From Actibacterium sp. 188UL27-1 (GTDB taxonomy: Bacteria > Pseudomonadota > Alphaproteobacteria > Rhodobacterales > Rhodobacteraceae): a stretch of 64,000 nt of DNA. Below the pieces are notes generated by a model. That model had not been told where the DNA came from and did not search any database. It saw nothing but the letters and a program-made list of their open reading frames with translations. Positions 1 through 64,000 of the stretch are shown here, piece by piece. Position numbers and translations under genes: made by a program. The stretch is taken from positions 186,001 to 250,000 of the forward strand of contig NZ_JAFEUL010000003.1 of assembly GCF_016901225.1 (NCBI RefSeq). Reading direction: 5' to 3'. The stretch's first letter is position 1; every line of letters starts with the position of its first letter.

Positions 1-300
1 GATCAACAAGATCCTGAAAAGGCTTGGGCGCAACGCGCATATCGACACAGTTCGATCCAGGTACCTCAACGACATAGTCGAGCAAGACCACCGGTTCATA
101 AAACGCCACACGCGACCAGTGCTCGGGTTCAAGTCATTCACATCGGCAGCAGCAACACTGGACGGAATTGAGACAGCAAACATGATCAGGAAGGACCAGC
201 TCGGAAACCGATGCCCGTTCGCAGCATTCGCAAGTCTCGCAGCCTAAGCGATGTAACGGTTTGATCGATCTAGGCGAAGCCGAAACTTTGCGACGCAACC
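1..300 (+). mobile_element. Right end of an IS6-family insertion sequence
   Basis: The left edge of the window lies inside an IS6 (IS26-like) element. Its transposase 3' end is at 2-247, and a probable right terminal inverted repeat is at 287-300 (TTTGCGACGCAACC). The repeat matches the usual IS6 end TTTGCAACAGAACC at 11 of 14 positions. The left half lies outside the window, so completeness and any target duplication cannot be judged. Confidence 0.7.
2..247 (+). CDS. IS6-family transposase, C-terminal part (runs off left edge)
   Basis: This is the last 81 codons of a DDE transposase, open from the left edge to a TAA stop. The segment EQDHRFIKR followed by PVLGFKSF and then GIETANMIRK is the conserved end of IS6/IS26-type transposases. 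The Glu of VEQDH is the expected third catalytic carboxylate, and it is present. The enzyme moves the element by replicative cointegrate formation. The visible part has no lesion, but most of the catalytic domain lies outside the window. The family call is firm; activity is unknown. Confidence 0.85.
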   Translation: MNKILKRLGRNAHIDTVRSRYLNDIVEQDHRFIKRHTRPVLGFKSFTSAAATLDGIETANMIRKDQLGNRCPFAAFASLAA

Positions 301-645
301 GTATTGCTGCTCTGACCGTGTGCGTGCCCTCCCGGCAGATTTGCGATACAAATCGCCTGATGGGTAACAGTGCGTGGCGCTGCCATGACGAACTTGTCCC
401 ATAAGGCTTCCTGTCCTTCCAACGAATGGATCACACCATCAAACACCTGGGCGCAAACTTTCCAAGGGAAAATCAGACCATGCGGGAGGCCTGGGCCACA
501 TTGGGCGGAGGCGATCTCGAAACTGCTGCCGGTCGCCCAACTGCAACGCAACGATCCAACCACAGACAGCACCGCCGTTGACGTCCAACCACCAATGATC
601 CAGCCTTGGATGTCATAGCTGATCCGCGTGCCATGATCGGGTCTG
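301..645. other. Gap between IS6 end and NDUFA9-like gene, no recognised gene
   Basis: Open frames exist on both strands (370-618 plus, 270-686 minus), but neither encoded peptide resembles a family I recognise, and they overlap each other and the end of the next gene. The minus-strand frame has some hydrophobic stretches. This is most likely flanking sequence disturbed by the insertion element. Confidence 0.4.
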
Positions 646-1626
646 TCAGGTCTTGAGATTGCGCGCCGAATCCTTGATGTCGGCATACTGGCCCGATGGG
701 CGGAAGCGCCACAAATAGTCCGGCAAGACCGCTGTCATCGCCATGGGCGCGATGCCCAGATCGGCAAATCCCTTGGCCCCCGGAGCCACAATATTGTCAG
801 TCGCCAAATTCTTGATCTGATCCCGGGTCAGCGCTGGCGTGATCAGTCCGCCGGTCACCTTGGCCGCCATGTCAAAGCCAAATCCCATCATGCGCGCAAT
901 GGGGAACGGGATATTTGCGACCAAGCGGCGACGGCGGATGACGCTCAGCATCAGGTCCATTAACTCGCGAAAGGTGTGGATGTCGGGGCCGCCCAGCTCG
1001 TAAATGCCGGGCGCGACCTCCCCTAGAACGGCTTTTTCGGCCGCTTGGGCCACGTCATCTACATAAACGGGCTGAAACCGGGTGTCTGCCCCGACGACAG
1101 GCAAAACGGGACCAAGCTGAGCCATCCCCGCAAAGCGATTGAAAAACTGGTCTTCCGGCCCGAACACGACCGAGGGACGCAGAATCACGGTATCCGGCAT
1201 GTGCTGCAAAACCAGATCCTCGCCCCTGGCTTTGGTCTGGGAATAGTCACTCTCGGCCGCCGCATCCGCTCCGATGGCAGAGAGCTGTACCATCCGGGTG
1301 ATCCCCTGGATCTGCGCCAGCCGCGCCACGCGGCCCGCCCCTTCGGCCTGCACGTCGTCGAAAGTGTTCTTGCCGCCTTCGGCCAGAATGCCCACGCAGT
1401 TCACCACCGCATCCGCACCAGCCAATGCAGCCTCAACCGATGCATCATCGCGGATATTGCACAGGACGGGCTCGACCTGACCCACAACGCCATATGTCCG
1501 CACGAACCCCGCCTCGTTGGGGCGCCGCACGGCCACCCGCACACGCCAACCTTGCTTGGCCATGCGCCGGGCAATGTATCGCCCGATAAAGCCTGAACCG
1601 CCGTAGATCGTGACAAGCTGTGACAT
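646..1626 (-). CDS. Complex I NDUFA9-like NAD(P)-binding protein (atypical SDR)
   Basis: This 326-residue protein has an N-terminal Rossmann motif GGSGFIGRYIA (residues about 9-19) and the SDR Tyr-x3-Lys pair in YSQTKARGE. It belongs to the extended/atypical SDR group that contains the mitochondrial complex I accessory subunit NDUFA9 and bacterial NAD-dependent epimerase-like proteins. In alphaproteobacteria such proteins are thought to bind NADPH and to associate with complex I or membrane quinone metabolism; the substrate is not known. The frame is full-length without lesions and is the last clearly healthy gene before the decaying region. It is transcribed away from the adjacent tRNA-Leu. 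Confidence 0.85.
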   Translation of the reverse strand: MSQLVTIYGGSGFIGRYIARRMAKQGWRVRVAVRRPNEAGFVRTYGVVGQVEPVLCNIRDDASVEAALAGADAVVNCVGILAEGGKNTFDDVQAEGAGRVARLAQIQGITRMVQLSAIGADAAAESDYSQTKARGEDLVLQHMPDTVILRPSVVFGPEDQFFNRFAGMAQLGPVLPVVGADTRFQPVYVDDVAQAAEKAVLGEVAPGIYELGGPDIHTFRELMDLMLSVIRRRRLVANIPFPIARMMGFGFDMAAKVTGGLITPALTRDQIKNLATDNIVAPGAKGFADLGIAPMAMTAVLPDYLWRFRPSGQYADIKDSARNLKT

Positions 1627-1730
1627 CGCATGCGCTCCTGCTGGATCCGTACAAAGCGCTGATACCCCGCGTCCCGCAGGACGACAACCGGCGGTGTCGT
1701 CGCGGAAGATCAGATTGCAGCGATTCAGCG

Positions 1731-1757
1731 TTGACAGCCCCGGTCCGCAATTATATC
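1731..1757 (+). promoter_or_regulatory. Putative promoter of tRNA-Leu
   Basis: TTGACA at 1731-1736 is followed after 15 bases by TATATC at 1752-1757, about 20 bases before the mature tRNA 5' end. The spacer is slightly short for a housekeeping promoter, so this is a plausible call, not a certain one. Confidence 0.45.
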
Positions 1758-1776
1758 CAACGCGTTCACGACACCG

Positions 1777-1863
1777 GCCCAGGTGGCGGAATTGGTAGAC
1801 GCGCTAGCTTCAGGTGCTAGTATTCGCAAGGATGTGGAGGTTCGAGTCCTCTCCTGGGCACCA
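1777..1863 (+). tRNA. tRNA-Leu (anticodon CAG)
   Basis: An 87-base cloverleaf with the long variable arm of a leucine tRNA. The acceptor stem is GCCCAGG (1777-1783) with CCTGGGC (1853-1859), followed by A and an encoded CCA. The anticodon stem CTAGC/GCTAG encloses TTCAGGT, giving anticodon CAG for CUG codons. The T-loop GGTTCGAGTCC is standard. The disrupted gene region starts downstream, so the tRNA is a possible island boundary, although no second copy of its 3' end was found. Confidence 0.97.
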
Positions 1864-2214
1864 TATCCCAAATTGGGATCTCCCGCTGCATCTAGCGCTT
1901 TCGATGGGTAACGCGGCTCCAGCGAGTTTAGGCTCCTCCTCGGCAATATCTGATGCCGAATTGGACGGCTAGTTTCAATATCAATCGACGCAGATGGATC
2001 TGTACCGCTCCGAGTGTTGCCAACAGTTTGACAGAAACGTCACTGCTGGTGCTCGCTTTTCCGTAACGTGGCATTTGGCTCCGCCTGATTAGTCAGCTTT
2101 CGTTCAGTAGCGCCTCATTATGTATGTGTTACTCGGTGTTTTCTTCGTATTTCCGGATGATGGCGGCGTTGTTTGAGCCGAGGCCCCGTGACGCCTCTCA
2201 TGAAGTCCGTTACA
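1864..2214. other. Non-coding stretch after tRNA-Leu
   Basis: There is no supportable gene. A short perfect inverted repeat (ATCCCAA/TTGGGAT) directly follows the tRNA at about 1865-1879 and might aid termination. The rest is lower in GC than the flanking genes and looks like worn sequence. Confidence 0.4.
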
Positions 2215-2718
2215 TCATTACTTCTACGATCAGAACTCTCACACCACCCTCAACGGCCGGAAAAATGTTTTCAAGCCAGCCAACTGGCTGATGAACTGTC
2301 GTTTGTCCTGGCCGAGACAAATAACGAAACGGAAAATCCGTTATGGAATGGCGAAATGCAGTGCCTGAAAACGTTTCCGAATTGCCGACCTCCGCTCGCC
2401 CGGCACCGTCCGACATGATCTTCCTGTCCACGCACGAGACCTGTTCCATGTGCCTTTCAGCGATCACCTAGGCGGGCTTTGACAATTTCTTTTACTTTTT
2501 CAGTCATACCGACAGCCGGGACAGTTTTTACATTCCCCATGATCTGAATATCCTCAGTGAGGTTTTCGATGTCGCTCCGGGTGGTTACCGATCATAGAAC
2601 ACCCACTGGCAGGCTTGGCCCATTTGCGGCGCTTTGACCAAGGTCCCGACCGCAGACCAAGATCACATGGCAGAACAGGCGCAGCGCCATGAGGACATGT
2701 CGGCGGTTTACCAAACCT
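2215..2718 (+). pseudogene. Nucleoside/cytidine deaminase-like pseudogene
   Basis: This is a remnant of a zinc-dependent deaminase of the nucleoside/deoxycytidylate fold. One frame reads AETNNETENPLWNGEMQCL, then a frameshift near 2385-2415 leads into a second frame reading FLSTHETCSMCLSAIT, a TAG at 2469-2471 where Trp is expected, AGFDNFFYFFSHTDSRDSF, and a second TAG at 2595-2597. The C-terminal part continues to about 2716 (ending near MSAVYQT). The zinc motif is damaged: HGE is NGE at 2347-2355, and the PCxxC Pro is Thr. Lesions are therefore a frameshift, two nonsense codons and loss of a catalytic His. The 5' limit is approximate. It cannot make an active enzyme. Confidence 0.75.
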
Positions 2719-2945
2719 CCACACCTGGCTCCTCAACCCCCTTGGCAGTGCGCGACGTGGCCTGGGATGACGCCGAGACGCGCGTGCCGCTGAACATCGC
2801 CGGGTCCGCACGGATTGCCGCGCAGGAGGGGCTGGGTTTCGCGGCCATCGAACCGTTGATGGACAGCGAAGCCACGACCGAACGGATCACCTATAACCGC
2901 GATCTGACCATTGATGTGGAAATCCGCGGCACGCCGGCCTTTGTG
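2719..2945 (+). pseudogene. DsbA-family thioredoxin-fold fragment
   Basis: In frame with the tail of the preceding deaminase remnant, the reading frame changes character at about 2720 and reads SARIAAQEGLGF, then MDSEATTERITYNRDL, then EIRGTPAFV. That is the helical insert and the cis-proline loop (GTPAFV) of DsbA/DSBA-like periplasmic disulfide proteins. The N-terminal CxxC part is missing, and the match stops right after the cis-Pro loop at about 2945. There the sequence switches to a minus-strand ferredoxin reductase remnant. The frame stays open to 3008 only by chance. This is a fragment of a once larger exported thiol-disulfide protein. Confidence 0.55.
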
Positions 2946-3300
2946 ACGCTGACCGGGCAACAGCGTATCCCGGAACCAGTGTTCCAACGGGTTTCGGCCG
3001 CAGAATGATCTGGTCGCCAACTTTGATCTTTTGCAGCCGCGATGTCAGGGGGCCATCCGGCACATTGATCGAGTAGAACTCCAATTCATCGGCCCAGGAC
3101 GGCGAGGCAATGGAATAGGCGCGCAACAGGGGCGTGCCGTCCTCCTTGGGCAAGCCGATCATCACAAACTCGCCCGACCGAAACCTAAGCGACCGCGGAC
3201 GACGAATCCGAAATGAAAACAACGTGTCGGTCCAATGGGTGACCGCCATGACGGCTTGGGTATCTGGCATCACTTTCAACGGAGCCGTCCGAACGTTCAT
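2945..3300 (-). pseudogene. fpr: Ferredoxin-NADP reductase, N-terminal fragment
   Basis: The start at 3300 (MNVRTAPLKVMPD) leads into VTHWTDTLFSFRI, FRSGEFVMIGLP, LLRAYSIASPSW and GDQIILRPKPVGTLV. This is the FAD-binding N-terminal half of bacterial Fpr (RAYS flavin-binding motif present). A one-base shift near 2975 moves the homologous continuation DTLLPGQR to another frame, and at about 2945 homology ends completely. The NADP-binding half is gone. The normal protein is about 270 residues; about 120 remain. The start is 2 bases after the fdxA stop, so the two formed one operon for reducing ferredoxin with NADPH. The remnant cannot be functional. Confidence 0.85.
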
Positions 3301-3301
3301 A

Positions 3302-3622
3302 TCATACCGCCTTGTCAGAGAAATGGGCATCCAGTTTTCTGGGCACGCCATCCATCTTGTCAGCGGTGGGCAACGGCTCTTTCGCCTCCACGATCACAGG
3401 CCAAAGCTCAGCATATTTGTGGTTAAAGGCGACCCAGCAGTCCATTTTGGCTTCGGTGTCCGGCCTTATGGCGTCAGCGGGACATTCCGGTTCGCACACA
3501 CCACAATCGATGCATTCATCCGGGTGGATCACCAGCATGTTCTCGCCCTCGTAGAAACGATTGGCGGGGCAGACCGATACGCAATCGGTATATTGGCACG
3601 CGATGCAATTGTCGGTAACCAC
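3302..3622 (-). pseudogene. fdxA: Ferredoxin FdxA, 5' end disrupted by IS
   Basis: From [13 protein letters not shown] onward the protein is a near-complete FdxA-type ferredoxin (3Fe-4S plus 4Fe-4S) of about 110 residues, with [12 protein letters not shown] and the usual acidic C-terminal tail. The insertion sequence at 3623-4440 interrupts codons 4-6. The lost first codons lie beyond the element at 4441-4458 on the minus strand and read ATA ACA TAC GTG GTC ACC, that is (M)TYVVT with the start ATG changed to ATA. All cluster cysteines remain. A TTG at 3637-3635 inside the element's terminal repeat is in frame and could in principle restart translation, but no ribosome-binding site is visible. 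It is probably not expressed. Confidence 0.85.
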
Positions 3623-3639
3623 GGCTCTGTTGCACAAAT
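3614..3639 (+). repeat. Target duplication and left inverted repeat of IS903-like element
   Basis: The 9-base target duplication GGTAACCAC is at 3614-3622 and the terminal repeat GGCTCTGTTGCACAAAT is at 3623-3639. The partner repeat at the other end matches 16 of 17 bases. The target duplication differs from its partner at one base, so the insertion is old enough to have mutated. Confidence 0.85.
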
Positions 3640-4440
3640 GCTATGGAGGATTCATCACGTGAATCCAGCCTGGTAGCTGGGCTGCATGGAGCAGACCTCC
3701 CCCCCCGATCTACAGGACCGGGAACTGGCCGGCCTATAACGAAGCGCTCAAGCGCCGTGGCTCGCTGACGATCTGGTTCGACCCCGAGATGAGCTGGGAT
3801 GCCTTGCCGACAGGCAGGCGTGGCCGCCAGCAGACCTATAGCGATGCCACCATCCAGATGTGCCTTTCGATGAAGGTGATATTCGGCATGGCGCTCAGGC
3901 AGACGACCGGCTTCGTCGAGAGCCTGCTGCAGCTGGTTGGCCTCGACTGGACGGTGCCTGACTTCAGCACCCTGTCCCGCCGCCAGAAGACCCTGGCTGT
4001 GAACATACCGTATCGCGGGTCCAAGGGGCCGCTGCACCTGCTGATCGACAGCACTGAGATCAAGGTTGAGGGCGAAGGCGAGTGGCACACACGCAAGCAT
4101 GGCGGCCCGCAAGAACGCCAAACAGTGGAAGACAGTCACAGCCGGCGCGGTCGCACGAAACGAAGCACCGCGGGCATTGAAATACCTCGATCGTGCCCTC
4201 TGGCGACGATGGAGCGGATACGACCGCCGAAGCCGCGTCGAAACGAAGAGGCACTGTGTGAAACTGCTGGGGCAGCGCCTCATGGCACGGCACTTCGACC
4301 GACAGGTCGCCGAGCTTCAGGTCCGTATCGCCGTTCTGAACGGCTACACCGCGCTCGGCATCCCTGTCACAGAGGCCGTGAGATAAGTCCGTTCGGGGAA
4401 AGGGGAACCTCGGCCATCAGGCAATTTGCGCAACAGAGCC
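3623..4440 (+). mobile_element. Degenerate IS5-family (IS903-like) insertion sequence in fdxA
   Basis: This 818-base element is bounded by 17-base terminal inverted repeats (3623-3639 and 4424-4440) and a 9-base target duplication. The 9-base duplication and the GGCTCTGTTG end fit the IS903 subgroup of the IS5 family. Full elements of this type are just over 1 kb, so about a quarter is missing. The missing part lies inside the transposase gene. With both ends intact, it could be moved only by a transposase supplied elsewhere. Confidence 0.85.
3686..4386 (+). pseudogene. IS5-family transposase pseudogene
   Basis: The probable start at 3686 (MEQTSPP) is out of frame by one base with the following IYRTGNWPAYNEALKRR, because of an eight-C run at 3699-3706 where seven would keep the frame. 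The frame then runs through MSWDALPTGRRGRQQTYSD and LLIDSTEIKVEGEGEW, which includes the first catalytic Asp. At about 4107 an internal deletion of roughly 240 bases joins it, out of frame, to the C-terminal part KNAKQWKTVTAG, RSRVETKRHC and NGYTALGIPVTEAV. The catalytic Glu lies in the RSRVETK block. Both the deletion and the frameshift are disabling. Confidence 0.9.
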
Positions 4441-4449
4441 GGTGACCAC
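4424..4449 (+). repeat. Right inverted repeat and target duplication of IS903-like element
   Basis: The terminal repeat ATTTGCGCAACAGAGCC is at 4424-4440 and the target duplication GGTGACCAC at 4441-4449. It is the partner of 3614-3639, with one mismatch in the repeat and one in the duplication. Confidence 0.85.
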
Positions 4450-4571
4450 GTATGTTATGCCATGATGTCCAATTGGATCTGCCCGACCCCCCTCGACCTG
4501 TCCGTCAACTAATTGCCATTGCACCCGCTCCGCTTTCGGCATGGTCATGTCAGCTAAGGGAGATCCGGCAC

Positions 4572-4848
4572 ATGATCGCGGGGTTAACAGCCAGCGCCGA
4601 TGCACAGCATTTGACGGTGACATGGGATAGCGGGGAACGCACCGAACTCTCTGCTTCGAAGCACGTGATGCAAGCACCCGCCGTCAGGTCTTCGACCATG
4701 AAGCGGTGACGGTCCTGCCAGGCATCCAGATCACCGGTCTGCGCCAGGTCGGCAATCACGGGGTGAGCGTTAACTTCTCCGACGGTCATGACCGCGCGAT
4801 CTACCCTTTGCCTATCTGCGCGAACTTTCGAACCAGTTTGACAACTAA
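4572..4848 (+). pseudogene. DUF971 (GBBH-like N-terminal domain) protein, broken
   Basis: The start at 4572 follows AAGGGAG. The sequence reads MIAGLTASADAQHLTVTW, then GERTELSA, after which the expected WLRDN region is damaged. Another frame continues with VTVLPGIQITGLRQVGNHGV and NFSDGHDRAIYP, and a third with FAYLRELSNQFDN to the TAA at 4846. These are the hallmarks of the small DUF971 domain, found alone or at the N-terminus of gamma-butyrobetaine hydroxylase and near Fe-S proteins. At least two frameshifts are needed to read it. It precedes the flavoprotein gene on the same strand and was likely its operon partner. Confidence 0.75.
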
Positions 4849-4908
4849 TTGACAGTAGGTCGCTGCAACGCGGCACAGACTAATATAATAGCGCTTTAGG
4901 AGCGTGTT

Positions 4909-6650
4909 ATGGACGAGGTTTCGGATGGACTGACGCAGGTCGACTGCGACATCCTGGTGATCATCGGCGGCGGAACAGACGGGCCCATGGCGGCGCTCAA
5001 GGCCAAGCGCAAAAACCCGGATGCAAACGTGGTTTTGCTGGACAAGGCGAATGTGAAACGATCCGGCGCCATCTGCATGGGCATGGATGGACTGAATAAC
5101 TCTGTCATTCCCGGCTACGCCACGCCCGAGCAATATACCAAAGAGATCACCATCGCGAATGATGGCATTTGCGATCAGGCTGCGGTCTATCGCTATGCCG
5201 AAGAATGATATGGCATCATCCAGGAGCTCGACAGTTTCCGGATCCGGTTTCAAAAGGATCAGAACGGCGAATATGATGTCAAAAAGGTGCATCATATCGG
5301 CACCTATGTTCTACCTATGCCCAATGGCGATACCGTCAAAAAGGCCTTCTACCGTCAGTTGCGCAAGGCCCGCATCAACATCGTCAACCGCTTCATGGCG
5401 ACCCGCCTGCTCACCGGCGAGGGTCGGGTAGGGGGTGCGATCTGTGTCAACACACGCAGCGCGGAGTTTCTCGTGGTCCTGGCCAGGCGGTCATCATGGG
5501 GTTGGGCGCTGCAGGGCGGCTTGGTCTGCCCACCAGCGGCTACCTCTATGGCACCTACGAGAACGCGTCTAATTCTGGTGAGGGTTACGCGATGGCGTAT
5601 CACGCTGGTGCAGGCCGTGCGAACCTCGAATGCGATCAGATCAACCCGTTGATCAAGGATTATAGCGGTCCGGCTTGCGCCTATGCGGCGGGCCCGACGG
5701 GAGCTACACGGCCAATGCGACCGGCGAACGGTTCATCGAATGTGACTACTGGTCGGGCCAGATGATGCAGGAGTTTTTTTGACGAATTGCAGGGCGACAA
5801 GGGGCCGGTTTACCTCAAACTCGACCACCTGGCCGAAGAGACGGTTGCCGAGATTGAGCGGGGGCTTCACATCGTCGAACGGCCAACACGCGGCCATTTC
5901 CACCAGGGGCGTGGCACCGACCACCGCAATCAAATGATCGAGATGCATATCTCGGCAATCGGCGTTTGCGCGGGGGATTCCGCATCCGGGATCTTTGTCG
6001 ACAAACACGCCCGTACAACGATCCCCGGGCTCTATGCGACCGGTGATATGGCCAACGTCCTGCACAATTACATGCTGGGCGTGTTCACAAACGGGGCTTT
6101 CGCGGGCCTCGATGCGGTGGATTACATAGCCGATAGGGACTTTGCCAGCTTTGACGACGCCGAGGTCGAGCGCGTCCGCGTGCTGGCGCCCACCAAACGT
6201 GACGACGGCATCCCGCCCAACCAGATCGAATACAAGACCCGCCGCTTGGGGAACGACTATCTGCAGCCGCACAAAGTCACCGCCAGGATGGCGCTTGCCC
6301 AGCAGCGCTTAGAAGAGGTGCGGGAAGACATGGAAAACGGCATGTATGTCCGCAATGACCACGAATTGATGCGCGCGCTTGAGGCTTCGACCATCCTCGA
6401 TTGTGCCGACATGGCCGGCGCCGCCTCGATGTATCGCACCGAAAGCCGCTGGGGCCTTTACCACAACCGCGTGGACTACGCGCGCGACGATGAAAATTGG
6501 TTCTGCCACACGATCCTGACCAAGGGCGATGATGGCAAACCGGCCCACCGCAAGCAGCATGTCGAACCCTACATCGTCGAAGTCGATGACGATGAAAAAG
6601 ACGCTTACTACAAGCAACGGGCCAGCGCCTCTTCCGTGGCCGCGGAATAG
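4909..6650 (+). pseudogene. AprA/fumarate-reductase-like flavoprotein, multiply broken
   Basis: This starts at 4909 after AGGAG and, when stitched, gives about 580 residues. It opens with the FAD dinucleotide motif (VIIGGGTDGPMAALKA), has AVIMGLGAAGRLGLPTSG in the middle, and ends with a flavin-site segment HARTTIPGLYATGDMA and a helical tail. It resembles the adenylylsulfate reductase alpha/fumarate reductase flavoprotein family. Lesions are an in-frame TGA at 5206-5208, a frameshift near 5483-5488, another near 5697-5702, and a return shift at the seven-T run 5774-5780. The last 287 codons are open. The Gly-rich motif has Thr in place of a usual Gly/Ala. The natural substrate is unknown; an APS reductase role is not implied by homology alone. 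Confidence 0.85.
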
Positions 6651-6665
6651 ACAGGAACAGTACCC

Positions 6666-6908
6666 ATGCCTCTCGCCCAAACCGCCACCACCGTACCGGT
6701 CGTTGTCGATAACGCGCTATGCATCACCAATAAAGGCTGCACCGTCTGCGTGGATGTCTGCCCGCTTGATGTGCTGCGCATCGTCGAAACCGATGACGGG
6801 ACCAAGACCGCTTACATGAAATATGACGAATGCTGGTACTGCATGCCGTGCGAGGCTAACTGCCCAACCAACGCGGTTATCGTGAACCTTACCTATTTGC
6901 TGAAATGA
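6666..6908 (+). CDS. Two-cluster [4Fe-4S] ferredoxin subunit (AprB-like)
   Basis: This 80-residue protein has eight cysteines in two blocks: C19, C25, C28 and C32-Pro, then C56, C59, C62 and C66-Pro (CWYCMPCEANCP). It is expected to hold two [4Fe-4S] clusters and pass electrons to or from the FAD of the upstream flavoprotein, as the AprB and SdhB-type partners do. At 80 residues it is about half the length of true AprB. The gene is intact, starts 16 bases after the flavoprotein stop and overlaps the next start by 4 bases (ATGA). With its flavoprotein partner broken, its present use is doubtful. Confidence 0.85.
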   Translation: MPLAQTATTVPVVVDNALCITNKGCTVCVDVCPLDVLRIVETDDGTKTAYMKYDECWYCMPCEANCPTNAVIVNLTYLLK

Positions 6909-7849
6909 GCCGCCTGCGACCGCGATCTTCGACGATATCCTGGATTTGGCAGAAGGTCTTGATGATCCGTCGCCGGGCGCCCGGATCATGGCGGTGATTG
7001 GCCTTGCCGACAGCGCGGATCCCGCTGCGATCCCGTATCTGGCAAAGGCCGTCACCGACCGGAATGCCGGGGTGCGCAAGCAAGTCGCCCAAGCCCTGAC
7101 CGATTTTCACGGGCCTGAAATCGCGGCGGCCCTTGTCTTGGCCCTGAACGACAGTGGCGCGGTGGTGGTCGAAGCCGCCGCCGAAAGCCTGACGGAGTTG
7201 AAGGATCCCGCGGCCGGTGACGCGATCCTGCCCCGCCTTGACGCCAGTGATGAGGTCAAGCTGGCCGCCTGCCTTGCCGGGATCAAGGAATTGCTCCGGC
7301 CCGAGGCTATGGGCACAGCGATCACGGCGCTCAAACACGCTTCCACTGTCGTCCGCATCCAGGCCGTGGGGGTCATCGGATGGTTGCAAGACGAGACGAC
7401 CTTGCCAGCCTTGCGCGACGCCGCACACGCAGGTCCGCCGCACCGCCCTTGCCGCTTTCGGGTTCCCTAAATCCGACCATGCCGAAACCACCTTGGTCAA
7501 CAGCCTGAAAGATCCGGAATGGATGGTGCGGGAGGCCGCCGCCGAAACATTGGCAAAATCGGGCGGCGCGCAATCGGTGCCCGCACTTCGAATCGCGCTG
7601 GATGATGAATTTTGGCAAGTCCGCTTAAAAGCCGTGCGGTCCCTCGGGCGTCTTGGCGCTGCTGAGGCTGCAATGCAAATCGGCCCGATGATGGATCTTC
7701 CCGTACCCTATCTGCGCAAAGAATGCGCCGCAGTTTTGGGGGAATTGGCCGTACCAGAAACGGTCCAGTTTCTTAAGAAATACGCAGATGACGCAGATCC
7801 AGACGTTCGTAAAAATGTTCGTTGGGCTTTAGGAAAACTCGCCGCCTGA
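6905..7849 (+). pseudogene. HEAT-repeat protein, frameshifted
   Basis: The ATG at 6905 overlaps the ferredoxin stop. After about five codons the frame must shift (6915-6930) to read AIFDDILDLAEGLDD, then a series of HEAT/PBS-lyase-type helical repeats with the pattern DPxxxVRxxAAxALxxL. A second frameshift near 7425-7436 moves the remaining repeats (RRTALAAFGFPKSD to RKNVRWALGKLAA) to another frame ending at 7849. The reconstructed length is about 310 residues with some eight repeats. Such proteins are scaffolds, sometimes for cofactor-containing enzymes. Its place between the ferredoxin and the transporter suggests assembly or partner binding. Two frameshifts make it a pseudogene. Confidence 0.8.
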
Positions 7850-8140
7850 ACCACCGGGTATCGCGATGAACATTACGCTCTCCAAGCTGGCCTTGGAGGG
7901 CTAAGCTGTCTGGATGAAATCCCTCCAAACTACTGATTTAAAACATTATTTTCAAATGAGATTCGTTTCAAAATCGTTAATCAACTTGCGCAAGCATCCC
8001 CATTTACCCACTTTCGTGCATTAATTTTAGGCATTCGGCAAATACTATTCGTTTTGGTCCATACGAAATTTTGCCCTGCGTAAAAACCGCCAAATACTAC
8101 CGCACAGATAATCATATTCTCTCTCCAACAGGGGGTAACC
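7850..8140 (+). promoter_or_regulatory. AT-rich leader before the solute-binding protein gene
   Basis: This 290-base gap is clearly richer in A and T than its surroundings. It holds a small hairpin at 7880-7898 (CTCCAAG/CTTGGAG, no T run) that may end the upstream transcript, a perfect 10-base palindrome CTTGCGCAAG near 7986-7995, and a strong ribosome-binding site AGGGGG before the ATG at 8141. The promoter for the transporter genes probably lies here, but no clear -35/-10 pair stands out. Confidence 0.45.
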
Positions 8141-9511
8141 ATGAATAACGTTATCAAAGGCACCATTCTCGCAACGGCGCTTTTTCCGTTTGCAACGATG
8201 GCCGCAGCCGAGAAAATAAATATCGCCATCGGTCACCAATCCATGTGCACCGATACCTATACGGCCGGCATTGTGATCAAAGAGCTTGGCGTGCTTGAAA
8301 AGTATCTGCCCACAGACGGCAAATACGCAGAGGCGGATTATGATATCAGCTGGGCCGATTACAGTTCGGGCGGGCCAATCACCAATCAGATGCTCGCCAA
8401 TAAACTGAACTTCGGCGTGATGGGGGATTATCCCCTGATCGTGAACGGCGCCAAGTTTCAGGAAACCGACAGCCTGCGCACGCTCTATGTGGCCGGGACC
8501 GGATACAACCTAAAGGGGTCAGGCAACGCCATCGTCGTACCGGTTGAAAGCGACATCTATTCGATTGACCAGCTCAAGGACAAAGAGGTGTCAACGCCCG
8601 TCGGCTCCGCCGCGTGGGGCATGCTGCTCAAGGCAATGCAAGATAACAATATTCCGACCTCTGACTATGTGCTGAAAAACCAAAGCCCCGCCGTGGGTGC
8701 CGCCAATATCGCGGCGGGCAAGATCGACGCCCATTCCGATTTCTGCCCCTGGTCTGAAATCATGGAATTCCGCGGGACGGGCCGCCAGATCTATGACGGC
8801 TCTGGAACCGGCGTGCCCTACCTGCATGGCGTCGTCGTCCGCCAGGATTTTGCCGAGGAATATCCCGAAGTTGTCGAAGCCTTCATCAAGGCCGTGTGGG
8901 AAGCAGGCGAATGGATCCGCGCCGACCCGATGGAGGCCGTGTCCCAGATGGAAGGGTGGACTGGCGTCGAGAAAGAGATGCTTTACCTGTACTTCTCCGA
9001 AGGCGGTCATCTGACGCTGGAGCCGTCGATCAAGAATGCCTGGGTCGATGCGCTCAAGTTCAACCATGGCGTTCTCACCACGGAAATGGCGATCCCACCG
9101 CTCGATTTTGAGGCCTGGATCACCGAGGACTATATCCGCGCGGCCTATGCCGATCTGGGCGTGGAATATGACGCCGACAAAGCCGTGATCGTTGCTCCCG
9201 TGGCCGCCAATAAGGGCCTCCCGATGGAGATCTGGCATGCCCGCGACGGTGTCACAACCTATCCCAGCATGCCCGAATTCCTGAAAGCCATGGCCGATAT
9301 GCAAGGCACCGATGCCAAGCTGAACGCCACCTGTGTCTACGACATCGAGACCGGTCTTAAACTGTTCGGCAAGACCGCGTTCTGGGTCAAATCGAGCGAC
9401 GACTACGCGACCTTCCTGCGCAAGGGCGAGGCGGAAACCTATGCCGGGGCAAATGATGGCACGGTGATTTCCTTCGAAGACACCATCGCCGATTTCGTCA
9501 CCGCAGGCTGA
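8141..9511 (+). CDS. ABC transporter solute-binding protein, NMT1/THI5-like
   Basis: This 456-residue exported protein has a signal peptide at residues 1-22 (cut near AAA-EKIN). The mature part begins INIAIGHQSMC and contains GGPITNQMLANKLNFGVMGDY, KDKEVSTPVGSAAWGML and KIDAHSDFCPWSE, typical of the nitrate/sulfonate/taurine (NMT1/SsuA/TauA) binding-protein superfamily. It is longer than most members. It would capture a small anionic or heterocyclic substrate in the periplasm and deliver it to the permease encoded next. The gene is intact, with a strong ribosome-binding site, although the permease and ATPase genes after it are broken. The ligand cannot be told from sequence. Confidence 0.85.
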   Translation: MNNVIKGTILATALFPFATMAAAEKINIAIGHQSMCTDTYTAGIVIKELGVLEKYLPTDGKYAEADYDISWADYSSGGPITNQMLANKLNFGVMGDYPLIVNGAKFQETDSLRTLYVAGTGYNLKGSGNAIVVPVESDIYSIDQLKDKEVSTPVGSAAWGMLLKAMQDNNIPTSDYVLKNQSPAVGAANIAAGKIDAHSDFCPWSEIMEFRGTGRQIYDGSGTGVPYLHGVVVRQDFAEEYPEVVEAFIKAVWEAGEWIRADPMEAVSQMEGWTGVEKEMLYLYFSEGGHLTLEPSIKNAWVDALKFNHGVLTTEMAIPPLDFEAWITEDYIRAAYADLGVEYDADKAVIVAPVAANKGLPMEIWHARDGVTTYPSMPEFLKAMADMQGTDAKLNATCVYDIETGLKLFGKTAFWVKSSDDYATFLRKGEAETYAGANDGTVISFEDTIADFVTAG

Positions 9512-9541
9512 TCACGGCCATACAAGTATCGCAAACAGGCT

Positions 9542-10018
9542 GTGACCATAGCCTCGAAGACCGCAGATCCACAGACCTCTCCCGTAGATCCTGTCCCCGC
9601 GGGGACAGCCCCCGCGCCGAGGCCGCCGGCCAAACTCGGACGGTCATTCAATTGCCGCAAATCTCCCGTGAACGGTTGGGCAATATCGGCATCGTCGCTC
9701 TCTCCCTCTCCATCGGGGTTGTGCTCTGGCACCTGGCGACCGAATTTAACCTCAACCCCTATATCAGTTTTGAGAATGTTCCCTCACCGCTCAAGGTTTT
9801 CACCGCCTTCATCGCCCATATCCAAACCGATATGTTCTGGACACATATCGGCGTGTCGATGCGGCGAATCCTCATCAGCTATTCCATTGCCACGGTGCTC
9901 GGCATCTTTATGGGCGGTCCCGGATCATGCGGGCCTTCATCATGCCCTATATCGAGGTGATCCGCCCGATCCCGGCCGTCGCCTGGATCCCGCTGTCAAT
10001 CCTGATGTGGCCGACCGA
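9542..10018 (+). pseudogene. ABC transporter permease, truncated and frameshifted
   Basis: The probable GTG start at 9542 gives a Pro-rich N-terminus. A shift near 9640-9652 is needed to continue as RLGNIGIVALSLSIGVVLW and PSPLKVFTAF, and a second near 9912-9920 to reach MRAFIMPYIEVIRPIPAVAW. This is the SsuC/TauC-type permease. Homology ends at MWPTEESS near 10015, just before the second half with the ATPase-docking EAA loop. The remaining part is about half a protein. It belongs with the solute-binding gene before it and the ATPase gene after it. Confidence 0.8.
9591..9608. repeat. 18-bp perfect palindrome, copy 1
   Basis: CTGTCCCCGCGGGGACAG is self-complementary and identical to the copy at 14289-14306. 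It lies in the N-terminal coding part of the broken permease gene. Confidence 0.8.
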
Positions 10019-10476
10019 AGAAAGCTCGAGCATCTGGGAAGAATGGCTGATCGAGATTGGCCGGATGAACTATGACTACGGCACCGGCATCTCGGAATGG
10101 AGCCTCAACGTCGTACCCGCGCGCCTTTTGGTGCTGGCCATTCTGGGGCCATGGTCTCGCTCTGCCTCACGCTCATGGGGCGCGACACATGCAGCACCGG
10201 CACATCGACGACGCTCAGGGCAACGACAGGGCCGGGCGCCATCTTGGTCGCGATAACCAACGCGACCATGAGCTGGATAGTTTCTTGCGCCACGCCATCC
10301 TGGGTCGTCGGGTTGGCGATGCTGGGCCTTGGTGTCTCGACCTCCCTCGCGCTTAGAGCATGGGACCGGTGCTCACAACAGCGGGGCTGGGGCTGCTGGT
10401 TGCGCTGATCCTGGTCCTCGCATGGCGCAAATCGCGGGCCGCGCTCGCACTGCAAGGATCCTCCATCCATGCTTGA
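10019..10476 (+). pseudogene. Unrecognised small membrane protein, frameshifted
   Basis: After the permease breaks off, the sequence codes for something different. IWEEWLIEIGRMNYDYGTGI is followed by VVPARLLVLAILG, then in a second frame MVSLCLTLMGRDTCSTGTS, GAILVAITNATMSWIV, SCATPSWVVGLAMLGLGVST, then in a third frame GPVLTTAGLGLLVALILVLAWRKSRAA to the TGA at 10474-10476. Four hydrophobic segments can be counted, with Cys residues in CSTGT and SCATP. I do not recognise the family. It overlaps the ATPase start at 10469. Two frameshifts and a missing start show that it is broken. Confidence 0.5.
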
Positions 10477-11300
10477 TGTCCTGAAATTCAAAACCCCCAA
10501 CCCGGCCACTGCAAAGGGCAAGGGTCAGATCGCAATTGACGACGTGTCGATCACGTTCGGTGCGGGATCAGAGGCCCATCGCGCGGTGGAGACGACGTCG
10601 AGCGATATCCAGGCTGGGGAGTTCGTGTGCATCCTCCGCCCGTCCGGCTGCGGAAAATCCACGCTCCTCAACGCAATCGCCGGATATGTGACCTCCACAA
10701 CCGGACAGGTCACCGTCGATGGCGTCCCGGTTGAAAACCCCGGCCCCGACCGGGGCATGTTGTTCCAGCAATGTTCCCTACTGGCTTGGAAGACGGTCTA
10801 CGAAACCGTCGCCTTCGGCCCCAAAATGGCTGGTCAAAGCCGGACCGAAGCCGGGGCCACCGCCATTCCTGGAACTGGTTGGCCTCAAAAAATTCGGCAG
10901 CCGCTATCCGGCAGAGCTGTCGGGCGGGATGCAACAGCGCGTCGGCATCGCCCGCGCCTTGGCCAACTACCCGTCAGTTCTGCTGATGGACGACCGCTTT
11001 GGCGCGCTTGACGCCCAGACCCGGCTGATGCTGCGAGAAAGCCTGCTGGAGATCTGGCGCAAATTCGGCACCACCGTCGTGTTTGTGACCCATGACGTGG
11101 ATGAAGCCGTCTTCCTGGCGGATCGCGTTCTGATCATGAGCGCCGCACCGGGCTGCATCATCGAAGATGTGTCGATCAAACTGCTGCGCCCACGTTCCAC
11201 CGACATGACCACAACGCCGGAATACCTGAAGGCGCGCCAGTTTTGCCTCGACACGATCAAATCCGAAAGCCGCAAAGCCTTTGAGGATCAAAACGCATGA
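10469..11300 (+). pseudogene. ABC transporter ATP-binding protein, frameshifted
   Basis: This starts as MLDVLKFKTPNP, with a P-loop region ILRPSGCGKSTLLNAIAGY and Q-loop MLFQQCSLLAW. A frameshift between about 10838 and 10865 (after FGPKMAGQSRT) moves the rest (FLELVGLKKFG, LSGGMQQRVGIARAL, FVTHDVDEA) to another frame. It is an SsuB/TauB-type importer ATPase. Besides the frameshift, the usual GPSGCGKS reads RPSGCGKS, and the Walker B stretch reads VLLMDDRFGALDA where MDEPFGALD is normal, so the catalytic Glu is Asp. The protein is clearly non-functional. Its stop overlaps the SCO start (ATGA). Confidence 0.85.
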
Positions 11301-11866
11301 GGTGGATCACCGCCCTCCTCATCTGGCTGCTGGCATGGCCTGCCTTGACACAGGTCCAAGGGGTCATGCTGGACGAACCGCTGGACCTGCCGCCATTCGC
11401 TTTCACCAACACTGACCTTGATGAGGGCCGGACCCTGATCATGTTCGGCTTCCTTTCTTGTCCCGATATCTGCCCCTTCACCTTGGGCAACCTAGAGGCC
11501 ATCGTGACCGAAACCGGCATGCGGGTGCGTCCGGATAATGTACCGAACGTAGTCGTCGTCTCGGTTGGTCCGGAACGGGACGCGGCCTTTGTCAGCGAAT
11601 ACGCCAAATTCTTTCATCCCGATTTTACCAGCTTCACCGGGACCCGGGATCAGATCTATGCCTTGATCGAGGCGACGGACAGTTTCTACCGGCTGATGAA
11701 ACCGGACCATACCGGGTATTACGAGGTGCAGCACTACTCGTCCGTGTCGGTCATCGCGCCCGATGGGACCTTACGCGCCAAGCTGCAGCCGCCCTTCGAC
11801 CCGGCCCAAATCGCGGAATTTCTGGCGCGTCTCCAAATCAGCTATCGGAAGGAACTTGCGCAGTGA
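11297..11866 (+). CDS. SCO1/SenC family copper-binding protein
   Basis: This 189-residue protein has an N-terminal hydrophobic export segment (residues 1-20) and a thioredoxin fold bearing the copper motif C55-P-D-I-C59-P, with a downstream His at about 146 (EVQHYSSV). SCO proteins bind copper in the periplasm and help load Cu-A centres of cytochrome oxidase or act as thiol reductants. The gene is intact and coupled to the PCuAC gene by a 4-base overlap, the usual partner arrangement. A second SCO (PrrC type) lies at 37.1 kb, so this copy is accessory. It is one of the few genes in the decayed cluster that remains whole. Confidence 0.88.
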   Translation: MRWITALLIWLLAWPALTQVQGVMLDEPLDLPPFAFTNTDLDEGRTLIMFGFLSCPDICPFTLGNLEAIVTETGMRVRPDNVPNVVVVSVGPERDAAFVSEYAKFFHPDFTSFTGTRDQIYALIEATDSFYRLMKPDHTGYYEVQHYSSVSVIAPDGTLRAKLQPPFDPAQIAEFLARLQISYRKELAQ

Positions 11867-12294
11867 GACTTCTGCCCGTCCTTGCCATGATCATCGCCCC
11901 CGCCGCCGCCATGGCCGAGGGTGTGAAAATCGAAGACGCGATGGTGCCGCTGGCCCCCCCTGGGATGATGGCCCACGCCGCCTATCGGAAGCTGACCAAT
12001 GCAGGCGATGCGACGTGCCAACTGATCGGTGTCAAAGCAGAAGGGTACAAGACGGCCCATTTGCACCAAAGCGCCAACGCGGGCGGTGTCGCCACGATAT
12101 CAGTCGTTGACCAGATAGAGATTGCGCCGGGCCAAAGCGTGGCGTTCGAACATGGTGGCCTGCACATCATGCTGATGCACCCTGTGGACGTCGCAAAGGA
12201 AAGCGACATCGTCAACCTGACCCTCCTATTTGCGGATGGTGAAGCGCTGTCGACCCCGGCCAAAGTCATGCACCTGCACCATGATGAGTCATAG
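11863..12294 (+). CDS. PCu(A)C periplasmic copper chaperone
   Basis: This 143-residue protein has a signal peptide (about residues 1-18) and the DUF461/PCuAC cupredoxin-like fold. Metal residues visible are H66 and H68 in AHLHQS and H101-x-M103 in GLHIMLM. The middle Met of the classic H(x10)M(x21)HxM motif is not apparent, so copper affinity may differ. The C-terminus has another His-rich stretch (MHLHHDES). It works with SCO proteins to deliver Cu(I) to oxidase sites. The start is a GTG at 11863 overlapping the SCO stop. The gene is intact. Confidence 0.85.
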   Translation: MRLLPVLAMIIAPAAAMAEGVKIEDAMVPLAPPGMMAHAAYRKLTNAGDATCQLIGVKAEGYKTAHLHQSANAGGVATISVVDQIEIAPGQSVAFEHGGLHIMLMHPVDVAKESDIVNLTLLFADGEALSTPAKVMHLHHDES

Positions 12295-12415
12295 GGCGAT
12301 CCTTGCTTTGGTTGCGGCACTTGTGGCCGCCCCGGTTCAGGCCGATTTCGATGCGGACGCCTTTCCACCCTATGAACCGCCCTGGCGGATTACCTCTCTG
12401 CCCAGCCCCGGTCAT
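12281..12415 (+). pseudogene. Small exported protein, only the N-terminus left
   Basis: The ATG codons at 12281 and 12284 overlap the PCuAC stop and begin MSHRAILALVAALVAAPVQA, a good signal peptide cut after QA, followed by DFDADAFPPYEPP. Then sense is lost, and the sequence runs directly into the Crp/Fnr gene in another frame. The frame happens to stay open to 12982, but the part after about residue 33 is a shadow of the regulator. The original may have been a small periplasmic protein of the copper or cytochrome type; its identity cannot be told. Confidence 0.45.
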
Positions 12416-12434
12416 GATCCATCCGCGCGACGAA

Positions 12435-12982
12435 ATGCAAGACGCGCCCAGCGCCATCTTCCTGTCGGAATATCTGCTGGACATCAACGACGGTTCGGGA
12501 TTTCTAAGCCCTCTGTCCGCGCAGGATCAAAAGACCGTTCGGAAACTTGGGACCCGCTGCACCTTTTCCAAAGGGTCGGGGATCTTCCCGCAAGGGGATT
12601 CCCATACCGGCGTCTGGATCATCGAAGCCGGTCGCGTCCGAACCTATTGTACCGGGCCAACAGGGCGCGAGATCACGCTGGCTTATTGGAGCCCGGGCCA
12701 TTTCATCGGCGGGCCAGAGGTGTTTGGCCACGGGCACCATGTCTGGTCAGCGGATGCGCTGGAAGACTGCGAGATGCTGTTTTGTCCGGCATGAGCATGC
12801 AAAAGCTGGTGCGCGAGGTCCTGGATGCCGCCATCGCGGTAATCCAGGGACCGATCGCCTCAATCGTCGGGGCGACCCGGCAATGGGTTACCCAATCCCT
12901 AGACAAGCTCAAGGGGGAGGGCGTGTTAGAGATCACTCGGACCGAGATCATCGTCTATCAGATCGACGCCCTGCAGGAATAA
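12435..12982 (+). pseudogene. Crp/Fnr family regulator, frameshifted with internal deletion
   Basis: The likely start at 12435 reads MQDAPSAIFLSEYLLDINDG, then a cyclic-nucleotide-type sensor domain (GIFPQGDSHTGVWIIEAGRVR, GREITLAYWSPGHFIGGPEV). Near 12785 a frameshift occurs (the frame ends in TGA), and the other frame reads KLVREVLDAAIAVIQG. It then jumps straight to IASIVGATRQWVTQSLDKL, the recognition helix of the helix-turn-helix. About 70-80 residues of the dimer helix and DNA-binding domain are deleted. In related bacteria this type of regulator sits beside the genes it controls, so it was probably the cluster's own regulator. Confidence 0.85.
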
Positions 12983-13009
12983 CTCGGGGCCACCCGGCTT
13001 TCGCTACTC

Positions 13010-13933
13010 TCACCCATCCGGCATGGAGAATGGGCGCGGATCGGGAAGGGGGGACTGCCCGCCGTAATGGGGCAGGTCCTGGCGGCGCAGTTTCAGCGCG
13101 CCGTCCCGTTCCAGGGTCAAACAGTGATTGGCGATCTGCTCCAGCGTGGCAAACCAAACCTCGCCCGTCTCCTGCATCTCTTGGATCATCTGTTCGATCC
13201 GTTGCCACCGGGACAAACGCCCCGAGACGAAGGGATGCCAGACCCCGATCCAAAGCCCACCACCGGCCCTGCGCATCGCGTTGAATTCGGCCATAAAGAC
13301 CTCCATCGCGCGGTCGGGGGGCAACAACTGAAACATGTAATCCAGGTCAATGGAATGCACATAGGGTGGCCAGTCATCGGTCGCCCAACTGACGGGCAGT
13401 TCAACCAACTCGCCCTTTGGCGTCGCCAGCATATAGGGCACGTCATCCCCCATCAGCGAGCTGTCATAGAGGAACCCCGCCTCCGCCAGTAGGTCGGGTG
13501 TCTGTGCCGACATATTGTAAAGGGGGGAGCGGTTGCCACGGGGCCGTTTGCCCGTGAACGTCTCGATCACTTCAATCGAGCGCTGCATCCAGTATCGCTC
13601 CTCCTCTGGCGGTAGGGCATTGGGCGCTTCGTGAATGTAGCCGTGAAAGCCCACCTCGTGCCCGCCCTCAACGATCGCCTCCACCGCCTTGGGATGCTGT
13701 TCGATACACCAGGCAGGGATGAAAAAGGTCTGGGTGAGGCCAAACCGTTTGTAGCCGTTCAGGATCCGCGGGATTGCCACATCGGGACCGTAGCGAAGCA
13801 TTGAAATCGTGGACAGGTAGTTCACACCGGCCTTGCCCTTTTCGATATGGATCAGGCTGTCGGCATCCATGTCAAAGGTGATCGCAACAGCGACCTTTGC
13901 CCCGCCGGGCCAGGGGATTGGATTTTGTATCAT
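13010..13933 (-). CDS. Polysaccharide deacetylase-fold hydrolase (PuuE/cyclic-imidase-like)
   Basis: This 307-residue protein has a NodB-homology fold: metal-site region AITFDMDADS (D21, D23, D25), GHEVGFHGYIHEAPN with the two metal His, NRSPLYN, and the C-terminal GGLWIGVWHPFV motif. The HGYIHE type and the lack of a signal peptide point to the cytoplasmic branch that includes PuuE allantoinase and cyclic imide hydrolases, not cell-wall deacetylases. It would open a cyclic amide or remove an N-acyl group. It is the last gene of the minus-strand catabolic operon, 10 bases after an SDR gene, which supports a role with small N-heterocycles. The substrate is inferred only. Confidence 0.75.
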   Translation of the reverse strand: MIQNPIPWPGGAKVAVAITFDMDADSLIHIEKGKAGVNYLSTISMLRYGPDVAIPRILNGYKRFGLTQTFFIPAWCIEQHPKAVEAIVEGGHEVGFHGYIHEAPNALPPEEERYWMQRSIEVIETFTGKRPRGNRSPLYNMSAQTPDLLAEAGFLYDSSLMGDDVPYMLATPKGELVELPVSWATDDWPPYVHSIDLDYMFQLLPPDRAMEVFMAEFNAMRRAGGGLWIGVWHPFVSGRLSRWQRIEQMIQEMQETGEVWFATLEQIANHCLTLERDGALKLRRQDLPHYGGQSPLPDPRPFSMPDG

Positions 13934-13943
13934 GGGATCCTCG

Positions 13944-14654
13944 CTATAGCATCACCGCCCCACCCGAGGGGCAGAGCGTCTGCCCGGTCATGAAGCTTGC
14001 GCCCGGCCCGGCCAGGAACAGGGCGGTGGCGGCGATTTCATCGGGTGTTCCGATCCGCCCCATGGGGTTCTGGGTCTCAAGCGCCAGGGCCTCGGCAGAC
14101 ATCGTCTCGGCCGACAGCATCCGCGTATCCGTCGGGCCTGGCGCGATGGCGTTGACCAAAATGTCGGGCGCAAATTCGTGGGCCAAGGCGCGGGTCAGGC
14201 CGATCACCCCGGCTTTCGAGGCGCAATAGGCCGCAAAGTTGGCCCGCCCCAGATGGGCAAGCTCCGACGCGATCAGGATCAACCGCCCCTGTCCCCGCGG
14301 GGACAGGGCTTTTAGCGCCCCTTGGGCCACCAGGAACGAACCGCGCAGATTGACCGCGATCTGGCGGTCGAACTCCGCGACTGACATGTCCAGCGTGGGA
14401 CATTCGATCAGGATCCCCGCGGCATTCACCACGCAATCGAGCGGGCCCGCCACATCGAACATCGCCGCGACAGAGGTTTCGTCACTGACATCGACCTGGA
14501 TCGCTTGGCCGTTGGTCGCACTAGCCGTGTCGCTGGCATCATCCAGATCGGCGGAAATGACCGTGGCACCCGCCTCGGCCAGGGCGCATGCCGTCGCAGC
14601 GCCGATTCCGCGAGCTGCCCCGGTGACCAAGGCGCGTTGCCCTGCCAGCATCAT
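13944..14654 (-). CDS. SDR family oxidoreductase
   Basis: This is a classical 236-residue short-chain dehydrogenase: cofactor motif TGAARGIGAA (residues about 11-20), NAAG, catalytic Ser in LIASELAH, and Tyr-x3-Lys in YCASK. It ends with the usual TGQTLCPSGG loop. The acidic Asp after beta-2 (ISADLDD) suggests NAD+ rather than NADP+. The start overlaps the stop of the neighbouring SDR gene (ATGA), so the two are co-translated. The substrate is unknown; in this operon it likely oxidises or reduces a carbonyl product of the hydrolytic steps. An 18-base palindrome lies inside the gene at 14289-14306 and is translated as part of ALSPRGQGR. Confidence 0.85.
   Translation of the reverse strand: MMLAGQRALVTGAARGIGAATACALAEAGATVISADLDDASDTASATNGQAIQVDVSDETSVAAMFDVAGPLDCVVNAAGILIECPTLDMSVAEFDRQIAVNLRGSFLVAQGALKALSPRGQGRLILIASELAHLGRANFAAYCASKAGVIGLTRALAHEFAPDILVNAIAPGPTDTRMLSAETMSAEALALETQNPMGRIGTPDEIAATALFLAGPGASFMTGQTLCPSGGAVML
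14289..14306. repeat. 18-bp perfect palindrome, copy 2
   Basis: CTGTCCCCGCGGGGACAG is self-complementary and identical to the copy at 9591-9608. It lies inside the SDR coding region, in frame. Confidence 0.8.
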
Positions 14655-15424
14655 TGCATCAACTCCCCACGGTCGACCGTAAAGGCCTGGCCGGTGATGT
14701 TGCGCGCGGCATCCGAGGCCAGGAACAGATACATGTCGGCCATATCAGTGGGCTCCATCAGGCCAGGTAACGCCTGCGCGCCGATGATTTCGTCGAGCAA
14801 CGCCGCCTCGTCTCGACCCGTCCGGGCCGACATCGCAGCGAGGGACCGCATGGATGCCTCGGTCCGCACCCAACCGGGGCAGACCGCGTTGACGGAGATC
14901 CCCCGAGGCGCAAGTTCCTGCGCCAAGCTACGGGTCAGGCCGATCACCGCATGTTTGGACGCGCAATAGGCCGAAAACTCTGCCACCGCCGTCTTGCCCC
15001 ACATCGATGCCGTGTTCACGATCCGTCCACCATCCCGCATCTTGTGTAGTAGGGCGCGGATCACACTAAATGTGCCAATAATATTAACCTCTGTGATCTG
15101 GCGAAAGGTCGCGTCGATCTCCGGGGACGGATCATCGATGGGCGTGATCCGTTCGAGCCCCGCATTGTTGACCAGCACGTCCAAGGGCCCGCAGGCTGCC
15201 GCCATCGCCGCCACCTGATCAAGGTCGGCGATATCGCAGGTGACACCTGTGACCGCGCGCCCGAATTCGTCTGCCCAACGTGCTGCAACCTCGGCCACGT
15301 CAGGTTCCAGCCCGATGATGGTCAGGTCTGCGCCGGCCGCCAGAAACCCACGGGCGACACCGGCCCCCAGGCCCATATTGCCGCCGGTGATCACGACATG
15401 CTGGCCGGTGAAATCATGGGGCAT
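14651..15424 (-). CDS. SDR family oxidoreductase
   Basis: This 257-residue classical SDR is started at the ATG 15424 ([11 protein letters not shown]), because residues upstream of it in the open frame overlap the ATPase gene and look non-native. Motifs are [13 protein letters not shown] for the cofactor, VNNAGLE, catalytic Ser in VNTASMWGK, and YCASK. The region after beta-2 reads IIGLEPD, compatible with NAD+. The gene overlaps the upstream ATPase stop by 11 bases and the downstream SDR start by 4, so it belongs to the same transcript. Two different SDRs side by side suggest successive oxidations or opposite stereochemistry in one pathway. Confidence 0.85.
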
Positions 15425-16217
15425 GGGCGGCCTCCGCTTCGGCGCGTATGTATTCGGCCCGGATGATCTGTTGCACCTCGCGGCGCAAGCTGAGGAAGGC
15501 AGGCGTGTCGCGCAACGCCTGATCGCGATCATCCGGCCCCAACTGTTCGGTCACGTTGATGTCTTCCAACACGCGCGCCGGACGGGCGGAAAAGACGACC
15601 AGGCGGTGGGCCAGCAAGATCGCCTCTTCGACGTCATGGGTGACAAAGATCGTGGTTTTGCCCGCTGTCCGGTTGATCTCGAGCAGCTTGTTTTGCAGAT
15701 GTTCCCGGGTCAGGGCGTCGAGCGCGCCAAAGGGTTCGTCCATCAGCAGGATGTCAGGATTGGCGGCCAGGGTGCGGGCGATGGCCACGCGCTGGCGCAT
15801 CCCGCCGGAGATCTGGTTGGTATAGCTGTCGGCGAAACCCTTAAGCCCAACCAGTTCGATGAAGCGGTTGACAGTATCCTCCCGGTCGCTGGCGCTGAGG
15901 TCAGCGCGATATTTCAGACCCAGCCGGATGTTGCCCGCCACAGTGAGCCAGGGAAATGCGGCATAGGATTGAAAGACCATGCCGCGGCGGCGATCCGGGC
16001 CGCCCAGTCGGGCGCCATCTAGGGTGATCGTTCCGGTCGTTGGCGTCTCCAACCCGCCCACCATGCGCATGACGGTGGTTTTCCCGCAGCCGGAGGGGCC
16101 GAGGAAGGTCACGATCTGCCCGCGATCCATGGCCAGGGTCAGGGGGGCGACGGCCTGCACTTTGCGCCCATCGGTGCCGTATGTTTTGGAGATATTGGTG
16201 AGGTCGAGATATGCCAT
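15414..16217 (-). CDS. ABC transporter ATP-binding protein, SsuB/TauB type
   Basis: This 267-residue ATPase has an intact Walker A (GPSGCGKTT, near residue 41), Q-loop [11 protein letters not shown], signature [13 protein letters not shown], Walker [14 protein letters not shown] and H-loop FVTHDVEEA. It is a canonical energiser of nitrate/sulfonate/taurine/pyrimidine-type importers. It works with the permease encoded 4 bases upstream and the solute-binding protein before that. All catalytic residues are present, unlike the broken ATPase at 10.5 kb, which is a separate copy. The substrate is inferred from the operon to be a nitrogen compound. Confidence 0.92.
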
Positions 16218-16220
16218 GCC

Positions 16221-16997
16221 CTACCGCTCCAAATACCGAAAGCGGCGCCTATGGGCCCAGCGAAACGCCTGGTCGGTCAGCAATCCGATGATCCCGATGG
16301 CCACGATCCCCGCCATGACCTCGGGCGTTTTGACGAACCGCCGCAAGGACCAGATCACGTGGCCGATACCGGAGGAGGCCGCCACGATCTCGGCGATGAT
16401 CAGGTAGGTCCAGCACCAGCCCAGGGTGATGCGCAGGTTATCAACGATATTGGGCAGGGCCGCTGGGAAGACGATGTCGCGGATCACCTGCCACTGGCTG
16501 GCCCCCAGGGTGAAACCGGATTCCACGTATTCGGCGGGCACACGTTTCGTGTCGTCCGAGATCAGCAAGACAAGTTGAAAGAACGTCCCCATCCACAAAA
16601 CCGCGATCTTGGATGCCTCTCCCACGCCGAACCAGATGATCAGCAGCGGTACCATGGCGGGCACGGGCAAGTAGCGGATGAAATCCACGAAAGGCTCCAC
16701 AAAGGCGCCGACTGCGCGGTAGCACGACATCAGCAGGCCCAGCGGCACCGCAACGATGACCGACAGTAGAAAGGCCAGCCAGACCCGCCCGACCGAAATG
16801 GCGATGTCGCCTGCGAAGTTGCGTTCGGTGAACAGCCGCCCGAACGCCTCCACCACGGCGAAGGGGGTCGGCAGGAACTGCTGTTTCACCCAACCCGACA
16901 CCGATGCGACATGCCAAAGGCCCAGGAACAGCAACAGCCCCGCCAAGCCAAGGGCAAGCTCGGTCCGGCGCGGCAGGGAGGTGCGAAACCCAAACAC
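16221..16997 (-). CDS. ABC transporter permease, SsuC/TauC type
   Basis: This 258-residue membrane protein has about six transmembrane segments, from LALGLAGLLLFLGLWHVA at the N-terminus to a terminal basic stretch (HRRRFRYLER). The conserved cytoplasmic EAA-like loop that contacts the ATPase is in the region GFTLGASQWQVIRDIVFPA. FIRYLPVPAMVPLLIIWFG corresponds to the family's RPIPxxAxxPL block. It is intact and spaced 4 bases from the ATPase gene and 9 from the solute-binding protein gene. Confidence 0.9.
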   Translation of the reverse strand: MFGFRTSLPRRTELALGLAGLLLFLGLWHVASVSGWVKQQFLPTPFAVVEAFGRLFTERNFAGDIAISVGRVWLAFLLSVIVAVPLGLLMSCYRAVGAFVEPFVDFIRYLPVPAMVPLLIIWFGVGEASKIAVLWMGTFFQLVLLISDDTKRVPAEYVESGFTLGASQWQVIRDIVFPAALPNIVDNLRITLGWCWTYLIIAEIVAASSGIGHVIWSLRRFVKTPEVMAGIVAIGIIGLLTDQAFRWAHRRRFRYLER

Positions 16998-17006
16998 CGG
17001 TTTAGC

Positions 17007-18020
17007 TCAGCGGGTCTTGCCCTCGAACAAATCCGGCAGCAGGCTGCCGTCGATATAGGGCGCATAGTCAAGCGGCCCGTCCTGCAGATCGAGCGACAGG
17101 TTGATTTTGTTGAAGTCGTCGAACACCGTCCGCAATTTGCCGTCGCCAGAGGCGGGCATGTAGTCCAGCGTCTCCTCATAGGTGGTGTATTTGACGCCCG
17201 CCAAGGCCTCTTTCATCTCTTCCGGGGGCACGTCGAATTCTGGCGCGGACAGCGCGATAAAGGCGTCTGGATCCTCAACATAGTCGTCAATCGCCCGGTA
17301 GATGCCCCGGAGGAATTTGGCGTATTTCTCTCGATTGGCCTGATAATCATCGGTGCGGACCAGGATGATATCGGTGATCAGCCCCTCGTAATCTGCCGAT
17401 GACAGCAGCACCTTTGACCCCTCGCGGGAGGTGTTCTTGACAATCTGGCTCAGCATCGGTTCCCAAGTGGCGACGGCGGCAATGCTGTCATCCTCAAAGA
17501 CCGCGATAGAATCGTCTGTGTTGATCAGTTTGATATCCAGATCCGCCACTGATTTGCCGATCTCGCTGAGCGCAAACTGGGTCAGGACCGTGCCGGGGTG
17601 GTTGATTTCCCCGGCGAAGGTCTTGCCCACCAGATCCTCCACCGTCTCAATTCCGGGGCCCGCCACAACGCCATCGGCGCCGACCGAGATGTCGATGGTC
17701 CCGATGATCGTGCCCGTCGTCTCCGCCGTGCGGGGCCGTGCCATGCTTTCGCCGATGGTGCGCATGGTGCAATCGACCGCGCCCGTTTCCAGCGCAGGCA
17801 GCACATTCGCGCGGTCATTGTCAAAGGCCCAAGTCACGGTCAGCTCTTCCTCGGCGAAATAGCCGTTCTTATCGGCGACAAAGACGGGCGCGAAACCGAA
17901 CCAGAACGGAAAGACGCAGTTGATCGTATCCGCGGCCCGCGCCGTGCCCGCGGTGAGCGTCGCCAGTGCGGCAATCGCTGCTGCAACACCTGTCAGTTTG
18001 CGTGAAATCGGTCGTGTCAT
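17007..18020 (-). CDS. ABC transporter solute-binding protein, NMT1/SsuA type
   Basis: This 337-residue exported protein has a signal peptide with an Ala-rich core (residues about 8-29, cut at ARA-ADT). The mature protein opens with INCVFPFWFGFAPVFVADKNGYF, the usual start of NMT1/THI5-like binding domains for nitrate, sulfonates, riboflavin or pyrimidine precursors. It then carries LPALETGAVDCTMRTIGE and LVGKTFAGEINHPG. It delivers substrate to the permease and ATPase encoded just downstream. A gap of about 150 bases separates it from the ureohydrolase gene before it, so an internal promoter at 18021-18168 is possible. Confidence 0.88.
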   Translation of the reverse strand: MTRPISRKLTGVAAAIAALATLTAGTARAADTINCVFPFWFGFAPVFVADKNGYFAEEELTVTWAFDNDRANVLPALETGAVDCTMRTIGESMARPRTAETTGTIIGTIDISVGADGVVAGPGIETVEDLVGKTFAGEINHPGTVLTQFALSEIGKSVADLDIKLINTDDSIAVFEDDSIAAVATWEPMLSQIVKNTSREGSKVLLSSADYEGLITDIILVRTDDYQANREKYAKFLRGIYRAIDDYVEDPDAFIALSAPEFDVPPEEMKEALAGVKYTTYEETLDYMPASGDGKLRTVFDDFNKINLSLDLQDGPLDYAPYIDGSLLPDLFEGKTR

Positions 18021-18168
18021 GATGTTACCCCCTATTTACCCCGGGCTTTAGAGTATGGGGGATGGCGTGAACTGATGAGGTGACACGCAAAGGGTTGCGC
18101 AGGGATTGGGCGTTCTGCTGTTTTTCCTGGCGGATTGGTCCGGTTTGCCCGGTTTCTGGGCGCAAGTT

Positions 18169-19122
18169 TTACGTTTTTGACCAACTTTCGGCGAGCAGGC
18201 ACAGGATCTCGTACCCCAAGGCGGCACCCGCGAGGGAGGTCACATAGCCTGTGTCAAAGGGCGGCGAAACCTCGACCAAATCCGCGCCCACATAGCTGAG
18301 GTTGCGCAGGCCACGCAGCAGAACCTGCGCCTGATGTGTCGTCATGCCACCGATCTCTGGCGTGCCAGTGCCGGGCGCATAGACGGGGTCGAGGCTGTCG
18401 ATGTCAAAGCTCAGATAGACCGGCCGGTCGCCGACCAAAGCGCGGGCTTCATCTGCAATCGCGGCGGGGCCGGTTGCGTGCAGTTCTTCGCAAAAGACCA
18501 CGCGCATGCCGTGGGCCTGTGAATAGTCCCATCCTTCGGCAGAGTTCTGGGTGCCGCGGATGCCGATCTGAATAGTGGCTTTGGGGTCGATCAAGCCTTC
18601 CTCGACCGCGCGGCGAAAGGGGGCGCCATGGTTGAACTTGGACCCCTGGAAGCTGTCCCACGTATCGGTATGGGCATCGACATGGATCAGTGCCACTGGG
18701 CCGTCCGCAGCCACTGCCCGCAACAGGGGCAGCGACACGGAGTGGTCCCCGCCAAACCCAAGGGGTAGGATACCGGCATGAACCAGTTTGGTGGCAAATG
18801 TTGCGATCTCACCATGGCTCGCCTCAATATCGAACATGCTGGTGAAGGCCACGTCGCCCATGTCGCGCACCTGGCACCGGGCAAATGGATCGATCCGCGT
18901 GGCGTGGTTGATCGACCGGATGAGCGAAGACTGGTTGCGGATCTCTCGTGGGCCGTGGCGCGCACCCGGGCGGTTGGTCAGCGCGCCGTCATAGGGAATG
19001 CCGAACAGGCCGATATCAACCCCGTCCAGCCGATCAGCTAAAGGCGCGCGCAGCAGCGTCGCCACCTCGGCAAAGCGGGGCGCCCAGCGGTCAGGTGTGG
19101 CGGGGGGGCGAAAGGTCGTCAT
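18169..19122 (-). CDS. Ureohydrolase (agmatinase/guanidinobutyrase family)
   Basis: This 317-residue enzyme of the arginase/agmatinase superfamily has every dimetal ligand in place: GGDH127, D149-A-H151-x-D153 and D240-I-D242 (SFDIDSLDP). These enzymes hydrolyse a guanidino group to urea plus an amine. The DAHTDTW and FNHGAPFRRA context resembles guanidinobutyrase and guanidinopropionase more than arginase. The gene starts inside the stop of a second ureohydrolase gene (4-base overlap). With a creatininase upstream, the target may be creatine, guanidinoacetate or another carboxylated guanidine. The metal is predicted to be Mn or Ni; the exact substrate is open. Confidence 0.85.
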   Translation of the reverse strand: MTTFRPPATPDRWAPRFAEVATLLRAPLADRLDGVDIGLFGIPYDGALTNRPGARHGPREIRNQSSLIRSINHATRIDPFARCQVRDMGDVAFTSMFDIEASHGEIATFATKLVHAGILPLGFGGDHSVSLPLLRAVAADGPVALIHVDAHTDTWDSFQGSKFNHGAPFRRAVEEGLIDPKATIQIGIRGTQNSAEGWDYSQAHGMRVVFCEELHATGPAAIADEARALVGDRPVYLSFDIDSLDPVYAPGTGTPEIGGMTTHQAQVLLRGLRNLSYVGADLVEVSPPFDTGYVTSLAGAALGYEILCLLAESWSKT

Positions 19123-20072
19123 GGCGCGCCCTTTGCGTGGAGAATGCGGCCGATTGTGTTCAGCAACAATTGCGCCGCTAGGATCGAGGTACTGCCGGTC
19201 GGGTCGTAATCCGGCGCGACCTCCACCAGGTCGATGCCGACGATGGGCTGGCGTTTGGCGAGGATCGCGATCAGTTCCAGCACTTCGTAATAGAGAAATC
19301 CGCCATGGCTGGGCGTGCCGGTACCGGGCGCGATGGACGGGTCAAATCCATCGATATCGATGGTCAGGTATAGTTTGGTATCGGCGGGCACGCGGTCTGC
19401 CACGGCCTCTACCCCCAGCTTGCGGATCTGGCGAACCGACAAGATGTCGGAGCCGCGGGCGCGGGCATCGTCGTAGCCTTCCTTGGCGGTGGAGGAGACA
19501 TTGCGGATACCAAACTGGCTGATCCCGGTGACATGGTCCTGTTCCGCCGCGCGCCGCATCGGGTTGCCATGGCCGTAGCGGACGCCGTGGCGTTCATCGA
19601 CGAAATCCAGATGGGCGTCGATCTGCACGATATGGATCGGCCCGGCATCGGCAAAGGCGTTGATACAAGGGATATTGACCGAGTGATCGCCGCCCAGCAC
19701 GACGGGCAAGGCACCGGCGGCCAGGATCTTGCGCACGCCATATTCGATGTTGCGGTGGCTGCCGTCGGTATCGGTATGGATGATATCGGCATCGCCCAGG
19801 TCCACGATCCGGGCGCCTTCCAGGTAGGTCACGTCATCCTCATGGTCATAGGCCCCGGCATGGCCGAACGCGAAGAGGGTCGAGGCTTCGCGGATCCCGC
19901 GCGGCCCAAACCGCGCGCCAGACCGCCACTGGGTCCCGAAATCGAAAGGCGCGCCCAGGATGGCGACATCGGCATCGATGGCGTCCCAATCCTCGACATA
20001 TGGATATTTGCCGAAGGTCGCGATGCCGACGAAGGGCAGGTTGAGGCGGCCCGAGGCGTAACCGTGGCTCAT
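19119..20072 (-). CDS. Ureohydrolase, second paralogue
   Basis: This 317-residue paralogue of the neighbouring ureohydrolase is clearly diverged from it. Metal ligands are intact: GGDH130, D152-A-H154-x-D156 and D239-I-D241. The substrate side of the second motif reads DAHLDFVDERHG in place of DAHTDTWDSFQG, and the N-terminus carries a longer extension (FGKYPYVEDWDAID). Such differences in the loop after DAHxD set substrate choice in the family, so the two enzymes probably act on different guanidines or form a heteromer. The two genes are coupled by overlap. It is likely cytoplasmic and hexameric, as relatives are. Confidence 0.85.
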   Translation of the reverse strand: MSHGYASGRLNLPFVGIATFGKYPYVEDWDAIDADVAILGAPFDFGTQWRSGARFGPRGIREASTLFAFGHAGAYDHEDDVTYLEGARIVDLGDADIIHTDTDGSHRNIEYGVRKILAAGALPVVLGGDHSVNIPCINAFADAGPIHIVQIDAHLDFVDERHGVRYGHGNPMRRAAEQDHVTGISQFGIRNVSSTAKEGYDDARARGSDILSVRQIRKLGVEAVADRVPADTKLYLTIDIDGFDPSIAPGTGTPSHGGFLYYEVLELIAILAKRQPIVGIDLVEVAPDYDPTGSTSILAAQLLLNTIGRILHAKGAP

Positions 20073-20109
20073 GGAAAGTTTCCTCGTGTAAAGTTCCCGT
20101 TGTCTAGCA

Positions 20110-20889
20110 TCACACGGTCATATTCTGAAACGCTTCGGTAATCTGGCGGGCAAGCTCTGGGACCAAGGTTTCAACAACGGCCTTGCCCTTTTCCGCTGTC
20201 GCACCGGCAGCGGATGACAGCGCGCCGGAATGGCTGACCGAGGCCGGATCGAACGGATAGACATCGTATAGCGGGAAATCTGCGGGCGGGTGGTCGGGGA
20301 TCAGATCGCGGCGCACCAGATCAGGGGCAAGGTGCAGCATGACGGAGGTTTCCATGACGGCGGCATGCTCCAATTCCCACGAGATCAAGCCATCGGGGAA
20401 GAGCACCTTTTCAAGCGCGGCGTTGATGGAGATCCAGTAGCCCATCTTGACGATCCTGACATCGGTGATCCCTTCGGATTTTAGCGCGCGTAACGAAAGG
20501 TCCGCCGCTTCGGTCAGGAACATCTGGTTTTCCATATGCCCGTCGAACAGCACGATTTTTGTCAGGCCGTGGCGGGCGAAATCGCAGATCAGGTCGCGCA
20601 CCATCAGCGTGTAGGTCGCGCCATCCAGGGAGGCGCAGCCTGGCATGTGGTTGCCGCCGCCGCTTTTGGGCTGGGATTTGTAGCCATAGGACAGGGTTGG
20701 TGCGACGAGGGCGTCGATCTGCGCTGCCACCCGTTCGGCCAGTCGTTGCGGGATCATGGCATCGGTGCCAAGCGGCAGGTGCGGCCCGTGCTGTTCGAAC
20801 GCGCCGGTGGGCAGGATCACCACCGGTGGCCCGGCTTTGACCCGCGCGTCAAGCTCGGGAGAGGTCATTTCATCGAGGCGCACGGTCAT
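20110..20889 (-). CDS. Creatininase (creatinine amidohydrolase)
   Basis: This 259-residue protein matches Pseudomonas creatininase closely as I recall that sequence. The metal ligands E32, H34 and D43 lie in GAFEQHGPHLPLGTD, with H118 and E120 in FDGHMENQMF. The loop YGYKSQPKSGGGNHMPG, and W152, W171 and H175, fall where the enzyme's gating Trp and catalytic His lie. Creatininase opens creatinine to creatine (Zn/Mn dependent). Other family members, such as MftE and ArfB, lack the SQPKSGGGNH loop, so a creatinine-type cyclic substrate is likely. The stop overlaps nothing, while the start overlaps the amidohydrolase stop (ATGA), showing coupling. Confidence 0.85.
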   Translation of the reverse strand: MTVRLDEMTSPELDARVKAGPPVVILPTGAFEQHGPHLPLGTDAMIPQRLAERVAAQIDALVAPTLSYGYKSQPKSGGGNHMPGCASLDGATYTLMVRDLICDFARHGLTKIVLFDGHMENQMFLTEAADLSLRALKSEGITDVRIVKMGYWISINAALEKVLFPDGLISWELEHAAVMETSVMLHLAPDLVRRDLIPDHPPADFPLYDVYPFDPASVSHSGALSSAAGATAEKGKAVVETLVPELARQITEAFQNMTV

Positions 20890-22397
20890 TGGAGCCAGGC
20901 CGGTTCCTGGCCCAGGCGGTGCAGGCCGATATCGCAGGCGTTGGCCTTTTTGTGGGCCTGCCAGAATGCAGCCTCAAACGCCTGGTTCATGGCTTCGGTC
21001 TTGGTGTGTTGGGCGAGGAAGGCGGGCATCTCTTCGCGAAGTTCGGCTAAGAGCGCGGCTTCATCGACATGGAGGCATGTGCCGTCTTGTGCCATGATCT
21101 GCCCGCCGACGATGGCATGGGTGATTGACGATCCCGTCTCACAATAGACCAGATGGTTTGCAATGTTGTTGCGCGGTGTGAAGGGCACGGTGGCCAGGTC
21201 GATGACCAGCATATCGGCCTTATGCCCGGCCTCCAGCGTGCCGGTTTTTGGCAGGCAGGCGCTTTTGGCACCGCCGGACGTTGCCGCGCGTAAAATTTCG
21301 GGGGCCGACAGCCAGTAGGCCGTATCGGGCGTTTGAACGTTGTGGATCAGGCCGGCAGCATGCATCACCGCGAACATGCGCGTGGTGTCGGAGGTGGAGA
21401 CGCCGTCGCTGCCCAGTGCGACATTCACCCCGGCGTCAAGCAGGCGCCGGACAGGGGCGACGCCCGCGCCGAGTTTCTGGTTCGAGATGACGTTATGAGC
21501 GATGGAGCAGCGCGCATCGCCCATCAGCTCGATATCCGGATCGGTCACCCAGATCGAATGGGCAATCGTGGTGCGTTCGCGCAGGAGGCCGTGGCGGTGC
21601 ATATAGGCGATCAGGGTTTCACCGTAGAATTCCGGCCCGGTGACCGCCTGCATCTTGGTTTCGAGGATGTGGGTGTGGAAGGGGGCATCGTGCGCCTCAG
21701 CCAACTCCATCGCGGCTTGCATCAGGTCGACGGTGCAGCGCTGAGGCGCGGAGGGGGCCACCATGAAGTTCAACCGCCCGGATCGGCCATGGTGTCGGGT
21801 GAACGCCTCCTTGCAATGGGCGAGCCAGGCCTTTGCATCACCCGTGCCCAGGGCATCGGCCTGGGCTGCCAGGTCAGGCCCCACAAAGTCGCGGACAAAG
21901 GGGATCGTGTCGAGGAATGGTCGATCCACGATATGACCAGAGATCGTGGCGCGCAGGCCGACATCGTCATAGGCCTGGAACACGGCGTCCAGTTGCTCCG
22001 GCGTTTGATGCGGGCTTTCATAGACATCATCGGTGACGCAGGTGGTGCCGGATTTGAGGGACTCGATCGCGCAGAGGGCAGTGCGGAGATAGACCAGCCG
22101 GGGCGACAGGACCTGCGCCCCTAGGATCGGATAGGCGTAGAGCATCCACACTTCGAGCGGCATGTTATCGTAGCGGCCCTTATAGAGCGCCTCGGGCGAA
22201 TGCATGTGGGCGTTGACGAGGCCGGGCATGACCAGCTTGCCCCGCCCGTCGATGGTTTGATCGGCTTGGGACAGGTCCAGGTCAGGGCCGATGGCGATGA
22301 TCCGGTCCCCTTGGATCAGGAGGTCAGCGGTGAATGGTTTGGCCCCATGATCGGCGTCGAGGACCAGGATTTCGGCCCCGGTGATGGCGATGGACAT
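20886..22397 (-). CDS. Amidohydrolase family deaminase (cytosine deaminase/AtzB-TrzN group)
   Basis: This 503-residue metal hydrolase has the mononuclear subtype pattern: H64-x-H66 in GLVNAHMHS, HTHILET in the middle, AHSIWVT, and the Asp in ALGSDGVST. N- and C-terminal strands form the usual beta-sandwich. The group includes guanine, 8-oxoguanine, creatinine and triazine deaminases or dechlorinases, plus SAH/MTA deaminase. A long C-terminal helix-rich tail (about 60 residues) is present. It is sited between a polyamine-type transporter and creatininase, so it probably deaminates the imported cyclic amidine, for example creatinine to N-methylhydantoin. That substrate is inference. Confidence 0.8.
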   Translation of the reverse strand: MSIAITGAEILVLDADHGAKPFTADLLIQGDRIIAIGPDLDLSQADQTIDGRGKLVMPGLVNAHMHSPEALYKGRYDNMPLEVWMLYAYPILGAQVLSPRLVYLRTALCAIESLKSGTTCVTDDVYESPHQTPEQLDAVFQAYDDVGLRATISGHIVDRPFLDTIPFVRDFVGPDLAAQADALGTGDAKAWLAHCKEAFTRHHGRSGRLNFMVAPSAPQRCTVDLMQAAMELAEAHDAPFHTHILETKMQAVTGPEFYGETLIAYMHRHGLLRERTTIAHSIWVTDPDIELMGDARCSIAHNVISNQKLGAGVAPVRRLLDAGVNVALGSDGVSTSDTTRMFAVMHAAGLIHNVQTPDTAYWLSAPEILRAATSGGAKSACLPKTGTLEAGHKADMLVIDLATVPFTPRNNIANHLVYCETGSSITHAIVGGQIMAQDGTCLHVDEAALLAELREEMPAFLAQHTKTEAMNQAFEAAFWQAHKKANACDIGLHRLGQEPAWLQ

Positions 22398-22400
22398 GGT

Positions 22401-23474
22401 CTATCCCTCCTTCAGGACATAGGCGGCCTCCGCCGGCCAATGGGCATGGACCGTATCGCCGGGGATGAGGGTGATGCGATCAAGCTCTGACTGCTGCAAC
22501 TGCACTTTCATCTGTGTCTGGTCGGCCAGCAGCAGGTAGAGCGTGACGAAGGAGCCTGTGAACTCTTCCGTCAGGAAGGTTGCTGTGACCGCATTCTCAG
22601 CGCCCGTTTCGGTGGCGGATAGGGTGACTGCGTTGGACGGGATCAGGACAGTGGCCAGTTGGCCGGGTTGCGGGGGATGCCCGGCTTTGGCGGTAAAGGT
22701 GCCGACAGCCGTTTCGACCCTGTGATCTGGGCCCCCTGTCCCCGTTATTATGGTGCTGGCGCCCACGAATTCGGCCACGAACCGGTTGGCGGGGGCGCGG
22801 TAAACCTCCCGCGCGGACCCGATCTGTTGCAGGTGCCCTTGGTTGAGGATGGCGACACGGTCGGCCATGGCGAAGGCTTCGGACTGGCTGTGGGTGACAT
22901 AGAGGAACGTGATGCCCAATTCGCCATGCAGGCGTTTGAGCTCTGCCTGCATCTGCAGCCGCAGATGGGCGTCGAGCGCGGACAGCGGTTCATCCAACAG
23001 CAGGATTTCGGGCTCTAACGCCAGGGCCCGGGCCAGGGCCACCCGCTGGCGTTGCCCGCCCGAAAGCTGATTGACCCGGCGGTCGGCCATGGCGGCGATG
23101 TCGAGCCGTTCGAGCCATTCACCGGCCTTGCGCCTGCGATCCGGCAGTGCATGGCGGCGTTTCTGTTTGAGGCCAAATTCCACATTCTGGCGGACGGTCA
23201 TGAACGGGAACAGCGCGTAGGATTGCCATACCATGGGCATATCCCGCTCCCACGGGGGCAGATTGGTGATGTCGCGGTCCCAGTGGCGGATCTGGCCCGC
23301 GCTGGGCGCCTCTAGCCCCGCGATCATCCGCAGGGTCGTGGATTTGCCGCAGCCAGACGGGCCCATCATGGCCAGGAACTCCCCCTTTTCCACCGTGAGG
23401 GTGGTCGGGTGTAGGGCCGTGTCGGAGCCGAACTGCTTTTCCAGCGCGTGGAGCGTAAGGATTGGTTTCGCCAT
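22401..23474 (-). CDS. ABC transporter ATP-binding protein, PotA type
   Basis: This 357-residue ATPase has Walker A GPSGCGKSTTL, Q-loop WQSYALFPF, signature LSGGQRQRVALARAL, Walker B LLLDEPLSALDA and H-loop VTHSQSEA. A C-terminal TOBE domain of about 110 residues follows, which fits the spermidine/putrescine/iron/glycine-betaine (PotA) family. All catalytic residues are intact. It forms one complex with the two permeases and the solute-binding protein encoded upstream; the ATG overlaps the permease stop by one base. It energises import of a cationic or zwitterionic nitrogen compound. Confidence 0.92.
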   Translation of the reverse strand: MAKPILTLHALEKQFGSDTALHPTTLTVEKGEFLAMMGPSGCGKSTTLRMIAGLEAPSAGQIRHWDRDITNLPPWERDMPMVWQSYALFPFMTVRQNVEFGLKQKRRHALPDRRRKAGEWLERLDIAAMADRRVNQLSGGQRQRVALARALALEPEILLLDEPLSALDAHLRLQMQAELKRLHGELGITFLYVTHSQSEAFAMADRVAILNQGHLQQIGSAREVYRAPANRFVAEFVGASTIITGTGGPDHRVETAVGTFTAKAGHPPQPGQLATVLIPSNAVTLSATETGAENAVTATFLTEEFTGSFVTLYLLLADQTQMKVQLQQSELDRITLIPGDTVHAHWPAEAAYVLKEG

Positions 23475-24247
23475 TAGCGGGCCTGCCGGGGTGTGATCAC
23501 CTGCGCGATGGCGACGAGGGTGATTGAGATGAAGAAAACGAGTGATCCAATGGCGTTGATCCGTGGGCTGACCTGACCCTGGAGGAGAGCGAGGATGCGG
23601 ACGGGCAGCGTTTCCTCTAGGCCCGAGACGAACCAGGCGACCATGAATTCATCGAAGGAGACAGCAGCCGTGATGGCGAGCCCCGCCAGGATCGCGGGCA
23701 TGCACCATGGGATGGTGATGGACCACATCGTGGCCCAACGGCTGGCGCCGAGGTTCCAGGCGGCGGGTTCGATATCAGGCGACATATCGGCCAGGCGCAT
23801 CCGGATCAGGGCCATGGCAAATGGCGCGCAAATCACGACATGGCCTGCGATGACGGCTGAGAGTGTGCCCACAAGGTTCACCATGGAGAAGAAGGACAGC
23901 ATGCCGAGGCCCAGGATCAGGACTGGCACAGTGGGCGGCAAGGCGGCGATGGCCAGGTAAGGCAGCTTGCCCCGGAAATTGTAGCGGTAATCGGTATAGG
24001 CCGTGGCGAACCCGATGAACGTGGCCAGGACCGAGACGATGGCCGAGACGCGCAAGCTGCGCCAGAAGCCTGCGCGCACGCTGTCATCCTGGAAGATCGC
24101 GACGTACCATTTCAGGGAAAAGCCGCCCCAGGGCAGGCTCGGGAAGCGGTCGGCGTTGAAGGAAAAGACGACGAGCGACGCGATGGGCGTGAGGATGAAG
24201 AGGAACACTAGGACCGTCCAGGCGGCTTGCCAGCGCGCGGCGGTCAT
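23474..24247 (-). CDS. ABC transporter permease, PotC type
   Basis: The start is at 24247 (MTAARWQAAW), where the ATG overlaps the preceding permease stop by 4 bases; sequence upstream in the same frame is not native. The 257-residue protein has six predicted membrane spans. The EAA-type loop AAWNLGASRWATMWSITIPWCMPA contacts the ATPase. PotC-like features are ISxxFDEFMVAWF late in the protein and FGLATAYT-type motifs early. It is the second membrane subunit of the PotABCD-like importer. Confidence 0.9.
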   Translation of the reverse strand: MTAARWQAAWTVLVFLFILTPIASLVVFSFNADRFPSLPWGGFSLKWYVAIFQDDSVRAGFWRSLRVSAIVSVLATFIGFATAYTDYRYNFRGKLPYLAIAALPPTVPVLILGLGMLSFFSMVNLVGTLSAVIAGHVVICAPFAMALIRMRLADMSPDIEPAAWNLGASRWATMWSITIPWCMPAILAGLAITAAVSFDEFMVAWFVSGLEETLPVRILALLQGQVSPRINAIGSLVFFISITLVAIAQVITPRQAR

Positions 24248-25113
24248 TTCTTGGCCCCTGGGCGTCCGTAGGCGGCAAAGAGCGCGGCGAAAAGGACGGT
24301 GATTAGGGTGAACACCATCGTGACGGCCACGACCGAGGCGCGGGGCCAGTGATTGCCGGATTTCGTCTGATCCACGATCAGGATCGACAGGGTGGGTGGG
24401 GTGCCGCCGCCTAGATAGGCTGGGCTGACATAGTCGCCGAAGGTCAGAATGAAGGCGAAGGTCGCGGCGAGGATCAGGCCAATTTTGGCCGCGGGGATCG
24501 TGACGCTGACTGTCGTGCGCAGGGGGCCGCAACCCAGATTATGCGCCGCGCCGATCAGCGACCGGTCAATGTTGGACAGGGCGAAATATTGGATCATCAC
24601 GGTTAGTGGCAGGCATAGGGTCAGGTAGCCGATTGTGGCCCCGAAGGCATTGTTGAGCATTTCAAACGGGCCGAGGCCGAGCCAGCCAAACATAACATTC
24701 AGGACGCCTTCGGTGGACAGGATGATCTTCCACGAATAGATGCGCACCAGATAGCTGGTGAAGAACGGCGTCACGAGGAGGAAGATCGCGATGCGCCGTG
24801 CTCGGGGGGAGGCGCGGAAGGCCAGGTAATGGGCAGCTGGAAAGGCGATGACGCTAGCGAGGACTGCGACGAGGGCGGCCAGTTCGAACGTATAGAGGTA
24901 GCCCGTCCAGAAGTAGTCGCGGGTGAACATCCGCTCCCAGTTGCGGGCCGTGAAATCAGGGGTCAGGCGATAGCTTTTGACCGCCCAGAAGGTCATCGCG
25001 ACCAACAGGCCGAGCGGGACGAGGAAGAACGCTGTCTGCCAGATAAGCGCCGGGGCCCCCCAGAAGGTGGCGAACCCGTCAAAGCGGCGGCGCGGTTTTG
25101 ATGATGGTGCCAT
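24244..25113 (-). CDS. ABC transporter permease, PotB type
   Basis: The start is taken at 25113 (MAPSSKPRRRF) because the upstream extension overlaps the solute-binding gene and lacks hydrophobic or conserved sequence. The 289-residue protein has a basic N-tail, then about six membrane segments. The EAA-like loop AAHNLGCGPLRTTVSVTIPAA is present, as is the FGDYVSPAYLGG stretch characteristic of PotB/PotH permeases. It is intact and coupled to the PotC gene. It is the first membrane subunit of the importer. Confidence 0.9.
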   Translation of the reverse strand: MAPSSKPRRRFDGFATFWGAPALIWQTAFFLVPLGLLVAMTFWAVKSYRLTPDFTARNWERMFTRDYFWTGYLYTFELAALVAVLASVIAFPAAHYLAFRASPRARRIAIFLLVTPFFTSYLVRIYSWKIILSTEGVLNVMFGWLGLGPFEMLNNAFGATIGYLTLCLPLTVMIQYFALSNIDRSLIGAAHNLGCGPLRTTVSVTIPAAKIGLILAATFAFILTFGDYVSPAYLGGGTPPTLSILIVDQTKSGNHWPRASVVAVTMVFTLITVLFAALFAAYGRPGAKK

Positions 25114-25154
25114 GGTGGTGCGGCGCGCCCTAAGTGCCGGGCGCGCCCTTGTCC

Positions 25155-26288
25155 TTAGGCCTTGAAATCGGCCCAAACATCGGTCCAATCCTCGATCTCT
25201 TGCTGGATCGGGGTCTTGCGGATGTTGATCTTGCCCTCGGCATAATCGTCCATGACGTTGTTGTCCTCGAATGTCATGCGCAGGCGCTTTGCGTCGTCGG
25301 GCATGTTGGCGTTCAGGTGCTCCCACCCGGCCTTTGACGGGATGGACGCGTTATAGGCGGGCATGACGGCGGAGAGCGCCTGCCCCTCGGGCGAGGTCAT
25401 GTACTGGATGAACTGTTTGGCCATGTCCTGTTTGGCGGAACCTTTGCCGATGGACATGGACTCGGTCCATTGCACGCCGCCTTCCTTGGGCACCCAGCTG
25501 TCGACGGGCACGCCATCGGCGGCTAGAAGCTGTGTGATCCAGTCACCGACCCCCGGGATGATCGAGGCATCGCCGTTGGTCAGGGAGGAGAACGTATCAG
25601 CCATGGAGTAGAACCCGCTGGTCTGCGCCTTGACCTGATCCATCATGGCCACGAGCGCGGCAAATTCATCTTCGTCGATGTCGTAGGGGTGGCCGTCATT
25701 GCCCGCACCGCAGGACAGACAGCCCATGGAGGGCAGATACCAATCGAAATAGCCGACCTTCCCGGCAACTTTCGGGTCAAGCAGGATCTGGTAGGTCTCG
25801 ACCTCCTCGCGGGTCAGAATATCGGTGCGGTAGGAGACGCCAAGGAAGCCGTAGCGGATGATCACGGAATAGAGCTCATCCTCCAACCAATGGCCGGGGA
25901 ATTTCTGGAATTCCGGGAAGAAATCCTCAAACGGATAATCTTCGGCCGTCATGGGGTCGATGAAGCCGCCATCGCGCAGTTGGATCACGAATTCGGCGTC
26001 CGACAGGATCACGTCATAGGTGCCCACCGGCGATTGGTTGACCAGGGCCACCATGTTGTCGCCACCGACATATTCCTTGGCGACGACCTTTATCCCCGTT
26101 GCTTCCTCGAACAGGCCAATCACGGCCGGGTCATTATGGCCGGGCCAGCAGAGCAGGTTCAGGGTCTTGTCGCTGTCCTGTGCGCGAATGACGGAAGGCG
26201 CGGCAAGGGCAGCGGCCCCGGCGCTAAGGCCGCGGAGCACGGTGCGCCGTTTGATAAGTCCGGTGGACGGCGTGATGAGTTTCGGCAT
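25155..26288 (-). CDS. ABC transporter solute-binding protein, PotD type
   Basis: The ATG at 26288 has GTGGGGA just upstream and was chosen over a GTG at 26300. The 377-residue protein has a twin-arginine type export signal (IKRRTVLRGLSAGAAALAAP, cut near IRA-QDS). The mature part reads LNLLCWPGHNDPAVIGLFEEATGIKV, the PotD/PotF start. Trp and acidic residues of the polyamine-type site (CWPG, SDAEFV) are recognisable, but ligand specificity cannot be read. It carries an uncommon Cys pair, CLSCG. It is the first intact gene of the long minus-strand operon. Confidence 0.88.
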   Translation of the reverse strand: MPKLITPSTGLIKRRTVLRGLSAGAAALAAPSVIRAQDSDKTLNLLCWPGHNDPAVIGLFEEATGIKVVAKEYVGGDNMVALVNQSPVGTYDVILSDAEFVIQLRDGGFIDPMTAEDYPFEDFFPEFQKFPGHWLEDELYSVIIRYGFLGVSYRTDILTREEVETYQILLDPKVAGKVGYFDWYLPSMGCLSCGAGNDGHPYDIDEDEFAALVAMMDQVKAQTSGFYSMADTFSSLTNGDASIIPGVGDWITQLLAADGVPVDSWVPKEGGVQWTESMSIGKGSAKQDMAKQFIQYMTSPEGQALSAVMPAYNASIPSKAGWEHLNANMPDDAKRLRMTFEDNNVMDDYAEGKINIRKTPIQQEIEDWTDVWADFKA

Positions 26289-26322
26289 GTTTATCCCCAC
26301 TTATTGACCATGTCACAGCTTC

Positions 26323-26625
26323 TCAGAAGAACGTAAAATCAGGTTGCTTGGTCCCAGGGCCCAATACCGCGCGGCCCTTGCTGGCCGGAACCTGTTCGGC
26401 AGGCAGCGTGCAGTCGTGCGGGTCGCTGCGTACCACTTTTGTGAAACGTTTTGGGTCAAAGCCAATCGCTTCAACCGCGCCATGGGAAGAAGTGGCGGTG
26501 TGCCCCGCCACGACATGACGGATCCCGTCACAGACGGCCGTGGCAAAAGGTGCGGCACTGGCCGCAAGCATTTCGTGTCGTGAGATGCCAATCGCACGCT
26601 GCATGAATATGTCATGCTTCGACAT
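26323..26625 (-). pseudogene. Nucleoside deaminase fragment
   Basis: The start at 26625 (MSKHDIFMQRAIGISR) is that of the guanine/cytidine deaminase-like family. It continues with APFATAVCDGIRHVVAGH and TSSHGAVEAI, where family members have the zinc motif PTSHGEVEAI; the catalytic Glu is Ala. The later PCxxC zinc motif is absent, and after VEAIGF the sequence becomes unrelated (DPKRFTKVVRSDPHD). The frame is open for 100 codons, but the enzyme would be truncated and lack both catalysis and part of its zinc site. It lies at the head of the catabolic operon, on the same strand, and may once have belonged to it. Confidence 0.6.
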
Positions 26626-27148
26626 CCGTCCGTCCCCTTGGTAGCGGAGCAGCCTCCCCAATGCGGTTGCTCCACCCCCCACAGCGCTTTCCAGGGCGCG
26701 GATCTGTCAAGATTTCGACGGCTACACCCAGAGATGGCGCTATGTATGCCTATTTTTTTGGCGATTTTGCTTAGCTTTGGGTGATCATGTGGCGCGGTTG
26801 GATCTGCCTTCCGGTGACGGAGATACCCCATTGCGGTGGGGTTGTTCATCTGGCCCGCCGACCAGGCCATCTTTGCCCTGGCCGGTCTTTGGAGAATGAT
26901 GCCCTGCAACGAACCGCGACGGGTTCATCCCGGGAACGGAAACCAGAGTTGCGATCCCGCAAACCATTTGTAACCCACCCTGGTGCAGCGAGTGACCAAC
27001 GCTCTGCCATATCGTTGGACCACCGCCTGGACCGAGCCTCGACTACAGGTCGAACGGCTAGCCGCACAAGCTCTCATCATGTCTGCCGAATGATGTCACT
27101 TAGGTCTGTCGCAGCGAGAGGGGTATCGCTTTTTGCAAAAAGCAACTG
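26626..27148. other. Gap between catabolic operon and tRNA-Thr
   Basis: No supportable gene in about 520 bases. Overlapping frames on both strands give low-complexity peptides without recognisable motifs. A perfect inverted repeat GCTTTTT/AAAAAGC lies at 27128-27143 just after the tRNA-Thr 3' end (minus strand) and could help terminate it. Promoter elements of the catabolic operon would be expected near 26640-26780 but are not obvious. Confidence 0.4.
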
Positions 27149-27224
27149 TGGTGCCGGTGATAGGACTCGAACCTACGACCCCATCATTACGAATGACGTG
27201 CTCTACCAGCTGAGCTACACCGGC
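27149..27224 (-). tRNA. tRNA-Thr (anticodon CGT)
   Basis: A 76-base cloverleaf on the minus strand. The acceptor GCCGGTG pairs with CACCGGC, the discriminator A is followed by an encoded CCA, the D-arm is GCTCAGCTGGTAGAGC, the anticodon loop TTCGTAA gives CGT (reads ACG), and the T-loop is GGTTCGAGTCC. Confidence 0.97.
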
Positions 27225-27333
27225 ATCCCTCTGTTGCAGCTTGGTTGGCGGATCCAATCGCACTGTAACTGTCATTCAATACGAATGACGCAGTAGAGCA
27301 GCAAGGCCGACGCAAGACTGGCGGATCGGATAC

Positions 27334-27354
27334 ACCGCTTTTTTCGAAAGCGGT
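27334..27354 (-). terminator. Candidate hairpin after hemY
   Basis: ACCGCTTT and AAAGCGGT at 27334-27341 and 27347-27354 form an 8-base stem 5 bases beyond the hemY stop. There is no T run after it on the minus strand, so the call is weak. Confidence 0.35.
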
Positions 27355-27358
27355 AGAC

Positions 27359-28804
27359 CTATTTTTGCAGGACTTCCTCTACCGTGGCATCCAGGGTCAC
27401 TTCATCTTCAAAGGGCGCTGGCTCCGGCGGATCGGCGGGCATGGAGCCCACAATCAATGGCAGCATCTGGGCCGAGCCGGATGTGGCCGGATCGCCCTCG
27501 GACGGGCGTTTCCAGTCCAGTGTATCAAAGCTGTCGCATGCCGCGCAAACAGGTGCCCATGTACCATGAACGTTGCCGCAGTTTTCGCAGACCCATTGCG
27601 CATCGCGGGGCGCGGTCAGCGCCTTGGTCAACCACGCCCGGACAACCGTGTCGTCCGATCCCTCGCCACGTTCGACAGCGGCCATGATGGTGAGCGACCG
27701 CTGGGTCGGATCCGTCTCATAGAGATCGCCAAGCGCCTTCCGTGCTGCCGGAAAATCCTCGGCTGCGATGTAAAGCTCGGCCAACAACATTCGCGTTTCG
27801 GGATGATCGGGGCGTAGTTTGGTTAATGTCTGAAACCGACTGATCCGGTCATCGGGCGTTTCATCGGGGTGAATGGCTGCAAAGGCGGCGGCGAGGTCCG
27901 GATGCGGGGTCGCCTCCCATGCCGTCTTGATCACGCGGGTCGCGGGGCGCTCCTGACCCTTTGTCACCAGCGCCTCAGCCGCCTTGACCGCGGCTGGCAC
28001 CAGATCAGGCGACAACTTATTTGCCTCGATCGCGTGATCACGAGCCGCGGCATCATCGCCCTCCATCGCCTGAGACAAGGCCAGGACCGCATCGCGCCGT
28101 TTATGCACATCGCGGGGCAAGGCACCGTAGCGCAGCTTGGCCCCCAATGTCTCGCGCGCGCCAGTCCAGTTTTCGTTCTGTGCCTGAAGCTGGAGCAGGG
28201 TATCTTGCACTTCTTCATGCTTTGGCTTCAGAGCGAATGCCTTTTCCGCTAATTGAAGCGCCGTATCCGTATCCCCGTCCGACAGCTTTTGCTTGAGGAT
28301 CCCGCGAACGCCAACGAACCGTGTCCGATCATCGGTCAAGAGGCGCTTGTACGTATCCTCTGCCTTGCGGCGATCATTCGAAATCTCTGCAGCCTGCGCG
28401 ACGATCAGATTGGTCAGGTCCGGGCGGTTGAGGTATTTCTCCGCCTTGGCGGCCTTTGCCATGGCAAGCCGGCCTTCACCCGATGCAACGGCCATCATGC
28501 CCTCGGCCAGCGCTTCGAAACCGCGACGTTCCCGGTTGCGGTCAAAGTAACGCGACAGGGCCGTGTCATCCCCGTTCAGGAACTTGATCACAGCAACCAA
28601 CAGGGCCGCAGCCCGGAAGACCAGCCAGACCGTCGCCAACATGATCAGCGACGCCGTCACCACCATCAAGGGTGAGAGGTTGAGTTCACGCCCAAAGCCG
28701 ATGATGCGGACCTCACTCCCGACATCCATCCAGTAATTGGCCGCCCAGGTCAGCAAACCCACCAAGGCAACAAAGAACAAAACCTTAATCATCGACCAAA
28801 GCAT
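27359..28804 (-). CDS. hemY: HemY-like TPR membrane protein with C-terminal zinc ribbon
   Basis: This 481-residue protein has two N-terminal membrane spans (residues about 5-24 and 44-74), then a helical-repeat region with TPR-like pairs, then CENCGNVHGTWAPVCAAC near residue 405-422, a CxxC...CxxC zinc ribbon. The start ATG 28804 has AAGGA seven bases upstream. Proteins of this sort lie next to hemD in proteobacteria and are called HemY for that reason; a catalytic heme role is not shown. The ribbon plus TPR layout recalls LapB/YciM. It follows the mitofilin-like gene by 10 bases, in the order hemD-mitofilin-hemY. Confidence 0.88.
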   Translation of the reverse strand: MLWSMIKVLFFVALVGLLTWAANYWMDVGSEVRIIGFGRELNLSPLMVVTASLIMLATVWLVFRAAALLVAVIKFLNGDDTALSRYFDRNRERRGFEALAEGMMAVASGEGRLAMAKAAKAEKYLNRPDLTNLIVAQAAEISNDRRKAEDTYKRLLTDDRTRFVGVRGILKQKLSDGDTDTALQLAEKAFALKPKHEEVQDTLLQLQAQNENWTGARETLGAKLRYGALPRDVHKRRDAVLALSQAMEGDDAAARDHAIEANKLSPDLVPAAVKAAEALVTKGQERPATRVIKTAWEATPHPDLAAAFAAIHPDETPDDRISRFQTLTKLRPDHPETRMLLAELYIAAEDFPAARKALGDLYETDPTQRSLTIMAAVERGEGSDDTVVRAWLTKALTAPRDAQWVCENCGNVHGTWAPVCAACDSFDTLDWKRPSEGDPATSGSAQMLPLIVGSMPADPPEPAPFEDEVTLDATVEEVLQK

Positions 28805-28814
28805 GGGCGGGTCC

Positions 28815-30230
28815 TTAATTTGAATTCAGACTGGCCGACAACGCGTCGGTCGCTGCAACGACTTCATGGCGTATGCGAAGCTGGTCCGCAAACTCGGCCA
28901 TGATGGCCTTGCCGCTCTCGGGCAGGGCCTCAAGGGTTTCAACCGCCTGGGCAAGGTTGCCATCCCACAGAGCAGCCTCTGCCCGGCTAAGAACGGCATC
29001 CGGATCGTCGCCTTCGCGCGGTTCCAGCGAGCGTATGCCAAGCTGCGTCTGAAAAAACGTGGTCAGGCGATCGCCGGCCTCATCGCCGACCGTTTCGCGG
29101 CGGGAGGCATCAAGGGCCGCACGCGCGACGGCAGGCATCTCTTCCTTGAGGGAGGGAAGGGTGGGCACCCCGGTTTCCGCCGCTGCCATCATGGCTTCGG
29201 GGATATCGACACTGGTAATGCGCGACAGCGGTTCGGCAAAGGGGCCGCCATCCCGCAGTGCTGATTTCACCTCCAGCAGGGCCTGCGCTTCGGCGGCGGC
29301 GGCAGCAGCTTCCGCCGCGGCGGCTTCGGCGGCAGCGCGATCATCGACCATGGCGCGGTTGCGCTCAATCTCTTCTTCGATCTTGGCCTCGGCGGCGGCG
29401 AGTCGTTCGTCAAGCCCGGCCTGGGCGGCTTCGACCTCCGCGGTCAGACCTTCACCGAGGGATGCGACCTGATCGCCGTAAGCCTGGAGGGCCGCTGCGA
29501 TGGCGGGGTTGTCTGACCCCGCGATGGGGCGCAACTCCAACTCATCGATCCGGGTCGCAATCTCGGCCAATTGATCGCTCAGTGCTGCCAGTTGTCCGCT
29601 CGTTTCGGCAACCGCACCATCCAGCCGTTCCTGTAATTTGGTGTCGGTGGCGTGCAGGGTCGACAGGTTGTTTTGAACCTGCCCCACGCCGTCTTCAACC
29701 GTGGCGGCCTGAGCAGAAACGGTTTGGGACAGCTCGGCAACGGACGTGTTCAGGGTATCAATCGTGCCTTGCTGATCGTTCAACTGGGTGGTCAGTTCCG
29801 AATTCGACAGGTCAAGCGGCCAATTGTCCGGAAAAATCTGCGCCACGATGAACCCAAAGACCGCAGCCAGGACACCGCCCACCAATCCACCAACAAAACC
29901 ACGCGATTTCGGTGGCTCTGCCGCGGCGATGGGCGCCGGTTCGGGTTCAGGCTCCGGTTCAACCTCATGATCGTGTGGCCCGTCATGGTCGGGATCATGA
30001 TCTTCAGTGCGGTCTTCAAGATCGTCCGTCTCGTCGACAGTTGTTACTTCATCGGCCACGTCAATATCTTGATCGGCCCGTTCATCATCGGACCGGCCCT
30101 GTTCGGTGGCAACATCATCGCTTTCGGTCGTTTCCGAATGGTCTAGCCCGTCAACGGGCGCCTCCATCTCATCCGGTTTCTTGTCAGGATCATTTTCGGC
30201 AGCCTTGCCGCTCTTGTCCGTGTCAGCCAC
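28815..30230 (-). CDS. Mitofilin/Mic60-like inner-membrane protein
   Basis: A GTG start at 30230 is chosen because GAAGGA lies 9 bases before it. The 471-residue protein has an acidic, Glu/Asp/Pro-rich cytoplasmic N-terminus (about 110 residues, with an EPEPEPEP run) and one membrane span (GFVGGLVGGVLAAVFGFIVA). Long coiled coils follow (residues about 150-345, Ala/Glu rich), then a C-terminal mitofilin-like helical domain. This is the alphaproteobacterial homologue of mitochondrial Mic60, placed between hemD and hemY as is usual in the class. Such proteins bend intracytoplasmic membranes and contact the outer membrane. It is intact. Confidence 0.88.
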   Translation of the reverse strand: MADTDKSGKAAENDPDKKPDEMEAPVDGLDHSETTESDDVATEQGRSDDERADQDIDVADEVTTVDETDDLEDRTEDHDPDHDGPHDHEVEPEPEPEPAPIAAAEPPKSRGFVGGLVGGVLAAVFGFIVAQIFPDNWPLDLSNSELTTQLNDQQGTIDTLNTSVAELSQTVSAQAATVEDGVGQVQNNLSTLHATDTKLQERLDGAVAETSGQLAALSDQLAEIATRIDELELRPIAGSDNPAIAAALQAYGDQVASLGEGLTAEVEAAQAGLDERLAAAEAKIEEEIERNRAMVDDRAAAEAAAAEAAAAAAEAQALLEVKSALRDGGPFAEPLSRITSVDIPEAMMAAAETGVPTLPSLKEEMPAVARAALDASRRETVGDEAGDRLTTFFQTQLGIRSLEPREGDDPDAVLSRAEAALWDGNLAQAVETLEALPESGKAIMAEFADQLRIRHEVVAATDALSASLNSN

Positions 30231-30307
30231 CTGAAAACATCCTTCGAATCTAACTGGTCCCAAAGAGACCGTCCCGGGTGGCAGCTTATCGCCGCGGAGC
30301 GCGCCCC

Positions 30308-31012
30308 TCAACCCGAGGATCGCGTCCCGACCAGGAGTTTCACCGTCTCTACCATGGCAGGCATGTTGGGTGCGGGCGCGATCACGTACTGCTTCGGAGG
30401 CGGGCCTGACCATGCCGCAGCCACGTTTTCGCTCAAAAATACGAGGTGTAGCGGTGCCTTGGCCGCCTGACTGGCGCCCGACATCAATGCAGCACTTCGG
30501 GGAGAGAACAGTGGCAAAATGACCGTGCGCGCGCTTGCGAGTATTTCTTGGGCAGTTTCAGTCAAGCGCTGGGGGGCCTGATCATAGACCTCGCAGGTGA
30601 TCACGGATGATCCCGTCTGCCGCAACCGGTCATCCAGATCCCCGGTCCGCACCTTTCCACAGGCGTAAATCAGCGGCCCCACAGGCCGCTCTGCACGGAT
30701 CAGAGCCTCCAGATCATCGACCGCGCCGTTGGCCGAGATCGCCCGAAACCCCCCATCCTGCGCAACCCGAGCAGTGCGTGGCCCAACGCAATAGGCGACC
30801 TGATCTGCAGCCGCACGCAATTGCAGGAACGCCCAAACACCATTCGCCGAGGTGAAGATGACCGGCGCAGGCGCATCGGGCAAGACGGGGGACAACGGAA
30901 CGATCCGCAGGATCGGAGAGATGACGGATGGCACCTCCGGCACGGCATCAGCGAACCGTTGTGACGCCTCAAGCGGTCGGGTCAGCAGCATGACAGGCGC
31001 GTTTTGGTTCAC
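30308..31012 (-). CDS. hemD: Uroporphyrinogen-III synthase
   Basis: This 234-residue cytoplasmic enzyme closes and inverts ring D of hydroxymethylbilane to uroporphyrinogen III, the branch point to heme, siroheme and cobalamin. HemD is poorly conserved. Support comes from the N-terminal LLTRPLEASQRFA, the segment VIFTSANGVWAFL, CVGPRTARVAQDGGF, and LPLFSPRSAALM, with the conserved Ser-Pro-Arg-Ser. Divergent tsaD on the left side and mitofilin/hemY downstream is the standard alphaproteobacterial order. The start may be either the first ATG or MLLTRP eight codons on. Confidence 0.85.
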   Translation of the reverse strand: MNQNAPVMLLTRPLEASQRFADAVPEVPSVISPILRIVPLSPVLPDAPAPVIFTSANGVWAFLQLRAAADQVAYCVGPRTARVAQDGGFRAISANGAVDDLEALIRAERPVGPLIYACGKVRTGDLDDRLRQTGSSVITCEVYDQAPQRLTETAQEILASARTVILPLFSPRSAALMSGASQAAKAPLHLVFLSENVAAAWSGPPPKQYVIAPAPNMPAMVETVKLLVGTRSSG

Positions 31013-31075
31013 ATCCGCTCCTTGGGACGTTAGCTACGGGACGCTACAGCGCGGAACCGGACCATCACAAGACCC

Positions 31076-32173
31076 ATGGCGCAGAACCTGACCCTTCTTG
31101 GCATCGAAAGCAGTTGCGATGAGACCGCAGCGGCGGTTGTTCGGCTGCAATCCGGTGGTGAGCGGCAGATCTTGTCGAACGAAGTTGCGGGGCAAACGGA
31201 TCTCCATGCGACCTATGGCGGTGTCGTGCCCGAGATTGCTGCCAGAGCCCATGCGGAGAAGCTGGACCACGTGGTCGAAGCGGCCCTTGCCCAGGCAGAT
31301 GTCGGGCTGGCTGATCTGGACGCCATCGCCGTCACCGCGGGGCCGGGGCTGATTGGCGGTGTCCTGTCTGGGGTCATGTCCGCCAAGGGGCTGAGCCTGG
31401 CAACCGGGCTGCCATTGATCGGGGTCAATCACCTTGCCGGGCACGCGCTGACCCCGCGCCTGACCGATAATCTGGGCTTTCCCTACCTGATGCTGCTGGT
31501 ATCCGGCGGGCATTGCCAGTTTTTGCAGGTGGACGGGCCAGACAGCTTTCGCCGGTTGGGCGGCACGATTGACGATGCCCCGGGGGAGGCCTTTGACAAG
31601 ACGGCCCGTCTGTTGGGTCTGCCGCAACCCGGCGGCCCCCGTGTTGAACAGGCGGCCAAGGATGGGGATCCCTCTGCCTTCGACTTCCCTCGCCCACTGC
31701 TGAACCAGCCCGGCTGTGACATGTCATTTTCTGGCCTCAAGACCGCCCTTGTCCGTGCAAAAGATCAACTTGTGGCGGATCAGGGCGGGCTATTCCCGCA
31801 GGATCGCGCGAACCTTTGTGCCAGCTTTCAGGCTGCGGTGGCCGATGTGTTGGCCGCCAAGGCCGCCCGGGCCATCCGCCATTATCTGGAACGCAATCCT
31901 GTAGAGCCGGTTCTGGCTGTGGCCGGTGGCGTGGCGGCCAATGCGGTGCTGCGCGCCAGCCTGCAAGACACAGCCCGGTCCCACGGCGTTGCCTTCGTGG
32001 CACCGCCCCTTGCGCTTTGCACCGACAATGCCGCCATGATCGCCTGGGCCGGGATCGAACGGTTTCAACTTGGGCTGATCGACGATCTGACGCTTGCCGC
32101 GCGCCCGCGTTGGCCCCTTGATACCAGCCAGGCCGCCATGTTGGGATCCGGCAAGAAAGGCGCGAAAGCCTGA
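31076..32173 (+). CDS. tsaD: tRNA N6-adenosine threonylcarbamoyltransferase
   Basis: This 365-residue universal enzyme of t6A tRNA modification transfers the threonylcarbamoyl group to A37 of ANN-reading tRNAs, with TsaB and TsaE. Visible motifs are [36 protein letters not shown], the metal His pair in [15 protein letters not shown] and a late [13 protein letters not shown]. It is divergent from hemD with a 63-base gap. The partner tsaE lies at 40.9 kb in this window. Confidence 0.96.
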
Positions 32174-32194
32174 AATATAAAGGAAGCACAGACC

Positions 32195-32470
32195 ATGCAT
32201 GTTGCGTTGATCTGCATCGACAAACCGGGATCGCTTGAGATCCGGCAAGCCAACCGTCCGGACCACGTCACCTATCTAAAGGCCACCGATGCCGTTGAGC
32301 AGGCCGGGCCGCTTCTGGATGCCGATGGCCAGATGTGCGGATCGCTGATCATCCTGGACGTGCCAGACATCGCCACCGCGCAAAGCTGGGCAGAGGGCGA
32401 CCCCTATGCCAAGGCGGGTCTGTTCCAGTCTGTCACGCTGCAACATTGGAACCGGGTGATTGGACCATGA
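32195..32470 (+). CDS. YciI family protein
   Basis: This 91-residue dimeric alpha/beta-barrel protein of the YciI/YCII family has a conserved His-Asp type site near the N-terminus (NRPDHVTYL) and the DPYAKAGLF loop. The function is generally unknown; some relatives are dehydrochlorinases or act on chorismate-type compounds. The start at 32195 is 21 bases after the tsaD stop, and the stop overlaps the next start (ATGA). Confidence 0.85.
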   Translation: MHVALICIDKPGSLEIRQANRPDHVTYLKATDAVEQAGPLLDADGQMCGSLIILDVPDIATAQSWAEGDPYAKAGLFQSVTLQHWNRVIGP

Positions 32471-32886
32471 AGTATTGGCTGTTCAAATCCGAAGCAAGCA
32501 CCTGGAGCTGGGAGCAACAGGTCGCCAAGGGCGATGCCGGGGAGGAATGGGACGGTGTCCGGAACTACCAGGCCCGCAATTTCATGCGGCAGATGAAGCT
32601 GGGCGATCTTGGCTTTTTTTACCTGTCGCAAAAGGAAAAGGCTGTCGTCGGTATCGTCGAGGTCTGCGCCGAGGCGCATCCGGACAGCACCACCGATGAT
32701 GACCGCTGGGACTGCGTGGATATCAAAGCCGTGGCGCCAATGCCGACCCATGTAACGCTGGCCATGTGCAAGGGCGATGACCGCTTGGCGGAGATGGCCT
32801 TGATCAAAAGCGCGCGCCTGTCGGTGCAGCCCGTCACCGCCGATGAATGGCAGATAATCTGTGACATGGGCGGTTATTCCGGCTGA
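32467..32886 (+). CDS. EVE domain protein (PUA-like)
   Basis: This 139-residue protein starts MKYWLFKSEASTWSWEQQ, the common opening of bacterial EVE proteins (thymocyte nuclear protein 1 family). WDGVRNYQARNFMRQMK and GFFYLSQKEKAVVGIVEV follow. The fold is PUA-like, and related domains bind modified bases in DNA or RNA. It is coupled to the YciI gene by overlap. Its function in the cell is unproven; a role in RNA modification or phage defence is suggested for relatives. Confidence 0.9.
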   Translation: MKYWLFKSEASTWSWEQQVAKGDAGEEWDGVRNYQARNFMRQMKLGDLGFFYLSQKEKAVVGIVEVCAEAHPDSTTDDDRWDCVDIKAVAPMPTHVTLAMCKGDDRLAEMALIKSARLSVQPVTADEWQIICDMGGYSG

Positions 32887-32946
32887 TCACATGGCAAATG
32901 CGCCACCCGCTGGCGGCGCATCACATTATCCGGCAATGGCTGTGTT

Positions 32947-33288
32947 TTAGCTGTAGACCGCTTCTTTCTTGAAGTGTTTCGTCAGCAAATAGTAGACAAC
33001 CACCCGGTATTTGTTCCGCTCTGATTTGCCATAGGTCTCGATCACCGAATTGATCGCATCCATCAATTCCGGCCCGTCGGACAGGCCCAGCTTTTTGATC
33101 AGGAAATTGTTTTTGACCGTTTCCAGCTCGCCCGCCTGAGAGCTTGCCACAGTGGACGCGTCAGCATTGTAGATCGCCGGACCGCAGCCAATGGTCACCT
33201 TGGTCAACAGGTCCATATCTGCGGTTGTCCCGCATTTGTTCTTCAGATCATCCGCATATTGCGCAATCAGGTCGTCTCTTTTGCCCAT
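32947..33288 (-). CDS. DUF2853 family protein
   Basis: This 113-residue, mainly helical protein of unknown function has conserved segments DLIAQYADDLK, IGCGPAIYNADASTVA and NKYRVVVYYLLTKHF. There is no signal peptide. It is transcribed alone on the minus strand, convergent with the EVE gene. It is a short conserved protein seen in marine alphaproteobacteria and bacteroidetes. Confidence 0.8.
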   Translation of the reverse strand: MGKRDDLIAQYADDLKNKCGTTADMDLLTKVTIGCGPAIYNADASTVASSQAGELETVKNNFLIKKLGLSDGPELMDAINSVIETYGKSERNKYRVVVYYLLTKHFKKEAVYS

Positions 33289-33472
33289 GTGTCACACTCC
33301 CACCAGGTTTTGCGAAGTCAGCCTTCGCCGCTTGTCAGGCCTGTTCCGGCCCTTCCAAACTATACAACCCTGATCCCAGTCCGATTGACAACGATAAACT
33401 GTGACATAGGCCCAAAGTCGGTATTCTGGCGGCTTTCTTCTCAATAATGCGGTTTGCGTTGCCGTGAACGTC

Positions 33473-33508
33473 AAGACGGGCGCTGGTCTGCTAACCAACG
33501 CCCGTCTT
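33473..33508 (-). terminator. Hairpin downstream of ahcY
   Basis: Arms at 33473-33487 and 33494-33508 (AAGACGGGCG core) form a 15-base stem with one mismatch and a 6-base loop, 23 bases past the ahcY stop. It lacks a T run but is strong enough to end or protect the transcript. Confidence 0.6.
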
Positions 33509-33530
33509 CCGACTAGACAACTTTTTCGGA

Positions 33531-34919
33531 TCAGTACCGGTAGTGTTCCGGCTTGAACGGACCTTCGACGGTGACACCGATATAGTCAGCCTGATCTTTC
33601 TGAAGCTCGGTCAGCTTCACCCCGATCCGGCCAAGATGCAGGCGGGCGACCTTTTCGTCCAGATGCTTGGGCAGGATGTAGACCTGGTTTTGATAAGCGT
33701 CGCCGTTGGTCCACAGCTCGATCTGTGCCAAGACTTGGTTGGTGAACGAGGCCGACATCACAAAAGAAGGGTGCCCGGTCGCGTTGCCCAGGTTCAGCAG
33801 GCGCCCCTCGGAGAGCAGGATCAACCGATTGCCCGACGGCATCTCGATCATGTCAACCTGCTCTTTGATGTTGGTCCATTTGTGGTTTTTCAGGGCAGCG
33901 ACCTGAATCTCGTTGTCGAAATGGCCAATGTTGCCGACGATCGCCATATCCTTCATCTCGCGCATGTGCTCGATGCGGATCACATCCTTGTTGCCGGTGG
34001 TGGTGATGAAGACGTCGGCGGTCGAAACTACATCCTCCAGCAGCACAACCTCGAACCCGTCCATGGCAGCCTGAAGGGCGCAGATCGGGTCAACTTCCGT
34101 CACCTTTACGCGGGCACCGGCCCCAGCCAACGACGCGGCGGAGCCTTTGCCCACATCACCGTAGCCCATCACAACAGCAACCTTACCGGCCATCATGGTG
34201 TCGGTGGCGCGGCGGATCCCGTCCACCAGCGATTCCTTGCAGCCATACTTGTTGTCAAACTTCGACTTGGTGACGCTGTCGTTCACATTGATCGCAGGAA
34301 AGGGAAGCTGGCCGTTCTTCTGCAGATCATACAAACGGTGCACACCGGTGGTCGTTTCTTCCGACACGCCTTTGATCGCGTCGCGGGTCTTGGTAAACCA
34401 GCCTGGGCTCGCCTCCATCCGCTTCTTGATCTGGGCCTTGATCACTTCTTCTTCTTCGGATTGCGGCACGGGGATTATCTCTTCGCCCGCTTCGGCCCGC
34501 GCCCCCAACAACACGTACAGCGTCGCATCGCCACCGTCATCCAGGATCATGTTGGCGCCTTCAGGGAACATAAAGGATTTATCGAGGTAATCCCAATGTT
34601 CCTCCAGCGTCTGACCCTTGATCGCAAAAACGGGCGTACCGCCTTCGGCGATGGCCGCGGCCGCATGGTCCTGCGTTGAAAAGATGTTGCAAGAGGCCCA
34701 ACGCACATCGGCACCCAGGGCAGTCAGCGTCTCGATCAAGACAGCGGTCTGGATCGTCATGTGCAACGATCCAACGATCCGCGTGCCGCTCAATGGCTTA
34801 CTCTCACCAAATTCTTCGCGCAAGGCCATCAGGCCCGGCATCTCTGTCTCGGCGATATCCAATTCCTTGCGGCCAAAGCCTGCAAGTGAGATGTCCTTAA
34901 CGATGTAGTCTTTCGCCAC
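33531..34919 (-). CDS. ahcY: Adenosylhomocysteinase
   Basis: This 462-residue SAH hydrolase splits S-adenosylhomocysteine to adenosine and homocysteine, relieving product inhibition of methyltransferases. The start is the GTG at 34919 ([16 protein letters not shown]) with AAGGA eight bases upstream; the longer open frame is not native. Motifs are [32 protein letters not shown], the NAD site [10 protein letters not shown], and the C-terminal [10 protein letters not shown]. The insertion segment typical of the bacterial long form is present. No SAH or SAM riboswitch is visible in the short gap to the divergent HD gene. It lies near regBA, as in Rhodobacter. Confidence 0.97.
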
Positions 34920-35031
34920 TGGCCTGATCCTTGCGCGTTGCGGTTGAGGGGGCAGATAGCACTGGCTCCGGTGGCCGACAATGGCTGGTTCGAAAGGGTC
35001 GCGCATGTGGCCGGTTTAGGGAAGGTTGGAA

Positions 35032-35625
35032 TTGACTAAAGAACCGCGCGCCTGGCAACGGATGCTTTCGGGCCGCAGGCTGGACCTGCTGGACCCGACG
35101 CCCATGGATATCGAGATTGAGGATATCGCCCATGGCCTCGCCTTTGTCGCGCGGTGGAACGGGCAGACCCTTGGCGATTACCCCTATTCCGTCGCCGAAC
35201 ATTCCCTGCTGGTCGAACAGCTTTTCCAATGGATCGTCCCCGATGCCCCTGCCAAATGGTTGCTTGCCGCGCTTCTGCATGATGCGCCGGAATACGTGAT
35301 TGGTGACATGATCTCCCCGGTCAAGGCAGCGGTTGGTCCAAGGTACGGCGCATTGGATGATCGGCTGACGGCGGCGATCCACCTGCGCTTTGGCCTGCCT
35401 GCGCAACTGCCGATCAAGGTGAAACGCCAGATCAAGAAGGCCGACAAGATCTCGGCCTGGCTGGAGGCCACCCAGATCGCCGGGTTCACCGTTGCCGAGG
35501 CCAACAAGTTCTTTGGCTGCCCGGACCCCTCCTTGACCGCTGACCTCACCCTGCGCTTGCGGGCTCCGATCGATGCCCGCGCCGATTACACCCAAAGACA
35601 TTACGAATTATTGGAATTGATGTGA
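35032..35625 (+). CDS. HD-domain hydrolase (YfbR-like)
   Basis: This 197-residue protein is taken from TTG 35032 (MTKEPRAWQRM), because the AGGGAAGG at 35018-35025 is six bases before it and too close to the TTG at 35026. Metal motifs are SVAEHSLLVEQLF (His), LLHDAPEYVIGD (HD), and KADKISAWLEA (Asp). This is the YfbR/HDDC2 type, which dephosphorylates deoxynucleoside monophosphates. It is followed with overlap by a GNAT gene. The substrate is inferred from the family. Confidence 0.85.
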   Translation: MTKEPRAWQRMLSGRRLDLLDPTPMDIEIEDIAHGLAFVARWNGQTLGDYPYSVAEHSLLVEQLFQWIVPDAPAKWLLAALLHDAPEYVIGDMISPVKAAVGPRYGALDDRLTAAIHLRFGLPAQLPIKVKRQIKKADKISAWLEATQIAGFTVAEANKFFGCPDPSLTADLTLRLRAPIDARADYTQRHYELLELM

Positions 35626-36119
35626 TCTACGACATTCGCCCGATGATCCATGACGATCTGCCAGACCTGTGCGAGATGCTGAACCATACGATCCACCTTG
35701 GCGGAACGACGGCCTATGAAATGCCATTCACGCCAGACACGTTTGCGGAGGAATTCCTGGTTAACAAAGAGATCGTATCGAGCCTTGTCGCCCATGCATC
35801 CGGCGGGGCGCGCGCAGGTTTTCAATGCCTCTTCGATGACAGGAAGCGCACGGATGCCACGGTGGGTATCGGATCGTTCACCGACCAGCGGACCCGGTTC
35901 AAAGGGGCTGGTCAGGCGCTTTTCGTCGCGACAAAAGCCGCGGCAATCGCGTTGGGCTATCCGTCTATTCAGGCAAAAATCCGGGCAGATAACGTGCCGG
36001 GCCTGAAATACTATCGGAGTTTGGGCTTTACCGACCATGCAGTGATAAAAGACGTGCCACTTGCAGACGGCACGCCGGTAGATCGGATCGTCACGTTATT
36101 TGAGCTGCCAAGGGATTAG
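35622..36119 (+). CDS. GNAT family N-acetyltransferase
   Basis: This 165-residue acetyltransferase is started at GTG 35622 (MIYDIRPMIHDDLPD), overlapping the previous stop. The acetyl-CoA region reads RFKGAGQALFVATKAAAIALGY, with a somewhat degenerate RxxGxG/A motif, and the end reads NVPGLKYYRSLGFTDH, the usual beta-5/alpha-4 block. The substrate is unknown. It is tail-to-tail with a lipoprotein gene, sharing 4 bases. Confidence 0.85.
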   Translation: MIYDIRPMIHDDLPDLCEMLNHTIHLGGTTAYEMPFTPDTFAEEFLVNKEIVSSLVAHASGGARAGFQCLFDDRKRTDATVGIGSFTDQRTRFKGAGQALFVATKAAAIALGYPSIQAKIRADNVPGLKYYRSLGFTDHAVIKDVPLADGTPVDRIVTLFELPRD

Positions 36120-36487
36120 GCGACGCAGATCACGCCAGAGCTGTCCACGGTGGAGCCACCTTGCTGCACGACCTGCCAACCCTGGAAGGCACCACCTACA
36201 AAGTTGGTGATCAAACCGCCGCCCCAATAGACCTGCGTGACAGCGGAACCGGCACACGTGGTTGTCCGCTCCCGCACAGGCGCCCCAAAGAGCCGCGTCA
36301 TCGAGGCGATGGCACCGCCCTGCTCCCGTCCAAAACCGATCGCCTGATCCGTGGCGGGCACGTAAATGCCGTCAGCCAGAAAGAGCGGCTCTTGCGGATC
36401 ATCAATCACGGGTGCGGAGCCATCATCCGGAATGGGATCGCAGGCCGCAACGGCGAGTAGAATAACAAATGGGGCGGCGTATCGCAT
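36116..36487 (-). CDS. Putative lipoprotein
   Basis: This 123-residue protein has a lipoprotein signal (MRYAAPFVILLAVAAC, lipobox VAAC at residue 16). The mature part contains a Gly-rich central stretch (QVYWGGGLITNFVGG) and two further Cys. No domain is recognised. It follows regA by 8 bases on the same strand and so may be read from the prrC-regA transcript, where Rhodobacter has hvrA in a similar place. Confidence 0.6.
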   Translation of the reverse strand: MRYAAPFVILLAVAACDPIPDDGSAPVIDDPQEPLFLADGIYVPATDQAIGFGREQGGAIASMTRLFGAPVRERTTTCAGSAVTQVYWGGGLITNFVGGAFQGWQVVQQGGSTVDSSGVICVA

Positions 36488-36495
36488 GGGACCTC

Positions 36496-37050
36496 CTAGC
36501 GCGGGCTGCGCTTTGCCAGAATGCGCTGTAGCGTTCGCCTATGCATATTCAACCGCCGCGCCGTTTCCGAGACATTTCGGTCGCATAGCTCATAAACCCG
36601 CTGAATGTGTTCCCAGCGCACACGGTCGGCCGACATCGGATTGTCTGGTGGGGGTGGAAGCGCATCTGACCGCGCCAGCAACGCATTGGTCACATCATTG
36701 GCGTCCGCGGGCTTTGACAAGTAATCGGTGGCCCCGATTTTCACGGCAGCGACGGCGGTCGCGATGGCCCCATAGCCGGTCAGCACGACAACACGCGCAT
36801 CAGGCCGCTTCTCCCGCAGGGTTTCGACCACGTCCAATCCGTTGCCATCTTCCAACCTCAGGTCAACCACGGCAAAGGCTGGCGCGCGGGCGGTTGCGAT
36901 CGCCTTTCCTGCGGCAACGGATCCGGCCATCTCCGGCTCGAACCCGCGTTTTTCCATGGCACGGGCCAGGCGCCGCAGAAACGGTTCATCATCATCGACG
37001 ATCAGTAGACTTTTGTCTTCGCCTATATCGTCAAGATCTCGGTCCGCCAT
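36496..37050 (-). CDS. regA: Response regulator RegA/PrrA/ActR
   Basis: This 184-residue global redox regulator starts at the ATG 37050 (MADRDLDDIGEDKS). The receiver has LLIVDDDEPFL, phospho-acceptor D63 in VVDLRLEDG, Thr in VVLTGYGA and Lys in LSKPAD. A Pro-rich linker (PPPPDNP) leads to a Fis-type helix-turn-helix (VSETARRLNMHRRTLQRI). It is phosphorylated by RegB under low oxygen and controls respiration, carbon and nitrogen fixation and, where present, photosynthesis genes. The locus layout with a SCO gene (minus) and divergent regB is typical of Rhodobacterales. Confidence 0.96.
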   Translation of the reverse strand: MADRDLDDIGEDKSLLIVDDDEPFLRRLARAMEKRGFEPEMAGSVAAGKAIATARAPAFAVVDLRLEDGNGLDVVETLREKRPDARVVVLTGYGAIATAVAAVKIGATDYLSKPADANDVTNALLARSDALPPPPDNPMSADRVRWEHIQRVYELCDRNVSETARRLNMHRRTLQRILAKRSPR

Positions 37051-37108
37051 GCGGCTGCCCCCCAAACATTTATCGGAGGCTAACGGCTTGGCCCGAAAGG
37101 GTCAAATG

Positions 37109-37726
37109 CTAGGCAGCCTCCAGGTAACAGGCAATTTGCTCTGCCATTTGTTCGCCTGAGATAGCGCGCTCAAATGCAGCGACAAATCCCTCTTCCGGGG
37201 TCATCAGGTATGAGATGGTCGAATGGTCAACCAAGTAGTATTCATCATCCGGATCACGAATGTCGTAATATGCGCGATAAGCCTGGGCCGCCTTGCGAAC
37301 CTGATCTTCGTCACCCGTCAGGCCCAGCATGTCAGGATGCAGGTTGGCCGTGAAATCATCCATGGTCTCTGCCGTGTCGCGCCCGTGATCCACCGAAATG
37401 AAGACCGGCTTCACGGTCAGATCCTTTTCCTTGAGCAGATCCACCGCTTCGGCGTTGCGCACCGTGTCCAGCGGGCAGACATCCGGGCAGAACGTGTAGC
37501 CGAAATAGACCAGCGTCGGCTTGTCGATCACCTGCGCGTCGGTCACCGTCTCTCCGGTTTCGCTGATCAGCTCGAACGGCCCACCAATCTGGGCATCGCC
37601 ACCCACCTTGGCCGAGATGCAATCGGCATATTTGTCGGGCTCGCCACCCAGAAACACAAACGCTGCCGTACCCCCCACAACCGCTGCAACCGAAACTGCG
37701 GCAACTGAAACATAAAGACGATCCAT
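37109..37726 (-). CDS. prrC: SCO family protein PrrC/SenC
   Basis: The start at 37726 (MDRLYVSVAAVSVA) was chosen for its membrane anchor; the longer frame lacks native features. The 205-residue protein has one N-terminal span, then a thioredoxin fold with the copper motif FGYTFCPDVCPLD and the ligand His in LVDHSTISYL. It assists cytochrome c oxidase assembly and takes part in the redox signal sensed by RegB. It is encoded between regA and divergent regB, 91 bases from regB. All metal ligands are present. Confidence 0.93.
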   Translation of the reverse strand: MDRLYVSVAAVSVAAVVGGTAAFVFLGGEPDKYADCISAKVGGDAQIGGPFELISETGETVTDAQVIDKPTLVYFGYTFCPDVCPLDTVRNAEAVDLLKEKDLTVKPVFISVDHGRDTAETMDDFTANLHPDMLGLTGDEDQVRKAAQAYRAYYDIRDPDDEYYLVDHSTISYLMTPEEGFVAAFERAISGEQMAEQIACYLEAA

Positions 37727-37817
37727 GATGCTTGCTCCCCATGCGATGGCGCATTTGCCACGTTGTTCTGGTTCTCGTATCAAATGAGGCTGATCGCAAC
37801 TCACAATCAGGTGGCAC

Positions 37818-39221
37818 ATGGGCCCAGACTTTGACCTTGGTACATCCCAAGTCTCCAGCCGCAGTCACTGGATTCGCCTGCGCACGTTGATTTTCCTACG
37901 TTGGCTGGCGGTTTCGGGCCAATTGGGGGCAATTGCAGCCGCCCGATACTACTATGATTTGGATCTGAATCTGGGGCTGTGCTACCTTGCCATCGGCACT
38001 GCGATCATCGCCAATCTGATTGCAATCTTCATCTACCCCGAAAACAAACGACTGTCAGAGCACGAATCCCAGGTCACGCTGCTCTTCGACCTCGCGCAGC
38101 TGTCCTTTCTGCTGTATCTCACCGGGGGTCTCAGCAATCCGTTTGCATTGCTGCTGATGGCGCCGGTTTCGGTGGCGGCCACGGCCTTGCGCCTCAGATC
38201 CACCTTGATCCTGGGTGGGGCTGGCATCGTCCTGACCACCTTTTTGGCGTTCGTCTACATTCCGTTACGGACGGAACAGGGCATCTTGCTGGAGCTTCCG
38301 CCAATCTTTCGTTTTGGCTTCTGGGTGGCCATCGTGGTGGGCATCTCGTTCATGGCGATCTATGCGCGCCGCGTCTCGGTCGAGCTTAACGCCATGTCAG
38401 ATGCCCTTCTGGCCACGCAAATGGCCCTTGCTCGCGAACAAAAGCTGACTGATCTGGGCGGTGTCGTTGCCGCCGCTGCGCACGAATTAGGCACACCTCT
38501 GGCCACGATCAAACTGGTCAGCGCCGAGCTAATCGATGAGCTTTCCGATCATCCCGACCTGAAAGAAGATGCGATGCTGATCCGCGATCAGGCGGATCGA
38601 TGCCGTGATATCCTGCGATCCATGGGGCGCGCGGGCAATGACGATCCGCATATGCGCCGCGCACCTCTGGAAAGCGTGATCCGGGAGGCGGCAGAACCCC
38701 ACCAGGGCAGAGGTAAAGACCTGCATTTCGATGTCTCCCCCGCGACGGGGGGTGAAACTGTGCAGCCCATCATCTTGCGCCAACCAGAGATCATCCATGG
38801 CCTGCGTAACCTGGTGCAGAACGGCGTGGATTTTGCCAAAAAGACCGTCTGGATCGAGGCGCGCTGGAACAGTGACACGATCTCCATCCGAATTGTGGAC
38901 GATGGCAAGGGCTTCCCCTCCCAGCTGATCGGGCGCATCGGCGACCCGTTCATGAGCACTCGGCGAAATGGGGGCGAGAAAAACCAGCGCCCGGGCTATG
39001 ATGGAATGGGGCTGGGCCTGTTCATCGCCAAGACCCTGCTTGAGCGGACCGGCGCAGAGATGACCTTTACAAATATCGGTGATGTCGTCGGCAGCGGACC
39101 GGTCCGAAGCCGAAAATCCGGTGCGTTGGTCGAAGCGGTTTGGAAACGGGACAGTTTGTCTCCATTTTCCACCAACTCCGCGGAACCTTTAGGTAAAAAT
39201 GAACCAATTCCTATTGCATGA
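37818..39221 (+). CDS. regB: Redox sensor histidine kinase RegB/PrrB
   Basis: This 467-residue sensor has about six N-terminal membrane spans (residues about 20-190), with the quinone-linked heptapeptide GGLSNPF in the third/fourth segment. The H-box is AAHELGTPLATIKL (His near 224), and the redox-box Cys lies in ADRCRDILRSMGR. The ATPase domain has NLVQNGVDFA, DDGKGFP and GMGLGLFIAKTLLERTGA. It senses respiratory flux and phosphorylates RegA. All functional motifs are intact. It is divergent from prrC. Confidence 0.95.
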   Translation: MGPDFDLGTSQVSSRSHWIRLRTLIFLRWLAVSGQLGAIAAARYYYDLDLNLGLCYLAIGTAIIANLIAIFIYPENKRLSEHESQVTLLFDLAQLSFLLYLTGGLSNPFALLLMAPVSVAATALRLRSTLILGGAGIVLTTFLAFVYIPLRTEQGILLELPPIFRFGFWVAIVVGISFMAIYARRVSVELNAMSDALLATQMALAREQKLTDLGGVVAAAAHELGTPLATIKLVSAELIDELSDHPDLKEDAMLIRDQADRCRDILRSMGRAGNDDPHMRRAPLESVIREAAEPHQGRGKDLHFDVSPATGGETVQPIILRQPEIIHGLRNLVQNGVDFAKKTVWIEARWNSDTISIRIVDDGKGFPSQLIGRIGDPFMSTRRNGGEKNQRPGYDGMGLGLFIAKTLLERTGAEMTFTNIGDVVGSGPVRSRKSGALVEAVWKRDSLSPFSTNSAEPLGKNEPIPIA

Positions 39222-39300
39222 CCAATCGTTAACCTATCGTTAACATTAACGCCTGAACGTTCAGAGCCGTGCTGGTAATTGTAAAGGATTGCGTTTTTTT

Positions 39301-40884
39301 ATGGGGACGCTCGCATTGCCATATATAGCTCTGCTGGTTCTGACATCGTTTGGATCAGCGCTTGTTGCCCTCTGGGCTTTTTCCGTTTTTGCTCAAAAAG
39401 ATACTGTAAAGCGCTCACCGCAAACTCAAAAAGAAGACCACATCGTATTCATGTTCGATGGTGATGAGCTATTCGATGCCACGCCGCGTGCGTATCAAAT
39501 GATTAATGCTGATACCCGCGATATCAGTTCCTGGGAAAAGCTGATAGGATTGCTTAGGCCTGCCTTTCCTTTAGTGGAAGCGCGCATAGGCGAACTGACG
39601 GAAGACGGCGATTTTTCCCTGGATGCCGAAGATGGCGCATCGCGGATCGATGCAGAGATCCGGCGCGGTATCCTACGCCTGACCATCGCCGAGCTTGTCA
39701 CGCCTGATGATGCAACACCGTTGGACGGTTTCGCCCTGAATGCGCTGACGGACAAGCTGGATATCCTGCATCGGATCGTGGATGATGCGCCCTTGCTGGT
39801 CTGGCGCCAGAACGCCGAAAACAAGGTCAGCTGGGCCAATGGAAGCTACATGGCGCTGTGCCGGGACGTTGGCGTGACTCAGGAAATCACAACCTGGCCT
39901 CTGCCAACAGTGTTTCGGGACCTGGAAGTGCCCAAGCTGATGAAAACCGACGGGATGCACCGCATCTCGATCACCGTCGAGCATGATAAAAAGAAGCTGT
40001 GGTTTGAATGCGTGTCGCAACCCATAGAAAACGACACGCTTTATTTCGCTTTGCCCGCTGATCGCCTTGTCACTGCGGAAACGACCCTTCGCGAATTTGT
40101 CCAAACCCTGTCCAAGACATTTGCCGATCTGCCCATCGGGCTTGCGATCTTCGACTGCGATCGGTTACTTGCGTTGTTTAACCCCGCGCTTACAGATCTT
40201 ACCACATTGGAGCCAGGCTTTTTAGCGACCCGGCCGTCTTTGTATACGTTTCTGGATACGCTCAGGGAAAAACAGCGCATGCCTGAGCCCAAGGATTACA
40301 AAGCTTGGCGGCGCGGTATCAGCGATCTGGAAACCGCCGCGGTCAACGGCACGTATCAGGAAAACTGGTCATTGCCGACCGGTCAGACCTACCGCGTGAC
40401 GGGCCAGCCCCACCCCGACGGGGCGGTGGCGTTTTTGTTTGAAGATATCAGTGCCGAAATCTCGCTGACCCGCAATTTTCGGTCGGAACTGGAATTGTTG
40501 CAAGATGTGGTCGACAACATGGAGGAGGCAGTTGCCGTATTCTCCCCCGGGGGCACGTTGCTGCTGACAAACAACACCTATGCCGATCTGTGGAAATCCC
40601 AGCCTGACGCGACCTTGAACGAAACCAGCATCGTGGACGCCACCCGGGAATGGCAGGACCTGTGCCATCCCTCTCCGATCTGGGGCGATGCCCGCGATTT
40701 CGTATCGGGGGATCGCGAACGTGCGGAATGGGACGGTGTTGTGGAGTTGAACGAGGGCGGCCATCTGTTGTGCCGAGTTGCACCGTTGACGGGTAACACA
40801 ACCATGATCACCTTCCGTCAGATCGCGGACGTTCCGCAGGGGGAAGAAACCACGCTTCAATCGGCGGTCACGGCCATTCGGTGA
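39301..40884 (+). CDS. Membrane-anchored PAS-domain protein
   Basis: The start is placed at ATG 39301, twelve bases after AGGA, because the in-frame TTG at 39289 abuts the Shine-Dalgarno. The 527-residue protein has one N-terminal span (LPYIALLVLTSFGSALVAL) and at least three PAS-like segments (about 150-250, 270-380, 390-500). Examples are FADLPIGLAIFDCDRLLALFNPAL and DNMEEAVAVFSPGGTLLLTNN. There is no kinase, GGDEF or other output domain. Its role is unknown; its place after regB and before tsaE suggests a signalling accessory. It appears conserved in this order in Rhodobacterales. Confidence 0.75.
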   Translation: MGTLALPYIALLVLTSFGSALVALWAFSVFAQKDTVKRSPQTQKEDHIVFMFDGDELFDATPRAYQMINADTRDISSWEKLIGLLRPAFPLVEARIGELTEDGDFSLDAEDGASRIDAEIRRGILRLTIAELVTPDDATPLDGFALNALTDKLDILHRIVDDAPLLVWRQNAENKVSWANGSYMALCRDVGVTQEITTWPLPTVFRDLEVPKLMKTDGMHRISITVEHDKKKLWFECVSQPIENDTLYFALPADRLVTAETTLREFVQTLSKTFADLPIGLAIFDCDRLLALFNPALTDLTTLEPGFLATRPSLYTFLDTLREKQRMPEPKDYKAWRRGISDLETAAVNGTYQENWSLPTGQTYRVTGQPHPDGAVAFLFEDISAEISLTRNFRSELELLQDVVDNMEEAVAVFSPGGTLLLTNNTYADLWKSQPDATLNETSIVDATREWQDLCHPSPIWGDARDFVSGDRERAEWDGVVELNEGGHLLCRVAPLTGNTTMITFRQIADVPQGEETTLQSAVTAIR

Positions 40885-40924
40885 TCGGGCTTGCGGGCCT
40901 GCGACCCCCGGGTAATGTGGCTGC

Positions 40925-41419
40925 ATGATCATTGCAGACCCTTTGACACAGACCCTGATCCTGCCGGATGCAGAGGCGACAACCCGGCTGGGGCAAACAC
41001 TTGCGCCGCTGTTGGGAAATGGCGACACGCTATTGCTGGCCGGACCAATCGGTGCCGGCAAAAGCCATCTGGCCCGGGCCATCATCCTATCTAAACTGGC
41101 GGGCGAGGATCGGGTTGAGGATGTGCCCTCGCCGACCTACACGCTGGTGCAGACCTATGACACGACCAAGGGAGAGATCTGGCATACCGATCTTTATCGC
41201 CTTGGTGATCCGGGCGAAGTGTACGAACTGGGCCTGGATGAGGCATTTGAGGCCGCGTTATGCCTCGTGGAATGGCCAGACCGTTTGGGACGCACAGCCC
41301 CCGCTCATGCATTAAGCGTCGAAATTGCCCTGAGCGGGACCGGGCGGCGCCTGACCCTTTCAGCGCAAGATCCCAAATGGGCGGCACTCCTTGCGACAAC
41401 GGCCCAGTGCTTCGGATGA
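40925..41419 (+). CDS. tsaE: tRNA threonylcarbamoyladenosine biosynthesis ATPase
   Basis: This 164-residue P-loop ATPase has LLLAGPIGAGKSHLARA near residue 38, VPSPTYTLVQTYD, and the Walker-B-like HTDLYRLGDPGEVYELG. It drives TsaBD in the t6A pathway; tsaD is at 31.1 kb. The family normally has GAGKT, and Ser here is conservative. The stop overlaps the next ATG (ATGA), the start of a co-translated string through addA. Confidence 0.93.
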   Translation: MIIADPLTQTLILPDAEATTRLGQTLAPLLGNGDTLLLAGPIGAGKSHLARAIILSKLAGEDRVEDVPSPTYTLVQTYDTTKGEIWHTDLYRLGDPGEVYELGLDEAFEAALCLVEWPDRLGRTAPAHALSVEIALSGTGRRLTLSAQDPKWAALLATTAQCFG

Positions 41420-42426
41420 GCCGCGCAACGACGATAACGGGCTTTCTGACCGCACACGGTTGGGGCGCGGCCAAGCACCAGTTTCTGACGGGTGACGCCT
41501 CAAACCGGCGCTATATCCGTCTGGAACTGGGGGACCGTAGGGCGATTCTGATGGATGCGCCCGTGACCGCAAACCCGGATACGCCGCGCTTTGTGGAGGT
41601 GGCTGATTACCTAGGCAAAATCGGTCTTCGACCGCCCGGCATTCTGGCACAGAATCTGGCGCAGGGGGTGCTGCTGCTGGAGGACCTGGGCGATGCCATT
41701 TTCGCCCGCGTGCTAGAGCAGACACCAGACCTTGAACCCCAACTCTACGTGGTTGCGGCAGACGTACTGCTCCACCTGCGGCACAGCGTTGTTCTGCCCG
41801 GCCTGGCCCAGTTCACACCGCACGTCATGACAAATCTGACAGACCTGGCCTACCAATGGTACTGCGCCGAGGGGGATCGCCCCCCGGATCACACCCACGT
41901 AGACACCGCCCTGTGCGACGCCCTGACCCGGATCGATGGGATGCAACCTGTCGTTGCTTTGCGTGATTATCATGCCGAAAACCTGATCTGGCTGGGCGAC
42001 GCATCCGGGACCAACCGCGCCGGTTTGCTGGATTTCCAGGATGCCGTTCTGGCCCATCCAGCCTATGATCTGGTGTCGCTGCTTGAAGATGCCCGCCGGG
42101 ATGTCACGCCCGCAACACGGCAGGCTACCATCACGCATTACCTGTCCCGCAGCGGCGACAACCCCGATCAGCTCGGCACCGCCCTCGCCACGCTGGGGGC
42201 CCAGCGCAATTTGCGGATCCTCGGCATCTTTGCCCGCCTGTCGCTAAGAGACCGAAAGCACCACTATATCGACCTGATTCCCCGGGTATGGGCGCATCTG
42301 CAACGCGACCTACAGCACCCCGCCCTTGCCGCGGTCAAAGCCGCTGTCATGCCGCTCCTGCCAGACCCAACACTCGCAAAACTTGAAAGGTTACGCCGGA
42401 TATGCGCGACCACCCCCGCGCCCTGA
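41416..42426 (+). CDS. amgK: Anomeric MurNAc/GlcNAc kinase
   Basis: This 336-residue kinase of the aminoglycoside phosphotransferase fold reads FLTGDASNRRYIRLEL at the N-lobe, LLLEDLGDAIF at the hinge, and the catalytic loop ALRDYHAENLIW with metal-binding GLLDFQDAV. AmgK phosphorylates C1 of N-acetylmuramate in the MurU peptidoglycan recycling route that bypasses de novo UDP-MurNAc synthesis. The start at 41416 overlaps tsaE, and the next gene, murU, is its pathway partner, which makes the assignment firm. Confidence 0.9.
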   Translation: MSRATTITGFLTAHGWGAAKHQFLTGDASNRRYIRLELGDRRAILMDAPVTANPDTPRFVEVADYLGKIGLRPPGILAQNLAQGVLLLEDLGDAIFARVLEQTPDLEPQLYVVAADVLLHLRHSVVLPGLAQFTPHVMTNLTDLAYQWYCAEGDRPPDHTHVDTALCDALTRIDGMQPVVALRDYHAENLIWLGDASGTNRAGLLDFQDAVLAHPAYDLVSLLEDARRDVTPATRQATITHYLSRSGDNPDQLGTALATLGAQRNLRILGIFARLSLRDRKHHYIDLIPRVWAHLQRDLQHPALAAVKAAVMPLLPDPTLAKLERLRRICATTPAP

Positions 42427-43091
42427 TGCTGTTTGCCGCCGGTTTCGGCACACGCATGGGGGACCTGACGCGCGATCGCCCGAAACCGCTGATCCCGGTC
42501 GCGGGCAGTCCGCTTATTGACCACGCATTGGAACAGATCGACGCGCTGATGCTGGACCGGGTTGTCGTCAACCTACACTATTGCGGGGATCAGATCCGCG
42601 ACCACTTGCGGGACAGGCCAGACATCGCCTTTTCCCACGAACATCCCGATATCCTGGAAACTGGCGGCGGGCTGCGCCAGGCATTGCCGCTCCTGGGTGT
42701 CGATCCGGTCTATACATTCAACACCGATGCCGTCTGGGCCGGACCAAACCCGCTCACACTGTTGCGCGATGCCTGGGACCCAGCGACAATGGACGCACTG
42801 GTGCTCCTCGTCCCGCTGGATCAGACCGTGGGCCATACCGGCACCGGGGATTTTCTGATTGATCCGGCTGGCCGCCTGACCCGCGGCAAGGGGCCAGTCT
42901 ATGCTGGCGCACAGATCCTGAAAACCGACCGGCTGTCAGATATTGCAGAAACCAAATTCTCACTCAACACCGTCTGGAACCAGATGATCGCCGACCGCAC
43001 GCTGTTCGGCCTGATCTATCCCGGCCACTGGGCCGATGTCGGCCGCCCCGACGGCATCGCCCTGGCCGAAGCCATGCGCGCCCATGTTTGA
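42402..43091 (+). CDS. murU: N-acetylmuramate 1-phosphate uridylyltransferase
   Basis: This 229-residue nucleotidyltransferase has LMLFAAGFGTRMGDLTRDRPKPLIPVAG at the N-terminus, split here as GFGTRMGDLT and RPKPLIPV, and FNTDAVW for the metal Asp. It converts MurNAc-1-phosphate to UDP-MurNAc. It overlaps amgK by 25 bases and addB by 8, all plus strand. It is full-length and intact. Confidence 0.92.
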   Translation: MRDHPRALMLFAAGFGTRMGDLTRDRPKPLIPVAGSPLIDHALEQIDALMLDRVVVNLHYCGDQIRDHLRDRPDIAFSHEHPDILETGGGLRQALPLLGVDPVYTFNTDAVWAGPNPLTLLRDAWDPATMDALVLLVPLDQTVGHTGTGDFLIDPAGRLTRGKGPVYAGAQILKTDRLSDIAETKFSLNTVWNQMIADRTLFGLIYPGHWADVGRPDGIALAEAMRAHV

Positions 43092-46035
43092 CACACCCGG
43101 CCCCCGGATGTTCGGCACCGCACCGGGGGTGGATTTCCCCCGCGCCGTCATTGCCGGGCTCGAACACCGCCTGGCCGGCGCACCGCCCGTCGCCTGGGCG
43201 CGGGTTACGCTTTACGTCAATACCCGCCGGATGCAGCGGCGCATCCTGGATCTTCTGGCCGCCGGGCCCCCGCGGTTGCTGCCCCAGATCCGGCTGATCA
43301 CCACCCCCGACGATGGCCCTATCGGCGCGGCGATCCCCACGCCGTTACCGCCGCTTCAAGTGCGTCTCGAACTCCGACAGCTCCTGGCGCGTCTAATGGA
43401 TGCCCAGCCGGAACTCGCCCCCCGCTCAGCACTTTTCGATCTGGCGGATAGCCTGGCCGCCCTGATGGACGAGATGCAAGGCGAAGGTGCCGCGCCCGAA
43501 ACGCTGCACCGCCTGGATGTGGCCGACCATGCCAGCCATTGGGGACGCAGTCTGACGATCCTGAGCATCGTGACCAACTACCTGAAAACCCTTGACCGGC
43601 CTTTTGGATCGGACGCGCGCTTGCGGCAGGTCACCCAGGCCTTGCAACGCCACTGGGCAACCTATCCGCCGCAGGATCCGGTGCTCATCGCGGGCTCCAC
43701 CGGCTCGCGCGGGGCGACCCGCCTGCTGATGGAAGCTGTGGCCCACCTGCCCCAAGGCGCCCTGATCCTGCCAGGATATGATTTTGACCAGCAGCCCGAC
43801 ATTTGGTCTGAACTCGACGATCCGAAAACGGGCGAGGATCACCCCCAATACCGGTTCCGTCACCTGATGCGGACCCTGAAACTGGGCCCGACAGACGTCC
43901 GTAAATGGGCCGAGATCACGCCACCGCACCCTGCCTGCAACAGGCTGATCTCTCTGGCGTTGCGTCCGGCCCCCGTGACCGATCAATGGCGGGCGCAAAG
44001 CCGGACCCTCACGGATCTCACCGGCACGACCGCGCACATGACCCTTGTCCAGGCCCCGACCCCGCGAGAGGAAGCGGCGACAATCGCCCTCTGCCTCCGC
44101 CAGGCGCTGGCCCAAGGTAAAACAGCGGCTCTGATCACACCCGACCGGATGCTGACCCGGCAGGTCACCGCCGCTCTTGACCGGTGGGCCATCACCCCCG
44201 ATGACAGCGCCGGGCGACCGCTGAACCAATCCGCGCCGGGGCGGTTTCTGCGCCATGTCGGGGCGGCCATGGCCAAACCCCTGCGGCTGGACCATGTGCT
44301 GACCCTGCTGAAGCATCCGCTCACCTGCTCGACCGATCAACGGGGCGACCACCTGCGCTGGACGCGAGAACTGGAGTTGTTCCTGCGCCGCGAGGGTTAC
44401 GCCTTTCCCAACCCAGCCCATACCGCGGCATGGCTGGCGAAGGTTGACCACCCGCCAACGGCCTGGGCCGATTGGCTGGACCAGACCCTGCTGACGGGGG
44501 AAACACCCGGCGACCGGGATCTCTCAGACCACCTGACCGATCACCTGGAACTGGCCGAACGTATCGCGGGCGGCCCCAGTGCCACATCCTCCGGCGCGCT
44601 CTGGAAAGAGACGGCGGGCGAGGCCGCCCAGACCACCGTAAATGATCTGCAGGGCAGCGCGGCCCATGGCGGGCGGATGAGCCACCGTGACTATCTCACC
44701 TTATTTTCCGGCGTGCTTGCGGGGAAGGAGGTGCGGGAAGCGCAACTCAGCCACCCCGATGTCATGATCTGGGGCACGCTGGAGGCACGGGTGCAAGGGG
44801 CAGATCTGGTGATCCTCGGCGGGCTCAATGATGGCGTCTGGCCCGAACTGCCCAGCCCTGACCCCTGGTTGAACCGGACCATGCGGCTTGACGCGGGACT
44901 GCTGCTGCCCGAACGGCGAGTCGGCCTGTCTGCCCATGACTTCCAACAGGCGATCTCGGCGCAGGAGGTCATCCTGTCCCGTGCCCTCCGCGATGATGAA
45001 GCCGAGACGATCCCCTCCCGTTGGTTGAACCGCCTCGGCAATCTGCTGCGCGGCACCAGCGACGAAGGGCAGGCGGCTTTCGCTGCCATGGAACGCCGCG
45101 GCGCAGACCTGATGCATTTGGCCAGAACACTCGACCAACCCACGGCACAGATCATTCCGGCAGGCCGCCCCTCACCATGCCCCCCGGCAGAGGCGCGGCC
45201 CAGGGAACTCCCCGTCACCGCAATCTCGACCCTGATTCGGGATCCCTACGCCGTCTATGCGCGCCATGTTCTGCGGCTTTATCCGCTTGATCCGGTCTTG
45301 CCCGAACCCGATGCCCGCCTCCGCGGGACGCTTCTGCACCGCGTCATGGGCGGCGTCATCCGCGAAGGCCACGCACTGCCCACCGATCCCGCCATCGCCC
45401 AATCCGCTCTTTTGCAAAGCATGGCACAGGTCCTCCACCAAGACGTCCCATGGCCCGCCATGGCCTACCTTTGGCAAGCGAAATTTAGGGCTGTTCTGCC
45501 GGATATCGTCGCGCGCGAAACCCCGCGCGCGACCCACGGCATCCCCGTTCTGGAAGAACGCCGGGGGCAGGTTGCTTTGCCCGGTCTCGACTTTACCCTA
45601 ACCGCGAAACCGGACCGGATCGACCAGCGGCGGGACGGCACCTTCGCCATCTACGACTACAAATCCGGCAAGCCCCCCAGCCAAAAAGAGGTCGAAGCGT
45701 TCGATAAACAACTCACGCTTGAGGCGGCGATGCTCGTCCGCGGGGGTTTCAAAGACCTCGGCCCAGGGCAAATCTCTGAACTGGCCTACATCGCGCTCGG
45801 TAACAGTGATACCGACCGGCCCATCATCTTGGATGGCAAGGATGGCACATATCTGCCCGACACCACGTGGGAGGGTTTGCACCGCTTGATCATCCACTAC
45901 CACAGCGAAACAAAGGGGTTCACCGCCCGCCGCGCGGTCCAGACCACCCGGTTCGAAGGCGATTATGACCATCTGAGCCGCCTCGGCGAATGGTCCGACA
46001 CTGACCCGCCCAAGGCGGAGGATGTGGGCCGATGA
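43084..46035 (+). CDS. addB: Double-strand break repair protein AddB
   Basis: This 983-residue subunit of the AddAB helicase-nuclease, the alphaproteobacterial counterpart of RecBCD, is started at ATG 43084 (MFDTPGPRMFGTAPG), overlapping murU. The N-terminal half is an inactive helicase-like fold that recognises the recombination hotspot; VLIAGSTGSRGATRLLM is in the region of the relict ATPase site. The C-terminal RecB-type nuclease has the motif FAIYDYKSGKPP. It pairs with AddA, whose start overlaps the stop. Confidence 0.95.
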   Translation: MFDTPGPRMFGTAPGVDFPRAVIAGLEHRLAGAPPVAWARVTLYVNTRRMQRRILDLLAAGPPRLLPQIRLITTPDDGPIGAAIPTPLPPLQVRLELRQLLARLMDAQPELAPRSALFDLADSLAALMDEMQGEGAAPETLHRLDVADHASHWGRSLTILSIVTNYLKTLDRPFGSDARLRQVTQALQRHWATYPPQDPVLIAGSTGSRGATRLLMEAVAHLPQGALILPGYDFDQQPDIWSELDDPKTGEDHPQYRFRHLMRTLKLGPTDVRKWAEITPPHPACNRLISLALRPAPVTDQWRAQSRTLTDLTGTTAHMTLVQAPTPREEAATIALCLRQALAQGKTAALITPDRMLTRQVTAALDRWAITPDDSAGRPLNQSAPGRFLRHVGAAMAKPLRLDHVLTLLKHPLTCSTDQRGDHLRWTRELELFLRREGYAFPNPAHTAAWLAKVDHPPTAWADWLDQTLLTGETPGDRDLSDHLTDHLELAERIAGGPSATSSGALWKETAGEAAQTTVNDLQGSAAHGGRMSHRDYLTLFSGVLAGKEVREAQLSHPDVMIWGTLEARVQGADLVILGGLNDGVWPELPSPDPWLNRTMRLDAGLLLPERRVGLSAHDFQQAISAQEVILSRALRDDEAETIPSRWLNRLGNLLRGTSDEGQAAFAAMERRGADLMHLARTLDQPTAQIIPAGRPSPCPPAEARPRELPVTAISTLIRDPYAVYARHVLRLYPLDPVLPEPDARLRGTLLHRVMGGVIREGHALPTDPAIAQSALLQSMAQVLHQDVPWPAMAYLWQAKFRAVLPDIVARETPRATHGIPVLEERRGQVALPGLDFTLTAKPDRIDQRRDGTFAIYDYKSGKPPSQKEVEAFDKQLTLEAAMLVRGGFKDLGPGQISELAYIALGNSDTDRPIILDGKDGTYLPDTTWEGLHRLIIHYHSETKGFTARRAVQTTRFEGDYDHLSRLGEWSDTDPPKAEDVGR

Positions 46036-49000
46036 GCCCCCGCGACAACGCCACCCAGGCACAGGTCGATGCCGCTGACCCAACGGCATCGACTTGGCTT
46101 GCCGCCAATGCGGGCTCCGGCAAAACCCGCGTTCTGACCGACCGGGTGGCGCGGCTGCTGCTGCAGAACGTCTCCCCCCAATCCGTGCTGTGCCTCACCT
46201 ACACCAAGGCCGCGGCGAGCGAGATGCAGAACCGCCTATTCTCAACCCTCGGGGCATGGGCGATGAAGGATGACGCCCCCCTCGCCGCCGCCCTGGCCGA
46301 ACTGGGCGTCGACCGCACCGACCCCCACACCCTGGCCGAGGCGCGTCGCCTCTTTGCCCGGGCCATCGAAACGCCCGGCGGCCTGAAAATCCAGACGATC
46401 CATTCCTTCTGCGCCACGCTCCTGCGCCGCTTCCCGCTGGAAGCTGGCGTCCCCCCCGGATTTACCGAGATGGACGACCGCGCCGCCCAGGACCTGCGTG
46501 CCGATATCCTCAATGACCTGGCCGAGGCCGACCCCGACCTGTTTAAGGCCACCGCCACCCATGTCAGCGACCAGAGCCTTGCCAGCCTCACGGCCCAGAT
46601 CAACACCCACCGGGAGGCCCTGTCTGCCAACCCGAACTGGCCCGAAATGGCGCAGCTTTTCAGTATTCCAGACGGCTTCGATGAAACCACAATCCGGCAG
46701 GCCGTGTTTCAGGGCACCGAAGATGACATGCTCTGCGCACTCCTGCCCATCCTCGCCGCCAGCGGACCACAAGACCAGGGTGCGGGCCGGAAACTTGCCG
46801 CACTCCGGCCCCTTGACCTGTCCAAACTCGGCGGGCTGGAGGACATCTTCCTTTACGGCGAAAAGGCCAAAAACCCTTTCGCCGCCAAACTCGACCGGTT
46901 CCCGACCAAAGGCATCCGCACCACGCATCCCGATCTAACCGCTGACCTCCACGCCTTCATGCAACGGGTCGAGGACACGCGCGAAGACCGCCTCGCCCTC
47001 CAGGCCGCACGCAAAACCCATATCCTGCACCAATTCGCCGCCGCTTTCCTGCCGCGCTACGAACAGCGCAAAGCGCTGACCGGGCAACTTGATTTCGACG
47101 ACCTGATCCTCAAGGCGCGCGACCTGCTGATCCGCCCTGGCCTCGCCGAATGGGTGCTCTACAAGCTAGACGGTGGCATCAGCCACATTCTGGTGGACGA
47201 GGCGCAGGATACCAGCCCCCAGCAATGGCAGGTCATCCGCGCCCTGACCGAAGAATTCACCAGCGGCGCCATGGATGACACCCGCACGATCTTTGTCGTG
47301 GGCGACAAGAAACAGTCGATCTATTCGTTCCAGGGCGCTGATCCCTCGGGATTCGACAGGATGCGCGATGATTTTGCCCGGCGCCTCACCGCCATCGAAC
47401 AGCCTCTGGCCGAACGGCGGCTGGAATACTCCTTCCGCTCGGCCCCGGCGATTCTGACGCTGGTCGATCAGGTCTTCGATAACCCCGACAGCCACTTGGG
47501 CCAGGTCACCCATGCGGCCTTCAAAGGCGACATGCCGGGCCGTATCGATCTGTGGCCCGTGGTCGAAAAGGCCGAAACCGAAGACGAAGACCCCTGGGAC
47601 GCGCCCATGGATCTGGTCAGCGCAGAACACCATAACAACCGCCTGGCCCGCGCCATCGCGGACGAGATCACGCGGATGAAGCGCGACGAGGTGCTGCATC
47701 AACCCGTCAAGGCCGACAACCCGAATGCGGGCGCAATGGTCGCGCGTCCCATCACGGATGGCGACATCCTGATCCTCGTCCAGTCCCGCGCGCCGCTCTT
47801 TCACGAGATCATTCGCGCCTGCAAAGAGGCGGGCCATGCCATCGCCGGGGCCGACCGCCTGAAACTGGGCGGCGAACTGGCCGTGCGTGACCTGCTGGCA
47901 CTCCTGCGGTTCCTGGCGACACCGGAGGATGATTTATCCCTCGCCGCCGCGCTCCGCTCTCCCCTCTTTGGCCTAACCGAAGACGATCTTTTCCGCCTCG
48001 CCCATCCCCGCAAAGGCTACCTGTGGGAGGCCATGCGCACCCAGGACACAGCCGCCCGCACCCTCCTTTCAACCCTGCTGAACCAGGTCGACTTCCTGCG
48101 CCCCTATGACCTGCTGATGCGCATTCTTTTGCGCCATGACGGCCGCCGCAATCTGACTGCCCGCCTCGGCGAAGAGGCCGAGGATGGCATTGACGCCATC
48201 CTCTCCCAGGCGCTCAACTACGAACAAAAGGAACCGCCCAGCCTCACCGGGTTTCTCGCCTGGATGGAAAGCGGCGAGGTCGAGATCAAACGCCGGGCGG
48301 ACAGCACCGGCGACAAGATCCGCGTCATGACCGTCCATGGCGCTAAGGGGTTGGAGGCGCCGATCGTCTTCCTCCCCGAAACGGGTGCCAAACAGGAGCG
48401 TGTCCGCGATGACCTGCTGTCCGATGAAGACGGCAACATCCTGTGGAAGACGCCCGCCGGGGAAAGCCCCCTGCCGCTGCAAACCGCGCTCGAAGACCGC
48501 AAACATCGCGACCGCGAAGAACGCCAACGGCTGCTCTATGTCGCCATGACACGCGCCGAAAACTGGCTGGTTGTCTGCGCGGCAGGCGACCAAAAGAATG
48601 ACGCAGACTGGTACGCCCAGATCGCGCAAGGGATGGAACGGGCCGGCGCTGTCCATCAGGATTTCGCCTTGGGCGCGGGCCAACGGCTGGAACCGCTGCC
48701 CTGGCCGATGGAACCGCCGCAATCCGCGGACCAGCCCATTACCGAACCATGGGCAAAGCCCCCTTGGCTCACCGATACAGTTCCGGCACCAGACCGTCCG
48801 GTGGGCCCCATTTCCCCGTCAAACCTCGGCGGCGCAAAGGCGCTGCCCCGCGAATGGGATGGCGGGCTGACCACCGAACAGGCCATGGTTCAAGGCAGCC
48901 AAATCCACCTGCTGCTGGAACACCTGCCCGGCCAGGATCCCGCCAACTGGCCCGCCATGGCGGCCGCCCTGTTGGGCGAACATGGGCAACCCGCGCTGAC

Positions 49001-49370
49001 CCGGGCACAGCGCGTGCTGACCGATCCCGCACTCACCCACATCTTCGCACCGGACAGCTTGGCCGAGGTCGACATCATGGCCCCCATCCCCGGCGCGACC
49101 CGCATCCTGCACGGCACCATCGACCGGCTGCTGATCGCGCCCGATCATGTCCTGGCCGTCGATTTCAAATCCAACATCGCCGTCCCGCAGATAGCCAAGG
49201 ACATACCAGATGGCCTCCTGCGCCAGATGGGGGCCTATGCCATGGCCCTGGCCCAGATCTACCCAAACCACCGGATCGATACGGCCATCCTGTGGACCGA
49301 AACCGCAACGCTGATGACCCTGCCACACGGCCTCGTGAGCAAAACGTTGCAATCGGCCACCTTCCCTTGA
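46032..49370 (+). CDS. addA: Double-strand break repair helicase AddA
   Basis: This 1112-residue UvrD/RecB-type helicase-nuclease has Walker [11 protein letters not shown] (residues 28-32 GSGKT), motif Ia [13 protein letters not shown], motif [14 protein letters not shown] (near 387), motif [18 protein letters not shown], motif [14 protein letters not shown], and motif [12 protein letters not shown]. The C-terminal nuclease motif is [10 protein letters not shown] (near 1042). It unwinds and trims DNA ends for RecA loading. It ends the tsaE-addA gene string. All motifs are intact. Confidence 0.97.
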
Positions 49371-49428
49371 CGGCCAACCAGCCCGTCCCTACCTTCCGCC
49401 CCCAACCCTGATGCCAAGGAGAACCCCC

Positions 49429-49749
49429 ATGGCCACCTTAGCCGTCACCGACGACACGTTCGACGCCGAAGTCAAACAATCCGCTGTCCCCGTCGTGGTG
49501 GATTTCTGGGCCGAATGGTGCGGTCCCTGCAAACAGATCGGCCCCGCATTGGAAGAGCTCTCTTCCGAAATGGAAGGCCGCGTAAAAATCGTCAAAGTCA
49601 ACGTGGACGAGAACCCCAATTCGCCCGCCTCCCTCGGCGTGCGTGGCATCCCGGCGCTCTTCATGTTCAAGGATGGCGAGGTCGTCGCCAACAAGACAGG
49701 CGCCGCCCCCAAAGCCGCCCTCCAAAGCTGGATCGAAGAAAGCGTCTAA
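49429..49749 (+). CDS. trxA: Thioredoxin
   Basis: This 106-residue classical thioredoxin is started at ATG 49429 with AAGGAG eight bases upstream. The active site is W30-C31-G-P-C34-K; the cis-Pro is in [13 protein letters not shown]. It is a cytoplasmic disulfide reductant. It follows addA by 58 bases with its own ribosome-binding site and ends at a strong terminator. Confidence 0.97.
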
Positions 49750-49777
49750 GCCCCTCGATCCACAGATTGCATGACAA

Positions 49778-49805
49778 GGGCCCGGACCATCCGCCGGGCC
49801 TTTTT
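49778..49805 (+). terminator. Rho-independent terminator after trxA
   Basis: Stem GGCCCGG (49779-49785) and CCGGGCC (49794-49800), 8-base loop, followed directly by TTTTT at 49801-49805. Confidence 0.9.
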
Positions 49806-49926
49806 ACGTGTCCTGCAAACCGCGAACGCCTCATTATGTGTTTAGAAATATCCCCGCCGGAGGCATAAAATCCAACGGCGCAGCGCGCCATGACAGACCT
49901 GGCCTTTTTCTCGGCGCTCCCAATAC

Positions 49927-49956
49927 GTATGTATCCGGTATGTATGGAATACATAC
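49927..49956 (+). promoter_or_regulatory. Three 11-bp-phased 8-mer repeats upstream of hslV
   Basis: GTATGTAT occurs at 49927-49934 and 49938-49945, and its complement ATACATAC at 49949-49956, each starting 11 bases after the last. The second and third form a perfect inverted repeat with a 3-base spacer. They lie 47-76 bases before the hslV start, in the likely promoter. The arrangement is that of an operator with three half-sites on one face of the helix. The binding protein is unknown. Confidence 0.55.
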
Positions 49957-50002
49957 GGTTTGTGCATCGAATGTGCATGGCCAAAATACGGGAGTTTTAA
50001 CG

Positions 50003-50560
50003 ATGGCGAGGGATCAGTTTCCCGGCTGGCACGGCACCACGATCCTGGGTGTCAAACGTGGTGGGCAGGTCGTGGTGGCGGGCGACGGCCAGGTCAGCCT
50101 GGGTCAGACCGTGATCAAAGGGACGGCGCGCAAGGTGCGCCGCCTGAACACCGCGGGACAAGATATTGTGGCCGGTTTCGCTGGGTCCACAGCAGATGCC
50201 TTCACCCTGCTCGAACGGCTAGAGGCCAAGCTGGAGGCCACATCAGGCCAGCTTGCCCGCGCCAGTGTGGAACTGGCCAAGGACTGGCGCACCGACAAAT
50301 ACCTGCAAAAGCTGGAGGCGATGCTGATCGTCACCGACGGGTCCGAGCTGCTGGTCATCACCGGCGCAGGCGATGTTCTTGAACCAGAACAAGGGGTTGC
50401 GGCCATTGGCTCCGGCGGCAATTACGCACTCGCCGCCGCCCGCGGCCTGCTTGAGACCGAGTTTGACGCCGAAGAGATCGCCCGCAAAGCCATGGCCATC
50501 GCGGCTGACATTTGCGTCTACACCAACGGCAACCTCACCGTGGAAACGATATCGTCATGA
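50003..50560 (+). CDS. hslV: ATP-dependent protease subunit HslV
   Basis: This 185-residue peptidase subunit starts at ATG 50003 ([17 protein letters not shown]) after GGGAG. The propeptide is removed before T12 in HGTTILG, which becomes the catalytic N-terminal Thr. [10 protein letters not shown] and the [14 protein letters not shown] block are typical. It forms a dodecamer with the HslU unfoldase for heat-shock proteolysis. Unusually, hslU is not next but 1.7 kb on, after a DUF2157 gene and an opposed DM13 gene. Confidence 0.96.
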
Positions 50561-51633
50561 GCCTGACCCGGGACGATATCCGCGCCGCCGTCCAGAACGG
50601 CACCATAACCGAAGCGCAGGCAGCCGGTATCGTCGCCTTGTCCGATGCCCGCCGCGGCGCTCGCGAAAACCTGCATGGCCTTGATGAACCTTTCGAATTG
50701 TTCAAGGGTTTCAACGAGATATTCATCGTGGTCGGCCTCAGCATCCTCTATGCCGGTTGGGCCGGGCTGACCGCCGTGTCGGTCTTTGCCTTCGGAACGA
50801 ATGATGCAGGTGTAAGCGCAATTCTCTTTGGTCTGGCGGGCATTGCCGCTCTTGCGGGCCTCGCCACGTATTTCACACGCAGGCGCAGGATGGTCGCGCC
50901 GTCCATCGCACTCACTGTCATGGTGGGGCTCAGCGCCACCCAGATTGGGATTGGCCTGGGAAACGAGATCGGCGAAACCATTTTCGTCACGGGTCTGTGC
51001 TGTACGATTGCGCTGACCGGGTTCTGGGCCGTTTTCCGTATCCCGTTTGCGATGCTGCTGATTGCCTTGTCGGTCTTTACCGCATGCTTTGGGCTCCTGG
51101 CATCGGGCGGGGGCGTTATTCAGTCACCGCTAGAACTGTTCTTGCTATCGGATGACGGGCCGCTTGCCATCCTGACAATCGGGCTGGGCCTGTTGGGGTT
51201 CGCAATTGCCCTGTGGTTCGACATGTCGGACCCGCACCGGGTGACCCGCCGCGCGCAGAACGGGTTCTGGCTGCACATCATCTCGGCCCCCGCCATCGTC
51301 AATACAGTGGCATTGACGCTATTTCAGGCAGAAACCATCGCATCCTACCTTACATTGCTGTGCTTTCTGGCGGTGATCGCCGTCATGGCCATCGCGATTG
51401 ACCGCCGTTCATTCCTGGTCTCGGGCGTCGGCTATGTGGTCGCGCTGGCCGTCACGGTGGCAGAGGATCAGGCGTTCTGGGCGATCCTCCTTTTGGGCGT
51501 CGGGCTGGTTCTGCTGGGGGCACAATGGGAAAAGCTGCGCCGCGGCCTGATGAACACCCTGCCCAGCTTTCCCGGCAAAACCCGGTTGCCGCCGTGGGAC
51601 ACGCTTCCCCCGGCGGCACCGGCCGTGCCCTGA
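50557..51633 (+). CDS. DUF2157-type multispan membrane protein
   Basis: The start at ATG 50557 overlaps the hslV stop (ATGA), so the two are co-translated. The 358-residue protein has a cytoplasmic N-terminal helix pair ([24 protein letters not shown], as in DUF2157 proteins) followed by about ten hydrophobic spans from residue 63 to 338. The C-terminal tail is Pro-rich. No enzyme motif is seen. Its function is unknown; coupling to hslV suggests expression with the heat-shock protease, perhaps in envelope stress. Confidence 0.7.
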
Positions 51634-51636
51634 GCT

Positions 51637-52029
51637 TTACCGCAGGTTTGCCACACCCAGCGGCACGCTGAAGCGTTCGCACCACAGATAAACCTGGTTA
51701 TATTTGGACAGGTCCAAGTTGGCGGGGATCCGGTAAAGCTGCGCGCCGCTGGTCTTGGCCAGTTTCGACATCCTTGTTTCACGGGCATAGCCATTGCGTC
51801 CCAACGCCACCCAGGGATCAGGTGCTCCATCAAAGAAGAAATCATTCCCCAACTGCACGTAATTCCTGCCGTCGCGGGACACGATGGCGACGGATCCCCG
51901 GGTGACATGGTTGCTCGCGCCCCTGAACGTTCCCCTGCCCATGGCCGACACCGCGTTGGGGATGATCGACAGGCTTGCAGCAGCGGGAATTGCGGCGGCA
52001 GAGGCCAGAAAAGTACGCCGGGAAATCAT
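51637..52029 (-). CDS. Tat-exported DM13 domain protein
   Basis: The start at 52029 (MISRRTFLASAAAIPAAASL) gives a twin-arginine signal (SRRTF). The mature 100 residues form a DM13 domain: GRGTFRGASNHVTRGSVAIV, LGNDFFFDGAPDPWVALG, and a C-terminal strand with one Cys (YLWCERFSVPLG). DM13 domains are predicted redox or heme-binding modules. It is encoded against the hslV/hslU direction, convergent with the DUF2157 gene. Confidence 0.8.
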   Translation of the reverse strand: MISRRTFLASAAAIPAAASLSIIPNAVSAMGRGTFRGASNHVTRGSVAIVSRDGRNYVQLGNDFFFDGAPDPWVALGRNGYARETRMSKLAKTSGAQLYRIPANLDLSKYNQVYLWCERFSVPLGVANLR

Positions 52030-52234
52030 GACAGGATCCTTTGCATATGGGTGTTGCCAGCACGCTACGGACGGGGCGGCCCTGGCGATACCCGCTGACA
52101 TCCAATCTCACGCGCCTCTGATCGGTCGTGAAAACCGGACCTGCCCTTGTGTTTTCATCTGTGGGTTTTACCTGCCACCCGCGGAGATATAGAGAGATGC
52201 GACTTGTGCCCAACCGCGTTACGAAAGACCTGTT

Positions 52235-53545
52235 ATGACCGACCTGACCCCCCGCGAAATCGTCTCTGAGCTTGACCGGTTCATCATCGGGCAAGCCGAT
52301 GCCAAGCGGGCCGTGGCCGTCGCCCTGCGCAACCGGTGGCGGCGCAAACGGTTGAACGATGATATCCGCGACGAGGTTTATCCAAAGAACATCCTGATGA
52401 TCGGCCCAACGGGCGTCGGCAAGACCGAGATCAGTCGCCGCCTGGCCAAACTCGCCAAGGCGCCCTTCCTCAAGGTCGAGGCCACAAAGTTTACCGAGGT
52501 CGGCTATGTCGGGCGCGACGTCGAACAAATCATCCGGGACCTGACAGATGCCGCCATTGTCCAGACCCGCGATGAAAAACGCGAACAGGTCAAGGCCAAC
52601 GCCCATCAGGCCGCCGAAGACCGCGTGCTGAAAGCCATTGCCGGGGATGGTGCCCGTGACCAGACCCTGACCATGTTCCGCGAAAAGCTGCGCAACGGCG
52701 ATCTGGACGATACCGTGATCGAGCTGGACGTGGCCGATACCTCCAACCCGCTGCAGGGGTTCGAGATACCGGGACAGCCGGGCATGCCGCCCATGGGTGG
52801 CATCAATCTGGGCGATATCTTTGGCAAAGCGATGGGCGGCCGGACGGTGCGGCGCAAGTTGACCGTCTCCCAATCCTACGAATTGCTGATCGCGGAAGAG
52901 GCTGACAAGTTGCTGGATGATGAAACCATCACCAAGGCTGCGCTCGAATCCGTGCAGGAAAGCGGTATCGTCTTCATTGACGAGATCGACAAGGTCTGTG
53001 CCCGGTCTGATGCCCGCGGCGCCGATGTCAGCCGCGAAGGGGTGCAGCGCGACCTGTTGCCCCTGATCGAAGGCACGACCGTATCAACCAAGCATGGCCC
53101 GGTCAAAACCGACCATATCCTGTTCATCGCCTCCGGCGCCTTTCATATCGCAAAACCGTCGGATCTGCTGCCCGAATTGCAAGGCCGCCTGCCGATCCGC
53201 GTTGAACTGCGCGCCCTGACCGAACAGGATTTCGTCCGCATCCTGACCGAAACCGACAACGCCCTGACCCGCCAATATACCGCATTGATGGCGACCGAGG
53301 CGGTCGAGGTCTCATTCACCCCCGATGGCATCGACGCGCTGGCCCGGATCGCGGCGGAAGTGAACCAGAGCGTCGAAAACATCGGTGCGCGGCGGCTTTA
53401 CACCATCGTGGAGCGCGTGTTCGAGGAGCTGAGCTTCACCGCCCCCGACCGCGATGGAGAGCAGATCGAGGTCAACGCCGCCTTTGTCGAAGACAATATT
53501 GGCGCCCTCGCCCGGTCCGCCGATATCAGCAAATACGTCCTTTAG
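52235..53545 (+). CDS. hslU: ATP-dependent protease ATPase subunit HslU
   Basis: This 436-residue AAA+ unfoldase has Walker [12 protein letters not shown] (residues 57-64), Walker [11 protein letters not shown] (near 247-252), sensor regions [15 protein letters not shown], and a C-terminal hydrophobic tail ADISKYVL that docks into HslV. The pore motif is [14 protein letters not shown] (GYVG). Between these lies the substrate-binding I domain (about 110-230). It is intact and starts with its own leader about 200 bases after the divergent DM13 gene. Confidence 0.97.
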
Positions 53546-53589
53546 CGCCAAGTTCATTTTCCCAGCCAACGATCTGAACGAAGACATCC

Positions 53590-54696
53590 ATGACAAGACT
53601 GACATTGCTTTTGGTGGTTCTGGTCATGGGCTGTGCCCCGCGCGCGAACCTTGTCATCGTGCCTGACACGGCGAATGTCGGGTCGGTCCAGCGGATCTTT
53701 GTAACGACCAGTCGTGATTATTCTGAAACGACGCAGACCTTTGCCGGGTTCGCCCGTGGTGCGGTCCGCTTTGCCCAGATCGATGTGTCGATCCCACCCA
53801 GTCACCGGGCAGGCCATATCGCGCTGCCGGGGCGTCGCCCCCCTGATCCGGCAAACCATGTTCTGGCAACCCGGATGAAAACCTATCCCGGTGCGCCCGA
53901 TTTTCGCTCAGATCTGTCCCGTGCCCTGCGTGCCAAGGGGGGAGAGGCTGTCATCTATGTGCATGGCTTCAACAACACGATGGCCGACGGCGTCTTTCGC
54001 ATCGCGCAACTGACCCATGATCTGCAGGGTGGCGGGCTGCCGATGAACTATGCTTGGCCGTCCGCAGGCAACCCCCTGGGATATGTCTATGACCGCGACA
54101 GCGCCCTTTATGCCCGCGACGGGCTGGAGGAGATGTTGCAGCAGGTCACCGATGCCGGGGCACAGGAAATTGTGATGGTCGCCCATTCCATGGGGGCGCT
54201 CGTCACCATGGAAACCCTTCGCCAACTGGCCATTGCCGGCAACCAACGGGTGCTGGACCGGATCGGGGGCGTCATCCTGATGTCCCCCGATCTGGATGTT
54301 GAGGTGTTTCGATCGCAGGCCAGCCGGATCGGCGCGCTGCCGCAACCCTTTGTTCTGTTCACCTCAACCCGTGACCGCGCCTTGCGCTTGTCGGCGCGAC
54401 TGACGGGGCGGAATGAACGGCTTGGCTCCCTTGCAACGGCAGATGATGTTGCAGACCTGAGCGTGACCATTCTGGATGTCAGCGAGTTTCGCGATCCCGG
54501 TCAACGCCACTTCGCACCCGCGACCTCGCCAAGCCTGCTCCGGATCATCAGCCGCTTGGCGGAGGTCGACGGCGCCTTCCAGCGGGGCGATACGGGCCGC
54601 ACTGGTCTGTTGCCTGGCACGGTTCTGACCGTGCGCAATGCAACGCAGGTCATCCTATCCCCTACTACCGCCTTGTCGGCCACTGGCACCCGATAG
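53590..54696 (+). CDS. Alpha/beta hydrolase lipoprotein (DUF900)
   Basis: This 368-residue protein has an N-terminal lipobox LVMGC (Cys 15). The DUF900 alpha/beta-hydrolase fold follows: EAVIYVHGFNNTMADG (oxyanion HG), nucleophile VAHSMGALVTME, and an acid in LMSPDLDVEVF. Esterase or lipase action in the periplasm is likely; the substrate is unknown. It is 45 bases after hslU and may share its transcript. Confidence 0.82.
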   Translation: MTRLTLLLVVLVMGCAPRANLVIVPDTANVGSVQRIFVTTSRDYSETTQTFAGFARGAVRFAQIDVSIPPSHRAGHIALPGRRPPDPANHVLATRMKTYPGAPDFRSDLSRALRAKGGEAVIYVHGFNNTMADGVFRIAQLTHDLQGGGLPMNYAWPSAGNPLGYVYDRDSALYARDGLEEMLQQVTDAGAQEIVMVAHSMGALVTMETLRQLAIAGNQRVLDRIGGVILMSPDLDVEVFRSQASRIGALPQPFVLFTSTRDRALRLSARLTGRNERLGSLATADDVADLSVTILDVSEFRDPGQRHFAPATSPSLLRIISRLAEVDGAFQRGDTGRTGLLPGTVLTVRNATQVILSPTTALSATGTR

Positions 54697-54759
54697 CGCT
54701 GTTCATCCCCCGGTGAAGGCCCTATCCCGGATCTGTCATTATCTGTCAGGCCGGGGATC

Positions 54760-55977
54760 ATGCTGTCTTTCATGCGGGGAAATGCCCGGTGGCTGGCCGC
54801 GGGCGTGCTGCTGACCTTTTCGTCCAGCTATGGGCAGACCTTCTTCATCTCGGTCTTTGCCACGCAGATCCGGGCGGAGTTCGGGCTCAGCGATGGCGCC
54901 TGGGGGCTGATCTACACGGCAGGCACAGCGGCCTCCGCCGTCGTGATGATCTGGGCCGGCGCCTTGACGGATCGCTTTCGCGTGCGCGATCTGACCATGG
55001 CAATCCTGCCGCTACTGGCCTGCGCCTGTGCGTTGATGATGTTCGTCTCCGCCATCTGGGCCCTGCCCGTGGTGATCTTTGCCCTGCGGCTGATGGGCCA
55101 AGGGATGACCAGCCAGATCGCCACCGTGGCCATGGCCCGCTGGTACGACAAGAACCGCGGCAAGGCATTGTCCATCGCGACGCTCGGCTTTTCCATCGGC
55201 GAGGCCGTCTTGCCGCTGGTGTTCGTGATGCTCATGCTGGTCTTTGACTGGCAAACCCTATGGGGGCTGGCGGGCCTGATGGCATTGGCCGCGGCCCCTG
55301 CGATCTGGGTGTTGCTGCGGGAAGAACGCACACCCCTGGCCGCTGCCGATCAGCAATCCTCCACCGGGATGGGTGCGCGGCACTGGAGCCGGAACGAGGT
55401 GTTTCGCCATTGGCTGTTCTGGACCATGGTGCCCACGATCATGGGCATTTCCGCCTTTGTGACCGCGTTCTTTTTCCAGCAAACCCATCTGGCACAGATC
55501 AAGGGCTGGCAGCATCTGGAGCTTGTCGCCCTCTTCCCGCTCTACACATTGACGGCGGTGCTGACCATGCTGGGATCCGGCCTCGCAATCGACCGGTTTG
55601 GAACCGCCCCCATGATGGCGTTGTTTCAAGTGCCGCTGGCGCTGTGCTTTCTGGTTCTGGCCGCCAGCGATACGCTCACTGGCGCTGCGATTGGGCTGGT
55701 GCTGATGGGCGTCACCACCGGCGGCAATGCCACGCTGCCATCCGCGTTCTGGGCAGAGTTCTTTGGCACCCGCCATGTCGGCGCGATCAAGGCGATGGCG
55801 GCAGCGGTCATGGTGCTGGGATCGGCCATCGGGCCAGGCCTGTCCGGTGTGCTGATCGATGCGGGCGTCGATTTCAGCCAGCAGATGTATGGGCTCGCCT
55901 TTTATTTCCTGGTGGCATCCGTCACCATCGGCCTGGGCGTGCGCCGGGCGGCACCGGCGCTAGCGCGCACGACGTAG
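54760..55977 (+). CDS. MFS transporter
   Basis: This 405-residue major facilitator protein has twelve predicted spans, with the loop 2-3 motif GALTDRFRVRDLT and a charged central loop (about 190-210) between the halves. GMTSQIATVAMARWYDKNRGKALSIATLG resembles the oxalate/formate or monocarboxylate branch. The N-terminus reads LLTFSSSYGQTFFISVF. Substrate and direction are unknown. The stop overlaps, by 18 bases, that of the convergent Smr gene. Confidence 0.88.
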   Translation: MLSFMRGNARWLAAGVLLTFSSSYGQTFFISVFATQIRAEFGLSDGAWGLIYTAGTAASAVVMIWAGALTDRFRVRDLTMAILPLLACACALMMFVSAIWALPVVIFALRLMGQGMTSQIATVAMARWYDKNRGKALSIATLGFSIGEAVLPLVFVMLMLVFDWQTLWGLAGLMALAAAPAIWVLLREERTPLAAADQQSSTGMGARHWSRNEVFRHWLFWTMVPTIMGISAFVTAFFFQQTHLAQIKGWQHLELVALFPLYTLTAVLTMLGSGLAIDRFGTAPMMALFQVPLALCFLVLAASDTLTGAAIGLVLMGVTTGGNATLPSAFWAEFFGTRHVGAIKAMAAAVMVLGSAIGPGLSGVLIDAGVDFSQQMYGLAFYFLVASVTIGLGVRRAAPALARTT

Positions 55978-56544
55978 ATAGACGTAATAGGCGCCGTCGC
56001 CCCCGTGGCGGATATGGGCTGGCGTCACTTCAAGCACGATGGCAGACAGCGGTGGCAGGCGCAGCCATTGCGGCACGTGGCGGCGCAGAACCCCACGGCT
56101 GGAGGGGATCGGCCCGTCATCCGGCACGGTTTTACCTTTGCCGGTGATCACAAGAAGCAACCGCCGCCCCGCCCGATGAGAGGATAGGACAAAGCCGTTC
56201 AACGCCGGATGCGCCTGGTTGAGCGTCATACCATGCAGATCGATCCGCGCATCCGGGTCCAGTTTGCCTGACCGCATCTTGACGAATTTCTTGCTGTCCA
56301 TCTGTGGTGCGGCCTTGGACGAGGCCGACGCATAGGCAATGCTGGCCCCACCTGACGGTCGTGCGGTCTGAGCCATATCAAATTTGGGGATCTCAGCTGG
56401 CGGGGTGACCGGCGATTCAACCGGCCCCGCCTCTTCCGCCGCCTGCCGCGCCTTGGGCTTGTTCAGCGGTGTGGCCGTGCGCGCGACCTGCTGCCACAGC
56501 GCAAGCTCATCGGGACGCAAACCTCGCGTCTTACCCTTACCCAC
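55960..56544 (-). CDS. Smr domain protein
   Basis: A GTG start at 56544 (MGKGKTRGLRPDELALWQQV) fits the length and start of relatives better than the ATG at 56598, which overlaps the Tim44 gene. The 194-residue protein has a linker, then a C-terminal Smr (MutS2-type) nuclease domain: RIDLHGMTLNQAH with DLHG, LLLVITGKGKT (TGKG), and a final HGGDGAYYVYLRR. It is a probable DNA or RNA endonuclease. It is the last gene of a Tim44-Smr pair. Confidence 0.88.
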   Translation of the reverse strand: MGKGKTRGLRPDELALWQQVARTATPLNKPKARQAAEEAGPVESPVTPPAEIPKFDMAQTARPSGGASIAYASASSKAAPQMDSKKFVKMRSGKLDPDARIDLHGMTLNQAHPALNGFVLSSHRAGRRLLLVITGKGKTVPDDGPIPSSRGVLRRHVPQWLRLPPLSAIVLEVTPAHIRHGGDGAYYVYLRRAR

Positions 56545-56560
56545 AGACCCGTGTTTCGCA

Positions 56561-57229
56561 CTATTCGCCGGTCGCGACCAATACCCAGTTCGGATCATCG
56601 CCGGTCATCTGGCGGGCAAATGTCCAGATGTCGCGCTGGCGCTTGATCTCGTTCGGATCGCCTTCGATGATCTCGCCTTCGCTGTCGCGCACAACGGATG
56701 TCAATTCACCCACGAACTTGACCGACACCTCACCCGTATTCGTATCCCGGTCAAAAGTTGCATCATGCAGGCCAATCTCGCGGATACCAACGAAATTGGC
56801 TTCGACCTTCAGGCCCTGATCTTCCCGCGCGGCCACAACATCAACAAAGGTCTGGAACACGTCTTCACCCAGGAAGGGTTTGATATCGTCCAGCTCACCA
56901 CTTTCGAACGCCATCAGGATCATTTCATAAGCGCCGCGCGCACCATGCAAAAAGTCCGATACGACGAAACTCGGATCGGTCAGCTTCATCGCGGCCAGCG
57001 CTTTGGCACTGTCTGACCCATCTTCCACATGGTCGGTGATATCGCGGTCAACGCCGCCTTCGATCACCTCGAAATCACGGCGGGCATTCACCGACGCATC
57101 CACGGATCGCGACACGGTCGATGGTGGTTTCTCGAACCCTTCGCGCGTGCCAAGAACGGATCGCAAGCGCAGGATCAGGAAAATCGCAATCCCGGCCAAG
57201 ACCAGTAGCTGTATGACGGCAGAGTTCAT
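56561..57229 (-). CDS. Tim44-like domain protein
   Basis: This 222-residue membrane-anchored protein is started at 57229 (MNSAVIQLLVLAGIAIFLIL), which supplies the anchor; the frame upstream is not native. The C-terminal Tim44-like fold (about 90-222) reads SFVVSDFLHGARGAYEMIL, FGVLRDVAT-type strands and FTFARQMTGDDPNWVLVATG-like end residues DPNWVLVATGE. It is the alphaproteobacterial counterpart of the mitochondrial import motor anchor; its role in bacteria is unclear but probably membrane-protein handling. It is divergent from fxsA and near secB. Confidence 0.88.
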   Translation of the reverse strand: MNSAVIQLLVLAGIAIFLILRLRSVLGTREGFEKPPSTVSRSVDASVNARRDFEVIEGGVDRDITDHVEDGSDSAKALAAMKLTDPSFVVSDFLHGARGAYEMILMAFESGELDDIKPFLGEDVFQTFVDVVAAREDQGLKVEANFVGIREIGLHDATFDRDTNTGEVSVKFVGELTSVVRDSEGEIIEGDPNEIKRQRDIWTFARQMTGDDPNWVLVATGE

Positions 57230-57263
57230 CGGGACCTCATAATAGGGCTGGGTTGGTTTTTTC

Positions 57264-57298
57264 GCCTCACCGCACATATGTAGGTGAGCTGGTGAGGC
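57264..57298. promoter_or_regulatory. Inverted repeat between Tim44-like and fxsA genes
   Basis: GCCTCACC (57264-57271) and GGTGAGGC (57291-57298) are perfect complements, and a third half-site GGTGAG lies at 57283-57288. The position between two divergent genes suggests an operator, although a structural RNA role is also possible. Confidence 0.35.
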
Positions 57299-57337
57299 AA
57301 GTCCACTTAATGCCCGCCCCCGAAATTAGAGGCAACC

Positions 57338-57820
57338 ATGCGACTATTGCTCCTGTTTATTGCGATTCCGTTGATCGAGATCGCTCTTTTCATCCGTGTG
57401 GGATCTTTTTTGGGTCTGTGGCCGACCCTGTTAATCGTCGTTTTGACAGCAATATTGGGCACATATCTGGTCAAGAAACAGGGTTTGCAGGTGCTGGGAC
57501 AGGTCCAACGGTCTTTCAACGAGCTGCGTGACCCGACCGAAGCGCTCGCCCACGGGGCTATGATTCTGTTTTCCGGCGCACTTTTGCTGACGCCGGGTTT
57601 TTTCACCGACGCGGTCGGATTTCTGCTGCTTGTCCCGGCCTTCCGGGTCGCCGCGTTCCAGTTTCTGCGCAAACGGATCAAGGTCAGCGGCTTCACCGCC
57701 ACCCGGCGCGACCCAGCGCAGGGTCAGGCCGCCTCCCGAACGGTGATTGATGGGAAGTATGTGGATCTTGACGAACAAACGGCACCGCGCGATGGACCGT
57801 CCGGGTGGACCCGCCATTGA
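57338..57820 (+). CDS. fxsA: FxsA family inner-membrane protein
   Basis: This 160-residue membrane protein opens MRLLLLFIAIPLIEIALFIRVG and has three to four spans (about 2-20, 25-48, 75-110), with LPxxFTDAVGFLLLVPAFR (here LTPGFFTDAVG) the family mark. The C-terminal tail is polar. In E. coli FxsA relieves exclusion of phage T7 by F pif; the native role is unknown. It is followed by secB, the usual order. Confidence 0.9.
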   Translation: MRLLLLFIAIPLIEIALFIRVGSFLGLWPTLLIVVLTAILGTYLVKKQGLQVLGQVQRSFNELRDPTEALAHGAMILFSGALLLTPGFFTDAVGFLLLVPAFRVAAFQFLRKRIKVSGFTATRRDPAQGQAASRTVIDGKYVDLDEQTAPRDGPSGWTRH

Positions 57821-57880
57821 TGCACCTGACCTGACCTGCTAACGACCGCGCAACATAACAGGTTTGATCAGGAGTTTCCG

Positions 57881-58363
57881 ATGGCCGAGGGCACAGAAAA
57901 CGGCGCAGCCCCCCAGCAACCGCAGGTAAAAATGCAGGTTTTGGGCCAGTTTATCCGCGATATGTCGTTCGAAAATATTGTGGCGCAAAAGGGTATTCAG
58001 GGTGAGGTTCAGCCTGACGTTTCGGTCCAGGTCAACCTGGATGCCAAAAAGCGCCCGGTGGATAATCAGTATGAGATCATCCTGAAGTTCAACGTCGAAT
58101 CCAAGAACAAGTCGGACGCCGCAACGCTGTTTCTGATGGAACTGGAATATGGCGGCATCTTCCTGATCGAGAACGTCCCCGAAGAGCAACTGCACCCGTT
58201 CCTGTTGATCGAATGCCCGCGGATGCTGTTTCCCTTTGTGCGCCGTATCGTCAGTGACGTGACCCGCGATGGCGGCTTCCCGCCATTGAATATGGAGAAT
58301 GTCGATTTCCTTGCGCTCTACCGTCAGGAAATCGCCCGCCGCGCCGAAACCCAGCAAGCATAA
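57881..58363 (+). CDS. secB: Protein export chaperone SecB
   Basis: This 160-residue tetrameric export chaperone has the marks QVLGQFIRDMSFENI, VQVNLDAKKR, FLMELEYGGIF and CPRMLFPFVRRIVSDVTRDGGFP. It binds unfolded preproteins and hands them to SecA. It starts at ATG 57881 after CAGGAG. It is intact and of normal length. A GC-rich hairpin follows the stop. Confidence 0.97.
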   Translation: MAEGTENGAAPQQPQVKMQVLGQFIRDMSFENIVAQKGIQGEVQPDVSVQVNLDAKKRPVDNQYEIILKFNVESKNKSDAATLFLMELEYGGIFLIENVPEEQLHPFLLIECPRMLFPFVRRIVSDVTRDGGFPPLNMENVDFLALYRQEIARRAETQQA

Positions 58364-58371
58364 ACTGGCCG

Positions 58372-58390
58372 GGGCGCGACACCCGCGCCC
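58372..58390 (+). terminator. GC-rich hairpin after secB
   Basis: GGGCGCG (58372-58378) pairs with CGCGCCC (58384-58390) across a 5-base loop; no T run follows. It is a possible factor-dependent or weak terminator. Confidence 0.45.
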
Positions 58391-58453
58391 TCGACGCGGC
58401 TTTGGTCAGCGGCTGCGGATCGGCGATCCCGCGGCCACTGGCAGATGAAATAG

Positions 58454-59848
58454 ATGCAAATTGAACTGACATTGACCGCGCAGGCAGGGGCGGACTATTC
58501 CGCCCGCGACTTGGGATATCTGCTGCACAAGCATCCGGATCACGTTCATGTGCGCGACGTGGCCGCCGGTCAACTAACCATCTTTTATCCCGAAATATCC
58601 GATGACAGCACCACCGCGGTTGTGCATCTGAACGTGGATCCCGTCGCATTGGTGCGCGGCAAGAATGATCACAGCGACGGGTTGCTCAGCCAATATGTCA
58701 ATGACCGGCCCTATGTCGCCAGCACGTTCCTGTCGGTGTCCCTGACCCGCGCGCTGGGGCAATCCATGTCGGGCAAATCCAAGGAACGGCAGGATCTGGC
58801 GGACCGCGAACTGCCCTATCGCGCCCGGATCCTGCCCATCGCCCTGGCGGGTGAACTTGATCTGGCCCGCCTCCTGTTTGAGCCACTGGGATATCAGGTT
58901 GAGATCCATGCGGTGGATGACAGCGCACGCGTTGTCGATCTGGTGATCAGCGGCACCACCCGCCTATCCGCCCTGCTCAACCATCTTTACGTGTTGATCC
59001 CGGTGCTGGACAACGCCAAACACTATTTCATCGACAAGGAAGAGATCGATAAATTGCTGGCCAAGGGCGAAGGCTGGCTTGCCACCCATCCCGCGCGGGA
59101 CCTGATCACGCGGCGTGCTCTGAAACATCGCCGCGCGCTCATGAACATGGCCCTGGCCCGTCTGGATGAAAGCCTTGCGACGGATGACCTGGACGAGGAT
59201 GAGCCCCGGCCCGAACCCGAAGAGCACCTGGAAACGCCCATCCGCCTGCATGACCTGCGGCTCGACGCGGTGGAACAGGTGCTGAAATCGCACCACACGG
59301 CCTCCGTCCTGGATCTTGGCTGTGGCGAGGGCAAGCTGATGCGCCGCCTGATCAAGGATGGCACCTTCACCCGGATCGTGGGCGTCGACCCGTCGGTCCG
59401 CACGCTCGAAAAGGCAAACCGGCGGCTTTACCTGAACCAGGCCAGCGACGCGATGGCCCAGCGCGTCACCCTGCAGATGGGCAGCCTCACCTATGGCGAC
59501 CGTCGCTGGAAAGGGTTTGACGCGGCCACCCTGGTAGAGGTGATCGAACATATCGAACCGCATCGTCTGTCGGCCCTGGCCCTGTCGGTCTTTGGCGACG
59601 CCAAGCCCGGGCTGGTCGTGATGACAACGCCCAATCGCGAATACAACGCCCTGTTCGACGGGATGGAAGACGGCCAGCTACGCCACCCCGACCACCGCTT
59701 TGAATGGACCCGGGCCAAATTTCAGGGCTGGGCCGATGCCGTCGCGGCCCAATACGATTACACCGTGACCTATGCCCCCCTCGGCCCCGTTGACGACACC
59801 CATGGCGGCCCCTCGCAAATGGCGACCTTTACCAGGGGGGCGGCATGA
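58454..59848 (+). CDS. hen1: RNA 3'-terminal ribose 2'-O-methyltransferase Hen1
   Basis: This 464-residue bacterial Hen1 has an N-terminal domain of about 250 residues found only in the bacterial form, a charged linker, then the methyltransferase with SAM motif VLDLGCGEGKLMRRL (near 285-297) and the metal-binding EVIEHIEPHRL (Glu-x2-Glu-His-x4-His). It methylates the 3' end of a cleaved RNA before ligation, so repaired tRNA resists the same toxin again. The next gene, pnkp, overlaps by 4 bases and is its obligate partner. Together they are a ribotoxin-damage repair system. Confidence 0.93.
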   Translation: MQIELTLTAQAGADYSARDLGYLLHKHPDHVHVRDVAAGQLTIFYPEISDDSTTAVVHLNVDPVALVRGKNDHSDGLLSQYVNDRPYVASTFLSVSLTRALGQSMSGKSKERQDLADRELPYRARILPIALAGELDLARLLFEPLGYQVEIHAVDDSARVVDLVISGTTRLSALLNHLYVLIPVLDNAKHYFIDKEEIDKLLAKGEGWLATHPARDLITRRALKHRRALMNMALARLDESLATDDLDEDEPRPEPEEHLETPIRLHDLRLDAVEQVLKSHHTASVLDLGCGEGKLMRRLIKDGTFTRIVGVDPSVRTLEKANRRLYLNQASDAMAQRVTLQMGSLTYGDRRWKGFDAATLVEVIEHIEPHRLSALALSVFGDAKPGLVVMTTPNREYNALFDGMEDGQLRHPDHRFEWTRAKFQGWADAVAAQYDYTVTYAPLGPVDDTHGGPSQMATFTRGAA

Positions 59849-62400
59849 CGCAGATCTCCATCCCTGATTTCGCCCTTGTCGTGCTGATCGGCGCCACGGG
59901 GTCCGGCAAGTCCAGCTTTGCCCGCAAACATTTCCGAGAGACCGAGATTGTGTCATCCGACCAGTGCCGCGCGCTGGTGTCGGATGATGAAACGGATCTC
60001 GCCGCGACCGCCGACGCCTTTGATCTGTTGACCTACACCGCTGGTCTGCGGCTGAAGCGCCGGATGCTGACGGTGATCGACGCAACCTCGGTCAAGCGGG
60101 AAGATCGCGCCAAATTGGTGGCCCTCGCCCGCAAATACCACGCCCTGCCGGTCGCGCTGGTCCTCGATATCGACCCTAAGCTCTGCCACGAGCGCAACGC
60201 GACCCGACCCAACCGCGACTTTGGCGAACATGTCCCCCGCAACCATTCCCGCGCCCTGCGCCGGGGTCTGCGCAGCCTGCAAAAGGAAGGGTTCCGCCAG
60301 GTTCAGGTCATGAAATCGCCCGACCAGGTCGATGCATTGCAGATCACACGCGAACCGCTCTGGACAGATAAGCGCACCGATCACGGCCCGTTCGACATTA
60401 TCGGCGATATCCATGGCTGTTTCGACGAATTGACAGAACTGCTAACCCGGCTTGGCTACGCCATCGACCCCTTCGATCCTGCGGCCGAAGATCTGATCAC
60501 CGCCGCCCATCCCCAGGGACGGCGCGTGATCTTTGTCGGCGATATCACCGATCGCGGCCCGCAAAACGTCAATGCGTTGCGGCTGGTGATGGGAATGGTG
60601 GCCCAGGGCAGCGCCCAATGCGTCATCGGCAACCACGATTTCAAGCTGAACAAGTGGCTGAAAGGCAAATCTGTCACCCTCAATCACGGGCTCGACCTGA
60701 CGGCGGCGGAGTTGGAGAAAACCTCCGACGCTTTCCGCAAAACCGTTCAGGACTTCACCTGGGATCTGCGCTCTCATCTTTGGCTGGCGGATGGCACGCT
60801 CGTCGTCGCCCATGCCGGCCTCAAGGCTGACATGCATGGCCGTGGCTCCGGCACCGTCCGCAACTTTGCCATGTTCGGCGAGACCACGGGTGAGGTCGAT
60901 GAATTCGGCCTGCCCGTCCGCCTGGAATGGGCGCGCGACTATCGCGGTGCGGCGGATGTCGTTTATGGCCACACCCCCATGGCCGAGGCTGAGTGGCTCA
61001 ACAACACCTTTTGCATCGATACCGGCTGCGTCTTTGGTGGCAAGCTGACCGCCCTGCGCTGGCCCGAACGAGAGACCGTCGCGGTCACCCCCGCCCGGCA
61101 ATATGCCGAACCCGCCAAACCGCTGGACCACGGCCAGAACCTGTCCGCCCAGCAGGACCATGACCGGCTGCTCTATTTTGATGACTACGCCACCAAGATG
61201 CGGATCGAAACCCGGTTCAAATCCACCATCCAGATCCCCGAGGAAAACAGCCTTGCCGCGCTAGAGGTCATGAGCCGTTTTGCCGTCGATCCCCGCTGGC
61301 TGATCTACCTGCCACCGACCATGGCCGCTTGCCCCACAGCGCCCGATGGTCCGTTCCTCGAACACCCTGCCCAGGCCATCGCGCATTATGCCGACCGCGG
61401 GGTGACCGATCTGGTGGCCGAGGAAAAGCACATGGGCTCCCGCGCGCTGTTGGTCGTGGCCAGGGATGCCGGCACGGCGCAAACCCGCTTTGGTGTCGAG
61501 GATGGCAAGACCGGCGTGATCTACACCCGCACCGGCCGTCCGTTCTTCAAGGATGAGACGCAAGAGGCCCAGATCATCGACCGCGTCAGCACCGCCATGG
61601 CCAAAGCCGACCTGTGGTCAGGCCTGCAAACCGATTGGGTGCTGCTGGATGCAGAACTGATGCCGTGGTCCGCCAAGGCGCAGGTCCTGCTGCAAAAGCA
61701 ATACCGCCCCACGGTCGCGGCTGCCCAAGCCTCCGCCGCTGCGGTGCTTGAGGCGATCAACCGCGCGCCCCACCTGGCCGAACTGGAACCGCTGAAAACC
61801 CTGTCCCAGCAGCAGGCCGTCAATGCCCAGGCCATGGGCCGCACCATCGATGGTTATTGCTGGGATGCCCCCAGTATCGATGACTACCACATCGCCCCGT
61901 TTCACATTCTGGCCACCGAAGGGCAGGTCCATACCGACAAATCCCATACCTGGCATATGGAGACCATCGAAAATCTGGCCCAGGCCGATCCGATCCTGAA
62001 ACCCACGGGCTGGCGGCGCTTTGACAGCGGCAACCCCGATGACATAGCGGCGATCACCAATTGGTGGCTGACACACACCGCCGCCGGTGGCGAAGGGCTG
62101 GTGATCAAACCCACGGTGTTTCTGGTGCGGGGCGAACGGGGGCTGATCCAACCCGCGATGAAGGTCCGTGGCCGCGACTACCTGCGCATCATCTACGGAC
62201 CCGATTACGACATGCCTGCCAATATTGAACGCCTGCGCAAACGGGGGCTGGGCCGCAAATTCTCCCTGGCGGAGCGGGAGTTTAAACTGGGCTTCGAAGG
62301 GTTGCATCGCTTTGTCGAACGGCTGCCCTTGTCAAAGGTCCATGCCTGCGCCCTGGCCGTGCTCGCATTGGAAAGTGAGCCGTCCGATCCGCGCCTGTAA
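59845..62400 (+). CDS. pnkp: Polynucleotide kinase-phosphatase-ligase Pnkp
   Basis: This 851-residue three-domain enzyme has an N-terminal 5'-kinase (P-loop GATGSGKSS, residues 16-24), a central metallophosphatase for 2',3'-cyclic ends (DIIGDIHGCFDE near 182-193, VFVGDITDRGP, GNHD), and a C-terminal adenylyltransferase/ligase with K528 in EEKHMGSR. The size and order match Clostridium thermocellum Pnkp. It heals and, with Hen1, seals broken tRNA. All active-site motifs are intact. No ribotoxin gene is seen nearby. Confidence 0.95.
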   Translation: MTQISIPDFALVVLIGATGSGKSSFARKHFRETEIVSSDQCRALVSDDETDLAATADAFDLLTYTAGLRLKRRMLTVIDATSVKREDRAKLVALARKYHALPVALVLDIDPKLCHERNATRPNRDFGEHVPRNHSRALRRGLRSLQKEGFRQVQVMKSPDQVDALQITREPLWTDKRTDHGPFDIIGDIHGCFDELTELLTRLGYAIDPFDPAAEDLITAAHPQGRRVIFVGDITDRGPQNVNALRLVMGMVAQGSAQCVIGNHDFKLNKWLKGKSVTLNHGLDLTAAELEKTSDAFRKTVQDFTWDLRSHLWLADGTLVVAHAGLKADMHGRGSGTVRNFAMFGETTGEVDEFGLPVRLEWARDYRGAADVVYGHTPMAEAEWLNNTFCIDTGCVFGGKLTALRWPERETVAVTPARQYAEPAKPLDHGQNLSAQQDHDRLLYFDDYATKMRIETRFKSTIQIPEENSLAALEVMSRFAVDPRWLIYLPPTMAACPTAPDGPFLEHPAQAIAHYADRGVTDLVAEEKHMGSRALLVVARDAGTAQTRFGVEDGKTGVIYTRTGRPFFKDETQEAQIIDRVSTAMAKADLWSGLQTDWVLLDAELMPWSAKAQVLLQKQYRPTVAAAQASAAAVLEAINRAPHLAELEPLKTLSQQQAVNAQAMGRTIDGYCWDAPSIDDYHIAPFHILATEGQVHTDKSHTWHMETIENLAQADPILKPTGWRRFDSGNPDDIAAITNWWLTHTAAGGEGLVIKPTVFLVRGERGLIQPAMKVRGRDYLRIIYGPDYDMPANIERLRKRGLGRKFSLAEREFKLGFEGLHRFVERLPLSKVHACALAVLALESEPSDPRL

Positions 62401-63186
62401 CTATTCCGCGTCGCGCATCACCCGAAACCCGACAGCCGAATTGCGCAATACGATCCGGTCGGCCCATTGCCCGTCATTGCGGAAATGCTTGGGGTTGGGC
62501 ACGGTCCAGGCCGCACCCCGAAAGATCGCGTTGCTGCAATCGCCCTTCAGACAGGAATTGGTCCACTGCCAGACATTGCCCGCCACATCATGCAGCCCCA
62601 GCGGATTAGGCGGAAAGGCATCCACGGGTGAGGTGTATTCATATCCGTCGTCGCAGGTCACCATCTTGCGCGGATCCTCCGGATACGCCGCGCGGTACTG
62701 CGCGTCTGCTGCATTGGTGCGCTCGCAAACCTCGGTAAAATCATCGCCCCACCAAAACGCGGTCTCGGCCCCGGCGGCAGTGGTGGCGACCGATTCCTCA
62801 TAGGTTGGCAAACGGTAAGGCTTGCCCGTCTGCGCGCTCAACCAATCGGCATAGGCAACGGCCTCCATCCAGTTGATGCAAACCACCGGGTGGTTTGGTC
62901 CCTGCTCAAACCCCGGATTGGCCCAACCAAACCCCGCCTCGTTGCGGAACCGTTTGGCAACACGGATATAACAGTTCTCAGTGCCAGACACATCCGTCGC
63001 CTCGGCAAAGGCCGTGAATTCCGCCACGGTCACGGGGTAGGTCCCCATGGCGGATCCATCGGCCATCACCGTCAGGGTCGGGCAGGTCTGGCAATCCGAC
63101 ACTTCATCGCCCGTACCCTCCTGCGCCAGGGCCGGGCGGGTGGTCGCAATACAGATCGCGGTCAAAGCTGCAAAATACTTCCACAT
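62401..63186 (-). CDS. Exported SUMF1/FGE-fold protein
   Basis: This 261-residue protein has a signal peptide (about 1-21, cut at ALA-QEG; start ATG 63186). The mature part begins with a CQTCP motif, then the formylglycine-enzyme-like fold: SAMGTYPVTVAEFTAFAEAT, PVVCINWMEAVAYADWLSAQTG, PYRLPTYEESV, NPLGLHDVAGNVWQW, and GFRVMRDAE. The usual catalytic Cys pair of FGE is not evident, so it is more likely a sugar- or ligand-binding relative. It is followed downstream by the convergent pnkp stop. It pairs with the next gene. Confidence 0.85.
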   Translation of the reverse strand: MWKYFAALTAICIATTRPALAQEGTGDEVSDCQTCPTLTVMADGSAMGTYPVTVAEFTAFAEATDVSGTENCYIRVAKRFRNEAGFGWANPGFEQGPNHPVVCINWMEAVAYADWLSAQTGKPYRLPTYEESVATTAAGAETAFWWGDDFTEVCERTNAADAQYRAAYPEDPRKMVTCDDGYEYTSPVDAFPPNPLGLHDVAGNVWQWTNSCLKGDCSNAIFRGAAWTVPNPKHFRNDGQWADRIVLRNSAVGFRVMRDAE

Positions 63187-63188
63187 GG

Positions 63189-63896
63189 TCACTCCTGCTC
63201 CCTCACGACGCGCATCCCATAGGTGTTGAACGGCACATTGGGCGCGTTTGAAATCCGCTTGGTCATGCGCAGATCCGATGGCGGGCTCGACCAACTGCCG
63301 CTCATCAACACCCGCTCCTCGCAGGCCGCGGATTTGCAATCGCTGGTCCAGATCCAGACATTGCCCACGGCATCCAGCACGTTGAACGGGTTGGGCGGAT
63401 AGGTATCGACCGCCGTTGTACCCACCGCATCCAGCGGCCGACCACAGCCCAGGCAATTGGCCCGGTCCCGCCCGATCTGCTGGCCCCACCAGTAATTCGT
63501 CTTTTCAAATCCCATGACGGCATAGGTCAGCTCACTCGCCTTGGGCAGGCGGTAGGTCTGGCCGGTGGTCTCGGTCAACCAGTCGGCATAGGCCACCGCA
63601 CCCTGATAGGTCAGGCAAACCGCCGGATGATTGTCTTCCTGCGGAAAATGCGGACGGTTCCATTTGCAGCCCCAGCCGCGATTGACGTAATTCGTGGCCT
63701 CGGCAAAGGCCCGGAACTCGGCCAGGGTGACCGGCGCCCGGCTCATATACATCCCGTCGGGCAGGATCACCAATTCGGGGCAGGTCTCGCAATCCTTCAG
63801 CACCCGCAATTCCGGCTGCGGCAGCAGCAATTGCGCCGTGGCCATGGTCGCCGGTACAAGGCACAGCGCCACCAAAAAGGCTGCAAAACGCATCAT
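63189..63896 (-). CDS. Exported SUMF1/FGE-fold protein, tandem paralogue
   Basis: This 235-residue protein has a signal peptide (about 1-21) and a CETCP motif just after it that matches the CQTCP of its neighbour. The fold markers are MYMSRAPVTLAEFRAFAEAT, PAVCLTYQGAVAYADWLTETTG, TYRLPKASELTYAV, NPFNVLDAVGNVWIW and GMRVVREQE. It carries a further Cys pair NCLGCG. It starts 2 bases inside the end of an upstream gene and is separated from the next SUMF1 gene by 2 bases. The tandem pair is probably a duplication. Confidence 0.85.
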   Translation of the reverse strand: MMRFAAFLVALCLVPATMATAQLLLPQPELRVLKDCETCPELVILPDGMYMSRAPVTLAEFRAFAEATNYVNRGWGCKWNRPHFPQEDNHPAVCLTYQGAVAYADWLTETTGQTYRLPKASELTYAVMGFEKTNYWWGQQIGRDRANCLGCGRPLDAVGTTAVDTYPPNPFNVLDAVGNVWIWTSDCKSAACEERVLMSGSWSSPPSDLRMTKRISNAPNVPFNTYGMRVVREQE

Positions 63897-64000
63897 TGGC
63901 CCAAGCTCCGCAAAACCGGTTCCGCCCCGTCCACGCCCAGCGTGACGGCCACGGTCAGCAGGCTGCGGGCCTTTTCCATATCCCGCGCGCCACCGCGCCC
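63893..64000 (-). CDS. Partial gene at right edge (C-terminal 35 residues)
   Basis: An open frame enters from the right edge and ends at the TGA overlapping the SUMF1 start (ATGA). The visible end contains GGARDMEKARSLLTVAVTLG, helical and without a recognised domain. The overlap indicates that it leads the SUMF1 transcript. The name must await the rest of the gene. Confidence 0.55.
   Translation of the reverse strand, partial: GRGGARDMEKARSLLTVAVTLGVDGAEPVLRSLGQ

Follow-up and report, generated by a model that had tools for sequence, protein, structure and literature searches.

A candidate operon in Actibacterium for salvaging nitrogen from a guanidine-type ring compound, possibly fused from two conserved catabolic modules

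Introduction

The closest described system to the locus studied here is the classic creatinine route, which in actinobacteria (our loci L098-L107) comprises a BCCT importer, a creatininase and a creatinase. Ring openers and guanidino-cleaving enzymes are also known one by one: creatininase of Pseudomonas putida (1J2T), the allantoinase PuuE, 3-guanidinopropionase GpuA (3nip), and metformin hydrolase, the beta subunit of which is degenerate (PMC11399263). AGMAT, a characterised guanidino-acid hydrolase, acts on neither creatine nor guanidinoacetate (PMC9772407). In addition, a Roseobacter strain grows on creatinine, and its first enzyme has not been found (PMC3141670). Genes such as those described below are currently annotated as creatininase or agmatinase, names that imply a role in the metabolism of creatinine and polyamines.

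This study examined a gene cluster of Actibacterium sp. 188UL27-1 within a stretch of 64,000 nucleotides, here referred to as the window. An original prediction had viewed the cluster as a creatinine/guanidine operon without creatinase, in which a ureohydrolase might act on creatine. The enzymes were compared with characterised relatives, and the neighbourhoods of their homologues were surveyed in other genomes.

Results

Organization of the locus

The cluster consists of 14 tightly packed genes, all on the minus strand, running from 26288 to 13010 in the following order:

25155..26288, minus: PotD-like substrate-binding protein, importer 1
24244..25113, minus: PotB-like permease (start trimmed)
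23474..24247, minus: PotC-like permease (start trimmed)
22401..23474, minus: PotA-like ATPase
20886..22397, minus: AMH, TRZ/ATZ-type amidohydrolase, probably an aminohydrolase (PF01979; HxH, HxHxxE and GSD motifs)
20110..20889, minus: CRN, creatininase-family cyclic amidohydrolase (TIGR04448, 330 bits)
19119..20072, minus: UreB, ureohydrolase in a separate clade that is sister to 1wog (37%); metal ligands complete
18169..19122, minus: UreA, ureohydrolase nearest 3-guanidinopropionase GpuA (52%); all metal ligands
17007..18020, minus: NitT/TauT-type (NMT1/THI5-like) substrate-binding protein, importer 2
16221..16997, minus: NitT/TauT-type permease
15414..16217, minus: NitT/TauT-type ATPase
14651..15424, minus: SDR2, short-chain dehydrogenase (start trimmed)
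13944..14654, minus: SDR1, short-chain dehydrogenase (TGAARGIG, S-Y-K)
13010..13933, minus: DAC, polysaccharide-deacetylase-fold hydrolase, distantly PuuE-like, possible cyclic amide hydrolase (PF01522; TFDMD, HxxxH)

Every gene that had been predicted on this run was found where it had been located. After start trimming, 12 of the 13 junctions measure 41 bp or less, most genes overlapping or nearly touching, and the single larger gap (148 bp) separates UreA from the NitT-type binding protein. Among 391 Rhodobacterales genomes, just two encode this binding protein. No guanidine riboswitch was detected between 12000 and 28000, and a search for sigma-54 sites gave matches at chance level only.

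Ring-opening and deaminating enzymes

CRN is 50% identical to P. putida creatininase and scores above the cut-off (235 bits) of the creatininase model TIGR04448. As predicted, it keeps all metal ligands (E34, H36, D45, H120, E122; P. putida numbering) and both gating tryptophans (W154, W174). The same model is also passed, with 353-397 bits, by the two CRN relatives tested, whose linked partners are FA-desaturase, DDAH or GpuA genes, so that it does not separate substrates. The pocket of CRN differs from that of verified creatininase at four positions (N118D, Y121M, S152G, D175E), and we take Asn118, Tyr121, Ser152 and Asp175 of the verified clade to have a role in binding. In the tree, a clade of P. 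putida creatininase and creatinase-linked actinobacterial sequences (97/89) leaves out the window CRN, with the deeper branching order unsettled. Given these differences in the pocket and in the tree, creatinine should not be taken for granted as the substrate.

AMH has the motifs expected of a TRZ/ATZ aminohydrolase (HxH, HxHxxE and Asp) and matches the N-ethylammeline chlorohydrolase/8-oxoguanine deaminase group, with all scores, those of equivalog models included, below cut-off. DAC, which had been called PuuE-like, does belong to the same family, but its score of 88 bits against the allantoinase PuuE model (TIGR03212) is far below the cut-off of 425. A parallel N-methylhydantoin-type branch had been suggested for the deaminase and this hydrolase; it is not supported, as neither a hydantoinase nor an N-carbamoylsarcosine amidase was identified in this run of genes.

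The two ureohydrolases

Both UreA and UreB carry the complete GGDH/DAHxD/DxDxxDP ligand set (PF00491). GpuA, the nearest characterised relative of UreA, has the TNRxGARHGP N-terminal motif and all ligands in common with it; however, UreA falls outside the GpuA clade (97/97), with Phe at the position of GpuA Tyr157 (Met161 in GbuA) and Trp at that of Asn154. Tyr157, presumably a functionally important residue, was used here as a marker of GpuA membership. UreB is the sister of the Deinococcus agmatinase-like protein 1wog, its closest solved structure, from which it differs by a His in the catalytic region that 1wog lacks. It represents a common Rhodobacterales ureohydrolase that usually stands alone and is usually not near any CRN; its neighbourhoods in 20 Rhodobacterales genomes revealed no common partner, apart from the SDR-DAC block, which was present once.

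Neither enzyme is an orthologue of GbuA, SpeB or GdmH, which are better matched (62%, 52%, 69%) by separate genes of this genome, on C34 and C53. Agmatine and 4-guanidinobutyrate were rejected as substrates, given that separate genes for these occur elsewhere in the genome, as was guanidine itself, in view of the separate GdmH-like enzyme and the lack of a guanidine riboswitch in the region.

Since UreA and UreB are adjacent, overlapping paralogues, they could be imagined as a heteromer resembling metformin hydrolase, with one catalytically dead subunit. This was rejected as scarcely credible: neither metal site is degenerate, each gene is found without the other (L038, L071, L189), and two genes lie between them in L188.

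Creatinase and creatine breakdown elsewhere in the genome

The stated lack of a creatinase is true within the window but not for the genome, which has, on a different contig, a gene for a creatinase of 401 aa (517 bits to PDB 7yto, 513 to 1chm), as well as two complete soxA genes (sarcosine oxidase) and urease, likewise on other contigs. A creatinase-free creatinine pathway was therefore rejected; canonical creatine breakdown is encoded elsewhere and is probably independent of the window operon.

The idea that one ureohydrolase hydrolyses CRN-made creatine in place of creatinase draws on the recurrent adjacency of CRN and ureohydrolase genes, and on the fact that creatinase and alternative cleaving enzymes never occur at the same CRN locus. 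It is nevertheless very improbable given the creatinase in this genome, the kinship of UreA with 3-guanidinopropionase, the generic nature of UreB, and the inactivity of the related AGMAT on creatine (PMC9772407).

Alternatively, canonical creatinine use may be split over the genome, with CRN producing creatine, unlinked creatinase and sarcosine oxidase finishing its breakdown, and the other cluster genes being passengers. The TIGR04448 score of CRN, its identity to the verified enzyme and the presence of creatinase, soxA and urease would fit this, as would the creatinine-growing Roseobacter (PMC3141670). Against it stand the altered pocket of CRN, its place outside the verified clade, and the location of the creatinase gene, which clusters with a Dpp-type importer but not with CRN. 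Moreover, of the 42 genomes that carry CRN, no more than 5 encode a creatinase, including two actinobacterial controls, and the enzyme is mostly missing where the Pot-AMH-CRN block recurs. On balance, a split canonical route is improbable.

Two separately conserved modules

A near-identical 14-gene cluster occurs in L058, and rearranged versions in L038 and L079. Elsewhere, the cluster falls into two modules. Module 1 (Pot importer-deaminase-CRN) is found alone in Rhizobiales (Aureimonas, Ancylobacter, Neorhizobium and others), and module 2 (UreB(-UreA)-NitT-SDR2-SDR1-DAC) is found alone, without CRN, AMH or Pot genes, in other Rhodobacterales (L188, L189), with shorter forms in L199, L200 and L202. 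The synteny with L058 and the separate recurrence of the halves in other genera indicate that the layout is not due to chance.

This separate occurrence would also be expected if the window held two independent neighbouring operons, with Pot-AMH-CRN serving one N-heterocycle and UreB/UreA-NitT-SDR-DAC another guanidino compound, so that a promoter or neighbourhood is common but a pathway is not. Each half has its own importer, and a LysR gene lies between them in L038. However, the halves come together, in differing arrangements, in four Rhodobacterales genomes (L038, L058, L079 and the window), cyanobacteria have independently assembled a Pot importer, two AMH, CRN and a ureohydrolase, and in the window CRN and UreB are 37 bp apart while UreB and UreA overlap. 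Two independent operons thus appear unlikely.

In Rhodospirillaceae and Dongia, CRN is partnered with a GpuA orthologue (74-76% identity). The predicted joining of a creatininase-type opener with ureohydrolases thus recurs in unrelated lineages. Among 78 CRN loci, 28 contain a guanidino- or ureido-cleaving enzyme from one of three unrelated families, 8 contain creatinase and none contains both. Such a cleaving enzyme is present in 24 of the 34 CRN loci with an SDR and 4 of the 44 without (Fisher p 1.6e-8, related genomes not being independent events). All 23 loci with the SDR1-SDR2 pair contain CRN or DAC, and 21 contain a cleaving enzyme (ureohydrolase, DDAH/ADI-like or isochorismatase-like); because loci were mostly collected by a CRN search, the presence of CRN in them is not independent. 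The front ends differ among relatives (FA-desaturase-like, Rieske, Mo-hydroxylase, amino-acid importer), and hence substrates may differ as well.

Discussion

The reading we prefer, to which we give close to an even chance, is that the window holds one operon derived from the fusion of two separately conserved catabolic modules, which salvages nitrogen from an imported guanidine-type ring compound. It builds on direct observations, namely gene content, catalytic motifs, module recurrence and the repeated occurrence of a ring opener together with an enzyme that cleaves guanidino or ureido groups. The compound would bear a guanidine group or a near relative of one, such as an amidino or ureido group. 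Streptidine-like guanidino-cyclitols, by analogy with the creatininase-family IolN, and oxidised guanine products were considered as conceivable candidates. After import, the ring would be converted into a cyclic acyl-guanidine (a creatinine-like lactam) through oxidation by SDR1 and SDR2, deamination by AMH, or both. CRN and/or DAC would then open the ring hydrolytically to yield a guanidino acid, UreA/UreB would hydrolyse its guanidino group to urea and an amine, and the urease encoded elsewhere would release ammonia from urea. We infer the class of the compound, the order of the steps and the action of every gene on the same compound; the two modules may instead simply be neighbours within an operon, with no pathway in common.

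More broadly, and more tentatively, the window may fuse two versions of a widespread, undescribed cyclic-guanidine route, in which the creatinine-like lactam is produced by an SDR pair or deaminase and opened by an enzyme that is PuuE-like or of the creatininase family, after which a ureohydrolase, DDAH-like or isochorismatase-like enzyme, never a same-locus creatinase, removes the guanidino or ureido group. In the literature collection searched, no paper contained both 'creatininase' and 'ureohydrolase', and leads on riboflavin/lumichrome, homarine and creatininase-SDR gave nothing relevant. In these lineages, the genomes with a gene annotated as creatininase mostly have no creatinase, and the gene is grouped with those for ureohydrolases, DDAH-like enzymes, SDRs or deaminases. 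If such enzymes do open other cyclic guanidines, an overlooked class of nitrogen compounds would be used by alphaproteobacteria, Burkholderiales and cyanobacteria, and many annotations would need changing.

In comparison with known systems, the proposed pathway resembles the classic creatinine route in that ring opening is followed by guanidino cleavage to urea, but the window cluster has ureohydrolases, SDRs and DAC in place of creatinase. CRN has the fold family, metal ligands and both gating tryptophans in common with creatininase (TIGR04448, 1J2T), but is linked to a deaminase and a Pot importer instead of creatinase. Metformin/dimethylguanidine hydrolase is likewise encoded by two adjacent ureohydrolase genes; however, its sequences are distant, one of its subunits is degenerate, and its linked nickel chaperones have no counterpart seen at the window locus.

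Organization of the operon

The operon is a compact run on the minus strand, and, with starts trimmed, its genes overlap or lie no more than 41 bp apart at 12 of the 13 junctions; the exception is the 148 bp between UreA and the NitT-type binding protein. Every catalytic motif checked in the operon proteins is intact, and no Rfam element besides a tRNA-Thr was found in 12000-28000.

Features of the operon region (window positions)
26288 to 13010, minus strand: operon, in the order PotD, PotB, PotC, PotA, AMH (TRZ/ATZ-type amidohydrolase), CRN (creatininase-family protein), UreB and UreA (ureohydrolases), then the rest
3' part after UreA, minus strand: NitT-type binding protein, permease and ATPase; two short-chain dehydrogenases (SDR1, SDR2); DAC (polysaccharide-deacetylase-fold hydrolase, distantly PuuE-like)
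27149-27224: tRNA-Thr, just upstream of the operon

A second NitT-type importer set adjoins the operon (8141-11300 and 12230-12982) and appears frame-shifted, i.e., the ATPase spans two frames, the permease is scrambled, and a Crp-like regulator is split, which looks like decay or sequencing error.

Modules and co-occurrence in relatives

A genome scan using CRN gave a sample of 78 CRN loci. Block 1, Pot-AMH-CRN, frequently accompanied by a gene resembling cytosine deaminase, is found on its own in Aureimonas, Ancylobacter, Neorhizobium, and others. Block 2, UreB-SDR2-SDR1-DAC, which in most cases comes with a NitT importer and LysR, occurs without CRN in L188, L189, L199, L200, and L202. Two unrelated operons lying side by side were weighed as an explanation; the blocks are fused in the window and in L058, and L038 and L079 carry both, arranged otherwise. 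A second locus type combines CRN, a NitT importer, and two SDRs with a variable extra enzyme, namely, a GpuA orthologue (74-76% identity to GpuA) in Rhodospirillaceae and Dongia, a DDAH/ADI-like enzyme with DUF1989 in Hyphomicrobium, and an FA-desaturase-like protein, in some cases also an isochorismatase-like hydrolase, in Burkholderiales. The Hyphomicrobium-type loci (L074, L076, L080, L081, L090, L092, L095, L109) hold a creatininase-family gene with the DDAH/ADI-like and DUF1989 genes. A conserved family without NCBIfam match adjoins CRN-II (L078:8551-9246, L065:10753-11490); its L078 member has no Pfam match either.

With CRN as bait, related genomes not independent, and analyst-chosen thresholds, CRN or DAC was present in all 23 loci with both SDRs, 21 of which encode a guanidino- or ureido-cleaving enzyme from one of three unrelated families, and among the 78 CRN loci such an enzyme occurred in 24/34 with an SDR versus 4/44 without (Fisher p 1.6e-8). 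These four are cyanobacterial, with CRN adjacent to a ureohydrolase, and three also contain two AMH genes and a Pot importer. Creatinase was found in 8/78 CRN loci, in none together with a guanidino- or ureido-cleaving enzyme. The original prediction rightly joined creatininase with ureohydrolases, which are adjacent here and paired again in relatives.

Substrates of the ureohydrolases and CRN

UreA shares 52% identity with the 3-guanidinopropionase GpuA but falls outside the GpuA clade, and has Phe at the position of GpuA Tyr157/GbuA Met161. UreB is sister to 1wog (37% identity) and occurs at high identity in 186/391 Rhodobacterales genomes, mostly without any window neighbours, and is therefore a general enzyme recruited here. 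A heteromer of the two was also weighed. Elsewhere the genome encodes a tandem ureohydrolase pair (G000:C34:179391-181120; L143, L145), one agmatinase (SpeB)-like (52%) and one guanidinobutyrase (GbuA)-like (62%), and a GdmH-like guanidine hydrolase (G000:C53:100486-101307; L147; 69% identity to 7esr), so that UreA and UreB are left with other guanidino compounds. Ureohydrolysis of creatine, as initially suggested, is unsupported: AGMAT, which hydrolyses guanidino acids and is a relative of GbuA and GpuA, is inactive on creatine and guanidinoacetate (PMC9772407).

CRN scores above the NCBI creatininase cut-off, shares 50% identity with the P. putida enzyme, and retains all five metal ligands as well as W154 and W174. 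Compared with the verified clade it carries N118 to Asp, Y121 to Met, S152 to Gly, and D175 to Glu, at positions that we take to act in substrate binding. In a tree of 80 sequences without resolution of the deeper branching order, the P. putida creatininase groups with creatinase-adjacent actinobacterial CRNs (97/89), and the window CRN lies outside this clade. Relatives from quite different neighbourhoods score higher with the creatininase model than the window CRN does, so the model does not settle the substrate. Creatinase is present in 5/42 genomes bearing a window-like CRN (Roseovarius, Tabrizicola, Crenobacter, and two actinobacterial controls).

The original prediction, drawn up from the window alone, erred on the lack of creatinase: the absence holds for the operon only, as a 401-aa creatinase (517 bits to creatine amidinohydrolase 7yto, 513 to 1chm) lies on contig C1 in a Dpp-type importer cluster without creatininase. 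Since the genome also has urease and two complete genes for the sarcosine oxidase alpha subunit, creatine can be degraded by textbook enzymes. A canonical creatinine route split across the genome should be taken seriously: Roseobacter litoralis can use creatinine for growth, yet no enzyme for the first step could be found in it (PMC3141670). In seven sampled genomes of one Rhodobacterales genus (L159, L192-L197), UreB lies tail to tail with creatinase beside a Pot-like importer.

Proposed pathway

After import, the SDRs would oxidize a compound and/or AMH would deaminate it to give a cyclic acyl-guanidine, CRN and/or DAC would open the ring, UreA/UreB would release urea, and urease would act on it. 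Chemically, an alcohol beside the guanidine could be oxidized to an aldehyde that closes to a cyclic hemiaminal; the second SDR would yield a lactam for opening by the creatininase-type enzyme, and the ureohydrolase would end the route.

Front ends among relatives include an FA-desaturase-like protein, a Rieske oxygenase, a Mo-hydroxylase, an amino-acid importer with a threonine-dehydratase-like gene, and an APH-type kinase with a class III aminotransferase, and the upstream compound therefore probably varies. In the CRN-free cluster L188, the kinase and aminotransferase-like protein (7787-10224) lie between UreA and UreB and resemble separate halves of the PRK06148 fusion; the product may be an amino alcohol. 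By eye, L199:4136-9484 holds DapA-like, threonine-dehydratase-like, and RidA genes, with an amino-acid importer, upstream of UreB-SDR2-SDR1-DAC, and L206:1614-5465, another UreB-SDR-DAC locus on the contig of L200, molybdenum-hydroxylase-like subunits after a NitT importer.

The operon is real, conserved, and mis-annotated, and not categorically new. With a three-carbon chain, the end product before ureohydrolysis would be 3-guanidinopropionate, on which GpuA acts; it is GpuA that is found as the partner in Rhodospirillaceae.
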